41,397 nucleotides of DNA. Origin: Ruminococcus sp. GTDB taxonomy: Bacteria; Bacillota; Clostridia; Oscillospirales; Ruminococcaceae. The notes under the pieces are model-generated. The model saw nothing but the letters and a program-made list of their open reading frames with translations. It was not told the DNA's origin and did no database searches. The first letter of the stretch is position 1. Every line of letters begins with the position of its first letter. This document shows, one piece after another, positions 1 to 41,397 of the stretch. The position numbers and the translations under genes are program-made. Location: the NCBI GenBank assembly GCA_017470535.1, contig JAFUYP010000030.1:1-41397 (forward strand). Reading direction: 5' to 3'.

Positions 1-1088
1 CGCTTATAGCAAGCACTGCGGTCGCAGTCGTTTTCACACTGGCAGGGCTTATATTCTGCTCGCCGCTGCTCAAAATGGTAAATACACCTGAGGATATATT
101 TGACCCGAGTGCGGTATATCTAAACATCTACACCGCAGGGCTTGTGTTCCTGTTTTTATATAATGTATGCACCGGCATTTTCACAGCGCTCGGAGATTCA
201 AAAACACCGCTTTACTTCCTGATAGGCTCATCTGTCGGCAACGTGCTGCTCGATCTGCTGTTTGTGGCGGTGTTCAGGTGGGGCGTTGCAGGTGCGGCGT
301 GGGCGACCTTCATAGCACAGGGGGTATCCTGTCTGCTGTCGCTGTATGTTATATTCAAAAAGCTCAGAGAAATAGAAACGCCTGAAAAAGCGCCGCTGTT
401 TTCATGGGCGATGCTCGGCAAGGTGTCGGCGTATGCGATACCGAGCATTTTACAGCAGAGCTTTGTGTCTGTCGGCAATATCTTCATTCAGGGGCTTGTC
501 AACAGCTACGGCAAGAGCGTTATCGCAGGATACAGCGCCGCTATAAAGCTAAACACCTTTGCCGTCACTAGCTTTTCGACTATGGGCAATGCCCTCTCGG
601 GATTTGTCGCCCAGTGCTACGGCGCAGGAAATGTAAGGCGCATAAAAGCTGGCTTTCGTGCCGGCATCGTAATGGCGCTTATCGTGTCTGTACCGTTCAT
701 ACTATGCTACTTCCTGCTGCCTGATGCTATGATGAGCATATTCATAGACCGTGAGGGCGGCGAGGCGGTAATGGCTACCGGCAGAGAGTTCCTGCGGATA
801 GTCGCACCGTTCTACACGGTAGTCGGCATAAAGCTCATGGCAGACGGGCTTCTGCGTGGCACTGGAATGATGCCGCTGTTTATGGCGACGACATTCTCAG
901 ACCTGATACTCAGGGTGATACTGGCGTTCGTGCTGTCACACAGGCTGGGCGAAGCAAGGGGCATATGGCTGTCGTGGCCGATAGGCTGGTGTACGGCTAT
1001 GGTGCTGTCGCTTACATTCTACCTGTTCACGATGCGGCACATACGAAAGCTGTTTGCAAACAGACAGACTCAGGGAGTACCGCAATAA
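1..1088 (+). CDS. MATE family multidrug/Na+ efflux transporter, 5' end outside window
   Basis: The reading frame is open from base 3, so the gene starts upstream of the window; about 361 residues are visible. MATE proteins are usually near 450 residues with 12 membrane helices, so the first helices are missing. The visible part is strongly hydrophobic with many helices. It has the MATE-like stretch GNALSGFVAQCYGAGN (residues about 170-185 counted from the first visible Met) and a second-half repeat resembling the first. Such proteins export drugs or metabolites across the membrane in exchange for Na+ or H+. The substrate cannot be told from sequence. The next gene, mscL, has its own promoter, so the two are probably not co-transcribed. 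Confidence 0.88.
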   Translation, partial: LIASTAVAVVFTLAGLIFCSPLLKMVNTPEDIFDPSAVYLNIYTAGLVFLFLYNVCTGIFTALGDSKTPLYFLIGSSVGNVLLDLLFVAVFRWGVAGAAWATFIAQGVSCLLSLYVIFKKLREIETPEKAPLFSWAMLGKVSAYAIPSILQQSFVSVGNIFIQGLVNSYGKSVIAGYSAAIKLNTFAVTSFSTMGNALSGFVAQCYGAGNVRRIKAGFRAGIVMALIVSVPFILCYFLLPDAMMSIFIDREGGEAVMATGREFLRIVAPFYTVVGIKLMADGLLRGTGMMPLFMATTFSDLILRVILAFVLSHRLGEARGIWLSWPIGWCTAMVLSLTFYLFTMRHIRKLFANRQTQGVPQ

Positions 1089-1169
1089 ATCAAAGTGTAA
1101 AAAACTTATCATTCATTTTGAACAAAATGACGAAAATGTTTGAAAAATCATAAAATATACCGGAATATG

Positions 1170-1198
1170 TTGAATTTTGGCGTAAAATATGCTATAAT
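1170..1198 (+). promoter_or_regulatory. sigma-A promoter of mscL
   Basis: TTGAAT at 1170-1175 and TATAAT at 1193-1198 are separated by 17 bp. The -10 box lies about 38 bases before the mscL start codon. Confidence 0.75.
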
Positions 1199-1236
1199 CA
1201 ACTTACTTAATTAATTGGCGAAAGGAATGAAGAAAA

Positions 1237-1722
1237 ATGTTTAAGAAGTTTTTTACTGAATTCAAGGAATTTGCTTTAAAGGGCAATGTAATGGACATGG
1301 CTGTCGGTGTTATCATCGGTGCTGCGTTCGGTACTATCGTTACCTCGCTTACCGATAATTTCATCAATCCGCTCATTGCAGTAGTTACCGGCGGTGCTGA
1401 GAAGGACGAGAACGGTGTTATGCAGGTAGTCGGCGGCAAGTTCACTATCAAGGGCGTTGATTTCAACTATGGTTCATTTATCTCCGCAGTTGTTAATTTC
1501 CTTGTTGTAGCACTGGTGCTTTTCCTTGTACTCAAGGCTATAAATGCAGCATCTACCGCAGCTGCGAACGCAGCAGCAGCTCTTGCTAAGAAGGAAGCTG
1601 AGGAAGAGGCTGAGGAAGCTGCTGAGCAGACAGCAGAAGAAAAGCTGCTCGTTGAGATCCGTGATCTTTTAGCAGCTCAGAACAAGGCTGATGACAAAGA
1701 GCCTGTCACCAATGCCGAGTGA
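1237..1722 (+). CDS. mscL: Large-conductance mechanosensitive channel MscL
   Basis: MscL is a homopentameric membrane pore that opens under membrane tension and protects cells from osmotic downshock. The N-terminal amphipathic helix and first membrane helix show the family signature (FKEFALKGNVMDMAVGVIIG, residues 7-26). A second membrane helix lies near residues 75-95. The C-terminal cytoplasmic tail (residues about 100-161) is rich in Ala, Glu and Lys and predicts as a helical bundle. At 161 residues it is slightly longer than most MscL (about 130-150) because of an insertion in the periplasmic loop (GGAEKDENGVMQVVGG) and the acidic tail. An AAAGGAA ribosome site precedes the ATG. The gene is monocistronic, with a promoter before it and a hairpin terminator after it. 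Confidence 0.96.
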   Translation: MFKKFFTEFKEFALKGNVMDMAVGVIIGAAFGTIVTSLTDNFINPLIAVVTGGAEKDENGVMQVVGGKFTIKGVDFNYGSFISAVVNFLVVALVLFLVLKAINAASTAAANAAAALAKKEAEEEAEEAAEQTAEEKLLVEIRDLLAAQNKADDKEPVTNAE

Positions 1723-1738
1723 TATAAAATGTAACAGC

Positions 1739-1769
1739 AAAAGCTGCCGGTAATACGGCAGCTTTTTTT
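1739..1769 (+). terminator. Intrinsic terminator after mscL
   Basis: An 8-bp stem (AGCTGCCG at 1742-1749 with CGGCAGCT at 1756-1763) is followed by a run of T. It begins 16-20 bases after the mscL stop codon. Confidence 0.9.
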
Positions 1770-1789
1770 GTGCTGTATCGTTATGCCAA

Positions 1790-1961
1790 GGCAACACCGC
1801 ACAAAGATTGCGGTACAGATACGCAGTCAGATTTTTTGTCAGATTGCCTAAATTTGCCGCAGGAATACTAACGTATTTCAAGGTAAATTTAGGTAATATG
1901 ACGGAAAATGTGCAAGTAGATGTGCCGCAAAGCCCTCAGGCGGTCTTTGTGCGGTGTTGCC
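1790..1961. repeat. 172-bp palindromic MITE-like element
   Basis: The ends are perfect 17-base inverted repeats: GGCAACACCGCACAAAG at 1790-1806, with its complement ending at 1961. Inside, a second imperfect inverted pair (around CCTAAATTTGCC and GGTAAATTTAGG) flanks a short centre containing GAATACTAACGTATTTC. The element is therefore nearly palindromic along its length and could fold as one long hairpin. No coding sequence is credible in it. It sits between two convergent terminators, a safe insertion site. This fits a non-autonomous miniature transposon or a large dispersed intergenic repeat. No target-site duplication is obvious. Confidence 0.7.
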
Positions 1962-1975
1962 CCAATACTCAGACA

Positions 1976-2004
1976 TAAAAAAGCGCCCCTTGCGGAGCGT
2001 TTTC
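1976..2004 (-). terminator. Terminator at the end of the fatty-acid cluster
   Basis: On the minus strand, just after the acpP stop codon, a GC-rich imperfect stem (within 1982-2002, one mismatch) is followed by six T residues. It closes the accD-accA-acpP transcript. Confidence 0.75.
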
Positions 2005-2007
2005 TTA

Positions 2008-2238
2008 TTATTCAGCGTTAGCCTCGATGTACTTAACTATATCGCCTACTGTCTTCATGTTAGCAACGTCCTCATCGGGGACCTCGATGTCGAATTCCTC
2101 CTCGATAGACATTACAAGATCAACTACGTCAAGTGAATCAGCGCCGAGATCGTCGGTAATTGATGCGTCCTGTGTAACAGCATTCTCGTCAGCATCAAGC
2201 TGATCAATGATGATCTCCTTAACCTTGTCAAATATCAT
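2008..2238 (-). CDS. acpP: Acyl carrier protein
   Basis: This is a 76-residue acidic helical protein that carries growing acyl chains on a phosphopantetheine arm. The attachment site is Ser35 in the GADSLD motif. The start at 2238 is chosen because a strong AGGAGGG site lies 8-14 bases upstream; an earlier in-frame start would add 19 residues with no ribosome site. It is the last gene of the cluster, following accA by 53 bases. In many Firmicutes acpP instead follows fabH near the front of such clusters, so its place at the tail is a local rearrangement. High acpP output may be helped by the separate promoter before accD. Confidence 0.97.
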
Positions 2239-2291
2239 TACAAATACCCTCCTATCAATAGTAATAAATATATTGAAAGCGTGAAACGCTG

Positions 2292-3104
2292 TCAACCTTT
2301 ATCAGCTTCGGTGAACTCACCTATCACCCTAAACTTATTATAGCGTTCTTCGAGCAATTCGTCAAGCCCTTTTTTTAATTTTCTTTTGAGCGCTGCACCG
2401 ATATACTCCTTTATGAACGCTGCCGCCGCTTCCTTATCGGTATGTGCGCCCTCGCCGGGTTCTTTTATCACACAGTCGCACACGCCGAGCTTTTTAAGAT
2501 CAGATGCCGTTATCTTCATAATGTCAGCAGCTTCCCTCTCACGGCTTGCGTCCTTCCAGAGTAAGCTTGCAAAGCCACGGGGCGAGATGACCGAGTAGAT
2601 AGCGTTTTCAAGCATCGCCAGCTCGTCGCACACGCCGAGCGCCAGAGCGCCGCCTGAGCCGCCCTCACCGAGTATAATGGAAATTATCGGCGTTCTGAGT
2701 GTCATAAACTCCATTATATCACGGGCTATCGCTTCGCCCTGACCCCTCTGCTCAGCCTCAACGCCGCAGAATGCACCTGCTGTGTCGATAAGGCATATCA
2801 CCGGTCTTTTAAACTTCTCAGCCTGTCTTGCGAGCCTCAGAGCCTTTCTATACCCCTCGGGGTGGGGCATACCGAAATTCGATGCCTTGTTTTCTTCTAA
2901 GTTCCTGCCCTTGACCTGCGCTATGACCGTCACCGGCGTACCCTTAAAGTACCCGATACCGCCCTTTATCGCACCGTCGTCGCCGTACAGTCTGTCACCG
3001 TGCAGCTCGAAAAAGTCATCAAATATCAGCGGTATATAATCATTTACCGTAGGTCTGCCCTTTTTCCTTATTATATCAAGCATATCGCTCGCTGTTACGT
3101 TCAT
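2292..3104 (-). CDS. accA: Acetyl-CoA carboxylase carboxyltransferase subunit alpha
   Basis: AccA pairs with AccD to move the carboxyl group from carboxybiotin to acetyl-CoA, giving malonyl-CoA. The 270-residue protein has the crotonase-like carboxyltransferase fold with the oxyanion-hole glycines ([13 protein letters not shown], about residues 146-158) and the [13 protein letters not shown] segment. It is shorter than the roughly 319-residue E. coli enzyme, as is common in Firmicutes. ACGGAGGTGG is the ribosome site. The start codon overlaps the accD stop as ATGA, so the two subunits are translationally coupled, which suits a 1:1 complex. Confidence 0.96.
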
Positions 3105-3970
3105 ACGCTGCCACCTCCGTCTGAGTCGTGAAGTGCAAGCAGATGAGCAAGCGTTCTTCTCATTTTCTTTCTGTCAACTATCATGTCAACAAAGCCGTTT
3201 TCAAGCATGAACTCCGCACTCTGGAACTCATCGGGCAGCTTCTGCTTTATAGTGCCCTCGATAACACGCCTGCCTGCAAAGCCTATAAGCACCTTCGGCT
3301 CGGCGATGATTATATCGCCCAGTGATGCAAACGATGCCGTAACGCCGCCTGTTGTCGGGTCTGTCATGACTGTTATATACAAAAGCCCTGCTTCGTTATG
3401 CCTTGCGACTGCGCCGCTGGTCTTTGCCATCTGCATAAGGGAAACTATGCCCTCCTGCATTCTCGCACCGCCTGACGCTGTAAATGCTATCACCGGCAGC
3501 CTATTGGCAGTAGCATACTCAAACGCCCTTGTTATCTTCTCGCCCACTACCGAGCCCATAGACGCCATTAGAAAATGCGAATCCATGACGATGATAACGA
3601 CCTCACGGTTCCTTATCCTGCACTTTCCTGTAACGACAGCATCCTCAAGCCCTGTGCGGTCACGCAGCTTCTGCTGCTTTTCCTCATAGCCGGGGAAATT
3701 TATCGGGTTCTTTGAGAGCATACCCTTATCAAATTCGACCAGGCTGCCCTTGTCGATAGTTATATCAAGCCTTTCTCTCGCCGTAAGACGTGAGTGGTAG
3801 TTGCAGTTTACGCATACCTTGCCGTTTGCATTGAACTCCTCCGAGAATGAAACTGTACCGCATCTCGGGCATTTAAACAAAAGGTCTGTTGGTATATCGG
3901 GCTTTTTAGCGTTATTGTCCTCGGGAGAAACGCTGCCCCAGCGCTTTCTTACAACAGAGAATACATTCAT
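3101..3970 (-). CDS. accD: Acetyl-CoA carboxylase carboxyltransferase subunit beta
   Basis: This is the beta half of the carboxyltransferase, 289 residues. The N-terminal zinc ribbon is visible: Cys34, Cys37, Cys53 and Cys56 in the CPRCG and CVNC pairs. The acetyl-CoA-binding domain follows (TASGGARMQEG, about residues 160-170). The start at 3970 is preceded by GCGGAGGTC; an upstream start would add 14 residues without a good ribosome site. A promoter and a terminator-like hairpin separate this gene from accC, so accD-accA-acpP can be transcribed independently of the upstream genes. Confidence 0.96.
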   Translation of the reverse strand: MNVFSVVRKRWGSVSPEDNNAKKPDIPTDLLFKCPRCGTVSFSEEFNANGKVCVNCNYHSRLTARERLDITIDKGSLVEFDKGMLSKNPINFPGYEEKQQKLRDRTGLEDAVVTGKCRIRNREVVIIVMDSHFLMASMGSVVGEKITRAFEYATANRLPVIAFTASGGARMQEGIVSLMQMAKTSGAVARHNEAGLLYITVMTDPTTGGVTASFASLGDIIIAEPKVLIGFAGRRVIEGTIKQKLPDEFQSAEFMLENGFVDMIVDRKKMRRTLAHLLALHDSDGGGSV

Positions 3971-4023
3971 ACTTAGTATCTGACCTCCGCATGATTTTTG
4001 GGAGAAAAACACTCCACATATCT

Positions 4024-4052
4024 ATTTTACAAGCTAAGTGCCTGCTTGTCAA
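4024..4052 (-). promoter_or_regulatory. Internal promoter for accD-accA-acpP
   Basis: On the minus strand, TTGACA (4047-4052) and TAAAAT (4024-4029) are 17 bp apart. The -35 box is perfect. It lies about 54 bases upstream of the accD start. Confidence 0.8.
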
Positions 4053-4136
4053 TAGGTTTTTAAAATGTTTACAATTATTATTTCTTTATTGTCGATAAGT
4101 GAAGTTTTATGCGCACGCCCCCTGCGGCAGACAATA

Positions 4137-4208
4137 AAAAAGAAGGAACACCGGATAAATACATCGCCGCTGTCAATGCTTTGATAATTATCCCCGGTCA
4201 TTCCTTCA
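4137..4208 (-). terminator. Terminator or attenuator between accC and accD
   Basis: The minus strand after accC forms a long interrupted hairpin. GAAGGAA pairs with TTCCTTC at the base, with inner CCGG/CCGG and ATAA/TTAT pairs, and the hairpin is followed by a short T-rich tract. It precedes the internal accD promoter, so it may end or reduce transcription arriving from the upstream fab genes. Confidence 0.65.
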
Positions 4209-4221
4209 TGTGCTGCCTTTA

Positions 4222-5565
4222 TCAGATAAGCGGTGTACGGTTAAGATAGCCGTTATCGTACTCGCCGCTCCTGAATGCCTGCGTGCCTATCAGCTTCAAC
4301 TGGAAGTCTATATTCGTACTTACTCCCTCTACCACGAACTCGGACAGCGCCCAGTTCATACGCTTTATCGCCTGCTCTCTCGTATCGGCATGGACGATGA
4401 GCTTTGCTATCATCGAATCGTAGTACGGTGAGATCTCAAGCCCCTGATATGCCGCACTGTCTACCCTGACACCAAAGCCGCCGGGTGTGTGCAGAGTTTC
4501 TATGACGCCCGGTGACGGACGGAAGCCCTGCTCGGGGTTCTCAGCGTTGATACGGCACTCTATCGCATGGCCTGTCATCTTTATGTCTTCCTGCTTGATA
4601 TCGAGCTTTTCGTTAGCCGCTATCCTTATCTGACGGCTGACGATATCAATGCCCGTTACCTCCTCGGTTATCGGATGCTCGACCTGTATACGGGTATTCA
4701 TCTCCATAAAGAAGAAATCACCGTTCTTGTCAAGCAGAAATTCTATCGTGCCTGCGTTTGTGTAGCCTGCTGCCTTTGCAGCCCTGCAAGCCGCCTCGCC
4801 CATTCTCCTGCGAAGGTCGTCGTCTACTGCCGGGGAGGGCGTTTCTTCAAGCACCTTCTGGTTTCTTCTTTGCATGGAGCAGTCACGCTCGCCCAAATAT
4901 ACTACATTGCCGAAATTATCCGCAAGTATCTGTATCTCTACATGGCGAGGGTTCTCGATAAATTTTTCTATATACACCTCGTCGTTTCCAAAGCACGCCA
5001 GCGCCTCGGTCTTTGCGACCCTCATCTGCTCGGCAAGCTCCTCCTCGGAGTGTACTATCCTTATGCCCTTGCCGCCGCCGCCTGCCGATGCCTTTATCAT
5101 AACAGGGTAGCCTATGCGCCTTGCAAGATCCTTGGCGTACAGCTCGTTTCTTACCGAGCCGTCAGAGCCCATTATTACAGGCACGCCCGCTTCCTTCATC
5201 GTTTCCTTTGCCTGCGCCTTGTCGCCGAGCATGGCTATCGCCTGCGCCCGGGGACCTATAAAGGTTATGCCGCACTTTTCGCAGTACCCTGCAAACGCCG
5301 CATTCTCGGACAAAAACCCGAAGCCCGGGTGTACTGCATCTGCGCCTGTCACCTCACACGCCGCTATGAGCGCTTTCATATTCAGGTAGCTGTCCTTGCT
5401 CTGCGCCGGACCTATACACACCGCCTCATCGGCTATCTGCGCATGGAGCGCATTTGCATCAGCGGTGGAGTAGACTGCAACTGTATGTATGCCAAGCTCT
5501 CTGCACGCACGGATTATCCGCACGGCGATCTCGCCACGGTTGGCTATCAAAACCTTTTTAAACAT
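4222..5565 (-). CDS. accC: Acetyl-CoA carboxylase biotin carboxylase subunit
   Basis: AccC uses ATP and bicarbonate to carboxylate the biotin carried by AccB. The 447 residues match the family length. In order there are the N-terminal biotin-carboxylase domain ([17 protein letters not shown], residues 4-20), the ATP-grasp glycine loop ([14 protein letters not shown], about 158-171), the catalytic stretch [18 protein letters not shown] (about 287-304) and the C-terminal domain. TAAGGGAGA precedes the ATG by a suitable distance. It follows fabZ by 12 bases and is the last gene before an internal terminator. Confidence 0.97.
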
Positions 5566-5577
5566 AAAGAATCTCCC

Positions 5578-6009
5578 TTATTTTATCGCAAAAGTTATCT
5601 CAGCCTTTACAGCCATCTGTCCGTCAACGGAGGCTACTGCCTTTCCTACACCGATAGGACCCTTGACCTTGATTATCTCGACCTCTATATCGAGCTTGTC
5701 GCCCGGCACTACCTGACGGCGGAACTTGCAGTTATTGATGCCGCCGAAAAAGCCTATCTTGCCCTTGTTCTCTTCAAGTGCGAGCAGCGCCACAGCGCCT
5801 GCCTGAGCGCACATCTCGACCATGAGCACGCCCGGTGTCACGGGGTATTCGGGGAAATGCCCCCTGAACCAGAAATCGTCCTCTTTGATGTATTTCGTAG
5901 CCTTGACACGCTTGCCGACTTCAAGCTCATTTACCTCGTCTATCAGCAAAAACGGATCACGGTGCGGTATTATTTCTTTTATCTGTTCTTTATCAAGTAC
6001 AACTGACAT
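5578..6009 (-). CDS. fabZ: 3-hydroxyacyl-ACP dehydratase FabZ
   Basis: FabZ removes water from 3-hydroxyacyl-ACP to give trans-2-enoyl-ACP in each elongation cycle. The 143-residue hot-dog-fold protein has the active-site segment [21 protein letters not shown] (start residue 51), giving catalytic His51 and Glu65. An AAAGGGA ribosome site lies upstream. No fabA or second dehydratase is visible in the window. The gene lies between accB and accC, the usual order in clostridial clusters. Confidence 0.96.
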
Positions 6010-6053
6010 AAGTTTTATTCCCTTTCATTTATTTACTAAGGAGCAAGGATACG

Positions 6054-6527
6054 TCAGCCGATTATCATTACCGGCTGGTCAAACTCAACGCTGTCGCCGT
6101 TGTTTACAAGTATCTGCTTGACTACACCGTCAAAATCGGACTGTACCTCGCTCATGACCTTCATGCTCTCGATTATGTAGATAACGTCGCCTTTTTTAAC
6201 AGGATCGCCGACCTTCACAAAAGGCTCGGAATCAGGCGAGGGTGCTGAGTAGAATGTACCCACGATAGGTGCTTTTGCAACGCTGCCCGACTCTGTGGAC
6301 TTTGGTGCATCGCTCTGAACGGCTGCCTGCGGTGCAGGCGGCATCATACCGCCCTGAAAGCCCATAGGCGGCATCGGCATCGGAGGCGGAGGGAGCTTCT
6401 TGCCCTTGATAGTGAGCTTTGTGCCGTTATCGTCCTCGATCGCTATTTCGGAAAGATCCTTGCTGTTTACTATGTCGGCAAGTCTTTCAATATTCTCAAA
6501 TGTAAAATCAAAACCGAGCTTTGACAT
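6054..6527 (-). CDS. accB: Biotin carboxyl carrier protein of acetyl-CoA carboxylase
   Basis: AccB carries biotin between AccC and the AccAD carboxyltransferase. The 157-residue protein has an N-terminal helical region, a Pro/Met/Ala-rich flexible linker (about residues 45-75) and a C-terminal biotinyl domain. The biotin lysine is Lys123 in ESMKVM, where most family members have EAMKMM or AMKLMN. The start at 6527 follows AAAGGAG at good spacing; an in-frame codon 10 residues earlier lacks one and would nearly meet fabF. The stop of fabF is 19 bases upstream. Confidence 0.95.
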   Translation of the reverse strand: MSKLGFDFTFENIERLADIVNSKDLSEIAIEDDNGTKLTIKGKKLPPPPMPMPPMGFQGGMMPPAPQAAVQSDAPKSTESGSVAKAPIVGTFYSAPSPDSEPFVKVGDPVKKGDVIYIIESMKVMSEVQSDFDGVVKQILVNNGDSVEFDQPVMIIG

Positions 6528-6546
6528 TGTATTTTCTCCTTTACAG

Positions 6547-7785
6547 TCAGTCTTCAAATTTCTTTATGCAGATAGTGGCGTTATGTCCGCCGAAACCTAA
6601 TGAGTTGGAAAGTGCGCCCTTTATCTCTGTCCGGCGGTTGCCCTCTGTTACATAGTCAAGGTCACATTCCGGGTCGGGGGTCTTGTAGCCGAGCGTTTTG
6701 TGGATAAAGCCCTCTTTTACGGAAAGCGCCGTAACGATAGCTTCAACTGCGCCGGCAGCGCCTAAGAGATGTCCTATCATGCTCTTGGTGGAGTTTATAG
6801 CTGTCTTTCTTGCAGCGTCCTCGCCGAGTGCGAGCTTGATAGCGGTGGTTTCATACTTGTCGTTAAGACCTGTGGAGGTGCCGTGTGCGTTTATGTAGTT
6901 TACCTCCTCGGGCTTCAAGCCTGCTTCCTCGTAGGCACACTTCATAGCATACGCCGCAGCATCACCTGTCGGAGAGGGGCTTGTCATATGGTAAGCATCG
7001 CCCGATGCACCGTAGCCTGCTATCTCTGCGATGATGTTCGCACCCCTTGCCTTTGCGTGCTCGTATTCTTCAAGACACAGCATCCCCGAGCCTTCGCCCA
7101 GAACAAAGCCCTGTCTGTTAAGGTCAAACGGAGTCGATGCCGTATCAAGTGTTTCTGCACGGGAGAGTGCTTTCATGTTATTAAAGCCGCTGAGCGCAAA
7201 TCTTGAAATGCACGCCTCCGAGCCGCCTGCAAGCGCTACATCAAGGTAGCCGTCCTTTATCTTGCGGAAAGCCTCGCCGATAGCGTGTGTACCGGACGCA
7301 CAGGCAGTGGTCGTACAGAAGTTATCGCCCTTGAAGCCTGTCTGCATAGCGACAGTACCGGCTGCCATATTGCCTATCATCATCGGGATAAAGAACACCG
7401 ATACCTTGTCAGGCTTTTCGTTGAATTTGGTGACTTCCTTTTCGGTCATGTTAAGACCGCCGATGCCGACACCAACTATAACGCCTGCACGGTAGGGGGA
7501 AACATCGGAAAAGTCCGTGCCTGCCATTGTAAGTGCCTGCTTTGCAGAGCATACCGCAAACTGCGTAAAGCGGTCAAGGCGCTTTGCTTCCTTTTTGTCG
7601 ATGTACTCACCCGGGTCAAAGTCCTTTACTGCGCCTACTATCTTTACCGGGAAATCAGACGTATCAAACTGGTCTACAAAGGAAAGACCTATCTTGTTCG
7701 CCTTGATGTTCTCCCAGAATTCCTGTGTGTTCTTGCCGAGAGGGTTTATCGTACCCATTCCCGTGATTACTACTCGTCTGCTCAT
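6547..7785 (-). CDS. fabF: 3-oxoacyl-ACP synthase II
   Basis: FabF condenses malonyl-ACP with acyl-ACP to extend the chain by two carbons. The 412-residue thiolase-fold enzyme has the Cys-His-His triad at Cys162 (TACASGTHA), His301 (NAHGTSTGLND) and His339 (KSMIGHLLGAAG), with the conserved Lys334. GAAAGGAGAA precedes the ATG. A promoter is visible about 90 bases upstream in the long gap after fabG, so fabF-accB-fabZ-accC can start its own transcript. It is the only elongating condensing enzyme in the window apart from fabH. Confidence 0.97.
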   Translation of the reverse strand: MSRRVVITGMGTINPLGKNTQEFWENIKANKIGLSFVDQFDTSDFPVKIVGAVKDFDPGEYIDKKEAKRLDRFTQFAVCSAKQALTMAGTDFSDVSPYRAGVIVGVGIGGLNMTEKEVTKFNEKPDKVSVFFIPMMIGNMAAGTVAMQTGFKGDNFCTTTACASGTHAIGEAFRKIKDGYLDVALAGGSEACISRFALSGFNNMKALSRAETLDTASTPFDLNRQGFVLGEGSGMLCLEEYEHAKARGANIIAEIAGYGASGDAYHMTSPSPTGDAAAYAMKCAYEEAGLKPEEVNYINAHGTSTGLNDKYETTAIKLALGEDAARKTAINSTKSMIGHLLGAAGAVEAIVTALSVKEGFIHKTLGYKTPDPECDLDYVTEGNRRTEIKGALSNSLGFGGHNATICIKKFED

Positions 7786-7871
7786 AGAAGTTCTCCTTTC
7801 AGTTGCAGGATCGCCGCTGTGCGGCTGCCGGAGACAAAATACTGTCTGCCCCGGCTCTGTGGATCAATAGA

Positions 7872-7900
7872 ATTATGAAATATTAGATTTTTGTCGTCAA
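7872..7900 (-). promoter_or_regulatory. Internal promoter before fabF
   Basis: On the minus strand, TTGACG (7895-7900) and CATAAT (7872-7877) are 17 bp apart, in the 259-base fabG-fabF gap. Confidence 0.65.
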
Positions 7901-7910
7901 TAGTCATTCA

Positions 7911-8041
7911 GAAGTTTCATGGTTTCGCCTTGCGAGATCGGCTTTCCCCGAAAGCCGAAATGAAACTTCGCTTTATCCGCCAAGGGGTTTCAAGGAAGTT
8001 TCGCTCTGCGAAACTTCACGCTATCCGCCTTCGGCGGATAG
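7911..8041. repeat. Cluster of palindromes between fabG and fabF
   Basis: Three inverted repeats are packed together. GAAGTTTCA (7911-7919) pairs with TGAAACTTC (7961-7969) around an inner CGGCTTT/AAAGCCG stem. GAAGTTTCG (7995-8003) pairs with CGAAACTTC (8009-8017). CTATCCGCC (8021-8029) pairs with GGCGGATAG (8033-8041). Further TATCCGCC and GGTTTC half-sites are interspersed. The last stem ends four bases before the fabG stop codon. No T tract follows on the minus strand, so this is more like a REP-type extragenic repeat or an mRNA-stabilising structure than a terminator. Confidence 0.7.
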
Positions 8042-8044
8042 CCG

Positions 8045-8779
8045 TTACATCATTATACCGCCCGAGATCTCAATGACCTGACCGGTGACATATGCAGCGT
8101 CCTTTGATGCTAAAAACGATACAACGCCTGCTATGTCCTCGACCTCACCGAAACGCTTCATGGCTATCTGGGCAAGCATAGCGGACTTCTGCTCGTCTGT
8201 CAGCTTGTCGGTCATGGGGGTCTTGATAAAGCCCGGCGCTACTGCGTTACAGGTTATGCCACGGGAGCCAAGCTCCTTTGCGACCGTCTTTGTCATGCCG
8301 ATGATAGCTGCCTTTGTAGCGGAATAGTTCATCTGCCCGGGGTTGCCGTATATGCCTGCTACCGACGCTAAATTGATTATCCTGCCCGACTTCTGGCGCA
8401 TCATCACAGCACCTGCGAAACGGCACATATTGAATACGCTCTTCTGATTTACCGCAACTACACTGTCGTACTGCTCCTCGCTCATTCTCGCTAAAAGACC
8501 GTCACGGGTGATGCCTGCATTGTTTACAAGCACGTCTATGCTGCCAAAGCGCTCTTTTACCGCCTTGACTGTCTTTTCGCTCTGCTCAAAGCTCGACACG
8601 TCGCAGATAAACACCTCGCACTCTGCGCCTGTCGCCTTTATCCTGTCTACTATGTCGTTGTCCTCAAAGCTCTTCTCGCTTATGTCGTTGAGGGCTATAT
8701 TAAAGCCGTCCTGTGCGAGCCTTAAAGCTATCGCCGCACCTATGCCCCTTGCAGAGCCTGTGATAAATGCTGTTGCCAT
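8045..8779 (-). CDS. fabG: 3-oxoacyl-ACP reductase
   Basis: FabG reduces 3-oxoacyl-ACP with NADPH. The 244-residue short-chain dehydrogenase has the nucleotide-binding motif TGSARGIG (residues 7-14), NNAG (86-89) and the catalytic Asn111, Ser139, Tyr152 and Lys156 (YSATK). The CGGAGGACA ribosome site lies in the 14-base gap after the SGNH lipoprotein gene, so it is probably co-transcribed with the two hydrolases and fabK. A palindrome cluster follows its stop codon. Confidence 0.96.
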   Translation of the reverse strand: MATAFITGSARGIGAAIALRLAQDGFNIALNDISEKSFEDNDIVDRIKATGAECEVFICDVSSFEQSEKTVKAVKERFGSIDVLVNNAGITRDGLLARMSEEQYDSVVAVNQKSVFNMCRFAGAVMMRQKSGRIINLASVAGIYGNPGQMNYSATKAAIIGMTKTVAKELGSRGITCNAVAPGFIKTPMTDKLTDEQKSAMLAQIAMKRFGEVEDIAGVVSFLASKDAAYVTGQVIEISGGIMM

Positions 8780-8793
8780 TGATATGTCCTCCG

Positions 8794-9669
8794 TTATTCC
8801 TTTATATAGTCTGCTATTATGTCATACCAGAAATCAGCGAGCTTCTTGTAGCCCTCCTCACTCGGGTGAACGCCGTCATAAAGGTCTGCCTTCGTGATCG
8901 CTGAATGTGCGTCTGCAAGCTCTATGTTCTTGCCCTCGCCCTTTTTCTTTTCAACCACTGCCTTTACCTGCTCGTTATAATCAGCTACGCACTGATCCAT
9001 TTTTTCGGCAGTGTATGTTTCCTGATCTATGTATGTGTCATTGTCGCCGTCAGCATCGGGTATCTTTGCATCTGCGTCCATGTCGGGTATCGTCGCCAGG
9101 AAAAGCATACCGTCCTCCGGCAGATATGAAAGCACCACGTCTACGAGCGCTTCGAGCCTCTCCCCTGCCTTGTCAAGCTCGTAGTAGCTAAGCAGGTCGT
9201 TAGTACCTACCATAAGCGTAACTACATCGGGCTTGTCAGCTTCGAGGCGTTTTTCTGCGATGTTCATAAGACCCATTCTTGTGCCTGTTATCGACTGCAT
9301 TATCCTGTCGATGGAATAGCCCGTATAGCCCTCATGCTCGTTGTCGTAGCACTCGCCGCCCTTGTTCCTGCCGACGAAATCCACATACTGCGACAGGGAG
9401 TTCTCTTCGAGCTTGTTGCAAAGAAACGTTCTGTATCCGCCCGGCAGCCAGAAGCCGTCCGTTATGGAATCGCCGAAGGTCATGAGCTTTATGCTTTTAT
9501 AGGTTGCCTGCTCTGCCCCGCTGCTGTCTGCTGACTGTGAAGAAGACGCATCAGCCGCACTTTCAGCTGATGTGCTGTCTGCCGATGATGACGATGACGA
9601 GCTGTCACCGCAGGCAGTGAACATTGATGCTGCAAGAACGAATGCTAAGATCATAGAAAGTTTTTTCAT
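8794..9669 (-). CDS. Secreted lipoprotein, SGNH/GDSL-type hydrolase
   Basis: Residues 1-20 form a lipoprotein signal ending in the lipobox FTAC, with Cys20 as the lipidated residue. A Ser/Ala/Asp-rich linker runs to about residue 55, then a SGNH domain. Catalytic features are GDS with Ser68, GTND with Asn157, and DGVH with Asp265 and His268. These enzymes are esterases or lipases acting on carbohydrate esters or lipids; the substrate is not predictable. The protein should sit on the outer face of the membrane. It is placed inside the fatty-acid cluster between a cytoplasmic paralogue and fabG. The shared motifs FWLPGGYRT and DGVHPSEEGY show the two arose by duplication. Confidence 0.9.
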   Translation of the reverse strand: MKKLSMILAFVLAASMFTACGDSSSSSSSADSTSAESAADASSSQSADSSGAEQATYKSIKLMTFGDSITDGFWLPGGYRTFLCNKLEENSLSQYVDFVGRNKGGECYDNEHEGYTGYSIDRIMQSITGTRMGLMNIAEKRLEADKPDVVTLMVGTNDLLSYYELDKAGERLEALVDVVLSYLPEDGMLFLATIPDMDADAKIPDADGDNDTYIDQETYTAEKMDQCVADYNEQVKAVVEKKKGEGKNIELADAHSAITKADLYDGVHPSEEGYKKLADFWYDIIADYIKE

Positions 9670-9681
9670 AATATTACTCCT

Positions 9682-10350
9682 TTACAAGAACTTGTCCTTT
9701 ACAAGTGTTTCAAACCAGGATCTGCCTATTTTTTCATACCCCTCTTCACTCGGGTGAACGCCGTCGTGGAGCAGGGTCTTGTCTATCACGCTGTTTATAT
9801 CCGCAAGCCTTACATCATAGCCCTCGTGTTTAAGGTATGACACGGTAAGTCTTATATGGGCGTTGAAGTCATCAACGAGCCTGTCTATGCTCTCACAGGT
9901 AAAATGCTCGCCCGGTATGAATGTATCATCATTTGCGTCCATATAAGGTATAGTTGCGATATAGAGAGTGCCGCCGTTCATGCCGAGGATGATATTTCTT
10001 GCAAGCGTCATGAGCCTGTTGCCTGCGTCCTCCGGCTTGTAGATGCTAAGCACATCGTTTGTACCTATCTGCAAAAGTGTAACGTCCGGCGTACAGCTTT
10101 TGAATATCTCATCAAGCATTGATGCGATACCCATTCTGCCGCCTGTAACGCTCTCGGATATATTCTCGATAGAGAAGCTCGAAAAGCCGCAGTGTGCATC
10201 GTTATAGCAGTCACCGCTATGGTTTATGCCGACAAATTCCACCTTATCCTGCTTGCCTGCCTGCTCGATAAGCCTGCACAGTGTAGTTCTGTATCCGCCC
10301 GGCAGCCAGAACCCGTCTGTCATCGAGTCACCCATACACATGATCTTCAT
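9682..10350 (-). CDS. Cytoplasmic SGNH/GDSL-type hydrolase
   Basis: This 222-residue SGNH hydrolase starts directly at the catalytic block (GDSMTDGF, Ser9) and has no signal peptide. GTND is at residues 96-99 and DGVH at 196-199. It is clearly related to the lipoprotein encoded 12 bases downstream, sharing FWLPGGYRT and DGVHPSEEGY, so the pair is a tandem duplication in which only one copy is exported. Its position between fabK and fabG is where many Firmicute clusters have fabD. An acyl-ester or acyl-thioester substrate linked to lipid synthesis is possible but unproven. Confidence 0.88.
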   Translation of the reverse strand: MKIMCMGDSMTDGFWLPGGYRTTLCRLIEQAGKQDKVEFVGINHSGDCYNDAHCGFSSFSIENISESVTGGRMGIASMLDEIFKSCTPDVTLLQIGTNDVLSIYKPEDAGNRLMTLARNIILGMNGGTLYIATIPYMDANDDTFIPGEHFTCESIDRLVDDFNAHIRLTVSYLKHEGYDVRLADINSVIDKTLLHDGVHPSEEGYEKIGRSWFETLVKDKFL

Positions 10351-10391
10351 ATTAAGTTCTCCTTTTTGCTGTCTTTTTCTTTTTTATCTTT

Positions 10392-11330
10392 TTACTTGTT
10401 CAGCAGCTCCTCCGCCTGGCTGAACATCTCCTCTATCATATCCTTTGCAGGCTCTGTTTTCTTTACCAGTCCTGCTATCGCACCGCACAAAAACGAGCCT
10501 TCTTCAAGGTTGCCGTCCTGCACAGCCTTTCTCAGTGACCCGAGCGTTATCTGCTCAAACTCATCGGGTGTCAGCGAGCCGTCCTTCTCGCCGTTTGCAA
10601 GACGCTTTGAGAATTTCGTCTTTACATTCCTGCACGGGTGTCCTGTGTATCTGCCTGTAACGATGCTGTCTGTATCTTTCGCACCGACCACAAGGTCTTT
10701 ATATGTCTGATGCACCTGACATTCATCTGCCGCCAAAAACCTCGTTCCCAGCTGCACGCCCTCAGCGCCCAGCATGAACGCCGCAGCAATACCTCTGCCG
10801 TCAGCTATGCCGCCTGCCGCTATGACAGGTATCTCCAGGGCATCGACCACCTGCGGCACCAGGCACATGGTGGTATTCTCACCGATATGACCGCCGCTCT
10901 CCGTGCCTTCTGCCACAACTGCATCAGCACCTGCACGCTCCATTCTCTTAGCAAGTGCCACCGACGGGATAACAGGTATCACCTTTATGCCTGCTTCCTT
11001 CCACGCCGCCATGAACTTTCCGGGGTTACCGGCACCCGTTGTTACAACAGGGACCTTTTCATCTATAACGAGCTGTGCCAGCTCCTCGGCGTTTGGTGAC
11101 ATGAGCATTATGTTCACGCCGAACGGCTTGTCGCCGACTGCCGCCTTTGTGAGCCTTATCTGCTCTCTTAAATAGTCTATCGGCGCAGAGCCGCCTGCTA
11201 TCAGACCCAAACCCCCTGCATTGGATACCGCAGCTGCGAGCGTATGCTCAGCTATCCACGCCATACCGCCCTGTATTATCGGGTACTTTATCCCGAGAAG
11301 GTCTGTTATCCTTGTTTTTGTGGTAGTCAT
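10392..11330 (-). CDS. fabK: Enoyl-ACP reductase II, FMN-dependent FabK
   Basis: FabK reduces trans-2-enoyl-ACP with NAD(P)H and FMN and replaces FabI in many Firmicutes. The 312-residue TIM-barrel protein belongs to the FabK/nitronate monooxygenase family. It opens with KYPIIQGGMAWIAEHTLAAAVSNAGGLG and has FMN-phosphate loops (AAGGIADGRGIAAAFMLGA and GVQLGTRFLA, about residues 170-203). Its place among fab genes favours FabK over nitronate monooxygenase. AGGAG sits 10 bases before the ATG, inside the end of the preceding gene, and the start overlaps that gene's stop as ATGA. No fabI is visible. Confidence 0.93.
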   Translation of the reverse strand: MTTTKTRITDLLGIKYPIIQGGMAWIAEHTLAAAVSNAGGLGLIAGGSAPIDYLREQIRLTKAAVGDKPFGVNIMLMSPNAEELAQLVIDEKVPVVTTGAGNPGKFMAAWKEAGIKVIPVIPSVALAKRMERAGADAVVAEGTESGGHIGENTTMCLVPQVVDALEIPVIAAGGIADGRGIAAAFMLGAEGVQLGTRFLAADECQVHQTYKDLVVGAKDTDSIVTGRYTGHPCRNVKTKFSKRLANGEKDGSLTPDEFEQITLGSLRKAVQDGNLEEGSFLCGAIAGLVKKTEPAKDMIEEMFSQAEELLNK

Positions 11331-12001
11331 TGTCTTTTTACTCCTTTATAGTAGTTTTCTATCGAATATCTTTCAAGGTCAAGGTGATGCTCACCGTTTT
11401 TCATGCAGGAATACTCCTTTGTAATGACCGTCACACATTCGGCTATAAATTCCTCTATCAGCTCTTTTGTAAAGTGCATAAGCTCCCCCGGCTCGTCGTC
11501 AAAGTCGCCCTTCATATCCTCAAGCCACTTGTCCGATGTGAAATCAAAGCGTCTGTATATGTCCTCGTTTTCTATCCCCTCAGGCACTGTCGGCAGCGTA
11601 AGGGAATACTTTTTTACAAGATACGGGTTGAGCCTGTGGTAGTCCCGATAAAGCTCGTCGAGCAGCTCACGCTCGCCACGGCGCTTTAAAAGACCAACTC
11701 TATAATAAAGGTACTGTCTGAAAATATCGTCCTCTATCAGATGAAAGTAATACCCCAGATAGAGCATATCGGAAAGCTTATCCTTATAATCGCTGTAAAA
11801 CGCTAAGAAGTCGTAGGTCTTTCTTCCGCTTTCAAGCAGAGTGTAAAAGTGCGTCTGCTGTTTGAGCGGCAGGCGTATGTCATAGTCGCCCATTATCATA
11901 TCGGGCAGCATATGCCCGAAATAAAACCTATCGGTATCCTTTATATCAAGCTCTGCCGCAAGCGCACCTGCCACGGCAAGATGTATCATTCTCGAAGCCA
12001 T
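11327..12001 (-). CDS. Zinc-dependent phospholipase C-like protein
   Basis: This is a 224-residue, mostly helical soluble protein with no signal peptide. It opens with SRMIHLAVAGALAAELD and has GHMLPDMI (about residues 29-36), TQ-THFY-type His and a YLGYYFHLIEDD segment (about 81-92). The ordered His and Asp residues resemble the zinc-dependent phospholipase C / S1-P1 nuclease fold seen in many uncharacterised Firmicute proteins. Catalysis is not established. It overlaps fabK by four bases, so the two are translationally coupled, and it may act in lipid turnover. The ribosome site is weak. Confidence 0.55.
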   Translation of the reverse strand: MASRMIHLAVAGALAAELDIKDTDRFYFGHMLPDMIMGDYDIRLPLKQQTHFYTLLESGRKTYDFLAFYSDYKDKLSDMLYLGYYFHLIEDDIFRQYLYYRVGLLKRRGERELLDELYRDYHRLNPYLVKKYSLTLPTVPEGIENEDIYRRFDFTSDKWLEDMKGDFDDEPGELMHFTKELIEEFIAECVTVITKEYSCMKNGEHHLDLERYSIENYYKGVKRQ

Positions 12002-12006
12002 TTTTA

Positions 12007-12399
12007 TTACTCATTCATAAAGTCAAAGTGTCTGCGGTAGCGCTTAGGGATAGTTATGTCAGCGCTTATACCAAGCTCTGCAAGAGCATTCTCTGCGGCA
12101 CTCATACCGTCTTTATAAAAACGCTCTATCCTGCGCCCTTTATCCGCTATGCCCTTATAATCGGGAGGACACACGAATGTCCAGTCTGCGCCGTCCTTAT
12201 CCGCCACAAAGCGGAAAAACCGGTCGATCTGTCTTGATCCAAAGCCTGCACTTTCAAGCAGCAGATGATGCTCGGCATATTCATCTATACCGCCTGCTAT
12301 CATAACGCTCTCATCAAAAGCTATCAGCACAAGCACCGGCTCGTTGTCAGCTATCAGTGATCTTACCGTCTGCTCGTGTGGCAAAAACATTTTCTGCAT
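12007..12399 (-). CDS. Unknown protein between fabH and fabK
   Basis: No family is recognised. The protein is about 130 residues, soluble and of mixed charge. It has an early hydrophobic strand (EPVLVLIAFDESVMIAGG), then alternating helices, and a basic stretch near the C-terminus (PKRYRRHFDF). The ATG at 12399 begins one base after the fabH stop, so translational reinitiation is likely; ATG at 12390 is an alternative. Co-transcription with fabH and the phospholipase-like gene suggests a lipid-linked role, but nothing in the sequence shows one. Confidence 0.7.
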   Translation of the reverse strand: MQKMFLPHEQTVRSLIADNEPVLVLIAFDESVMIAGGIDEYAEHHLLLESAGFGSRQIDRFFRFVADKDGADWTFVCPPDYKGIADKGRRIERFYKDGMSAAENALAELGISADITIPKRYRRHFDFMNE

Positions 12400-12400
12400 A

Positions 12401-13402
12401 TCAGTATTCAAATATCACAGCCGCATAGGTAAGACCGCCGCCGAAGCCCACAAAGCAGACCTTGTCGCCACGCTTTATCCTGCCCTCTGCGACTGCATCG
12501 CAGAACGCTATCGGGATAGAGGCGGAGGACGTATTGCCGTAGCGGTCGATGTATACGACCATTTTGTCCATTGAAACGCCTAAGTTCTTAGCGGCAGTTT
12601 CGATTATCCTGACATTTGCCTGATGAGGTACTATCGCATCAAGCTCGTCGGGGGTCATGCCTGCTTTTTCGCAGGCGTGCTTTACCGCATCGGGCAGCGC
12701 CTTTGTTGCGAATTTATATACCTCCTTGCCGTCCTGTGCAAAGAAGTATTCCTTTGTATCAGGCATACCCATATCAAATTCTTCCTTGTTAGTACGGAAG
12801 ACGTTCTCGCTTTTGAGCGCACGGGAAACGAGGAACTTAGCACCGTTTCCGTCCGCACCGAGGTATGATGACCAGAGGGTGTCCCTGTTCCTTTCAAGTA
12901 CGAAAGCCGCCGCACCGTCACCGAAAAGTATGCAGCTCGACCTGTCGGTATAATCGACAAACTTTGAAAGCTCCTCGGTGGCTACGAGCAGCACCGTGTC
13001 AACGCCGTCCTCGCTCTGGAGGTATCTTTTCGCCATATCAAGACCATAGTCAAACCCTGTGCAGGCGCAGTTTATGTCGATAGCCATTGAGCCGGCAGCA
13101 CCTATCTCACGCTGAATGAGTGCCGCCTCCGAAGGCGTATAAAAATCGGGCGTGCAGGTAGATACTATTATAAGGTCAACATCAGCCGCCGTGATGCCTG
13201 CATCAGCAAGCGCCTTCTCTGCTGCCTTTGCGCCTAAGTAATAGTTAGGCTCGCCGTTTGTGATATGGCGTGTCTTTATACCTGTGCGCTGAGTTATCCA
13301 CTCGTCACTTGTATCCACTATCTTTGAGAACATCTCATTGTCTGCGATAAGCTCCGGAACGAAGCTGCCTGTGCCTTTTATATGTACTCCGTATGTATTC
13401 AC
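12401..13402 (-). CDS. fabH: 3-oxoacyl-ACP synthase III
   Basis: FabH starts fatty-acid synthesis by condensing an acyl-CoA primer with malonyl-ACP. The 333-residue protein has catalytic Cys114 in NCACTGF, the His in VPHQANVRI (about 255) and the Asn in GNTSSASIP (about 285). The start is GTG at 13402, preceded by a perfect AGGAGG at about 6 bases. It is the first gene of the cluster, 120 bases downstream of a strong promoter. No FabT- or FapR-type regulator gene is in the window. Confidence 0.96.
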   Translation of the reverse strand: MNTYGVHIKGTGSFVPELIADNEMFSKIVDTSDEWITQRTGIKTRHITNGEPNYYLGAKAAEKALADAGITAADVDLIIVSTCTPDFYTPSEAALIQREIGAAGSMAIDINCACTGFDYGLDMAKRYLQSEDGVDTVLLVATEELSKFVDYTDRSSCILFGDGAAAFVLERNRDTLWSSYLGADGNGAKFLVSRALKSENVFRTNKEEFDMGMPDTKEYFFAQDGKEVYKFATKALPDAVKHACEKAGMTPDELDAIVPHQANVRIIETAAKNLGVSMDKMVVYIDRYGNTSSASIPIAFCDAVAEGRIKRGDKVCFVGFGGGLTYAAVIFEY

Positions 13403-13480
13403 TGTTTCCTCCTGAAAAGTTCTTGTAAACCATTTACTATTATGTTATAATGTATTTACAGCAAAAGACGTCGGATTTTG

Positions 13481-13492
13481 TAAAATATTTTA
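13481..13492. promoter_or_regulatory. AT palindrome in the fabH leader, possible operator
   Basis: TAAAATATTTTA is a perfect 12-bp palindrome 30-41 bases downstream of the -10 box of the fab promoter, so it would lie in the early transcribed leader. It does not match the FapR or FabT consensus as I know them. A role as operator is inference. Confidence 0.35.
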
Positions 13493-13521
13493 ACGTTTTG
13501 AATTCACACTATAACATATTA

Positions 13522-13550
13522 ATTATACCGCTAAAAGCGTTTTTCGTCAA
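13522..13550 (-). promoter_or_regulatory. Main promoter of the fatty-acid cluster
   Basis: On the minus strand, TTGACG (13545-13550) and TATAAT (13522-13527) are separated by 17 bp. The leader to the fabH GTG is about 110 bases. Confidence 0.82.
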
Positions 13551-13673
13551 GCAGTTTTTATGAATAAATATAATAATGCGCACAAAAGATATAACTGATA
13601 TTATCAAACGTGCAGAATTTGGACAAACAGACAAAATCCATTGACAAATCACAAATATCAGGGAGGTAATTTT

Positions 13674-14213
13674 ATGTTGACAGGCGACCCGTATAAATTC
13701 GGATTTCTTATAGAGAAGGTAGATGACTGGGTGTATGAGCCGTATGTAAACGGGCTGATGTTTTTATTCTTAAACGGGCAGGGGTATCCGGATACGCTGA
13801 CGACCACGACACTCAGCGCCGAGCTGCCGGAGCTGCTTGATGATGACTCACCGCTTGTAAGCCCCAGAGAGGACAAGGAGCTTTATAATATGGAAAGCGA
13901 GGAAAGGTTCGAGCTGCTTGCAAGGCTCACATACCCCGAGAGTATCGAAAAGAAAAGCGACTTATCCTTTGTAGTGCCGTTTCACGAGATAAACGATTCG
14001 GGCTATGCGGTATTCACGATAAGCGACGGGAGCGATGTGATAGTTTCGGTCGGCAAGTGGGACGGCGGCAGGCTGCTGCAAATAGACGAGAGAGAAGTCT
14101 CCGGCAGAGAGTATAAAAACGTCATTGCCGGGCTTAAAAGATTCTACAATGAAATAAGCGGAGATAAGAAAAAGAGCGCTGCGAAAGTAAAGCTGCGCAA
14201 GGTAATAAAATAA
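13674..14213 (+). CDS. Possible Imm42-like immunity protein
   Basis: This is a 179-residue soluble protein opening MLTGDPYKFGFLIEKVDDW, followed by a hydrophobic NGLMFLFLNGQGYPDTLTT segment. That opening resembles the Imm42 family of polymorphic-toxin immunity proteins, but the match is from memory and the rest is not recognised. The acidic middle has ELLDDD and REDKELYNMESEE; the C-terminus is lysine-rich. GGGAGG lies about 8 bases before the ATG. No toxin gene adjoins it, so if it is an immunity protein it is an orphan. It is transcribed away from fabH; no clear promoter is seen. Confidence 0.45.
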   Translation: MLTGDPYKFGFLIEKVDDWVYEPYVNGLMFLFLNGQGYPDTLTTTTLSAELPELLDDDSPLVSPREDKELYNMESEERFELLARLTYPESIEKKSDLSFVVPFHEINDSGYAVFTISDGSDVIVSVGKWDGGRLLQIDEREVSGREYKNVIAGLKRFYNEISGDKKKSAAKVKLRKVIK

Positions 14214-14335
14214 AGAGCGTCCTGACTTTGCGGTCGGCATTGCAAAAGAATATTTAAAAAATTTTTTCCCCCTGCAAGGAATGGGCAGGCTCAGACGTAT
14301 TATTAGTGAAAAAAGTTCAGGGAAGTGGTAAGGAT

Positions 14336-14821
14336 ATGACAAACGAACAAATGGTATCCTGCTATGATGAGTTTTTTGAAATGGTATGGCGTGTATGCTA
14401 CGTTGAATTATCCGGCAGACAGCAGGACGTTGAGGACGCAGTGTCCGATACGTTTTTAAAGCTGCTCAAAAGCTGCAATATAGAGAGTTCAGAACGTGAG
14501 CATATTAAAGCATGGCTGATAGTCACCGCACAGAATACCTGCCGCTCGCTGCTTAGGCGTGCGTACAGAAAGGTCGTCAGCTTAGAGGACTACATAAGCG
14601 TAAACGGCGAGCCGGAGGACAGTCAGATATTGTCCTCGGAGCTGTCGCAGGCGCTTGACGGGCTTTCTGACAACGAGCGTGACGCTGTTGTGCTGCATTA
14701 CTATTTCGGATACTCGGGAGCAGAGATAGCAGATCTTAAAAACGTGGCGGAGAATACCGTCTATTCATGGCTGAGCCGTGCAAGAAAACGGCTTGAAAAA
14801 CTTTTGGAAGGAGGCGATTGA
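14336..14821 (+). CDS. ECF-type RNA polymerase sigma factor
   Basis: A 161-residue sigma-70 family member with region 2 (YDEFFEMVWRVCYVEL and DVEDAVSDTFLKLLK, residues about 10-52) and region 4 (LSDNERDAVVLHYYFGYSGAEIADLKNVAENTVYSWLSRARKRL, about 109-152). It lacks regions 1 and 3, as ECF factors do. The start at 14336 follows GGTAAGGAT. The next gene begins two bases after its stop and encodes a membrane protein in the usual anti-sigma position, so the pair probably senses an extracytoplasmic signal. The target promoter is not identified. Confidence 0.92.
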   Translation: MTNEQMVSCYDEFFEMVWRVCYVELSGRQQDVEDAVSDTFLKLLKSCNIESSEREHIKAWLIVTAQNTCRSLLRRAYRKVVSLEDYISVNGEPEDSQILSSELSQALDGLSDNERDAVVLHYYFGYSGAEIADLKNVAENTVYSWLSRARKRLEKLLEGGD

Positions 14822-14822
14822 T

Positions 14823-16673
14823 ATGGATATGAAGGAAGAAAGATTAAAGATGCTCATATCATCAGAGCTTGACCGTATCATGCCGCCGCCCGGAGCAAAG
14901 GAGCGCATACTCAGAGAAAGGCTGTCAAAGCAGGACGATGCCCCAGGTGAGGAGAGCCTCACCACATCGGAATTAGCGATAATAGAGGACAAAAGATCAG
15001 ATATAACGCCCCCGGTAAAGGCAGAGCAGGAGCAAGAAAAAGAAAAGGATCTCTTTACTCTGCCGGAGGGCGGCACTACAAAGGGCGCTGCGGTAAGGCA
15101 GCATGGCAGGCATTTTTACATTTTTGCGGCGGCTGCTGCCTGCGTGGCTGTGGCGATACTCGGTGTATTCGTGTTCGGGCTGTTTAACAGCAAGAACAAG
15201 GTGCAGACCGACAGCACGGCGGCGAACGACTTCAAGGAGAAGATATTTGAGGACAACACCTCCAATCTCTATGACTACCTGTGCAGGGACGAAGACGACA
15301 CCGCAGGCAAGGCAAGCCACATCTACACGTTAGGTGACAAGCTGCTCATAACAGGCAGCGATAACGGCACGGTACTGCTAAGCACCGATTATAAGGAGCT
15401 TGTGCGCACCGACAAGAAGATAGAGGGCAATTTCCTCACAGGCGAACTGAACATGGCTCAGACCAACGAAAATGGTGAAAGATTCTATTCAGACGAATCT
15501 ATAATAGTTACCTATGAGTATATAGAAGACACCGAGGTTGACGGCAAAAACAAGATAATTTTCAGAGGGTATGACCTTGACACCTTAGAGGAGGTCGAAG
15601 ACATACACACCGAGATAGAAACTACCGACTACGCCGTAAACGCCGACATGATAAGCTGCAATGTCATAAAAGACGACAGGCTCACCGATGTCAAGGACTT
15701 TGAGTTTGAAAATGAGCCAAAGGAAAAATACATGGGCTTCAGCTTTGTGTTCACGCTTCGCTATTACAACAGCTCAGCCGCTGACGAAAGCTCGCTCTAC
15801 ATCATAAAGGCAGGCGCTAAAAAGGCTAAAATGCTGTATACGATGAACAACGACCTTATGAAGAAAAAGGGCGATAAAACACAGTGCACATACTATATGG
15901 AATACGCATTCCGTGAAATGATAGCGCCCGGAGAATATGAGAATATGTACATCGTTTACAGCAGGACTCCGCTTGAGGTCGATGAAACGAGCCAGATGTA
16001 CAAAAAGACCTTCTATGTGGCAGCGTTAAGCCTTACAAGCGGCAAGCTGTCTCAGAGCTATGAGATAGCGACCGTTGACGCTGCCGCTGCGTCAGTGCCG
16101 TTTAATAAGTGGTTCGATACGACCGAGAATGATCTTTCGTTTATCAACAAGACCACGGGCGTTACGTTCAGTTTCTTTATCAGTGACATACTTGACGAGA
16201 GCAGGGTGAATGCTGCCTGGCACGGCAACTCGTTCAGAATCACCGATCAGGACTGGGACGGTGCATTCGCAAGGTACTCATACGGTATCCTTCAGGGGGA
16301 TTATTATTTATCATCCGTGGAATACTATGACGGCAAGCAGTTTACAGAAGAGCTGTATGAAAAGTTTATGGAAGAAGGCAGATTTGACGAAAACAGCGAC
16401 AACTGTGTATACAACGATCCGCTGTACTCCGTAAAGGAGGAGCGTGTGTATGAGTACACCTGCTGCACTGCAAAGACGATATACGACGAATCGGGCAAGC
16501 CCATGGAAACAAGGATATACACAGGCTACAGCGCATTCCACACTCCTGAATCCAGCGTCTGCTATGTTGTAGACGATGCCGCCGTCAACATAAGCGACGG
16601 CAACGCATTCTTAGACCAGAAAAACGGTATTGTCTACACTCCCGAAGGAGTTTACAAAACACAAATGAGATAA
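14823..16673 (+). CDS. Membrane anti-sigma-like protein with large extracytoplasmic domain
   Basis: The 616-residue protein has a charged cytoplasmic N-terminus of about 96 residues, including a helical start (MDMKEERLKMLISSELDRIM). One membrane helix spans residues 97-121, and an outer domain of about 490 residues follows. The outer part contains beta-rich repeats such as IYTLGDKLLITGSDNGTVLLS but no domain I can name. A beta-propeller is possible. It follows the sigma gene with only a T between TGA and ATG, with GGAAGGAGG as ribosome site, so regulation of that sigma factor is the simplest reading. It lacks the common zinc-binding anti-sigma HxxxCxxC motif. Confidence 0.75.
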   Translation: MDMKEERLKMLISSELDRIMPPPGAKERILRERLSKQDDAPGEESLTTSELAIIEDKRSDITPPVKAEQEQEKEKDLFTLPEGGTTKGAAVRQHGRHFYIFAAAAACVAVAILGVFVFGLFNSKNKVQTDSTAANDFKEKIFEDNTSNLYDYLCRDEDDTAGKASHIYTLGDKLLITGSDNGTVLLSTDYKELVRTDKKIEGNFLTGELNMAQTNENGERFYSDESIIVTYEYIEDTEVDGKNKIIFRGYDLDTLEEVEDIHTEIETTDYAVNADMISCNVIKDDRLTDVKDFEFENEPKEKYMGFSFVFTLRYYNSSAADESSLYIIKAGAKKAKMLYTMNNDLMKKKGDKTQCTYYMEYAFREMIAPGEYENMYIVYSRTPLEVDETSQMYKKTFYVAALSLTSGKLSQSYEIATVDAAAASVPFNKWFDTTENDLSFINKTTGVTFSFFISDILDESRVNAAWHGNSFRITDQDWDGAFARYSYGILQGDYYLSSVEYYDGKQFTEELYEKFMEEGRFDENSDNCVYNDPLYSVKEERVYEYTCCTAKTIYDESGKPMETRIYTGYSAFHTPESSVCYVVDDAAVNISDGNAFLDQKNGIVYTPEGVYKTQMR

Positions 16674-16715
16674 TGAGATAAGCACTATACTCATCTTTCC
16701 TACATTCTTCTTTGA

Positions 16716-16748
16716 AAAGGGCTCTGCGGAAAACCTCCGCAGAGCCTT
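16716..16748 (+). terminator. Hairpin after the sigma/anti-sigma operon
   Basis: A 13-14 bp stem (GGCTCTGCGG with CCGCAGAGCC and flanking A/T pairs) lies about 40 bases after the stop. The T tract is short. Confidence 0.7.
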
Positions 16749-16764
16749 TGATCTTCCCATAACA

Positions 16765-16790
16765 AAACGCCCCCGACACCGGGGGCGTTA
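16765..16790 (-). terminator. Terminator of the NUDIX gene
   Basis: A GC-rich stem, AACGCCCCCG with its complement CGGGGGCGTT, is followed on the minus strand by TTTTGTT. It lies about 30 bases after the NUDIX stop codon. Together with the neighbouring hairpin it separates two convergent operons. Confidence 0.85.
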
Positions 16791-16818
16791 AGTTTTTGTG
16801 TTTTCAAGATGTAAAATT

Positions 16819-17223
16819 TCAGCGAATGAACTTCTTTGCCTTGTTGACGATGCTCCTGTCATTGTCATAGGCAAGCACACTGCCTGCACGGTCGATCTCC
16901 ACCCACTTGATCTCGGCGATCTCTTCCTCCTGCGGAACATAGTCGGTATTCTTAGCCTTTGCTATGAAATACACCACTATCTTCTGAGTGTCCTTTTTCG
17001 GAGAATAGCTTACCGTTTCCCTGAACGTGGGGTCAAGATTGACATCAATGCCTGTTTCCTCAAGTATCTCACGCTTTGCAGTTTCTACCTCAGTTTCATC
17101 ACCCTCGACATGACCCTTTGGGAAGGACCAGTGGCCGCTGTTTACATGCTTGATAAGTAAAATTTCCGTGTTGCCATGGTATTTTCTGTATACGATAGCG
17201 CCACAGGACTTCTCATGCAGCAT
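16819..17223 (-). CDS. NUDIX hydrolase, Ap4A-hydrolase-like
   Basis: A 134-residue enzyme with a perfect Nudix box GX5EX7REUXEEXGU running from GHVEGDE through KREILEETGI (about residues 37-59). The lead-in KSCGAIVYRK and GHWSFPKGHVE resembles asymmetric diadenosine-tetraphosphate hydrolases, which clear damaged or signalling nucleotides. The exact substrate is not proven. The ATG at 17223 follows AAAGGAA; an earlier in-frame codon would add 16 residues without a ribosome site. The gene is monocistronic with its own promoter and terminator. Confidence 0.92.
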   Translation of the reverse strand: MLHEKSCGAIVYRKYHGNTEILLIKHVNSGHWSFPKGHVEGDETEVETAKREILEETGIDVNLDPTFRETVSYSPKKDTQKIVVYFIAKAKNTDYVPQEEEIAEIKWVEIDRAGSVLAYDNDRSIVNKAKKFIR

Positions 17224-17259
17224 ATAAATTATTCCTTTCGTTTTAGTTACATTGATAAC

Positions 17260-17288
17260 ATTATACCACATAATTCGTCATTTGTCCA
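17260..17288 (-). promoter_or_regulatory. Promoter of the NUDIX gene
   Basis: TGGACA (17283-17288) and TATAAT (17260-17265) are 17 bp apart on the minus strand. Confidence 0.7.
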
Positions 17289-17349
17289 TAGTCTGAAAGA
17301 AATTAAGGCTTGATTTATGCAATATGCACAAATAGCATGAGGATAATAG

Positions 17350-18123
17350 TCAATCCATAAATCCTATCTTGATAGTATCAAACGGCAGAGCCTCGCCCTT
17401 GCTCTTGGTTATCGGCAGCTTCTGCTCTTCTGTAAAGCCTATCGTTTCGCCCGGGTTAAGGGTGACATCTTCAAGTATCACATACTCGGCTATCGACGTA
17501 AGGAAGGAATATAGCTCGCCCGGCTGTGCATTTGAGCCAAGCACCTCTATCTCGTCCTTGCCGAAATACTTCATTCCGGCAGTATAGCCCGAGAGCTTTC
17601 CGCCCTCTGTAAGATACATACCCACATGAATGACCACCGGCGTCGGGAACTCGCCGTGGTTCATGATGCTTGCCACCTTTTTGTAATAGCTGCTCTCATA
17701 TACTGTGGGGTATTTATAGATACCTATCGTGTTTTTGAGCGTCAGCATCGCAGCTGCGACCTTTGTGAATACCTCCGCCTGCTCTGTCTTTGTGCCGTTT
17801 TTGGACATTATCGCAATAAGGCAGTGCGCCTTGTGCTTTGCGACCTCGGCAGCTGCGTCCTTCCAGACCACGCTGTTTTTAGCGCACTCCTCCGCTTCAC
17901 AGTCAGGGACAGGGTTTGGCATGAGCGAGCAGGCAACAAGGAAGTCATTCACACGCATGACCACCGTGCCGTCCTTTACCTCGTCGTCTGAGATTTTCAA
18001 GTGCCACTCCTCTGTAAGTGCGTGGCGGAACCTCGGCCAGTCGAGATTGGCGTCGGTAAGAAGCACAAAGCCCATCATATTATCGGGCGTGAGCTTCATA
18101 TCATTTTCGTTTATATCAGCCAT
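17350..18123 (-). CDS. DUF4261 family protein
   Basis: A 257-residue soluble protein resembling DUF4261, a family of unknown function often found near polymorphic-toxin or surface-protein genes. Visible features are MMGFVLLTDANLDWPRFRHAL near the start, a central stretch of alternating helices and strands (DAAAEVAKHKAHCLIAIMS), and a C-terminal strand-rich region ending in PITKSKGEALPFDTIKIGF. ACGGAGGTAATAG precedes the ATG at 18123; an earlier in-frame start adds 11 residues that overlap the promoter -10. No function should be assigned. Confidence 0.7.
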   Translation of the reverse strand: MADINENDMKLTPDNMMGFVLLTDANLDWPRFRHALTEEWHLKISDDEVKDGTVVMRVNDFLVACSLMPNPVPDCEAEECAKNSVVWKDAAAEVAKHKAHCLIAIMSKNGTKTEQAEVFTKVAAAMLTLKNTIGIYKYPTVYESSYYKKVASIMNHGEFPTPVVIHVGMYLTEGGKLSGYTAGMKYFGKDEIEVLGSNAQPGELYSFLTSIAEYVILEDVTLNPGETIGFTEEQKLPITKSKGEALPFDTIKIGFMD

Positions 18124-18154
18124 TTCTATTACCTCCGTAATGCTTGATAAAAAC

Positions 18155-18183
18155 ATTATAGCATATTTTTATGTATTAATCAA
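18155..18183 (-). promoter_or_regulatory. Promoter of the DUF4261 gene
   Basis: TTGATT (18178-18183) and TATAAT (18155-18160) are 17 bp apart on the minus strand. The box overlaps the region where a longer reading frame would begin, which supports the downstream ATG. Confidence 0.7.
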
Positions 18184-18203
18184 GCACTGGGAATATCAAT
18201 TTG

Positions 18204-18461
18204 TCAAGCGCTTTCCACAGCAGCTTTTTTATGTGTTTTTGGCAGACCCTTTCCTGCAAGGCTGATAGTATGTATCTGCCTGAAAGTCTCTGCATATTTT
18301 TTTGCATATTCATCAAAGCGCTCAGGCTCGTTCATCATCTTTTTGCCGACGACGTCCGCCTTGACCATTTCAAAAACTATGCCGCAGCTCTCCCCCACCC
18401 TTACCATGTCATAGGGGATAGCTGTCGGCACGCCGGCAAGATCCAGTGTCAGGCACATCAC
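18204..18461 (-). pseudogene. Fragment of an aminoglycoside-phosphotransferase-like protein
   Basis: About 85 residues remain. GVPTAIPYDMVRVGESCGIVFEMV and the following YAKKYAETFRQIHTISL resemble the N-lobe to middle of the APH-like family seen in clostridia (the TIGR02172 group). The ATP-binding start and the whole catalytic half with its HxD motif are missing. The fragment begins abruptly next to the terminator of the LRR gene and has no ribosome site or promoter of its own. It is best read as a decayed remnant, not a small gene. Confidence 0.65.
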
Positions 18462-18496
18462 AAAAAACCGTGCAGGTCAACTGATCTGCACGGTTT
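18462..18496 (-). terminator. Terminator of the LRR surface protein gene
   Basis: A perfect 11-bp stem, AAACCGTGCAG with its complement, is followed by T residues on the minus strand. It begins five bases after the stop codon. Confidence 0.92.
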
Positions 18497-18500
18497 ATTA

Positions 18501-19805
18501 TTATTTGATCCTCAACTTCCTGACATCAGAGTATTTGCCGTAGTATTTTTTGCCGCCGACTGTTTTATATGCACGCACCTTTACATAATAGGTCTTGGCC
18601 TTTTTGAGCGACTTGATAGTTTTTGAAGTCTTAGTGGTACTTACAGACTTAGTCTTGCTGCCTGCAAATTTCTTAGATGTCGAGTATTTTATCTGATAGC
18701 CTGTTACGCTGCCTGCGGATTTTTTGAGTGTGACTTTGAGCTGCTTTGTCTTAGGGCTTGTGAGCTTCTTTACAGCTGCCTTTTTGGGCTTGATGATAAA
18801 TGTCTTGGTGACAGTGCCGGTATAGCTGCCCTTGCCGGTTATGGTGACTATTGCCTTGCCGCAGTTTTTGTTGTTTTTGTAGGAAACGGTGTAGTCGGTG
18901 CCGGCTTTGAGGGTCTTGGTGCCGAGCTTGACTACCGGAGCAGGCGTGACAGCCTTGCCGGTATAGACCTTATTCTTTACGGTCACATTCACATTATTCA
19001 TGTTTATTTTAGCGGATGCAGCTGCCGGCTTACTGCTGTCGAGCAGCTTGTATTTCATGTTTTTATTGACCGCATACTGGTGAGCAACAGAGTCTTTGTA
19101 GCAATAAATCGTGACAACGTCTGTGACATGGTAAAAAGCATTATTACTTATAGAGGTAACACTTTTGGGAATAGTTATTTTAGTGAGAGATTTGCAGTTT
19201 TCGAAGGCATAATTACCAATAGAAGATACCGAAGAAGGCAGTACAACATTATTGAGACTTGTGCAGCCACTAAAAGCACTTCCTTCTATGGTTTTAAGAC
19301 CATTAGAAAGATTGAGCGTTTTAAGACCTGTACAGTCCATAAATGCACAACTACAAATTGTTCTGACAGACGCAGGAATATCAATAGATTCAAGACTTGT
19401 ACAATAATAGAATGTTTCGTATGGTATCTCTACGATTTTATTCGATAAATAAACTTTTTCAAGATTAGAGCATTTTTTAAAAGGACCGTCCCAGTGTGAT
19501 GAAAGCTTCAGTATCGTATCAGGCATTACTACCTCAACGATGTCATTACAATTATAGTATGATCTTTCTCCAAGAACAGTTACTGCATAGCCATCAATAG
19601 TTTCTGGAACTAAAACAACACTTTCATAGCCGCTGTAACCAGTCAGCATTGCTGTTCCGTCACTCTGTACTTCATAAGTATATGAGCCTGATTTCTCCGC
19701 CTGTGCCACAATACCGCTCTGTACCGAGAACCCCTCCGGCAATAACGCCGCACCGCCGAAAACCATGCTCAATGCCAAGCCTGCCGAAATAATTTTTTTG
19801 AACAT
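18501..19805 (-). CDS. Secreted leucine-rich-repeat (BspA-like) protein
   Basis: A 434-residue exported protein. Residues 1-37 are a signal peptide, with cleavage probably after VAQA. Residues about 60-240 hold BspA-type LRR_5 repeats (for example SVSSIGNYAFENCKSLTKITIPKSVTSI). An Ig-like or bacterial-repeat segment covers about 270-345 (KAGTDYTVSYKNNKNCGKA), followed by a lysine-rich fibronectin III-like domain to the end. No sortase motif or membrane anchor is visible, so retention may depend on the basic C-terminus. The LRR half is visibly AT-richer than the C-terminal half, suggesting mosaic origin. Adhesion or host/substrate binding is the usual inference. AAAGGGTG precedes the ATG. Confidence 0.9.
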   Translation of the reverse strand: MFKKIISAGLALSMVFGGAALLPEGFSVQSGIVAQAEKSGSYTYEVQSDGTAMLTGYSGYESVVLVPETIDGYAVTVLGERSYYNCNDIVEVVMPDTILKLSSHWDGPFKKCSNLEKVYLSNKIVEIPYETFYYCTSLESIDIPASVRTICSCAFMDCTGLKTLNLSNGLKTIEGSAFSGCTSLNNVVLPSSVSSIGNYAFENCKSLTKITIPKSVTSISNNAFYHVTDVVTIYCYKDSVAHQYAVNKNMKYKLLDSSKPAAASAKINMNNVNVTVKNKVYTGKAVTPAPVVKLGTKTLKAGTDYTVSYKNNKNCGKAIVTITGKGSYTGTVTKTFIIKPKKAAVKKLTSPKTKQLKVTLKKSAGSVTGYQIKYSTSKKFAGSKTKSVSTTKTSKTIKSLKKAKTYYVKVRAYKTVGGKKYYGKYSDVRKLRIK

Positions 19806-19862
19806 AAAAACACCCTTTCTTTATACTATTGACGCATATTTAACACATATTCGTCAAATATT

Positions 19863-19891
19863 AGTATACCATAGTATTTTTATTTTGTCAA
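19863..19891 (-). promoter_or_regulatory. Promoter of the LRR surface protein gene
   Basis: TTGACA (19886-19891) and TATACT (19863-19868) are 17 bp apart on the minus strand. The leader just downstream has an inverted pair TTGACG/CGTCAA around 19829-19857, a possible operator or 5' hairpin. Confidence 0.82.
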
Positions 19892-19901
19892 GAATTAGTT
19901 T

Positions 19902-19914
19902 ACAATAGTATTGT
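19902..19914. promoter_or_regulatory. Palindromic operator candidate before the XRE gene
   Basis: ACAATA-G-TATTGT is a perfect 6+1+6 palindrome between the divergent LRR and XRE genes. It lies upstream of the LRR promoter -35 and close to the XRE start, a fitting place for XRE autoregulation. This role is inferred. Confidence 0.45.
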
Positions 19915-19941
19915 GATATTTATTTAAAAAGGGTGATGAAT

Positions 19942-20223
19942 GTGTTTAGTGAAAGGATAAAGCAGCTGCGGCTGTCGCTGGGTATCAATCAGGTCGAGTT
20001 CGGGCGGCGGCTCGGTGTCAGCAAGCAGTGCATAAGCAACTGGGAAAACGGCAACATTCAGCCGTCGATAGATATGCTCAAAAAGATCGCAGGCACTTTT
20101 AAGGTCAGCAGCGATTTTCTTTTAGGTCTTGATGACCTCCGCTCACTTGATGTTACAGCCCTCACCACCGAACAGCTTTTTCACATTCAGGCTCTTATAA
20201 ATGACATCACGGCAAACAGGTGA
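19942..20223 (+). CDS. XRE-family helix-turn-helix regulator
   Basis: This is a 93-residue protein from the GTG at 19942 (MFSERIKQLRLSLG once initiated). The HTH_3 domain covers about residues 3-58 (RLGVSKQCISNWENGNIQPSIDMLKKIA), followed by a short C-terminal helix. AAAGGG lies 8 bases before this GTG; the ATG at 19936 is only two bases from it and is less likely. It is divergent from the LRR gene and ends before a terminator hairpin that has a near copy at the far end of the mobile element. It may therefore belong to a remnant of an earlier element rather than to the core chromosome. Confidence 0.85.
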   Translation: MFSERIKQLRLSLGINQVEFGRRLGVSKQCISNWENGNIQPSIDMLKKIAGTFKVSSDFLLGLDDLRSLDVTALTTEQLFHIQALINDITANR

Positions 20224-20260
20224 TACACCGTCCACACCCTTTATGACAGCATGAACCAAA

Positions 20261-20306
20261 AGAGCTATCCGATCCAATTCAAGGATCAGATAGCTCTTAG
20301 CTTTTT
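20261..20306 (+). terminator. Hairpin terminator, near copy of the element right-end hairpin
   Basis: AGAGCTATC with GATAGCTCT makes a 9-bp stem extended by GATCC/GGATC, then TAGCTTTTT. The same outer stem and tail occur at 29451-29495 at the right end of the element. It can terminate the XRE gene. Confidence 0.8.
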
Positions 20307-20319
20307 GCAAGAAAGAAAT

Positions 20320-20337
20320 GTTGACAAAACGTTGCCA
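20320..20337. repeat. Paired integrase arm-type boxes, outer left
   Basis: GTTGACA at 20320-20326 and GTTGCCA at 20331-20337 start exactly 11 bp apart. The distance from the first box to the core is 69 bp. A matching pair at 29536/29547 is 67 bp from its core and in the same orientation. Confidence 0.6.
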
Positions 20338-20388
20338 TGATAACGATTTGATAATGGCTTTTGGCGTGTTCACGCCCTATTTTTCGGG

Positions 20389-20407
20389 GCGTTTATTACT
20401 CCCACTC
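20389..20407. other. Attachment site at the left end of the element
   Basis: GCGTTTATTACTCCCACTC resembles 29603-29623 at the end of guaA, differing by a two-base gap and a few substitutions. The shared block TCCCACTC (minus strand GAGTGGGA) spans the last guaA codons Glu-Trp-Glu. It is the probable crossover region. Confidence 0.6.
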
Positions 20408-20508
20408 GCTCCTTGAACCGTAATCTTAACCAGTTTGAGTTAAGTTTTATCGCTCGTGGTATCTCTATTATCTCAGTTGTCTGTCAGATTTGGAGTATCT
20501 GATTTTTT

Positions 20509-20526
20509 GTTGCCATTGTGTTGCCG
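20509..20526. repeat. Paired integrase arm-type boxes, inner left
   Basis: GTTGCCA at 20509-20515 and GTTGCCG at 20520-20526 start 11 bp apart, 102 bp inside the left core. The spacing equals about one helical turn, as expected for tandem binding by the N-terminal domain of a tyrosine integrase. Confidence 0.6.
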
Positions 20527-20538
20527 GGGAACATATTG

Positions 20539-20567
20539 AGTATAGCGCAGAAAATTAATTCTGTCAA
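20539..20567 (-). promoter_or_regulatory. Outward-facing promoter at the left element end
   Basis: On the minus strand, TTGACA (20562-20567) and TATACT (20539-20544) are 17 bp apart, eight bases after the HNH gene stop. It points out of the element across the attachment site. There is no minus-strand gene before the hairpin at 20261-20297, so it may give a short non-coding transcript or serve the excised circle. Confidence 0.6.
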
Positions 20568-20574
20568 GTCCACA

Positions 20575-22188
20575 TTACGCCTGTATCATTTCAATATAAT
20601 TCAGAGGCTGTGCTAACACAGGCACACCGTCTGGGTTACGTCCCGTTTCAAACACTTTCTTCCAATAATCGTAGGTGTTCTTTCCAGAGAAGATCGTTTC
20701 AGCAAATTCTCTATTTTTCCACAAAGGAAGATTGACGAGATTCCTGATAAAGTTCGTGATGTTTACCCACATGGCTTCGTCAAACGGGATCTGGAATTCG
20801 CCGCCGTCTCCTAAAGGTTTTCCTTTACTCAGCAGCAGGAATCTGATCAGCTCTTTAAGGTATCCTACCCAATTACGCATTATTTCTTCCTTGGAGATAC
20901 GATATGCCGCTAAATGTGCATCTGTAATATCCGCAGCGTTATTCTTGATTATTCTTTGCTCTATACGATAAACGCCTATCTCAGGGTTAAATTTATCAAT
21001 ATAAATTTCCTCAGCAATTATATTAAGTAGGTGTATTATCTGCTTTTGCTCAATTTCACGAGGATTCTCTCCTTCGTCGATTCGATAATTGATCGGTGTT
21101 GTCAAAATTTTAGAACTGCTGAGAAGTATGGTTAAGAATGTCTTATCAAAAGCACTGTAAGAAATCGGCAATTCCTTAGCACGTCCCTCAAAATCTATGT
21201 ATGTTCTTAATTTATTATCGGGAGAATGTGTGATCTGATTCTTTATGCTGTTGATTATCAGCGTTTTCAGCGAGGCTTCTCCCTTAAAATAGTCTACCAA
21301 ATTCTGCTCTGAGAAGCTATAATCATCTTCTTGCAAATTATGTTCCTGCTGATATTTGCGGATTTTATCTTCATAGAGGGTATCATGAAGCTGCCGAAGA
21401 ATAGACTTATCAAATGCGATTTGCCTTAAGTTACTGCCTGCATTGGTATTGGTTACAATAAGTCTATCTACATCCGGCTGAATAAACAGACGAATCAATA
21501 GCTTTCTCTGCCCAAGAAGCAATTGCGCAACAGCTTTATGCTGACCGTCAAATATCTTGATCTTATTATCATCTAATCTCGCAAGAGATAAATGGAGCTG
21601 CGGATTCTTCTGATAGAATTCCTTAACAAGTTTATTGATGCTGCTGTTGATACCACGAGGATTGATCAACTCATCGTGATAAATGTATTCAATTGGCAAC
21701 TCAATAAAAACAGTCTGTTCCCCCGATAAACCATCGGTGAAAATAGGAACGGAAATGATATCTTCTTTTCCCATATCAGACAAGGTGTATTTAAAAACAC
21801 CGTTTTCTACCTTGTAATGAAGTTCAAACTTTGAACCACTAAGATACTCCAAAACATGGCGTAATGAGGCTGTTTCATTTTTGCTTTTGCCTAACTCTCC
21901 TGTTGAGATTTTTCGTCTGATCTCATCTAATACAGCTAAAGAACGTGCAACCGTCAGGTCAGCGTCCTGCTTTGATTTATTGCAGCTCTCATGTGTAAGT
22001 GCAAAATTATCTTCTGAGTCTTTTCCCCTATTCGCAAGAGGAATGATATGATCTATATTTGTAGTATGGATATCCAAATCAATAGGCTTTTGGCAGATGT
22101 AACACACACCATTCTGAATAGTGTGGAGTTTCTTTGTCAAAGCATTGTAATCATCTGTAGATAAATCTCTCAAATATTTTGAAGCCAT
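20575..22188 (-). CDS. HNH endonuclease with central DGQH (ParB/DndB-like) motif
   Basis: A 537-residue protein. The N-terminal HNH domain has zinc ligands Cys29/Cys32 and His66/Cys69, the metal-site IDHI (Asp46-His47), Asn61 and Asn70. Residues about 145-260 carry KIFDGQHKAVAQLLLGQRKL (DGQH at 214-217) and NTNAGSNLRQ, resembling the DGQHR/ParB-type domain of DndB and, more loosely, the DGQQR motif of GmrS (DUF262). The C-terminal 270 residues are helical and unrecognised. GGGAGG precedes the ATG at 22188; a longer start adds 16 residues. It has its own promoter and sits after a terminator next to the left end, a typical cargo spot. A nucleic-acid-cleaving defence role is inferred, not shown. 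Confidence 0.8.
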   Translation of the reverse strand: MASKYLRDLSTDDYNALTKKLHTIQNGVCYICQKPIDLDIHTTNIDHIIPLANRGKDSEDNFALTHESCNKSKQDADLTVARSLAVLDEIRRKISTGELGKSKNETASLRHVLEYLSGSKFELHYKVENGVFKYTLSDMGKEDIISVPIFTDGLSGEQTVFIELPIEYIYHDELINPRGINSSINKLVKEFYQKNPQLHLSLARLDDNKIKIFDGQHKAVAQLLLGQRKLLIRLFIQPDVDRLIVTNTNAGSNLRQIAFDKSILRQLHDTLYEDKIRKYQQEHNLQEDDYSFSEQNLVDYFKGEASLKTLIINSIKNQITHSPDNKLRTYIDFEGRAKELPISYSAFDKTFLTILLSSSKILTTPINYRIDEGENPREIEQKQIIHLLNIIAEEIYIDKFNPEIGVYRIEQRIIKNNAADITDAHLAAYRISKEEIMRNWVGYLKELIRFLLLSKGKPLGDGGEFQIPFDEAMWVNITNFIRNLVNLPLWKNREFAETIFSGKNTYDYWKKVFETGRNPDGVPVLAQPLNYIEMIQA

Positions 22189-22226
22189 TCTATTATCCTC
22201 CCAATGATATAATATCCTTATTATAA

Positions 22227-22255
22227 AGTATAGCATAAATTGACACGAAATGCAA
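22227..22255 (-). promoter_or_regulatory. Promoter of the HNH cargo gene
   Basis: TTGCAT (22250-22255) and TATACT (22227-22232) are 17 bp apart on the minus strand, just after the terminator of the mobilization genes. Confidence 0.72.
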
Positions 22256-22264
22256 GTAGAAAAG

Positions 22265-22297
22265 CTGAAAAAACTCCCGTTATTGCATAGCGGGAGT
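22265..22297 (-). terminator. Terminator of the mobilization operon
   Basis: ACTCCCG (22273-22279 complement side) pairs with CGGGAGT (22291-22297), followed on the minus strand by six T. It isolates the HNH gene from the relaxase/TnpV genes. Confidence 0.85.
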
Positions 22298-22314
22298 CCT
22301 TTCGTTATTTTACA

Positions 22315-22719
22315 TCACACATACACCATAGCCGCATACACAGGATCTCTGGCAATCAGGCGATCCATGTTCTCAAGACCTCTCGCTTTTGCAAGATCAC
22401 CGACTGCCACAGCTCTGAGATACTCGGTATCATTTTCGAGCATCATTCCGACCTGGCGTTCTATGGCTTCCGCTACGGAACGGTCAAGGTCGGTCAGGTA
22501 GCTGAGAATCATGCCGTCATTGACCAGCTTTTTCAGCCTTGCAGGGCGGTACTCCGCTGAGTAGTGCAGGTGATACTTGATGTGGTCGGAGCTGAACGTT
22601 GTCACGCTCGGCTCGGCATCGGGTGTGTTGTGGGTAACAGTCAGGGCATCGGTGTCGAGAACCCATACGGGCTTGTTCTTGCCGCCCACCTGAACCTTGT
22701 CTTTGCTTCTGATGATCAT
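22315..22719 (-). CDS. TnpV-like transposon-encoded protein
   Basis: The 134-residue protein begins with a small beta-rich module (MIIRSKDKVQVGGKNKPVWVLDTD). A helical C-terminus follows, containing YSAEYRPARLKKLVNDGMILSYLTDLDRSVAEAIERQV (about residues 55-95) and a final DRLIARDPVYAAMVYV. The helical part resembles TnpV proteins, found widely in clostridial mobile elements with no proven function. ATAGGAGGAATTATT before the ATG at 22719 decides the start. It follows the relaxase stop by 14 bases and is the last gene of that operon. Confidence 0.65.
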   Translation of the reverse strand: MIIRSKDKVQVGGKNKPVWVLDTDALTVTHNTPDAEPSVTTFSSDHIKYHLHYSAEYRPARLKKLVNDGMILSYLTDLDRSVAEAIERQVGMMLENDTEYLRAVAVGDLAKARGLENMDRLIARDPVYAAMVYV

Positions 22720-22733
22720 AATAATTCCTCCTA

Positions 22734-24023
22734 TTATTCCAGTCCCCACGATTTTTTCTTTCTGGTGGCGGACTGCTGTACTTCCTGTTCACGCTGACTG
22801 TGAACGTACTCCTGTGCCTGCTTGACCTCAGCGTATTTCTGCGGTTCAAAGCGTTTCAGCAGGCTCACGAACTCCGTCAGCTCATCGACCTCAGCTTGCA
22901 GAGAAGAAACATCACGGCGAAGCTCCGAGCATTCTCCCGAAGTCTGTTTCAGACGCTGACGCACATCTTCCGTTTCTTTCAGGCTCCTGTCAAGCCGTTC
23001 ACGCAGAGCGTATATCGTATCGCCGGACTTGTGGGTGCTGTCACTGAGCTTCTTCATGATCTTGCTCAGACGCTGTGCCTTGGAGATGATTTCGTCCGAA
23101 TGCTTCATGATAGACAGTTTTCCATCGAGCAGACTTGTGAGTTCTCTGCAAAGCTGCTCACACTCGTCCTCGACCTGAAACTCCTTTTCATAGTCGGGAA
23201 TGTAGTTGAGTATCGTCTTTACCTGATTGAGCTTGTCGTTGATCTCATGATCGAGATCTTCGCTCTGTGCTTGTTTGTCAGTAAGCTCAGCTTCGACCTG
23301 TGCTTTTTCTTCTTCAAGCGCCCTTATCTCATCCTCATGCTCACCATATTCCTCAACTGTGTAGCTGTAACCTCTGGACTTCTTCGGCTCGCTGATCTCA
23401 ATTCCGTGAGCGTTGCAAATATCCCTCAGCACTTCCCACTCACGAAGCCGCCAGCGGTTATTGGAGTGAGCGTCATTTCCGAAGCCCATTTCGTCAAGTG
23501 CCTTGTTCTTGGCATTGCGGACTTCAAGGCCCCTGCTGTAATGTCCGAGGGGGATATAGTCTATATGCAAATGCGGTGTGGCTTCATCGAGGTGCATGAC
23601 CGCATTGAACACATAGAGGTTCGGATTTCTCGCCTGAAATCCCTCCATGTATTCACGCAGGCACTCTGCCGTTATCTCAGCATCGGGAGTACCGACAGCC
23701 GAATCATTTTTCGTGCCAATATAGACGAGGTGTTCATAGAAACTTTTCTGCTTGTTCGCACCCTCGATCACGCTCTTGCTGGGTGGACGGTTGAACAGGT
23801 GTTCAAAGTAGTCACCGATCTTGCGATCATTCCTTTTCTGACGGGCGTTGTACCTCTCCACTGCTTCGTCAAAAAGCTGGTGGTAAGTTTCGCCCAAGTC
23901 CTGCTGAACGAACACGATGTTATCGGGTGTCCTGAGCGGGTCGATATTCTTGGCAGTGAACTCTCGGTTGTTATGCGAAAGGCTGCCTTTGCCCTCGCAC
24001 ATCGAGATAGATTTTGTACTCAT
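22734..24023 (-). CDS. MobV-family relaxase (Mob/Pre plasmid recombination protein)
   Basis: This enzyme nicks one DNA strand at oriT and leads it into the recipient. The 429-residue protein has the MobV metal-binding signature HxDExxPHxH at residues 144-153 (HLDEATPHLH). The N-terminal domain carries the relaxase fold up to about 230; the rest is a long charged coiled coil. AAGGAGA precedes the ATG. A 590-base non-coding region upstream contains a hairpin that fits an oriT. Transfer genes are otherwise absent, so mobilization in trans is expected. Confidence 0.93.
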   Translation of the reverse strand: MSTKSISMCEGKGSLSHNNREFTAKNIDPLRTPDNIVFVQQDLGETYHQLFDEAVERYNARQKRNDRKIGDYFEHLFNRPPSKSVIEGANKQKSFYEHLVYIGTKNDSAVGTPDAEITAECLREYMEGFQARNPNLYVFNAVMHLDEATPHLHIDYIPLGHYSRGLEVRNAKNKALDEMGFGNDAHSNNRWRLREWEVLRDICNAHGIEISEPKKSRGYSYTVEEYGEHEDEIRALEEEKAQVEAELTDKQAQSEDLDHEINDKLNQVKTILNYIPDYEKEFQVEDECEQLCRELTSLLDGKLSIMKHSDEIISKAQRLSKIMKKLSDSTHKSGDTIYALRERLDRSLKETEDVRQRLKQTSGECSELRRDVSSLQAEVDELTEFVSLLKRFEPQKYAEVKQAQEYVHSQREQEVQQSATRKKKSWGLE

Positions 24024-24214
24024 ATAATGTCTCCTTTTATATCTCTGTTTGAACCCTCTGACGAGGGATAATCATACGCATAAGGCTCACCGCCTATGCG
24101 ATGATGAGCGCCCTTGAAGGGCTTTTGAATTGGCTTGCAACGATACGGTGATCAGCAAACCAAACAGCGCGGAGCGCTGGGAATTTACTTGCGGTGTGCC
24201 GCCAGTAACCCCAA

Positions 24215-24260
24215 AGCACTTTTGACAGCCTATTCGGACTATCAAAAATGCTATTGTGGC
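24215..24260. other. Candidate origin of transfer (oriT)
   Basis: AGCACTTTTGACAG (24215-24228) and CTATCAAAAATGCT (24239-24252) form an inverted repeat with 12 of 14 matches around a 10-base loop. TATTGTGG follows. The layout of hairpin then TA(T/G)TGTG resembles the MobV oriT of pMV158-type plasmids, and it lies about 190 bases upstream of the relaxase gene. The nick position is not identified. Confidence 0.5.
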
Positions 24261-24294
24261 TCTGCGAGGCTGAACGGCTGGCTGAGCAGCCGAA

Positions 24295-24404
24295 AATGTG
24301 GGTACAATTTTACAGAAATCCACATTACATTTTATGGTTATCCCCCTGACACACCACATTTTTGCAAGCAAACAGGGCAGATGTGGTAAATTGGCGTGCC
24401 ACAT
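24295..24404. repeat. Five CCACAT boxes, iteron-like
   Basis: AATGTGG at 24295-24301, CCACATT at 24320-24326 and 24354-24360, ATGTGG at 24381-24386 and CCACAT at 24399-24404 occur in alternating orientation in 110 bases. Next to a mobile element with a RepA-like ATPase they may be binding sites for replication or relaxosome proteins. The rest of 24024-24611 has several other hairpins, including CCCCTCCCCTACG/AAGGGTAGAGGG near 24407-24435, and no convincing gene. Confidence 0.4.
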
Positions 24405-24611
24405 AGCCCCTCCCCTACGTAAGGGTAGAGGGTTGGGGGGTTGGTCGCCCCTTGCCAAGAACGCTGAATTACGGCTATCAGATATTCAGATATTGGTGTG
24501 TTAAAGGGATAATCATATTACATTTTTTGAAAAACATCATATCGGAAATGATATTTTTCTGCAAAAATCTCTGCTTGGATTTAGTAAAAACTCGCTCCGA
24601 GATCATAAAAA

Positions 24612-24794
24612 TCAGAACGGCGGCTCCACCTCGACATCGAGAGTTTCGAGCAGATACTTTACCTCATCACGATAGAGATAGCTCTCATATCCATCGAGGT
24701 AATGAATGTTGCGAGCAACAGCTTCACGAATATCAAGACCGCTTCTTTCTTCAAGGATAGAAGTCAGCTTTTCAACCTTTTCCATATCAGGCAT
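24612..24794 (-). CDS. Small element-encoded protein of unknown function
   Basis: This is a 60-residue acidic helical protein (LTSILEERSGLDIREAVARN, then YESYLYRDEVKYLLETLDVEVE). No family is recognised. GAAGGGGG lies about 9 bases before the ATG. It sits between the RepA-like ATPase gene and the oriT region on the same strand, so it is probably part of the element backbone. It could aid relaxosome formation or replication control, but nothing shows this. Confidence 0.65.
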   Translation of the reverse strand: MPDMEKVEKLTSILEERSGLDIREAVARNIHYLDGYESYLYRDEVKYLLETLDVEVEPPF

Positions 24795-24829
24795 TTTTTA
24801 CACCCCCTTCCCTATATTTTTCTCTACCC

Positions 24830-24903
24830 GTGACGATGCGTGTCGATGGTGACGGTCTTTTAGAGACCTCACAAACATCGTCACGACCGTCACACATCGT
24901 CAC
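24830..24903. repeat. Iteron-like GTGACGATG cluster after the ATPase gene
   Basis: GTGACGATG at 24830-24838 and GTGACGGTC at 24849-24857 are matched by inverted copies CATCGTCAC (24876-24884), GACCGTCAC (24885-24893) and CATCGTCAC (24895-24903). The two halves can pair into a long hairpin. Position just after the RepA-like gene suits a replication-protein binding site or a strong structural terminator. Confidence 0.55.
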
Positions 24904-24905
24904 GC

Positions 24906-26258
24906 TCAATAACTTGTAGCGAGAAAGTTTTCCTTTTCTGCATCAGTCATATCGTGAAAAGACTTGTTTCCGCTATCACCTCTGATATAACACACCGTTG
25001 CTTTCGGATCGCCATCAACAGGTTGATACTGAAACTCGTCCTCGGCAGTATCATCGGTATCCAATTCAGGTTCAACTATGATAGGGTGATCCTCGTCATA
25101 GCGGAGCGTGATCTTCCTGCCCTTGTGACTTCTGGAATTGCTGTACTGCACAAAGTACAAATTGTACAGCTTTCCAGCATTGACATTCAGTTTCAGCGAC
25201 AGGGCATTCGGCTTGATGTCAATCGCTAACTTTTCGATAAGTTCGGTAGCTGTACCCTCCCAAGTCGGATTGTCCGCATTGATGAAATTGCCGATCGCTT
25301 CAAGCACAGGTTCAGGCGGCTCCGTGTATTCGGGCGACTTCTCTCCGTTCAGTTCCCAACACAGCGTTTCTTTGTTTCGGGTGAGCATAAACTTCTTGTC
25401 CGGCTGATCTCTGCCCGATACCTCAATCGTCGCATCACCATCGGAACGCTTATTCTTATACATGATGAACGCTCCGTCCGCTGCACCGAGCAAACCGTTC
25501 GTGCCGGAGATGCGGTCGAAATTATCATCGGACTTTTGCTTGCGGGTGTGGTGAACGAGTATCAGACAGATACCCGTCCTGTCCGCAAACGCTTTCAGCC
25601 CTGCGATAATATCGTAATCACGGGCATAGCTGTAAGTGTCGCCCTCGGCTTCACGGACTTTCTGTAATGTGTCGATGATGACGACCGAGGTTTCGGGGTG
25701 TTCGTTCAGAAACGTACCGAGCTGATCGAGCAGTCCTTCGTTTAGCGACTTGGAAGCAACTGAAAAGAAAAGATCGGGTGTTGTCTCCGTTCCGAACATT
25801 CGATACAGGCGCTCCTGCAATCTGCGGTAATCGTCCTCCAATGCAAGATACAGCACCGTACCCTTGCGGACGGAATAGTTCCACATTGGTGTGCCTGAGC
25901 TGACATGATAGGCGATCTGAGCCATCATGAAGCTCTTTCCGACCTTTGGTGCTCCTACAAACAGGTAAGTGCCTGGGTAGAGGAAATGGTCAATGATCGG
26001 CGGTTTGCCTGGGTAGACCATCTCGTAAAGCTCCGGCATCGAAACAGTCTGCATAAAGCCGGGAGCAGCTTCACGCTCCGCCTGAGCCTGTGCCTGCATT
26101 TCCTGTTCATACTGCATCTGAGCCTCGAACATTTCCTCGGCTGAGGGGTTGAAATTTTCCCCATAGTCTGGTATAATAGTAGGTGTTAATTCTGATGACT
26201 GCTCTGCACCTGCGCCAACAGGTGCGTCAAGAGCGGTCATTTCTCTTTCTTCGGTCAT
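24906..26258 (-). CDS. RepA-like hexameric helicase-type AAA ATPase
   Basis: The 450-residue protein has an acidic, Gln/Ala-rich N-terminus (to about residue 65) and then a RecA/DnaB-like ATPase domain of the AAA_25 type. Walker A is GAPKVGKS (102-109), Walker B is SVVIIDTL (about 190-197), and a LVHHTRK sensor-like segment follows. Such proteins unwind DNA for plasmid or element replication. The C-terminal 130 residues may be a DNA-binding winged helix. Its start overlaps the mobC stop as ATGA. A cluster of GTGACGATG-type repeats follows its stop. Confidence 0.87.
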   Translation of the reverse strand: MTEEREMTALDAPVGAGAEQSSELTPTIIPDYGENFNPSAEEMFEAQMQYEQEMQAQAQAEREAAPGFMQTVSMPELYEMVYPGKPPIIDHFLYPGTYLFVGAPKVGKSFMMAQIAYHVSSGTPMWNYSVRKGTVLYLALEDDYRRLQERLYRMFGTETTPDLFFSVASKSLNEGLLDQLGTFLNEHPETSVVIIDTLQKVREAEGDTYSYARDYDIIAGLKAFADRTGICLILVHHTRKQKSDDNFDRISGTNGLLGAADGAFIMYKNKRSDGDATIEVSGRDQPDKKFMLTRNKETLCWELNGEKSPEYTEPPEPVLEAIGNFINADNPTWEGTATELIEKLAIDIKPNALSLKLNVNAGKLYNLYFVQYSNSRSHKGRKITLRYDEDHPIIVEPELDTDDTAEDEFQYQPVDGDPKATVCYIRGDSGNKSFHDMTDAEKENFLATSY

Positions 26259-26584
26259 TCTCTATCTCCTTTCAGACCATTCAGAGTTGTTGTAATGAGC
26301 TGTATCGTGGACAGCAGCTCATCGTCCACAGCAGAGCCGTTCTTGATTCTTCGCAGCTCACCGAGGACTTCCGCAAGCTGATTTTTCAGAGCCTTGTATA
26401 CTCTCGGATTGCCCTGCACGACTACATCACGGCACAGCAGCCGCTTCACGATGTAGTCCTGCTTAGTCAGTCCCGACAGTGCCACAGCCGAGTTGATGAG
26501 CTGATCTTCTTCGGGTGAGACACGGAAACCGATCGTCCTCGCCCGGAATCTGCCCTTGCTGTCAAGGTTTTTCGCTGACATCAT
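26255..26584 (-). CDS. MobC-like mobilization relaxosome protein
   Basis: About 109 residues, with a ribbon-helix-helix-like N-terminus (RTIGFRVSPEEDQLINSAVALSGLTKQDYIVKRLL) and a helical C-terminus (VYKALKNQLAEVLGELRRI). This arrangement matches MobC-type accessory proteins that help the relaxase open oriT. GGAGG lies 5 bases before the ATG at 26584; ATG at 26581 and GTG at 26590 are alternatives. It overlaps the integrase stop by about 20 bases and the ATPase start by four, so integrase, mobC and the ATPase form one compact operon. Confidence 0.75.
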   Translation of the reverse strand: MMSAKNLDSKGRFRARTIGFRVSPEEDQLINSAVALSGLTKQDYIVKRLLCRDVVVQGNPRVYKALKNQLAEVLGELRRIKNGSAVDDELLSTIQLITTTLNGLKGDRE

Positions 26585-27668
26585 CTTCACCTCCCTCCAT
26601 ATCCTCGCTTCTCAGGTCGCTGAGCCTGTCCGCCATTTCGTTCTGCGTACTGGGGAACAGGTGAGCGTAACGATAAGTGATGTCAATACTTTCGTGACCT
26701 ACTCTATCCGCTATTGCCACGGCAGAGAACCCCATTTCAATGAGCAGAGAGATATGTGAGTGTCTGAGGTCATGAATGCGGATACGCTTCACGCCTGATT
26801 CTTTCGCCCCTCTGTCCATTTCATGATGAAGGTAGCTCTTGGTTATCATGAACATACGGTCATGTTCTCCGATACCGTAGAGCTGACCGATGAAGTCCTG
26901 CATCTCCTGAGAAAGAAAATCAGGCATCTTCACAACACGGTTGCTCTTGGCGGTTTTCGGATCGGTGATAATATCCTGCCCCTTGATACGCTGATAGGAC
27001 TTTGTGATCGAGACCGTCTGCTTCTCAAAGTCGAAATCGGCAGGCGTGAGGGCGAGAAGTTCACCCTCACGGATACCGCACCAGTACAGCATTTCAAAGG
27101 CATAGAAAGAAACAGGCTTGTCCATCATGACCTCTGCAAACTGCTTGTACTCCTCCTGTGTCCAGAACAGCATCTCACGGTTCTTCGCTTTTCCCATATT
27201 GCCTGCCTTTGCTGCGGGATTGCTCGGAAGTCCGTAAAACTTGACTGCATAGTTGAACACGGCACTGAGCTGATTGTGTAGCGTTTTCAGATACACTGGT
27301 GAGTAGGACTTGCCTGTCTTGGTCGAGCCTTCGAGCATTTCGTTTTGCCACGCTATCACGTCTTTGGGCTGAATGTCGCACATTTTTCTTTTCCCGAAGA
27401 ACGGAATCAGCTTTGTGCGGAGGATATGCTCCTTGGTGTGCCATGTGTTGTCTTTCAGACGCTTCTTCATGTCCTCAAAGTATATCTCTGAAAAGCTCTC
27501 GAAGGTCATATCAAGGCTGGATTCCGTCTTGTTCATCTGCTCACGCTCCCACGCCTGAGCTTCTTTCTTTGTGGAGAAACCACGCTTCTGTGTCTGCTTG
27601 CGTTCTCCACGGCTGTCGGTGTAGCGATAGATCACACGCCACTTGTTGCCGTCTTTATAAACTGACAT
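26562..27668 (-). CDS. Tyrosine site-specific integrase
   Basis: A 368-residue tyrosine recombinase. An N-terminal arm-binding domain (YKDGNKWRVIYRYTDSRGERKQTQKRGFSTKKEA, residues 4-37) is followed by a SAM-like core-binding domain (about 55-150) and the catalytic domain. Catalytic residues are Arg200 (GIREGE), a Lys near 238-241, His299 and Arg302 (HDLRH), His325 (GHES) and the nucleophile Tyr334 (YRYAHL). All are present, so it looks active. AAAGGAAG before the ATG at 27668 decides the start. The paired GTTGCCA boxes near both element ends are its likely arm sites. Confidence 0.96.
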   Translation of the reverse strand: MSVYKDGNKWRVIYRYTDSRGERKQTQKRGFSTKKEAQAWEREQMNKTESSLDMTFESFSEIYFEDMKKRLKDNTWHTKEHILRTKLIPFFGKRKMCDIQPKDVIAWQNEMLEGSTKTGKSYSPVYLKTLHNQLSAVFNYAVKFYGLPSNPAAKAGNMGKAKNREMLFWTQEEYKQFAEVMMDKPVSFYAFEMLYWCGIREGELLALTPADFDFEKQTVSITKSYQRIKGQDIITDPKTAKSNRVVKMPDFLSQEMQDFIGQLYGIGEHDRMFMITKSYLHHEMDRGAKESGVKRIRIHDLRHSHISLLIEMGFSAVAIADRVGHESIDITYRYAHLFPSTQNEMADRLSDLRSEDMEGGEDDVSEKP

Positions 27669-27672
27669 CGTA

Positions 27673-27876
27673 TCACTTCCTTTCGCTGTCCTCAGCAGAA
27701 CCACCGTAGCAAGTCCTTTCGAGGAAGTACTGTCTGTTCACTCTGCCTGAGATCGTGATATATCCCTTGGCTTCAAGCTCCTTGTTGAGCTTCTGCACTA
27801 TCTTATAAGCATAGGACTTGGATACATCAAGCTCCCTGGCAACATCTTCTACTCTCATAAAATTTTTATCTGTCAT
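27673..27876 (-). CDS. Small winged-helix excisionase/DNA-binding protein
   Basis: A 67-residue protein with a helix-turn-helix of excisionase type (MRVEDVARELDVSKSYAYKIVQKLNKELEAKGY, residues 7-39) and a basic wing (GRVNRQYFLERT). Proteins of this kind, encoded just before a tyrosine integrase, direct excision. The gene ends four bases before the integrase start. AAAGGAGA precedes its ATG. It is the first gene after a strong promoter controlled by repeats that the divergent XRE protein may bind. Confidence 0.85.
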   Translation of the reverse strand: MTDKNFMRVEDVARELDVSKSYAYKIVQKLNKELEAKGYITISGRVNRQYFLERTCYGGSAEDSERK

Positions 27877-27928
27877 TAAGAGTATCTCCTTTCTCTGACT
27901 TAACTCTTAATCGTTAAGTTCTGTTTTT

Positions 27929-27957
27929 ATTATACTAAACATATATCGTTATGTCAA
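27929..27957 (-). promoter_or_regulatory. Promoter of the excisionase-integrase operon
   Basis: A perfect TTGACA (27952-27957) and perfect TATAAT (27929-27934) are 17 bp apart. The spacer overlaps a CTAAACATATATCGTTAT box that recurs in the divergent XRE promoter. CTTAA-TCG-TTAAG (27906-27918) lies just downstream. Confidence 0.9.
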
Positions 27958-27992
27958 GTATAAAATTACTAAACATTTTTATTTCTACTATC

Positions 27993-28022
27993 TTGACAAA
28001 CACTAAGCATATATGTTATAAT
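27993..28022 (+). promoter_or_regulatory. Promoter of the XRE-cargo operon
   Basis: TTGACA (27993-27998) and TATAAT (28017-28022) are 18 bp apart. The spacer contains CTAAGCATATATGTTAT, a near copy of the box in the opposing promoter. Confidence 0.85.
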
Positions 28023-28080
28023 TGATTTGTGAAATATGGCGGCGCAGATCGTCAGCCGATTGAAAATGGAGGGCAACAAT

Positions 28081-28578
28081 ATGGCAATAGGTGAGAGGAT
28101 CAGGTTTATCAGAAACCTCAGAGGTATGACGCAGAAGTTCTTAGGCTTGCAGGTCGGCTTCTCGGAACGGACAGCCGATATTCGTATGGCGCAGTATGAA
28201 TCAGGTTCGAGAACGCCCAAGGCTGACCTTGTAGAGCAGCTTGCCGATGCACTTGACGTATCGACCGAGGCTCTGAACGTACCGAACATCGACAGCTACA
28301 CCGGGCTTATGCACACGCTGTTTGCCTTGGAAGACTTATACGGCTTCAAGATCGACCGACTTGACGGGGAAATCTGTATCCGCATCAACAGGCAGAACGG
28401 TCCGACCTTTGCAAAGATGACAGGTCTGCTCGAACCCTGGGAGGAAATGGCTCAGAAGTACCGCAATGGGGAGATCAGCCGTGAGGAGTATGACCAGTGG
28501 AGGTACAGGTATCCGAGGTCGGAGGCGGAGCGGAATGGGACTGCCCGTAGAGCATTGAATGAGGAGAACAATAAATGA
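28081..28578 (+). CDS. XRE-family regulator of the element
   Basis: A 165-residue protein with an N-terminal HTH_3 domain (residues about 4-62: ERIRFIRNLRGMTQKFLGLQVGF, YESGSRTPKADLVEQLADAL) and a C-terminal domain of about 100 residues ending in a short linker-like motif (EISREEYDQWRYRYP). GGAGG lies 8 bases before the ATG. It is divergent from the excisionase-integrase operon and both promoters contain the same box, so it probably represses excision and itself. Its last codon overlaps the start of the next gene as ATGA. Confidence 0.88.
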   Translation: MAIGERIRFIRNLRGMTQKFLGLQVGFSERTADIRMAQYESGSRTPKADLVEQLADALDVSTEALNVPNIDSYTGLMHTLFALEDLYGFKIDRLDGEICIRINRQNGPTFAKMTGLLEPWEEMAQKYRNGEISREEYDQWRYRYPRSEAERNGTARRALNEENNK

Positions 28579-29444
28579 GAAAAACAATATTTGAGCAAAT
28601 CAAAGATAGAATTTCATTTGCATCAGAGATACAGCGTCTTGATAAACTAATAAATGATCCGAATGGAATTCGTATTGAAATACCAAATACTTTGTTTACA
28701 ATGACAGATAATGATTTTGATATTAAATACTATTCCTTAGAAGATTTTTTTGACGCCTTTATGTTTAAAACATGGAAAGCACGAGGAACTTGCATAAGTT
28801 GTGAAGATATGAGAGAAGCGCTCAATCTTGATGAAATACTGGATTCTGATGATCCTACATTTGAAGAAACGATTTCGTATTGCGAGTATGTTGCAAATCT
28901 CATCAAACTACATGATAGAGCAGAATTAAAAGAAGGTGTTCACTTCTATAATACAAGTGTAACTGTAGCTATTATCACTAACCTCAATTCGATAATGGAT
29001 TGGCTAAATCAGGAAATGGTCTTCTTTGAGAATGAAGAACGAGTTTTGATTACTGAGAAAAACGCCGCTGTCACCGCTGTAGCTGAATGCGTAGATGAAG
29101 AACTTGCATATCAAATAGTCAAATATAACCATTATACATTAAAAGGCGATATTTCGAAGAAAAAAGAAATACTCCTAAAACTTGGCAGCGAATTAGAACC
29201 TAAGCGCGGACAATTAAACAGTAAATTGGGAGACAACATATTCTTTATGCTCAACAATCTTAACATACGCCATAATAACAAAAGCAAAAAAGATAAGAAT
29301 TATAAAGAATACGTTGCTAAAATGAAGAAAAACAAACTTGAAGAATGGTATGATGAGCTTTATCAGATGATGTTGCTTGCAATGCTTGAATTAGAACAGG
29401 TTGAAAGAAATCAAAAGATAAATGAGTTAAAAACTCATTTCTAA
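28575..29444 (+). CDS. AT-rich cargo gene of unknown function
   Basis: A 289-residue soluble, mostly helical protein. It is acidic in the first half (ALNLDEILDSDDPTFEETISYCEYV) and lysine-rich near the end. The C-terminal MLNNLNIRHNNKSKKDKNY followed by a long helix (EEWYDELYQMMLLAMLELEQ) recalls HEPN-like abortive-infection proteins, but the usual R-X4-6-H motif is not clear. Codon use is far AT-richer than in the integrase or mob genes, pointing to separate acquisition. It is translationally coupled to the XRE regulator and lies just inside the right end of the element. A defence or toxin role is a guess. Confidence 0.75.
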   Translation: MRKTIFEQIKDRISFASEIQRLDKLINDPNGIRIEIPNTLFTMTDNDFDIKYYSLEDFFDAFMFKTWKARGTCISCEDMREALNLDEILDSDDPTFEETISYCEYVANLIKLHDRAELKEGVHFYNTSVTVAIITNLNSIMDWLNQEMVFFENEERVLITEKNAAVTAVAECVDEELAYQIVKYNHYTLKGDISKKKEILLKLGSELEPKRGQLNSKLGDNIFFMLNNLNIRHNNKSKKDKNYKEYVAKMKKNKLEEWYDELYQMMLLAMLELEQVERNQKINELKTHF

Positions 29445-29450
29445 CAAAAA

Positions 29451-29495
29451 AGAGCTATCCGATTCGTAAATTGAATCAGATAGCTCTTAGCTTTT
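29451..29495 (+). terminator. Right-end hairpin terminator
   Basis: AGAGCTATC with GATAGCTCT, extended by GATTC/GAATC, then TAGCTTTT. It terminates the cargo gene and has a near copy at 20261-20306. The inner stem bases differ but still pair, so the structure has been conserved. Confidence 0.85.
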
Positions 29496-29515
29496 CAGAC
29501 AGAAATTTTATAACT

Positions 29516-29553
29516 GTTGCCGATGATAGAGAAATGTTGCCAAATCGTTGCCA
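29516..29553. repeat. Integrase arm-type boxes at the right end
   Basis: GTTGCC at 29516-29521, then GTTGCCA at 29536-29542 and 29547-29553, the last two starting 11 bp apart. The pair is 67 bp from the core at 29603. Confidence 0.6.
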
Positions 29554-29602
29554 TTCAGCTTAACTACGCCACGAAAAGTACGGTATTACGCTGTTTCAGC
29601 AA

Positions 29603-29623
29603 GCGTTTGTATCATTCCCACTC
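29603..29623. other. Attachment site at the right end, inside the guaA 3' end
   Basis: This segment covers the last guaA codons and the bases just after the stop, and matches 20389-20407 with a two-base gap. The shared block is TCCCACTC. Integration here preserves the guaA reading frame, since the far copy also encodes Glu-Trp-Glu-stop. Confidence 0.6.
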
Positions 29624-31150
29624 CACCGTCCCCGGCGGTTTGGAAGTAATATCATACACTACCCTGTTGACGTGCTCCACCTCGTTGGTCAGGCGGTTGG
29701 ATACCCTTGCTAAAACATCGTAGGGTATCTTTGCCCAGTCGGCGGTCATGAAGTCATCGGTCGTTACCGCTCTTATCGCTATAAGGTGGTCGTAGGTGCG
29801 GTGGTCGCCCATTACGCCTACTGTCTGGACGTCGGGCAGCACTGCGAAGAACTGGCTGAGCGTGTCCTCTATGCCGCTCTTTTTTATCTCGTCACGGAAA
29901 ACAGCGTCCGCCTCCTGAAGCACCTTTATCTTCTCCTCGGTTATCTCACCGATTATGCGTACACCAAGTCCGGGACCCGGGAATGGCTGGCGCCATACAA
30001 GCTCTTTGGGTATGCCGAGCTTTTCACCGACTCTCCTTACCTCGTCCTTGAACAGCTCGCCCAGCGGCTCGATAACACCGTCAAAGGTTATATCCTCAGG
30101 CATCTTCACCTGATTGTGGTGTGTCTTTATCGTGGCGGCATCACCCTTGCCGCTCTCTATCCGGTCGGGATAGATAGTGCCCTGTGCGAAGAACCCTCCG
30201 TCAGCCTGCTTTCTTATCTCGTCCCAGAAGACCTTATAAAACTCTGAGCCTATCGTCTTTCTCTTCTGCTCGGGGTCGGTGATGCCCCTGAGCTTTTCGA
30301 TAAACTGTGCGCCGCAGTTTACCCTTACAAAATTCATATCAAAAAGACTTGTGAAGGTCTTTTCCACAAAGTCGCCCTCGTCTTTTCTCATAAGACCCTG
30401 ATCGACAAAAACGCAGGTGAGCTGCTTACCGACCGCACGGCTGAGTAATCCTGCTGCGACCGACGAGTCAACACCGCCCGAAAGCCCCAGCACTACCTTT
30501 TTATCGCCTATCTGCTCTTTGAGCTGTGCAACAGTGCGCTCTATAAAGTCGTCCATCACCCAGTCGCCCTTGCAGGCACATACCTCAAAGAGGAAGTTGT
30601 GCAGAAAAGCCTTGCCGAACTGTGTGTGCGTCACCTCGGGGTGGAACTGTACGGCGTAGAGCTTTCTGCCCTCGTTTTCCATGGACGCACACGGGCAGTC
30701 CGCCGAGTGAGATGTTATCTCAAACCCCTCGGGCGCTTTTGATATGTAGTCGGTGTGGCTCATCCATACAACGCTCTTTGTATCGACGCCCTTGAAAAGC
30801 AGGCTCTCACGCTTTGTGTTCTCTATCTCGATCTTGCCGTATTCGCTGTTTATGCAGCTTTCCACCTTGCCGTCACACATCCACGCCATGAGCTGTGCGC
30901 CGTAGCAAATGCCCAGCACAGGTATGCCGAGGTCAAGTATCTCCTTTGAATAATGCGGCGATGACATATCATACACAGAGTTCGGACCGCCTGTGAATAT
31001 TATGCCCTTGTAGCCTGCCGCCTTTATCTCTTCAAGCGGTGTTTCAAAGGTCTTTATCTCGGCGTATACATTCTCGTCACGCACACGCCTTGCGATGAGC
31101 TGATTGTACTGTCCGCCGAAATCAAGAACAAGTATTTTCTCAAAAGACAT
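29612..31150 (-). CDS. guaA: GMP synthase (glutamine-hydrolysing)
   Basis: GuaA converts XMP, ATP and glutamine to GMP. The 512-residue protein has the class I glutamine amidotransferase domain with nucleophile Cys82 (GICYGAQ) and the His-Glu pair in QFHPEVTHT. The ATP-pyrophosphatase domain follows with its P-loop [11 protein letters not shown], then the C-terminal dimerisation domain ending [20 protein letters not shown] before the ATG at 31150 decides the start. Its 3' end is the integration site of the neighbouring element and the gene remains intact. Confidence 0.97.
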
Positions 31151-31176
31151 AGGCACATTCCTTTCAAAAACAATAT

Positions 31177-31201
31177 CAGCACCCATTCTCCCCGGGTGCT
31201 G
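31177..31201 (-). promoter_or_regulatory. Leader hairpin before guaA
   Basis: CAGCACCC and GGGTGCTG form a perfect 8-bp stem with a 9-base loop between the guaA promoter and ribosome site. The run of T (ATTGTTTTTG) begins a few bases later, so it could act as a weak attenuator. No purine riboswitch fold is visible. Confidence 0.55.
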
Positions 31202-31206
31202 ATTTT

Positions 31207-31235
31207 ATTATAGCATATTATTTTTTGAGTTGCAA
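31207..31235 (-). promoter_or_regulatory. Promoter of guaA
   Basis: TTGCAA (31230-31235) and TATAAT (31207-31212) are 17 bp apart on the minus strand. Confidence 0.82.
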
Positions 31236-31293
31236 TAGGGTTTACAGAAATTTCACGGAAATAGACCCGTGAGAGAAAACCAAAGCATTACTA

Positions 31294-32307
31294 TCATCTG
31301 CGCATCCACGGCTGCTGCGGCGTCTGCTGCGTCTGCTGCGGCGGCATTGGCGGCATCTGCTGAGGCGGCTGTGGCTGCTGAGGCATCTGCTGCGGCTGTG
31401 GCATCATCTGTTTGCTTTTGCCGAAGTATTTCACCTTGTAGAACTTCCTGTCCTTTTTCAGGAAGAACCAGCTTGCAAAGTACGCCAGCAGCGCAAAGGC
31501 TGTGAGTATAAAGAACATCTTGTCTGTCAGTATCATAGGGCTTTGCTCTATCTTGTCCTTGCCCTCGTTCATCTCGCTGATGACGTTTATAAACGAGCGA
31601 TTCATAAGCACCACAAAACCGAGCTGCAAAAGATTGCCGAAGATAAAAAACGCTATCGCCGAGCGTGCGCTGCTGTAAAGTCTGTGCAGGTCGTTGTCAT
31701 TGGGCAGCAGCTGCACGAATGCTATCACTATATGTATAAGCCCCAGGACATACGCTATCAGTGTCATCGTATAGAACACCGTTATCACCGTCACGACCGA
31801 GCTTTCCATTTCTATCTCGGCAGCCCTTGTCTTTTCAAGTGCAAGGTCGTATTTCTCGCTGAGCTTTTCCTTGGGGTATGCAGCTTTTCTGTCGTCGTCA
31901 TCAAAAAGCCTGCTGCCGGTGATGTTCTTAGCCGTTATGTCAGATGCTATGTCACTTATGCTTATAAAGCTGTACCCGGGCGTTTCCTCAACGCCGAACA
32001 TCGAAAAGTCAAAGCGGAACATCTTTATAAACGGCATCACCGCAGCAGCGATACACAAGATCAGCACTATGTATACAGGCGCCTTGCGCTCGTTGTAATT
32101 GTACGCCACGATGTCGCCGCCCGATTTCTCAAACAGCCCCTGTTCCCTGCCGCAGTTGTGGCAGAAGCGCTGGTTCTCGGCAACGCCTGCGCCGCAGTTG
32201 GGGCAGAAAATATCCGTGTTGACCGGCGTATACGGCTGATCCTTTCCGCAGCTAAGGCAGAACTTGATAGTCGGGTCGAGTTGCTTTCCGCAGAATTTAC
32301 AATACAT
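31294..32307 (-). CDS. Zinc-ribbon membrane protein of unknown function
   Basis: A 337-residue protein. Two zinc ribbons fill residues 1-60, with CxxC pairs YCKFCG, FCLSCG, FCPNCG and FCHNCG. Membrane helices follow near residues 77-95, 170-205 (probably two), 215-235 and 260-282. A Pro/Gln/Met-rich tail (MPQPQQMPQQPQPPQQ and on) ends the protein. The topology suggests a cytoplasmic ribbon domain attached to a polytopic membrane part. Function is unknown. It has its own promoter, and GAAGGA precedes the ATG. Confidence 0.82.
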   Translation of the reverse strand: MYCKFCGKQLDPTIKFCLSCGKDQPYTPVNTDIFCPNCGAGVAENQRFCHNCGREQGLFEKSGGDIVAYNYNERKAPVYIVLILCIAAAVMPFIKMFRFDFSMFGVEETPGYSFISISDIASDITAKNITGSRLFDDDDRKAAYPKEKLSEKYDLALEKTRAAEIEMESSVVTVITVFYTMTLIAYVLGLIHIVIAFVQLLPNDNDLHRLYSSARSAIAFFIFGNLLQLGFVVLMNRSFINVISEMNEGKDKIEQSPMILTDKMFFILTAFALLAYFASWFFLKKDRKFYKVKYFGKSKQMMPQPQQMPQQPQPPQQMPPMPPQQTQQTPQQPWMRR

Positions 32308-32341
32308 ATTATCAGTCCTTCAAAAATACTTTTACAAAAAA

Positions 32342-32370
32342 ATTATAACACACCCACCCGATTTTGTCAA
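32342..32370 (-). promoter_or_regulatory. Promoter of the zinc-ribbon gene
   Basis: TTGACA (32365-32370) and TATAAT (32342-32347) are 17 bp apart on the minus strand, 35 bases from the start codon. Confidence 0.88.
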
Positions 32371-32426
32371 CATATGTATTCATAATCTAACCTTTATCAG
32401 TGTATGATATAATTGAGGTGATATAT

Positions 32427-32666
32427 ATGTATGAACCCATGCTTGACCCCATAGCTGTCGGGCAGACGATACATCAGCTGCGGCAGGAGAAAGGCTTGTC
32501 GCAGGAGGTGATGAGCGGACTTGCCGGTATCGGCAGAACGCACCTGAGTGCGATAGAGCGCGGCGAACGCAAGCCGACATTGGAAACGCTTTACAGATTA
32601 TCCATTGCACTTGAAATGAATATGAGCGATGTAGTAAAAAGGATAGAATCGACCGGGGAACAATAG
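32427..32666 (+). CDS. Small XRE-family regulator
   Basis: A 79-residue protein that is almost entirely an HTH_3 domain (VGQTIHQLRQEKGLSQEVMSGLAGIGRTHLSAIERGERKPTLETLYRLSIALEM). GAGGTG lies about 7 bases before the ATG at 32427; an earlier in-frame start would add nine residues inside the promoter region. It is divergent from the zinc-ribbon gene and convergent with the DUF3990 gene. Its target is unknown; neighbours are the first candidates. Confidence 0.88.
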   Translation: MYEPMLDPIAVGQTIHQLRQEKGLSQEVMSGLAGIGRTHLSAIERGERKPTLETLYRLSIALEMNMSDVVKRIESTGEQ

Positions 32667-32821
32667 AGCAATGCACGATTTACAATGCACAATGCACAAT
32701 TATGTGTCGGCTGCGCTGACACGGCGTTCTGCTTCAAAAAGTGTTTTTTATTTTATTATAACACATTTTTGCGGTTTTTCAATCGAAACCTTTTTGTTTT
32801 CCGGCTAAACCTACGGTTGAT

Positions 32822-32848
32822 AAAAAAGCGGCAGATCTCTCTGCCGCT
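32822..32848 (-). terminator. Terminator of the GT2-GH26-DUF3990 operon
   Basis: AGCGGCAGA with TCTGCCGCT, a 9-bp stem, is followed by six T on the minus strand and lies eight bases after the DUF3990 stop. Confidence 0.92.
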
Positions 32849-32855
32849 GATGTTA

Positions 32856-33410
32856 TTATTCTTCCTCCTGACCGACTATCCCGAAAAACTCCTCCTGAAA
32901 GGCTTTCTCTTCACGTTCAAGGAGCTTTGAGTAATGCCTGCTTTCCTCGGGCGTTATGATATCCGCCCCGGTAAACCTGAGCGCCGCCGCTGCTTTTTCG
33001 GTCTTTAAGGTGATCTGCCTGTATTCATTCCCTGCCATGAGCGCCTTTAATGACACCGCTTTGTCAAGCACACCCGAGGTCGTCAGCCCCAGCGTATCGA
33101 AGATGGTATCGTTCGCCACAGCGCCCGAGATCACATCATACCCTGAAAGCGTGTCCGGCATAAGATGACGGTTTGCATAGATATACTCAAACCATTCCTC
33201 CCCTCGTGGGAGGTCTTTTATTTTTAAAGCCGTCGTGTCAAGCTCATAGGTGTTAAGATAAGCCGTCCTGTCATTTCGCTGTTTTATCCAGCGCTTTGCA
33301 AGCTCCTCGCTGTCGGTCGTGTAGAACCCCTGCCCGAAGTCCGCATTCCTGCGCCCGAAATGAATATCAGGGGCTTCTATCACATCATATCCTGCATGAA
33401 AAAGTATCAT
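32856..33410 (-). CDS. DUF3990 protein, possible ADP-ribosyltransferase-type
   Basis: A 184-residue protein starting MILFHAGYDVIEAPDIHFGRRNADFGQGFYTT, which is the DUF3990 pattern (family members begin LYHGS and carry LDFGxGFYTT). DUF3990 is, as I recall, grouped with the ADP-ribosyltransferase fold; the His, the FGxGFYTT and a later Glu-rich segment fit that. The ATG at 33410 matches family starts. The upstream GTG at 33437 overlaps the mannanase stop. It trails the mannanase gene, possibly by reinitiation. Whether it is a toxin or a regulator of the mannanase locus is unknown. Confidence 0.72.
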   Translation of the reverse strand: MILFHAGYDVIEAPDIHFGRRNADFGQGFYTTDSEELAKRWIKQRNDRTAYLNTYELDTTALKIKDLPRGEEWFEYIYANRHLMPDTLSGYDVISGAVANDTIFDTLGLTTSGVLDKAVSLKALMAGNEYRQITLKTEKAAAALRFTGADIITPEESRHYSKLLEREEKAFQEEFFGIVGQEEE

Positions 33411-33421
33411 ACCGGCTTTAC

Positions 33422-35122
33422 TCAGCTCATCGGCCACGATTTAAGATCCGGCATCTCGTCAAGCGTCAGCACACGCTCGTGATCTACTATCTTCTTGAAG
33501 AAATCAAGGTCGTTATGCTCGCTTCCCAGCTGATAGTCTTTAAGCGCAAACTCGCCGTTCCATGTGCAGAAGAACGACCACCTGATACCCTCGCTGAAGC
33601 ATGAATCAGGGTCAGGTATACTGCTGTTTTCGGTCATAGCGACTATCTTGTTCTTTGTGGGCGTGCCCTTTGTGTAATCCCACAGGCTCTTCTGCGGTGA
33701 GTGGTCGCCGTGTACCTCGGGGTAGCTGTCGTAGCCGACTATATCCACATACTCGTCACCGGGGTAGTAGTCAACGTTCTGTCCGTTCCACACCCAGATA
33801 AGGTTATTGCAATGGTGAACATTCGTCAGTCTGTCATACATCAGCTTCCACAGCTCCTTGTATGCTTCCGCTCCCGATGAGCCCCACCAGAACCACGGGT
33901 TGTTCCACTTGGGGTCGCCGCCGCCCTCGTGCAGCGGTCTCCACAGTACAGGCACATGGTTATCATCAAGCTCCTGCAAATACATGGCTATCGCATCTAT
34001 ATCCCTTATAAGATAATCATAGCCCTTCTGATCCTCGCCGCTCAAAGCCTTTGCAAGTGAGAAGCTCGTCTTGTCGGAATAAAAGCCCTCCCACCATGCA
34101 GCGCCGTTCACTTCAAGGTAATCCTCGGGTGCGTTCCAGTGCCAGCAGATAGTCACGATACCGTTTTGGTCGTACCAGTCCTTGGCGGTCTGCACTATCA
34201 GACCGGGCGATGAGCCGTGATACTGGCGGCTGGGGGACGCCTCTATCAGGTCAAGACCCATCATAGCCGGGTACTTGCCTGTCTTTAAATTGTACTCATC
34301 AAACTCAGGGCTTTCAACTCCCCTGTTGTCAGCAGCGTACTGACCCGAGATCATATACTTGCCGTACACATCACACAAAAAGCTGTAAAGCCTTTTAGTT
34401 TCATCCGACGCATCAGGGTTCACAAGCGTCTTTTCCACATCAAACTGTGTAAGATCGACAGGCTTTGCAGCCGTCACCTTTAAGCTGTCAACAAAGAAGC
34501 TGCCGTTTTTGGCCTGAACACCTATCTTGTGCTTGCCCTTTTTCACATTTACCTTTTCAGCAACGCAGTCGGTAAATTCCTTTTCATTGACTATGAACGT
34601 GCTTGTCTGCTCGCCGTCAACGGTTATGAAATTCTCATTGTTTGAGTTTGAGCTTGCAGCCCTTACGACAAAGTCATAGCTGCCGTCAGCCGGGAACTCA
34701 GCCTCAAATTCAAAAGCATCTCCGCCCGAGCCGAGTGCTATATACCCGTCGCCTGTGAACTTGCCGAATATCTCCTTGTCAACAGTCTTTGCCGAGCCTG
34801 AGAGCTTGCATTTTTCAGCCTCCTCAGACACCTCAAAATCCTCCGGCACGTCTGACTTGTTCTGTACCTCTGACAGATCAAAGCCGCCGGTAGTTTCTGT
34901 CACCTCGGGCGCAGGTATCTCTTCCCTCTCCCTTGATGTCACAACAGTAAACGAGCTGTCATCGCCGCCTGCGGCGCTGTCCGCTGCCGATGATGCGCTG
35001 CTGTCAGCCCCCGACTCAGACGAGCCTGCTGACGATGATGACTGATCGCCGCAGCCGCTGAAGATCAGCATAACAGCCGCCGACAAAGCGCATACCGAAC
35101 GATAAAATAGTTTTTTCTTCAT
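33422..35122 (-). CDS. Lipoprotein beta-mannanase, CBM plus GH26
   Basis: A 566-residue enzyme. Residues 1-24 are a lipoprotein signal with Cys24 in FSGC. A Ser/Ala/Asp-rich linker runs to about 75, then a CBM35/6-like carbohydrate-binding module (about 95-220, GDGYIALGSGGDAFEFEAEF and FFVDSLKVT). The GH26 catalytic domain covers about 240-560. The acid/base is Glu399 in RPLHEGGGDPKWNNPWFWWG and the nucleophile is Glu498 in AMTENSS. It cuts beta-1,4-mannan or glucomannan at the cell surface. AAAGGAATG precedes the ATG. The serine-rich linker after Cys-Gly-Asp resembles that of the SGNH lipoprotein at 8794-9669. Confidence 0.93.
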   Translation of the reverse strand: MKKKLFYRSVCALSAAVMLIFSGCGDQSSSSAGSSESGADSSASSAADSAAGGDDSSFTVVTSREREEIPAPEVTETTGGFDLSEVQNKSDVPEDFEVSEEAEKCKLSGSAKTVDKEIFGKFTGDGYIALGSGGDAFEFEAEFPADGSYDFVVRAASSNSNNENFITVDGEQTSTFIVNEKEFTDCVAEKVNVKKGKHKIGVQAKNGSFFVDSLKVTAAKPVDLTQFDVEKTLVNPDASDETKRLYSFLCDVYGKYMISGQYAADNRGVESPEFDEYNLKTGKYPAMMGLDLIEASPSRQYHGSSPGLIVQTAKDWYDQNGIVTICWHWNAPEDYLEVNGAAWWEGFYSDKTSFSLAKALSGEDQKGYDYLIRDIDAIAMYLQELDDNHVPVLWRPLHEGGGDPKWNNPWFWWGSSGAEAYKELWKLMYDRLTNVHHCNNLIWVWNGQNVDYYPGDEYVDIVGYDSYPEVHGDHSPQKSLWDYTKGTPTKNKIVAMTENSSIPDPDSCFSEGIRWSFFCTWNGEFALKDYQLGSEHNDLDFFKKIVDHERVLTLDEMPDLKSWPMS

Positions 35123-35136
35123 AAGCATTCCTTTCG

Positions 35137-35973
35137 TCATTTCCTTAAAACATTTCTATAAAGAAGGTCTGTGAACCTTGTAGGCAGTATAAACATAAGC
35201 AGCTGCGCCATTACAGGTATCAGAAAATCAAAGAACCCCGAGAATCCTGCCTTATATATCCTGTGGCGCACTATTATAAACGACTTTGTGTTCGACCAGT
35301 GCTTTTTGCGCCGGTAGCTTTTTGACACCCTGTATCGCACGAGCATCTTCGGTATGTTCTGAGTTCTCGCACCGCTTTTTATCATTCTCACCGCAAACTC
35401 ATAATCCGAGCAGTGCGGCAGATCCGAATACCCCCCTGCCTCAAACGCCTTTGACTTTTTGAACGCCACCGTCTGACGGTTGAAGGGGTTTCTTCTTTTA
35501 GCATACTTTATTATCTCCTTGTGGTGCAGCGGACATTTTTTAAGAGCTATCGTCTTTTCGGTCTCGCTGTCGAACTCCTCTACATATCCCCCTAAAATAT
35601 CAAGATCGGGGTCTATCGCAAACACACGCATCTGTGTGGCGCATCTGTCAGGCTCTGAAATATCATCAGAATCCATTTTGATTATATATTCCTCGCTGCA
35701 ATGTGCAATGCCGATATTGAGCGCCGCACCGAGACTGACGTTTTCCTCTGTCCTGACTATCTTAAAAATATTCTTATATTCACTTGCAAATGACTTTGCT
35801 ATTATATTAAGCTCATTTGTCAGCTTTCCGTCACACACTAAAACGAATTTTGCCGGCGGATAGGTCTGCATGAGCATACTTTCAAGGCTGTTGTTGAAAT
35901 TGACCGGTATCTCCTTTTCATACACGCACATAAGCGCTGAATATGACGGGAGATTCTCATTAGAGTCAAACAA
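35137..35973 (-). CDS. Family 2 glycosyltransferase
   Basis: About 278 residues with a GT-A fold: SALMCVYEKEIPVNFNNSLESMLMQTY near the N-terminus, the metal-binding DSDD (about residue 101) and the late acceptor-side motif HCSDYEFAVRMI. A hydrophobic pair near the C-terminus (FFDFLIPVMAQLLMFIL) suggests membrane association. It probably adds sugars to a cell-surface glycan. The TTG at 35973 lies 7 bases after a GGGGGG tract and is preferred over GTG at 35979, which is one base from it. It is the first gene of an operon with the GH26 mannanase and DUF3990 genes, an unusual pairing of synthesis and degradation. Confidence 0.85.
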   Translation of the reverse strand: MFDSNENLPSYSALMCVYEKEIPVNFNNSLESMLMQTYPPAKFVLVCDGKLTNELNIIAKSFASEYKNIFKIVRTEENVSLGAALNIGIAHCSEEYIIKMDSDDISEPDRCATQMRVFAIDPDLDILGGYVEEFDSETEKTIALKKCPLHHKEIIKYAKRRNPFNRQTVAFKKSKAFEAGGYSDLPHCSDYEFAVRMIKSGARTQNIPKMLVRYRVSKSYRRKKHWSNTKSFIIVRHRIYKAGFSGFFDFLIPVMAQLLMFILPTRFTDLLYRNVLRK

Positions 35974-36085
35974 TACCACACCCCCCTTTTTTAGTTAACA
36001 GGTAACAGTTATTGCGGCGCTGCAAAAGCAGCGCATATATACATTTATAATATCTATACACAACTATATATAATTACACATCTTG

Positions 36086-36115
36086 ATTATATCACAAAAT
36101 AATAGGTTCTGTCAA
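36086..36115 (-). promoter_or_regulatory. Promoter of the GT2-GH26-DUF3990 operon
   Basis: TTGACA (36110-36115) and TATAAT (36086-36091) are 18 bp apart on the minus strand. The leader is over 100 bases and AT-rich. Confidence 0.8.
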
Positions 36116-36141
36116 GAGGATATTTGGCAGTTTGCACAAAT

Positions 36142-36954
36142 TCACAGCATATTTTCTTCTATCCATTTTGCGACTGCATCGTCGTCGTTTGAAGATATCA
36201 CCCGGTCGGCTTTTGCTTTGAGCTGCTCGTGGGCGTTCGATACTGCAAGGGCTACGTCTGATATCTCAAACATATCAAGGTCATTGAGCCCGTCGCCGAA
36301 GGATATTATCCTGTCACACCCGAGCATTTTTGCAAGCGCTTTTACTGCATTTGCCTTGGCAGCGCCATGCGGCATAAGCTCAAGCCACATAAAATCCTCA
36401 TAGGTGTCCTTCTGATACAGACAGCGGCAGGAGTCTTTGAACCTTTCGTACAAAGGCAGCAGCCTTTCCGGTGCATCAATAAACGAGAGATAGAATATCT
36501 CCCCCTGCAACAGTTCCTCCGCCCGGCTTACAGGCGTATCACGCACATCGCCCTTTCTGCCAAAAACAAATCTTCTGTGGTCATCACTCAGCCTTTCGGG
36601 GATATAAAAATACTTCTCCTCCTCACGAAAAAGTGAATACACCACAGGGTATACACCTTCATTCACGGCAGTCATTATAACATCTCTTATGTAAGCCTGG
36701 TCGAAGGTGTTTTTGAGCAGTATCCTGCCGTCGCTGTTATCCCTTATGAACGTGCCGTTATATGTTATCACCGGGAACGGGCATTCAAGCCCCTTTGTCA
36801 CCGCCCTGGCAGTTATCAGCGAGCGTGCGCTCGCATAGCAAAAGCACCCGCCTGCACTTACATAGCGGTTTATCACATCTTCCGTATAGCGGCTCATAGT
36901 CTTGTCAGATCTTAAAAGTGTTCCGTCAAGATCACAGGCGATAAGTGTTTTCAT
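36142..36954 (-). CDS. HAD-superfamily Cof-type phosphatase
   Basis: A 270-residue HAD-IIB phosphatase. Motif I is DLDGTLL (residues 8-14), motif II is TYNG with Thr, and motifs III and IV are the late Lys and GDGLNDLDMF (about 222-231). The cap is of the C2 type. These enzymes remove phosphate from sugar phosphates, pyridoxal phosphate or nucleotides, and the substrate cannot be called. The start codon directly follows the rmuC stop, and GGAGG lies inside the end of rmuC, so translation is coupled. Confidence 0.92.
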   Translation of the reverse strand: MKTLIACDLDGTLLRSDKTMSRYTEDVINRYVSAGGCFCYASARSLITARAVTKGLECPFPVITYNGTFIRDNSDGRILLKNTFDQAYIRDVIMTAVNEGVYPVVYSLFREEEKYFYIPERLSDDHRRFVFGRKGDVRDTPVSRAEELLQGEIFYLSFIDAPERLLPLYERFKDSCRCLYQKDTYEDFMWLELMPHGAAKANAVKALAKMLGCDRIISFGDGLNDLDMFEISDVALAVSNAHEQLKAKADRVISSNDDDAVAKWIEENML

Positions 36955-38130
36955 TTACTTTTCCTCCAGCCGGTACTGCTCTACCTTGTCAAGCTGTTTC
37001 TTTATAGCCTTTGAGCGTGTGCCGATGAGCTTGTCCATATCCTCATCGAGCTGCCTTATGCGGTTCTTTGCCGACATAAATACCTTGTCAAAGCTCTCAA
37101 ACTCGCTCCTTACGGCAGAGAGCAGCTCCCACACCTCATTTGAGCGCTTTTGTATCTGCAAGGTCTTAAAGCCCATCTGCAATGAATTGAGCATTGCCGC
37201 CATTGTAGACGGTCCTGCGATATTTATGCTGTACTCACGCTGCAGCTTTTCGACAAGCCCGTGATTGATGACCTCCGCATACAGCCCCTCAAACGGCAGA
37301 AACATTATCCCGAAATTGGTAGTATACGGCGGTGCGATGTATTTTTCGTTTATATCCTTAGCACTTTTCCTTATCACATTTTCAAGCGACTTGCGGCAGT
37401 TTTTTATAAGCTCGGGGTCGCCGTTTTCGTATGCGTCCTGCAATGCGGCATAGGTGTCTCCCGGGAACTTTGAATCTATCGGCAGATAGATATATCCCCC
37501 GTCCTCCTTTGCCGGCAGCTTTATCGCAAACTCCACCCTCTCACGGCTCCCGGGTATAGTCGGCACCTCGGTGTCATACTGATCGGGTGTCAGTATCTCT
37601 GAAAGGATAGCCCCGAGCTGGATCTCGCCTAAGATCCCCCTTGTCTTGACATTTGATAGCACCTTTTTAAGATCTCCCACACCGGATGCGATGTTTTTCA
37701 TCTCACCAAGCCCCAGATATACGGCTTCAAGCTGCTTGCTCACCGTTTTGAAGGATTCGTTCATCTTGTCCTCCAAGCTCTTTTGCAGCCGCTCATCGAC
37801 AGTCGCCCTCATCTCGTCGAGCTTTTTGTTGTTGTCCTCCTGTATGTATGTAAGGCGCTTTGAGATAGTTTCCCTCATCTGCTCGAGCTTTTGCTCGTTG
37901 CCGCTTTCAAGTGTCGCTATGCGCTTTTCGAGCTGCGACAGGCTGCCCGACATATTCTCGCTTATCAGCGCCCCCATATTTGAAACAGAGCTGTTTATAT
38001 CCTGCCGTATCTCACGGGTGAGCGCCTTTGTGTCGAGCATATCCTGCGGCTTGTTGTTGATGCTCATGACAATAAGTATCACCAGCAGCACTATCACCGC
38101 CGCCAGTGCCAAAAGAATGACAATATCCAT
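36955..38130 (-). CDS. rmuC: DNA recombination protein RmuC
   Basis: A 391-residue protein: one N-terminal membrane helix (residues 2-24), a long coiled coil (about 30-160, many Glu/Lys heptads) and the RmuC domain (about 170-360, including PIDSKFPGDTYAALQDA and NFGIMFLPFEGLYAEVI). RmuC limits inversions between short inverted repeats in E. coli and resembles a nuclease. GGAGGG lies six bases before the ATG at 38130; an earlier in-frame start would run back into the upstream terminator. It is followed directly by the HAD gene. Confidence 0.94.
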   Translation of the reverse strand: MDIVILLALAAVIVLLVILIVMSINNKPQDMLDTKALTREIRQDINSSVSNMGALISENMSGSLSQLEKRIATLESGNEQKLEQMRETISKRLTYIQEDNNKKLDEMRATVDERLQKSLEDKMNESFKTVSKQLEAVYLGLGEMKNIASGVGDLKKVLSNVKTRGILGEIQLGAILSEILTPDQYDTEVPTIPGSRERVEFAIKLPAKEDGGYIYLPIDSKFPGDTYAALQDAYENGDPELIKNCRKSLENVIRKSAKDINEKYIAPPYTTNFGIMFLPFEGLYAEVINHGLVEKLQREYSINIAGPSTMAAMLNSLQMGFKTLQIQKRSNEVWELLSAVRSEFESFDKVFMSAKNRIRQLDEDMDKLIGTRSKAIKKQLDKVEQYRLEEK

Positions 38131-38141
38131 ATTCCCTCCAT

Positions 38142-38168
38142 AAAAAAACGGCAGGCTCTCACCTGCCG
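38142..38168 (-). terminator. Terminator between the 59-residue gene and rmuC
   Basis: CGGCAGG (complement of 38162-38168 and 38149-38155) forms a perfect 7-bp stem followed by seven T. It ends about 12 bases before the rmuC ATG, so rmuC transcription must come by read-through or from a promoter I cannot see. Confidence 0.85.
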
Positions 38169-38174
38169 CAGAAT

Positions 38175-38354
38175 TCAAGCTCTTTCCAACAAGAAGTAGC
38201 TCTCGCTCTCGGATTCCTTGTAATCCTTTATCACCCAGCCTAAGCGCAGCATATTGTTGAGCTGCTCGACACGCTGGTATTTATCAAGCCCCGGGACATT
38301 TACACCCTCAGCCTGATCGCCTGTTGTCCTTGTTATATAAAACTTTTTAAGCAT
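38175..38354 (-). CDS. Small 59-residue protein upstream of rmuC
   Basis: A short gene reading MLKKFYITRTTGDQAEG, then VPGLDKYQRVEQLNNMLRLGW and a Ser/Glu-rich end (ESESESYFLLERA). AAAGGGG lies about 10 bases before the ATG. Codon use matches its neighbours and a clear terminator follows the stop, which supports a real gene. The strand-helix-strand look is shared with small DUF4177-like proteins, but I do not recognise the family with confidence. Confidence 0.7.
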   Translation of the reverse strand: MLKKFYITRTTGDQAEGVNVPGLDKYQRVEQLNNMLRLGWVIKDYKESESESYFLLERA

Positions 38355-38555
38355 TGAGTAACATCCCCTTTCAGGTCTTCGAGTTGTACGATAATTTGTA
38401 CTATAATTATCTATAATAATTATACTATATTGTGAAAGTTATGTGATAAAGATTTGAATAATTTTCTGTTAAGATTTCATGAAGGAAACGATTACAATTC
38501 ATAATTTTACAAGTTTTTACCATCATGAGCTAAATATAGTGCAAAAGCACGGCGA

Positions 38556-38585
38556 TTAACACAACATATGTTATCATCATAAAAT
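38556..38585 (+). promoter_or_regulatory. Possible promoter of the MntP/YtaF-type gene
   Basis: TTAACA (38556-38561) and TAAAAT (38580-38585) are 18 bp apart. The 38355-38555 stretch before it is AT-rich and shows several overlapping TATAAT-like boxes on the minus strand but no single convincing promoter. A short GTGC-AAAA-GCAC hairpin lies at 38539-38550. Confidence 0.45.
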
Positions 38586-38621
38586 ATTAGTGTTCACAAT
38601 TGAACGGGGGGGTGAAGAAGA

Positions 38622-39158
38622 ATGCTCACAGTGATACTTGTATCGCTCGCCGTATGCACAGACGCTTTTGCTGCTGCCTGTGCCTGCGGTGTGCAGGGAG
38701 TAAAGATAAGACTTATGCCGGCTTTTATCATAAGCCTGACAGGTGCAGTATTTTTAGGAGCGGCGTTTTTTATGTCGGGAGCTATCGGGCGTATGATACC
38801 CGGGTCACTGTGCGGCAGCATCGCCGCTGCTTTACTGATACTCACCGGCATGAAAAGCCTCAGTGATGCCTGCTCTTACCCCGACGACTGCAAATGCACT
38901 TCCCTGACGCTTAGTGAGTCTTTCGTGACGGCAGCGGCATTGTCAGCGGATTCGCTGGGCGTGGGGGCAGGTGCAGGGCTTGATATGAGCAGCCACGATA
39001 AAGCAGCCGCCTGCATAATATGTCTGCTGCTCGGGCTTGTAAGCATTTTTCTGGGTCAGACAGCCGGACGGATATTTTCAAAACGCCTGAGCCGCTACCA
39101 CGCCGCACTTATGTCATCATCGGTCCTTTTTGTGCTTGCAGTGATCAAGTGTGTGTAA
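38622..39158 (+). CDS. MntP/YtaF-type membrane protein, possible Mn2+ exporter
   Basis: A 178-residue protein with six predicted membrane helices in two related halves. The first half has the conserved acidic residue in LAVCTDAFAAACACG (Asp14), and the second half has its counterpart in ALSADSLGVGAGAG. This duplicated pattern is shared by MntP manganese efflux pumps and the sporulation protein YtaF; length alone does not separate them. The cysteine-rich loop SYPDDCKCTS is unusual. GGGGGGGTGAAGAAG precedes the ATG. No manganese riboswitch is visible upstream. Confidence 0.82.
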   Translation: MLTVILVSLAVCTDAFAAACACGVQGVKIRLMPAFIISLTGAVFLGAAFFMSGAIGRMIPGSLCGSIAAALLILTGMKSLSDACSYPDDCKCTSLTLSESFVTAAALSADSLGVGAGAGLDMSSHDKAAACIICLLLGLVSIFLGQTAGRIFSKRLSRYHAALMSSSVLFVLAVIKCV

Positions 39159-39228
39159 AGCAGACAGCCGGAATAAAGCGTTTTTAGGACTTTGTCGAAA
39201 GAAAACCAAAATTTTTTGGATTTTCCTA

Positions 39229-39257
39229 TTGACATTTGAGATCAAAAGTGATATAAT
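39229..39257 (+). promoter_or_regulatory. Promoter of the initiator tRNA
   Basis: Perfect TTGACA (39229-39234) and perfect TATAAT (39252-39257) with a 17-bp spacer. Confidence 0.92.
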
Positions 39258-39301
39258 ATATTAGTACCAAAACGGAGCGCATAAAAAAGTGCCCCAAATA
39301 T

Positions 39302-39378
<77 letters not shown>

Positions 39379-39383
39379 TACAC

Positions 39384-39427
39384 AAAACCTCGTGTTTACG
39401 CTGAAAACGCCGAAAACACGAGGTTTT
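39384..39427 (+). terminator. Terminator of the tRNA gene
   Basis: AAAACCTCGTGTTT (39384-39397) pairs perfectly with AAACACGAGGTTTT (39414-39427). Confidence 0.92.
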
Positions 39428-40043
39428 ATTTATATCCAAAGCAGGAAAAAACTGCAAAAACGCAGAATATTTTCGCTATTTGCAGATGATATTCATCAGG
39501 GTGATGAATGAAATTGATGAATGAAACGGGTATGATTATAATGAAAGCTGTTGTTTACAGATGTTGAAAGGCACTCATCCAAGAATCAGATAAATACAGA
39601 AAATACGGGCAGATGCTTCTAATTAAAGAGGCGTCTGCCCGTTTATGTATTATAGTAAAACTCTTTCGTTCAATAATCTACTCAGTGTTAGCGAGATATC
39701 TTTTCTTCTGATTAATACTCCTTCTCTTTCGCTGCTCAGCAAGTGTCTGCTTCCTGATCTTCTTAGCAGCTTTCAGATCACTTGATTGCCTGTATGCTTT
39801 CAGGAGCCTGTAAAATGTCGTCTTCTTTTAAGAACAGCGGAAAGCTGTATGAATACCGTACATACCGAAGGTGCGGGGCTTGTTTTTCATATTCAAATCG
39901 CTTCTTCTTTCGTCCTGTTCACCTCAGAGGGTTTTGTCAAGCAGTTCCAGACGATGAAGAGCTTGGACTGATAAAACCCCGTAAATACGGCACTTTCAGA
40001 CGGTGAGTAACCATATTTGCGACCAAACAAGGAGAAGCACCAA
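39428..40043. other. Gene-poor stretch with a decayed coding remnant
   Basis: No complete gene is convincing. A hairpin, ACGGGCAGATGC with a near-perfect complement, lies at 39605-39641. On the minus strand from about 39827 to 39680 a frame without a start codon reads FYRLLKAYRQSSDLKAAKKI and a basic tail to a stop; it looks like the C-terminus of a lost gene. On the plus strand a 40-residue frame from about 39851 (MNTVHTEGAGLVFHIQIASS) follows GGAAAG but has no known relatives. Confidence 0.4.
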
Positions 40044-40082
40044 TAAAAATACGGCTGTTGCATCATGTGATGCAGCAGCCGT
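40044..40082 (-). terminator. Terminator of the toxin-antitoxin operon
   Basis: ACGGCTGTTGCATCA (40051-40065) pairs with TGATGCAGCAGCCGT (40068-40082), one mismatch, followed by a T-rich tract on the minus strand. Confidence 0.9.
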
Positions 40083-40093
40083 TCTTGTGTTAT

Positions 40094-40426
40094 TCACGTC
40101 ATCGGCATATCAGCCATAGCGTCCGCCTGATCTCGTCTGGCGTAGATAACATCTGTCACTATGACCTTTTTCTCCGGCTCATTGATCCAAAAATAGACAT
40201 AGTAATTGCCTACTGTCATCTGATGGATACCAAGCGTTTTCCACGGCTCGTCTTCTGTCAGTCTGACCTTGTTCGGAAATGTATCAAGCCCAAATATAGC
40301 GTCAAAGATCATTTTGACAGTGTTTCGGGCTGCCTGCGGTGCTTTTAGCTCATTTCTGATATAGAACGCTATTGCCCTCACAGAGTTTTCCGCAAAGGCA
40401 GTAACTTCGACCTCGTATTTATTCAT
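40094..40426 (-). CDS. RelE/ParE-family toxin
   Basis: A 110-residue protein with the RelE/ParE fold pattern: an N-terminal strand-helix (YEVEVTAFAENSVRAIAFYIRNEL), central LTEDEPWKTLGIHQMTVGNYYVYFWINEPEKKVIVTDVIYARRD and a short tail. Family members cleave ribosome-bound mRNA or poison gyrase. The final VIYARRD strand is well kept, so activity is likely. GGAG precedes the ATG, which overlaps the end of the antitoxin gene by eight bases, the usual coupling in type II pairs. Confidence 0.9.
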   Translation of the reverse strand: MNKYEVEVTAFAENSVRAIAFYIRNELKAPQAARNTVKMIFDAIFGLDTFPNKVRLTEDEPWKTLGIHQMTVGNYYVYFWINEPEKKVIVTDVIYARRDQADAMADMPMT

Positions 40427-40730
40427 CGCCGAGTTCTCCTATTAGTTTGCTGTATACCTTATCAGCCGGAGAAGCCATGCCCTGTTTAGCCTGTTCAAGC
40501 CCGACTGCCATTCGCTGATCGAACTCCTCTTTGGTCATCTCGTCACGGGCTTTAAGATCATTTACAGGCACAGACGGGCGAAACGGCAGCCCGTTCCAGA
40601 GAATGATCTCCCTGTAAAACATATTTATCGCAGTAGAAACAGGAATACCCAGCTTTGCCATAACAGCCTCAGCCTGAGCCTTGATGTCCGGTTCAACTCT
40701 TGCAGTAACGTTTGCGGTTCTTGTTGCCAT
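40419..40730 (-). CDS. RelB/DinJ-family antitoxin
   Basis: A 103-residue protein. The N-terminal ribbon-helix-helix DNA-binding part (ANVTARVEPDIKAQAEAVMAKLGIPVSTAINMFYREIILWNGLPF, residues 5-49) is typical of DinJ. The C-terminal 50 residues should wrap the toxin. AAAGGTGG lies about 8 bases before the ATG at 40730. The promoter region contains an inverted GATAC/GTATC pair that the complex may bind for autoregulation. Confidence 0.9.
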   Translation of the reverse strand: MATRTANVTARVEPDIKAQAEAVMAKLGIPVSTAINMFYREIILWNGLPFRPSVPVNDLKARDEMTKEEFDQRMAVGLEQAKQGMASPADKVYSKLIGELGDE

Positions 40731-40754
40731 AGTATCGACCACCTTTCTGATACT

Positions 40755-40783
40755 ATTATACCACATTGTATCGCAGATTGCAA
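40755..40783 (-). promoter_or_regulatory. Promoter and operator of the toxin-antitoxin pair
   Basis: TTGCAA (40778-40783) and TATAAT (40755-40760) are 17 bp apart on the minus strand. GATAC and GTATC flank the -10 box as an inverted pair. Confidence 0.82.
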
Positions 40784-40813
40784 TATATTTTTCAGATAAT
40801 TAGAAGTTTTTTA

Positions 40814-40852
40814 TAAAATAAACGGTCACAGACACCTGTAACCGCTTATTTT
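40814..40852 (-). terminator. Terminator of the ribbon-helix-helix gene
   Basis: AAAATAAACGGTCACA pairs with TGTAACCGCTTATTTT (with G-T and one or two mismatches) directly after the stop codon, followed by an AT-rich tract. Confidence 0.7.
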
Positions 40853-41043
40853 TATTCTATTGATAAATCTTCTTCGGTAAGTTTGATCTCGCCGTTTTCT
40901 TCCTCATACTTATTTATTGTCTGTTTGATGACCGTTTCGATCATATTTGTCATAGAACGGTTCTGCTTTTCAGCAATCTTTTTGATTTTTGCATGATCTT
41001 CGAGATCAAGGCGCAGTGTAAATCTTGTTTTAAGTACAGCCAT
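40852..41043 (-). CDS. Ribbon-helix-helix DNA-binding protein
   Basis: A 63-residue protein of the Arc/CopG type: a strand (KTRFTLRLDLEDHAKIKKIAEK) then two helices (RSMTNMIETVIKQTINKYEEE) and an acidic tail. AAGGAGG lies 8 bases before the ATG at 41043. It is divergent from the gene at 41148, and the gap holds repeated CCACTATGACACC boxes, its likely operators. It could be an orphan antitoxin or a regulator of the divergent gene. Confidence 0.85.
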   Translation of the reverse strand: MAVLKTRFTLRLDLEDHAKIKKIAEKQNRSMTNMIETVIKQTINKYEEENGEIKLTEEDLSIE

Positions 41044-41068
41044 AGTGATACCTCCTTGTAAATATGAT

Positions 41069-41119
41069 ACCACTATGACACCTTTTTGTATTCCACCATA
41101 TTGACACCACTATGACACC
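41069..41119. repeat. Direct-repeat operator boxes
   Basis: ACCACTATGACACC occurs perfectly at 41069-41082 and 41106-41119. A partial copy, read on the opposite strand as GGTATCACTAT, overlaps the start of the ribbon-helix-helix gene. The second box fills the spacer of the plus-strand promoter, so binding would block it. Confidence 0.65.
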
Positions 41120-41129
41120 ATAGTATAAT
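41101..41129 (+). promoter_or_regulatory. Promoter of the SLOG-like gene
   Basis: Perfect TTGACA (41101-41106) and perfect TATAAT (41124-41129), 17 bp apart, with an operator box in the spacer. Confidence 0.92.
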
Positions 41130-41147
41130 TATTATGGGGGTGTTACA

Positions 41148-41397
41148 ATGGAAATATACACTGTCAGCTTATTTGGTCATAGGCGCATTGACAGTATTGC
41201 TGAGCTTGAAAACAAGTTAGAACCCATAATATGTGAGCTCATTAAGAATAAGTCATATGTAGAATTTCTTATCGGACGAGAGGGTGAATTTGACCGGATC
41301 GCTGCCGGTATAATACGCCGGATATGTAAAGAGCTTGACTACGGAAATACTCACCTGTCACTTGTGCTGCCATATATGACGGCAGAATACAGGGATA
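41148..41397 (+). CDS. SLOG-like protein, 3' end outside window
   Basis: The first 83 residues are visible, starting MEIYTVSLFGHRRIDSIAEL. A Rossmann-like pattern follows: strand, GHR loop, helix, then VEFLIGREGEFDRIAAGIIRR and LSLVLPYMTAEY. The GHR and GREGEFD turns resemble the SLOG/DUF1273 nucleotide-binding superfamily, members of which occur in competence and in defence systems. The specific family is uncertain and the gene runs off the window. GGGGGTG precedes the ATG. It is under a perfect promoter with operator boxes and divergent from a ribbon-helix-helix gene. Confidence 0.7.
   Translation, partial: MEIYTVSLFGHRRIDSIAELENKLEPIICELIKNKSYVEFLIGREGEFDRIAAGIIRRICKELDYGNTHLSLVLPYMTAEYRD

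Follow-up and report, generated by a model that had tools for sequence, protein, structure and literature searches.

Organization of the guaA locus

The window, by which we mean the whole stretch of 41,397 nt that was analysed (contig C79), comes from a Ruminococcus draft genome that is 76% complete, and as far as sequence alone tells a chimera is possible. At the 3' end of its guaA gene we found an integrative and mobilizable element (IME), here called E2, with 8-bp repeats at 20400 and 29616 as attL and attR (Table 1). E2 has its own integrase and an excisionase, the latter below the curated cut-off, and carries a Mob_Pre relaxase and a NikA-like MobC for mobilization; no conjugation (T4SS) genes could be detected among the nine E2 ORFs scanned with Pfam. 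The AAA_25 ATPase presumably corresponds to what goes by the name 'RepA-like', and no family was found for the ORF at 24612-24794. Matches of the HNH cargo protein in PADLOC and NCBIfam were confined to the HNH region, and PADLOC analysis of six proteins gave no convincing defence system. The chains 6en0, 6emy and 6emz ('Int protein'), which we take to be Tn1549 Int, matched the E2 integrase (Int) at residues 192-272 only. Excision, Int binding and transfer are predicted functions of E2: Int would use its N-terminal domain for binding to the paired boxes, pair the element core with CCCACTC of guaA and then recombine, Xis would drive excision, and the MobC/relaxase pair together with a helper element would move the E2 circle. 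With E2 in place, guaA ends in GAG TGG GAA TGA, and the right-end hairpin of E2 probably ends the guaA transcript.

Table 1. Features of the guaA locus; assignments to E1 follow the interpretation given in the text.
Feature	Position	Strand	Basis or remark
XRE gene (XRE1), origin unproven	19933-20223	+	HTH_3 4.2e-16
Putative relic, right end of E1, subtype B	20251-20399	+	As in G004, G005, G034, L131
Putative E1 right-end hairpin	20260-20298		z -5.6 on + strand
Putative E1 right-arm box pair GTTGACA/GTTGCCA (20320/20331), step 11	20320-20337	+	-81 from CCCACTC
Core TCCCACTC shared by E1 right end and E2 left end (composite junction)	20400-20407	+
E2, IME of 9,216 bp	20400-29615		8-bp direct repeats, gene content, relatives
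E2 left-arm box pair (20509/20520)	20509-20526	+	+108 from CCCACTC
Cargo, 553-aa HNH-nuclease protein	20575-22236	-	Pfam HNH 1.3e-8; DGQH-like motif, by eye
Mobilization relaxase (Mob_Pre / MobV-like)	22734-24023	-	Pfam 2.2e-13; MobV 7.9e-8, under NCBIfam cut-off
AAA_25 ATPase	24906-26258	-	Pfam 2.5e-25
NikA-like MobC accessory protein	26255-26590	-	Pfam 3.6e-11
Tyrosine integrase, N-terminal arm-binding domain	26562-27704	-	Pfam Phage_integrase 2.4e-18, Arm-DNA-bind_4 1.3e-15
Excisionase (ICEBs1 Xis-like)	27673-27876	-	NF047858 3.8e-16, under curated cut-off
XRE regulator	28036-28578	+	Pfam HTH_3; same position in several related elements
289-aa cargo protein	28575-29444	+	No family match
E2 right-end hairpin	29450-29488		z -6.7 on + strand; terminator-like on guaA strand
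Distal right-end box GTTGCCG	29516-29522	+
E2 right-arm box pair, GTTGCCA twice (29536/29547), step 11	29536-29553	+	-81 from CCCACTC
Right core TCCCACTC within guaA 3' end	29616-29623	+	Identical to 8-bp core at 20400-20407
guaA (GMP synthase)	29612-31186	-	Last base of last codon and stop codon from E2 right end

Several observations concern the surroundings of guaA. In G001, G004 and G005 an SseB-like gene adjoins, in inverted relation, a gene matching window positions 35137-35979; in the window (17350-18156 and 33422-35979) guaA and the elements stand between the SseB-like gene and that neighbour, which we read as a rearrangement around guaA relative to these three genomes. A TIGR02172-type fragment (18204-18461; profile positions 52-123 of 226) lies between the SseB-like gene and an LRR gene. 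A stretch of ~170 bp at 1788-1961, with full or partial copies of 69-92% identity in G002, G004, G005, G006 and G008, gave no Rfam match at the gathering threshold and is possibly a dispersed non-coding repeat; the only Rfam match at this threshold was a tRNA at 39302. As for guaA itself, 19 of the best 80 loci similar to the E2 integrase showed a guaA match of only 0.91-0.95 kb with 46-51% identity. The ORF was read for one of them, L155, where a related element lies at the 3' terminus of a short gene resembling guaA (L155:7002-7982, 326 aa, ending KPVGTIEWE). In G016 and G088 a full guaA match shares its contig with another, weaker one.

A second right end to the left of E2

An earlier note on this DNA had described a hairpin, paired boxes and a core that occur twice in the same order, and a third step-11 pair inside the left end. 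All were found where it had placed them, the third pair reading GTTGCCA/GTTGCCG (20509/20520), and the distal box of the right end (29516) could be added to its list. The distances of 67 and 69 bp it gave between boxes and core arose from a longer core definition and had to be corrected, as both right-arm pairs stand at -81 when measured to CCCACTC (20320 to 20401; 29536 to 29617). With at most two mismatches in total, the only GTTGCCA-like step-11 pairs in the window were these three and one minus-strand match with two mismatches at 28071. The likeness of the two blocks was borne out by their alignment, which scored 78, when 300 random pairs drawn from this contig scored 31 at best.

Positions 20251-20310 of the left block align in 47-51 of 60 bases with right ends that abut guaA in G001, G002, G004, G005 and G034. 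The segment between boxes and core falls into subtypes, that of E2 being like G001 and that of the left block like G004, G005 and G034 (subtype B). The first box of the left block is one base off the box of the relatives, and the distal box is missing; in this part the right ends of G001, G002, G005 and G034 exceed the block in length by ~26 bp. When 20251-20400 was joined to 29617-29760 as the site before the arrival of E2, the arm region and the guaA side matched G005 (73/81 and 123/144), G004 (70/81 and 115/144) and G034 (71/81 and 90/144) with no gap where the two flanks meet. Against G001 and G002, which have ends of other subtypes, only 51/81 was reached in the arm region.

The same block was also observed at guaA on integrase-bearing elements in other hosts, namely G034, L131 and L137. 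G034 belongs to another genus (GuaA protein 58% identical), and its block, 88% identical over 95 bp, is adjoined by Xis (88%), Int (83%; 81 aa, as the contig stops within it) and XRE genes. The closest integrases in named records, among the best 80 of 590 relatives, were those of L131 and L135 (97%), both from Ruminococcus MAGs, and the left end of E2 is matched over 156 bp in L131 (95% identity) and over 135 bp in L135 (99%). In L131 this left end, the integrase and a subtype-B right end all belong to one element; L137 is a second element in which an E2-like left end is paired with a subtype-B right end, the latter 84% identical to 20315-20407. Because integrase-bearing elements carry the left block elsewhere, we read it as the right end of a sister element, E1, and not as host DNA.

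It is therefore very probable, in our judgement, that a relic of E1 lay at guaA and that the sister IME E2 then inserted at the same core, between the right end of E1 and guaA. The guaA-specific E1 would have integrated into the 3' end of guaA and lost everything recognisable but its right end (hairpin, right arm and core) before E2 integrated. Before E2, guaA would have ended in GAG TGG GAG TAA with the last four bases from E1, and the protein is unchanged by the exchange; GuaA stays intact because each incoming right end supplies the stop codon of guaA and the last base of the codon before it. The left junction of E2 joins a right arm at -81 to a left arm at +108 and so has the geometry of an attP, as would follow if attR of E1 was the target. 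Right end, common core and next left end thus form at E1/E2 the composite att site of a tandem accretion. Insertion of one element beside the right end of another, as put forward in the earlier note, is borne out by the seamless pre-E2 join, by the integrase-bearing carriers of the block and by independent tandems in G006, G010 and other related sequences.

Three other explanations of the left block were weighed. If it were ordinary host DNA 3' of guaA, a terminator and trailer older than any element, one would understand why each of six same-genus relatives (G001-G006) has one hairpin on its guaA contig, in a pattern search that misses the window's own left hairpin, and why G004 and G005 keep the block with no integrase nearby. 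A hairpin with box pair is present in five of the six, adjoining guaA in G001, G002, G004 and G005 and on the far side of a tandem in G006; G003 has the hairpin alone, ~0.7 kb from guaA and without boxes. We nevertheless regard this explanation as very improbable: a block 88% identical stands beside Int and Xis at guaA of another genus with a GuaA of only 58% identity, right ends of the same build occur within tandems at distances of ~8, 10 and 20 kb from guaA (G010, G006), and the guaA trailers of many relatives are without it. The earlier note had named a block kept at guaA without the element as evidence against its proposal. This is literally the case in G004 and G005, but both are read as decayed relics since integrase-bearing elements carry the same block in other hosts; G004 still has 36 aa of MobC as well as DNA from the XRE2 region. 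The two genomes show right ends that appear to have outlived their elements. As both are without integrase, an E1-type end can persist long and cannot date E1. The persistence may be due to use of the hairpin as a terminator of guaA; the hairpin of E1 was absent from the list of terminator-like hairpins on the guaA strand, in which that of E2 appears.

Even less credit is due to the idea that the right end of E2 itself was duplicated locally, which would account for the same hairpin and boxes and for 77-78% identity over ~80 bp: the core-proximal part of the left block is unlike the E2 right end and matches subtype-B G004, G005 and G034 at 70-73/81, and this difference in subtype speaks against a local copy. 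Just as slight are the chances of a larger E2 that starts at the left hairpin and has one hairpin per end. Similar hairpins do stand on both flanks, but in direct orientation, and the match to the E2 left end starts at the core in L131, L135, L137 and L140 (at 20381 in L136), with 20260-20392 unmatched outside.

Having set these aside, we return to the relic of E1, which is recognised by ~150 bp only, as its left end was not found in the window: to the left of its right end there is no GTTGCCA-like pair and no CCCACTC, and another code with a changed core would escape this search. E1 thus has a right end alone, whereas a CIME keeps both attL and attR. The XRE gene at 19933, taken in the earlier note for a surviving piece of the older element, is unproven as such. 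It ends 35 nt before the E1 hairpin, compared to gaps of 1-9 nt at 14 of the 19 hairpins of relatives that follow an ORF and of 13-49 nt at the other five, and of seven XRE1-like matches found elsewhere than in the window none adjoins a listed hairpin. Since XRE-type genes occur everywhere (41 of 41 genomes), XRE1 cannot be assigned to E1. Nor could the LRR gene be assigned to E1, its matches near guaA in G004, G005, L155 and the L243+L244 stretch showing no clear linkage.

Tandem elements and arm geometry in relatives

For comparison, 52 guaA flanks, the best 80 of 590 loci similar to the E2 integrase and 50 stretches around further integrase matches were examined. In G010 (3 contigs) three cores and three integrase genes lie within ~25 kb at guaA, and in G006 a relic right end is followed by a 10.4-kb element. 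After de-duplication, the right arm of another element stood on the far side of the left core in at least 17 of 43 cases, a lower bound because the rule missed the far-side hairpin and GTAC-type pair at -81 of L131, and no population frequency because of how the sequences were chosen. In gut Clostridia, the end of a single essential gene thus appears as a docking place on which mobile elements stack up.

Of 36 guaA 3' trailers, the window's own included (three of 39 were left out as too short), 18 have a 7-mer that recurs exactly at step 11, compared to four at most for each of the other steps between 8 and 25. Core-like heptamers on the same strand numbered 358; a right pair between -79 and -83 accompanied 89 of them and a left pair between +108 and +110 accompanied 32, compared to none of 106 on the opposite strand with either arm pair and a rate below 0.001 at random places. 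After removal of duplicate junctions, the set comprised 109 unique right pairs between -79 and -83, of which 100 stood at -81 or -82, and 44 unique left pairs between +108 and +110; this constancy is partly by construction, because both the search range (-84 to -78 and +106 to +112) and the heptamer form (G[TC][TA]N[ACT]CA) were narrow. A wider trailer scan led to GCTATCA pairs ~10-20 bp further out in G012, G072 and G078 and to other heptamers in G011 and G023. Automatic delimiting of such elements could start from this att anatomy, in which the core has its arm pairs at -81 and +108.

Two further sites were seen in the course of this comparison. In G025 (L023:16997-17656) a right end with hairpin and boxes soon joins the interior of an E2-like element, with no CCCACTC core in the stretch shown, and is likely the deletion product of a tandem. 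Near 1889071 in G010 (C3), GTTGCCA-type left arms and a degenerate core are combined with right arms GTACTCA, so that this element is apparently a mosaic of two.

Box heptamers and integrase residues

The arm repeats of Tn916 are known as DR2. In the elements studied here the box heptamer varies from element to element, and left and right heptamers are equal in 34 of 37 elements and unequal in three (19.2 equal on average under permutation; none of 20,000 permutations reached 34). Across junctions the codes were equal in only two of 17 cases (permutation mean 5.5, P 0.013), or in three of 17 if the one-base variant of the window is counted as equal (mean 6.2, P 0.03). This is a weak indication of code avoidance in stacks: the loci were mostly found by similarity to the E2 integrase, and same-code stacks may be hidden because short-read assemblies break between near-identical elements.

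We then compared the heptamers with 78 integrases, partial, identical and unlabelled ones having been dropped. The columns most telling of the code were residues 39, 25 and 23, with 1.30, 1.29 and 1.14 of 1.46 bits (next best 0.89), all within the arm-binding domain. Beside GTTGCCA, 49 of 50 integrases had R23 with Q or S39; T39 was observed in all 15 beside GTTGTCA and in the single GTACTCA case, and Y23 in all ten beside GTTATCA and both beside GCTATCA. The triplets 23-25-39 that we propose are R-V/I/L-Q/S for GTTGCCA, K/R/M-Y/C-T for GTTGTCA, Y-M/L-C for most GTTATCA and Y-Q-L for GCTATCA, and the three residues would face the DNA. Exceptions are the distal Int of L147 (Y-M-C, GTTGCCA right arm), one GTTATCA right arm with a Y-S-V Int, the G006 Int (Y-Q-L, left GCTATCA but right GTTATCA) and the L185 Int at 18813 (Y-S-M with a GTTGCCA left arm, which may be that of the neighbour).

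In pairs with a catalytic identity of 0.7-0.8, the mean identity of the arm domain was 0.75 for the same code and 0.63 for different codes, and the nearest arm-domain neighbour had the same code for 70 of 78 integrases (shuffled mean 36, maximum 52). On an integrase tree built without the arm domain, in which 17 of 74 inner branches are well supported, the code needs 11 changes. For GTTGCCA versus other codes, the residues changed the same way in three of four supported independent pairs and did not differ in one (p 0.25), and for GTTGTCA versus GTTGCCA the same way in two of two (p 0.5), both comparisons being underpowered.

Taken at face value, this pattern suggests that these integrases may recognise their own DNA ends by a simple heptamer code. 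Whether a wider scheme holds is in our view evenly balanced: a single core and a nearly uniform geometry would be shared by all elements, private arm heptamers (twice, at step 11, at both ends) would be read by residues 23, 25 and 39, elements that differ in address could be stacked at one site and yet be excised one by one, and selection may act against same-address stacks. Under such private addresses the window may be a same-address exception, its older end having decayed. Since boxes and residues co-vary, the way in which integrases of this type recognise arm sites is open to a direct test.

Comparison with known systems

E1/E2 is a case of tandem accretion, an already published phenomenon at an already published target. 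A review (PMC5704250) and a streptococcal survey (PMC5357655) describe accretion in attR beside decayed elements and chimeric att sites, with decayed partners common in tandem accretion of IMEs and ICEs. As guaA-targeting elements they mention the IMEs and islands ATE-1, Brucella IncP island and GIsul2 (PMC5704250) and the streptococcal Tyr_3 family (PMC5357655), which by their description are like E2 in having a tyrosine integrase and in using the 3' end of guaA, in other hosts. Among the matches listed from the open-licence literature, in the parts available, there was none that dealt with an arm-box code or with elements at guaA in Ruminococcus, a weak sign of novelty.

The E2 integrase is alike to the IntTn916 subgroup in its arm-binding (Arm-DNA-bind_4), core-binding and catalytic domains, and would by this likeness belong to that subgroup; the arm-binding domain is described there as three strands and a helix (PMC8138268). 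According to the same paper, Tn916 and Tn1549 insert without strict specificity, whereas the E2 integrase was found at guaA. Compared to tandem accretion as described in the review and the survey, the hosts here are Ruminococcus-like and other Clostridia and attL of the older element is not detectable, and the arm boxes and their geometry have been mapped.
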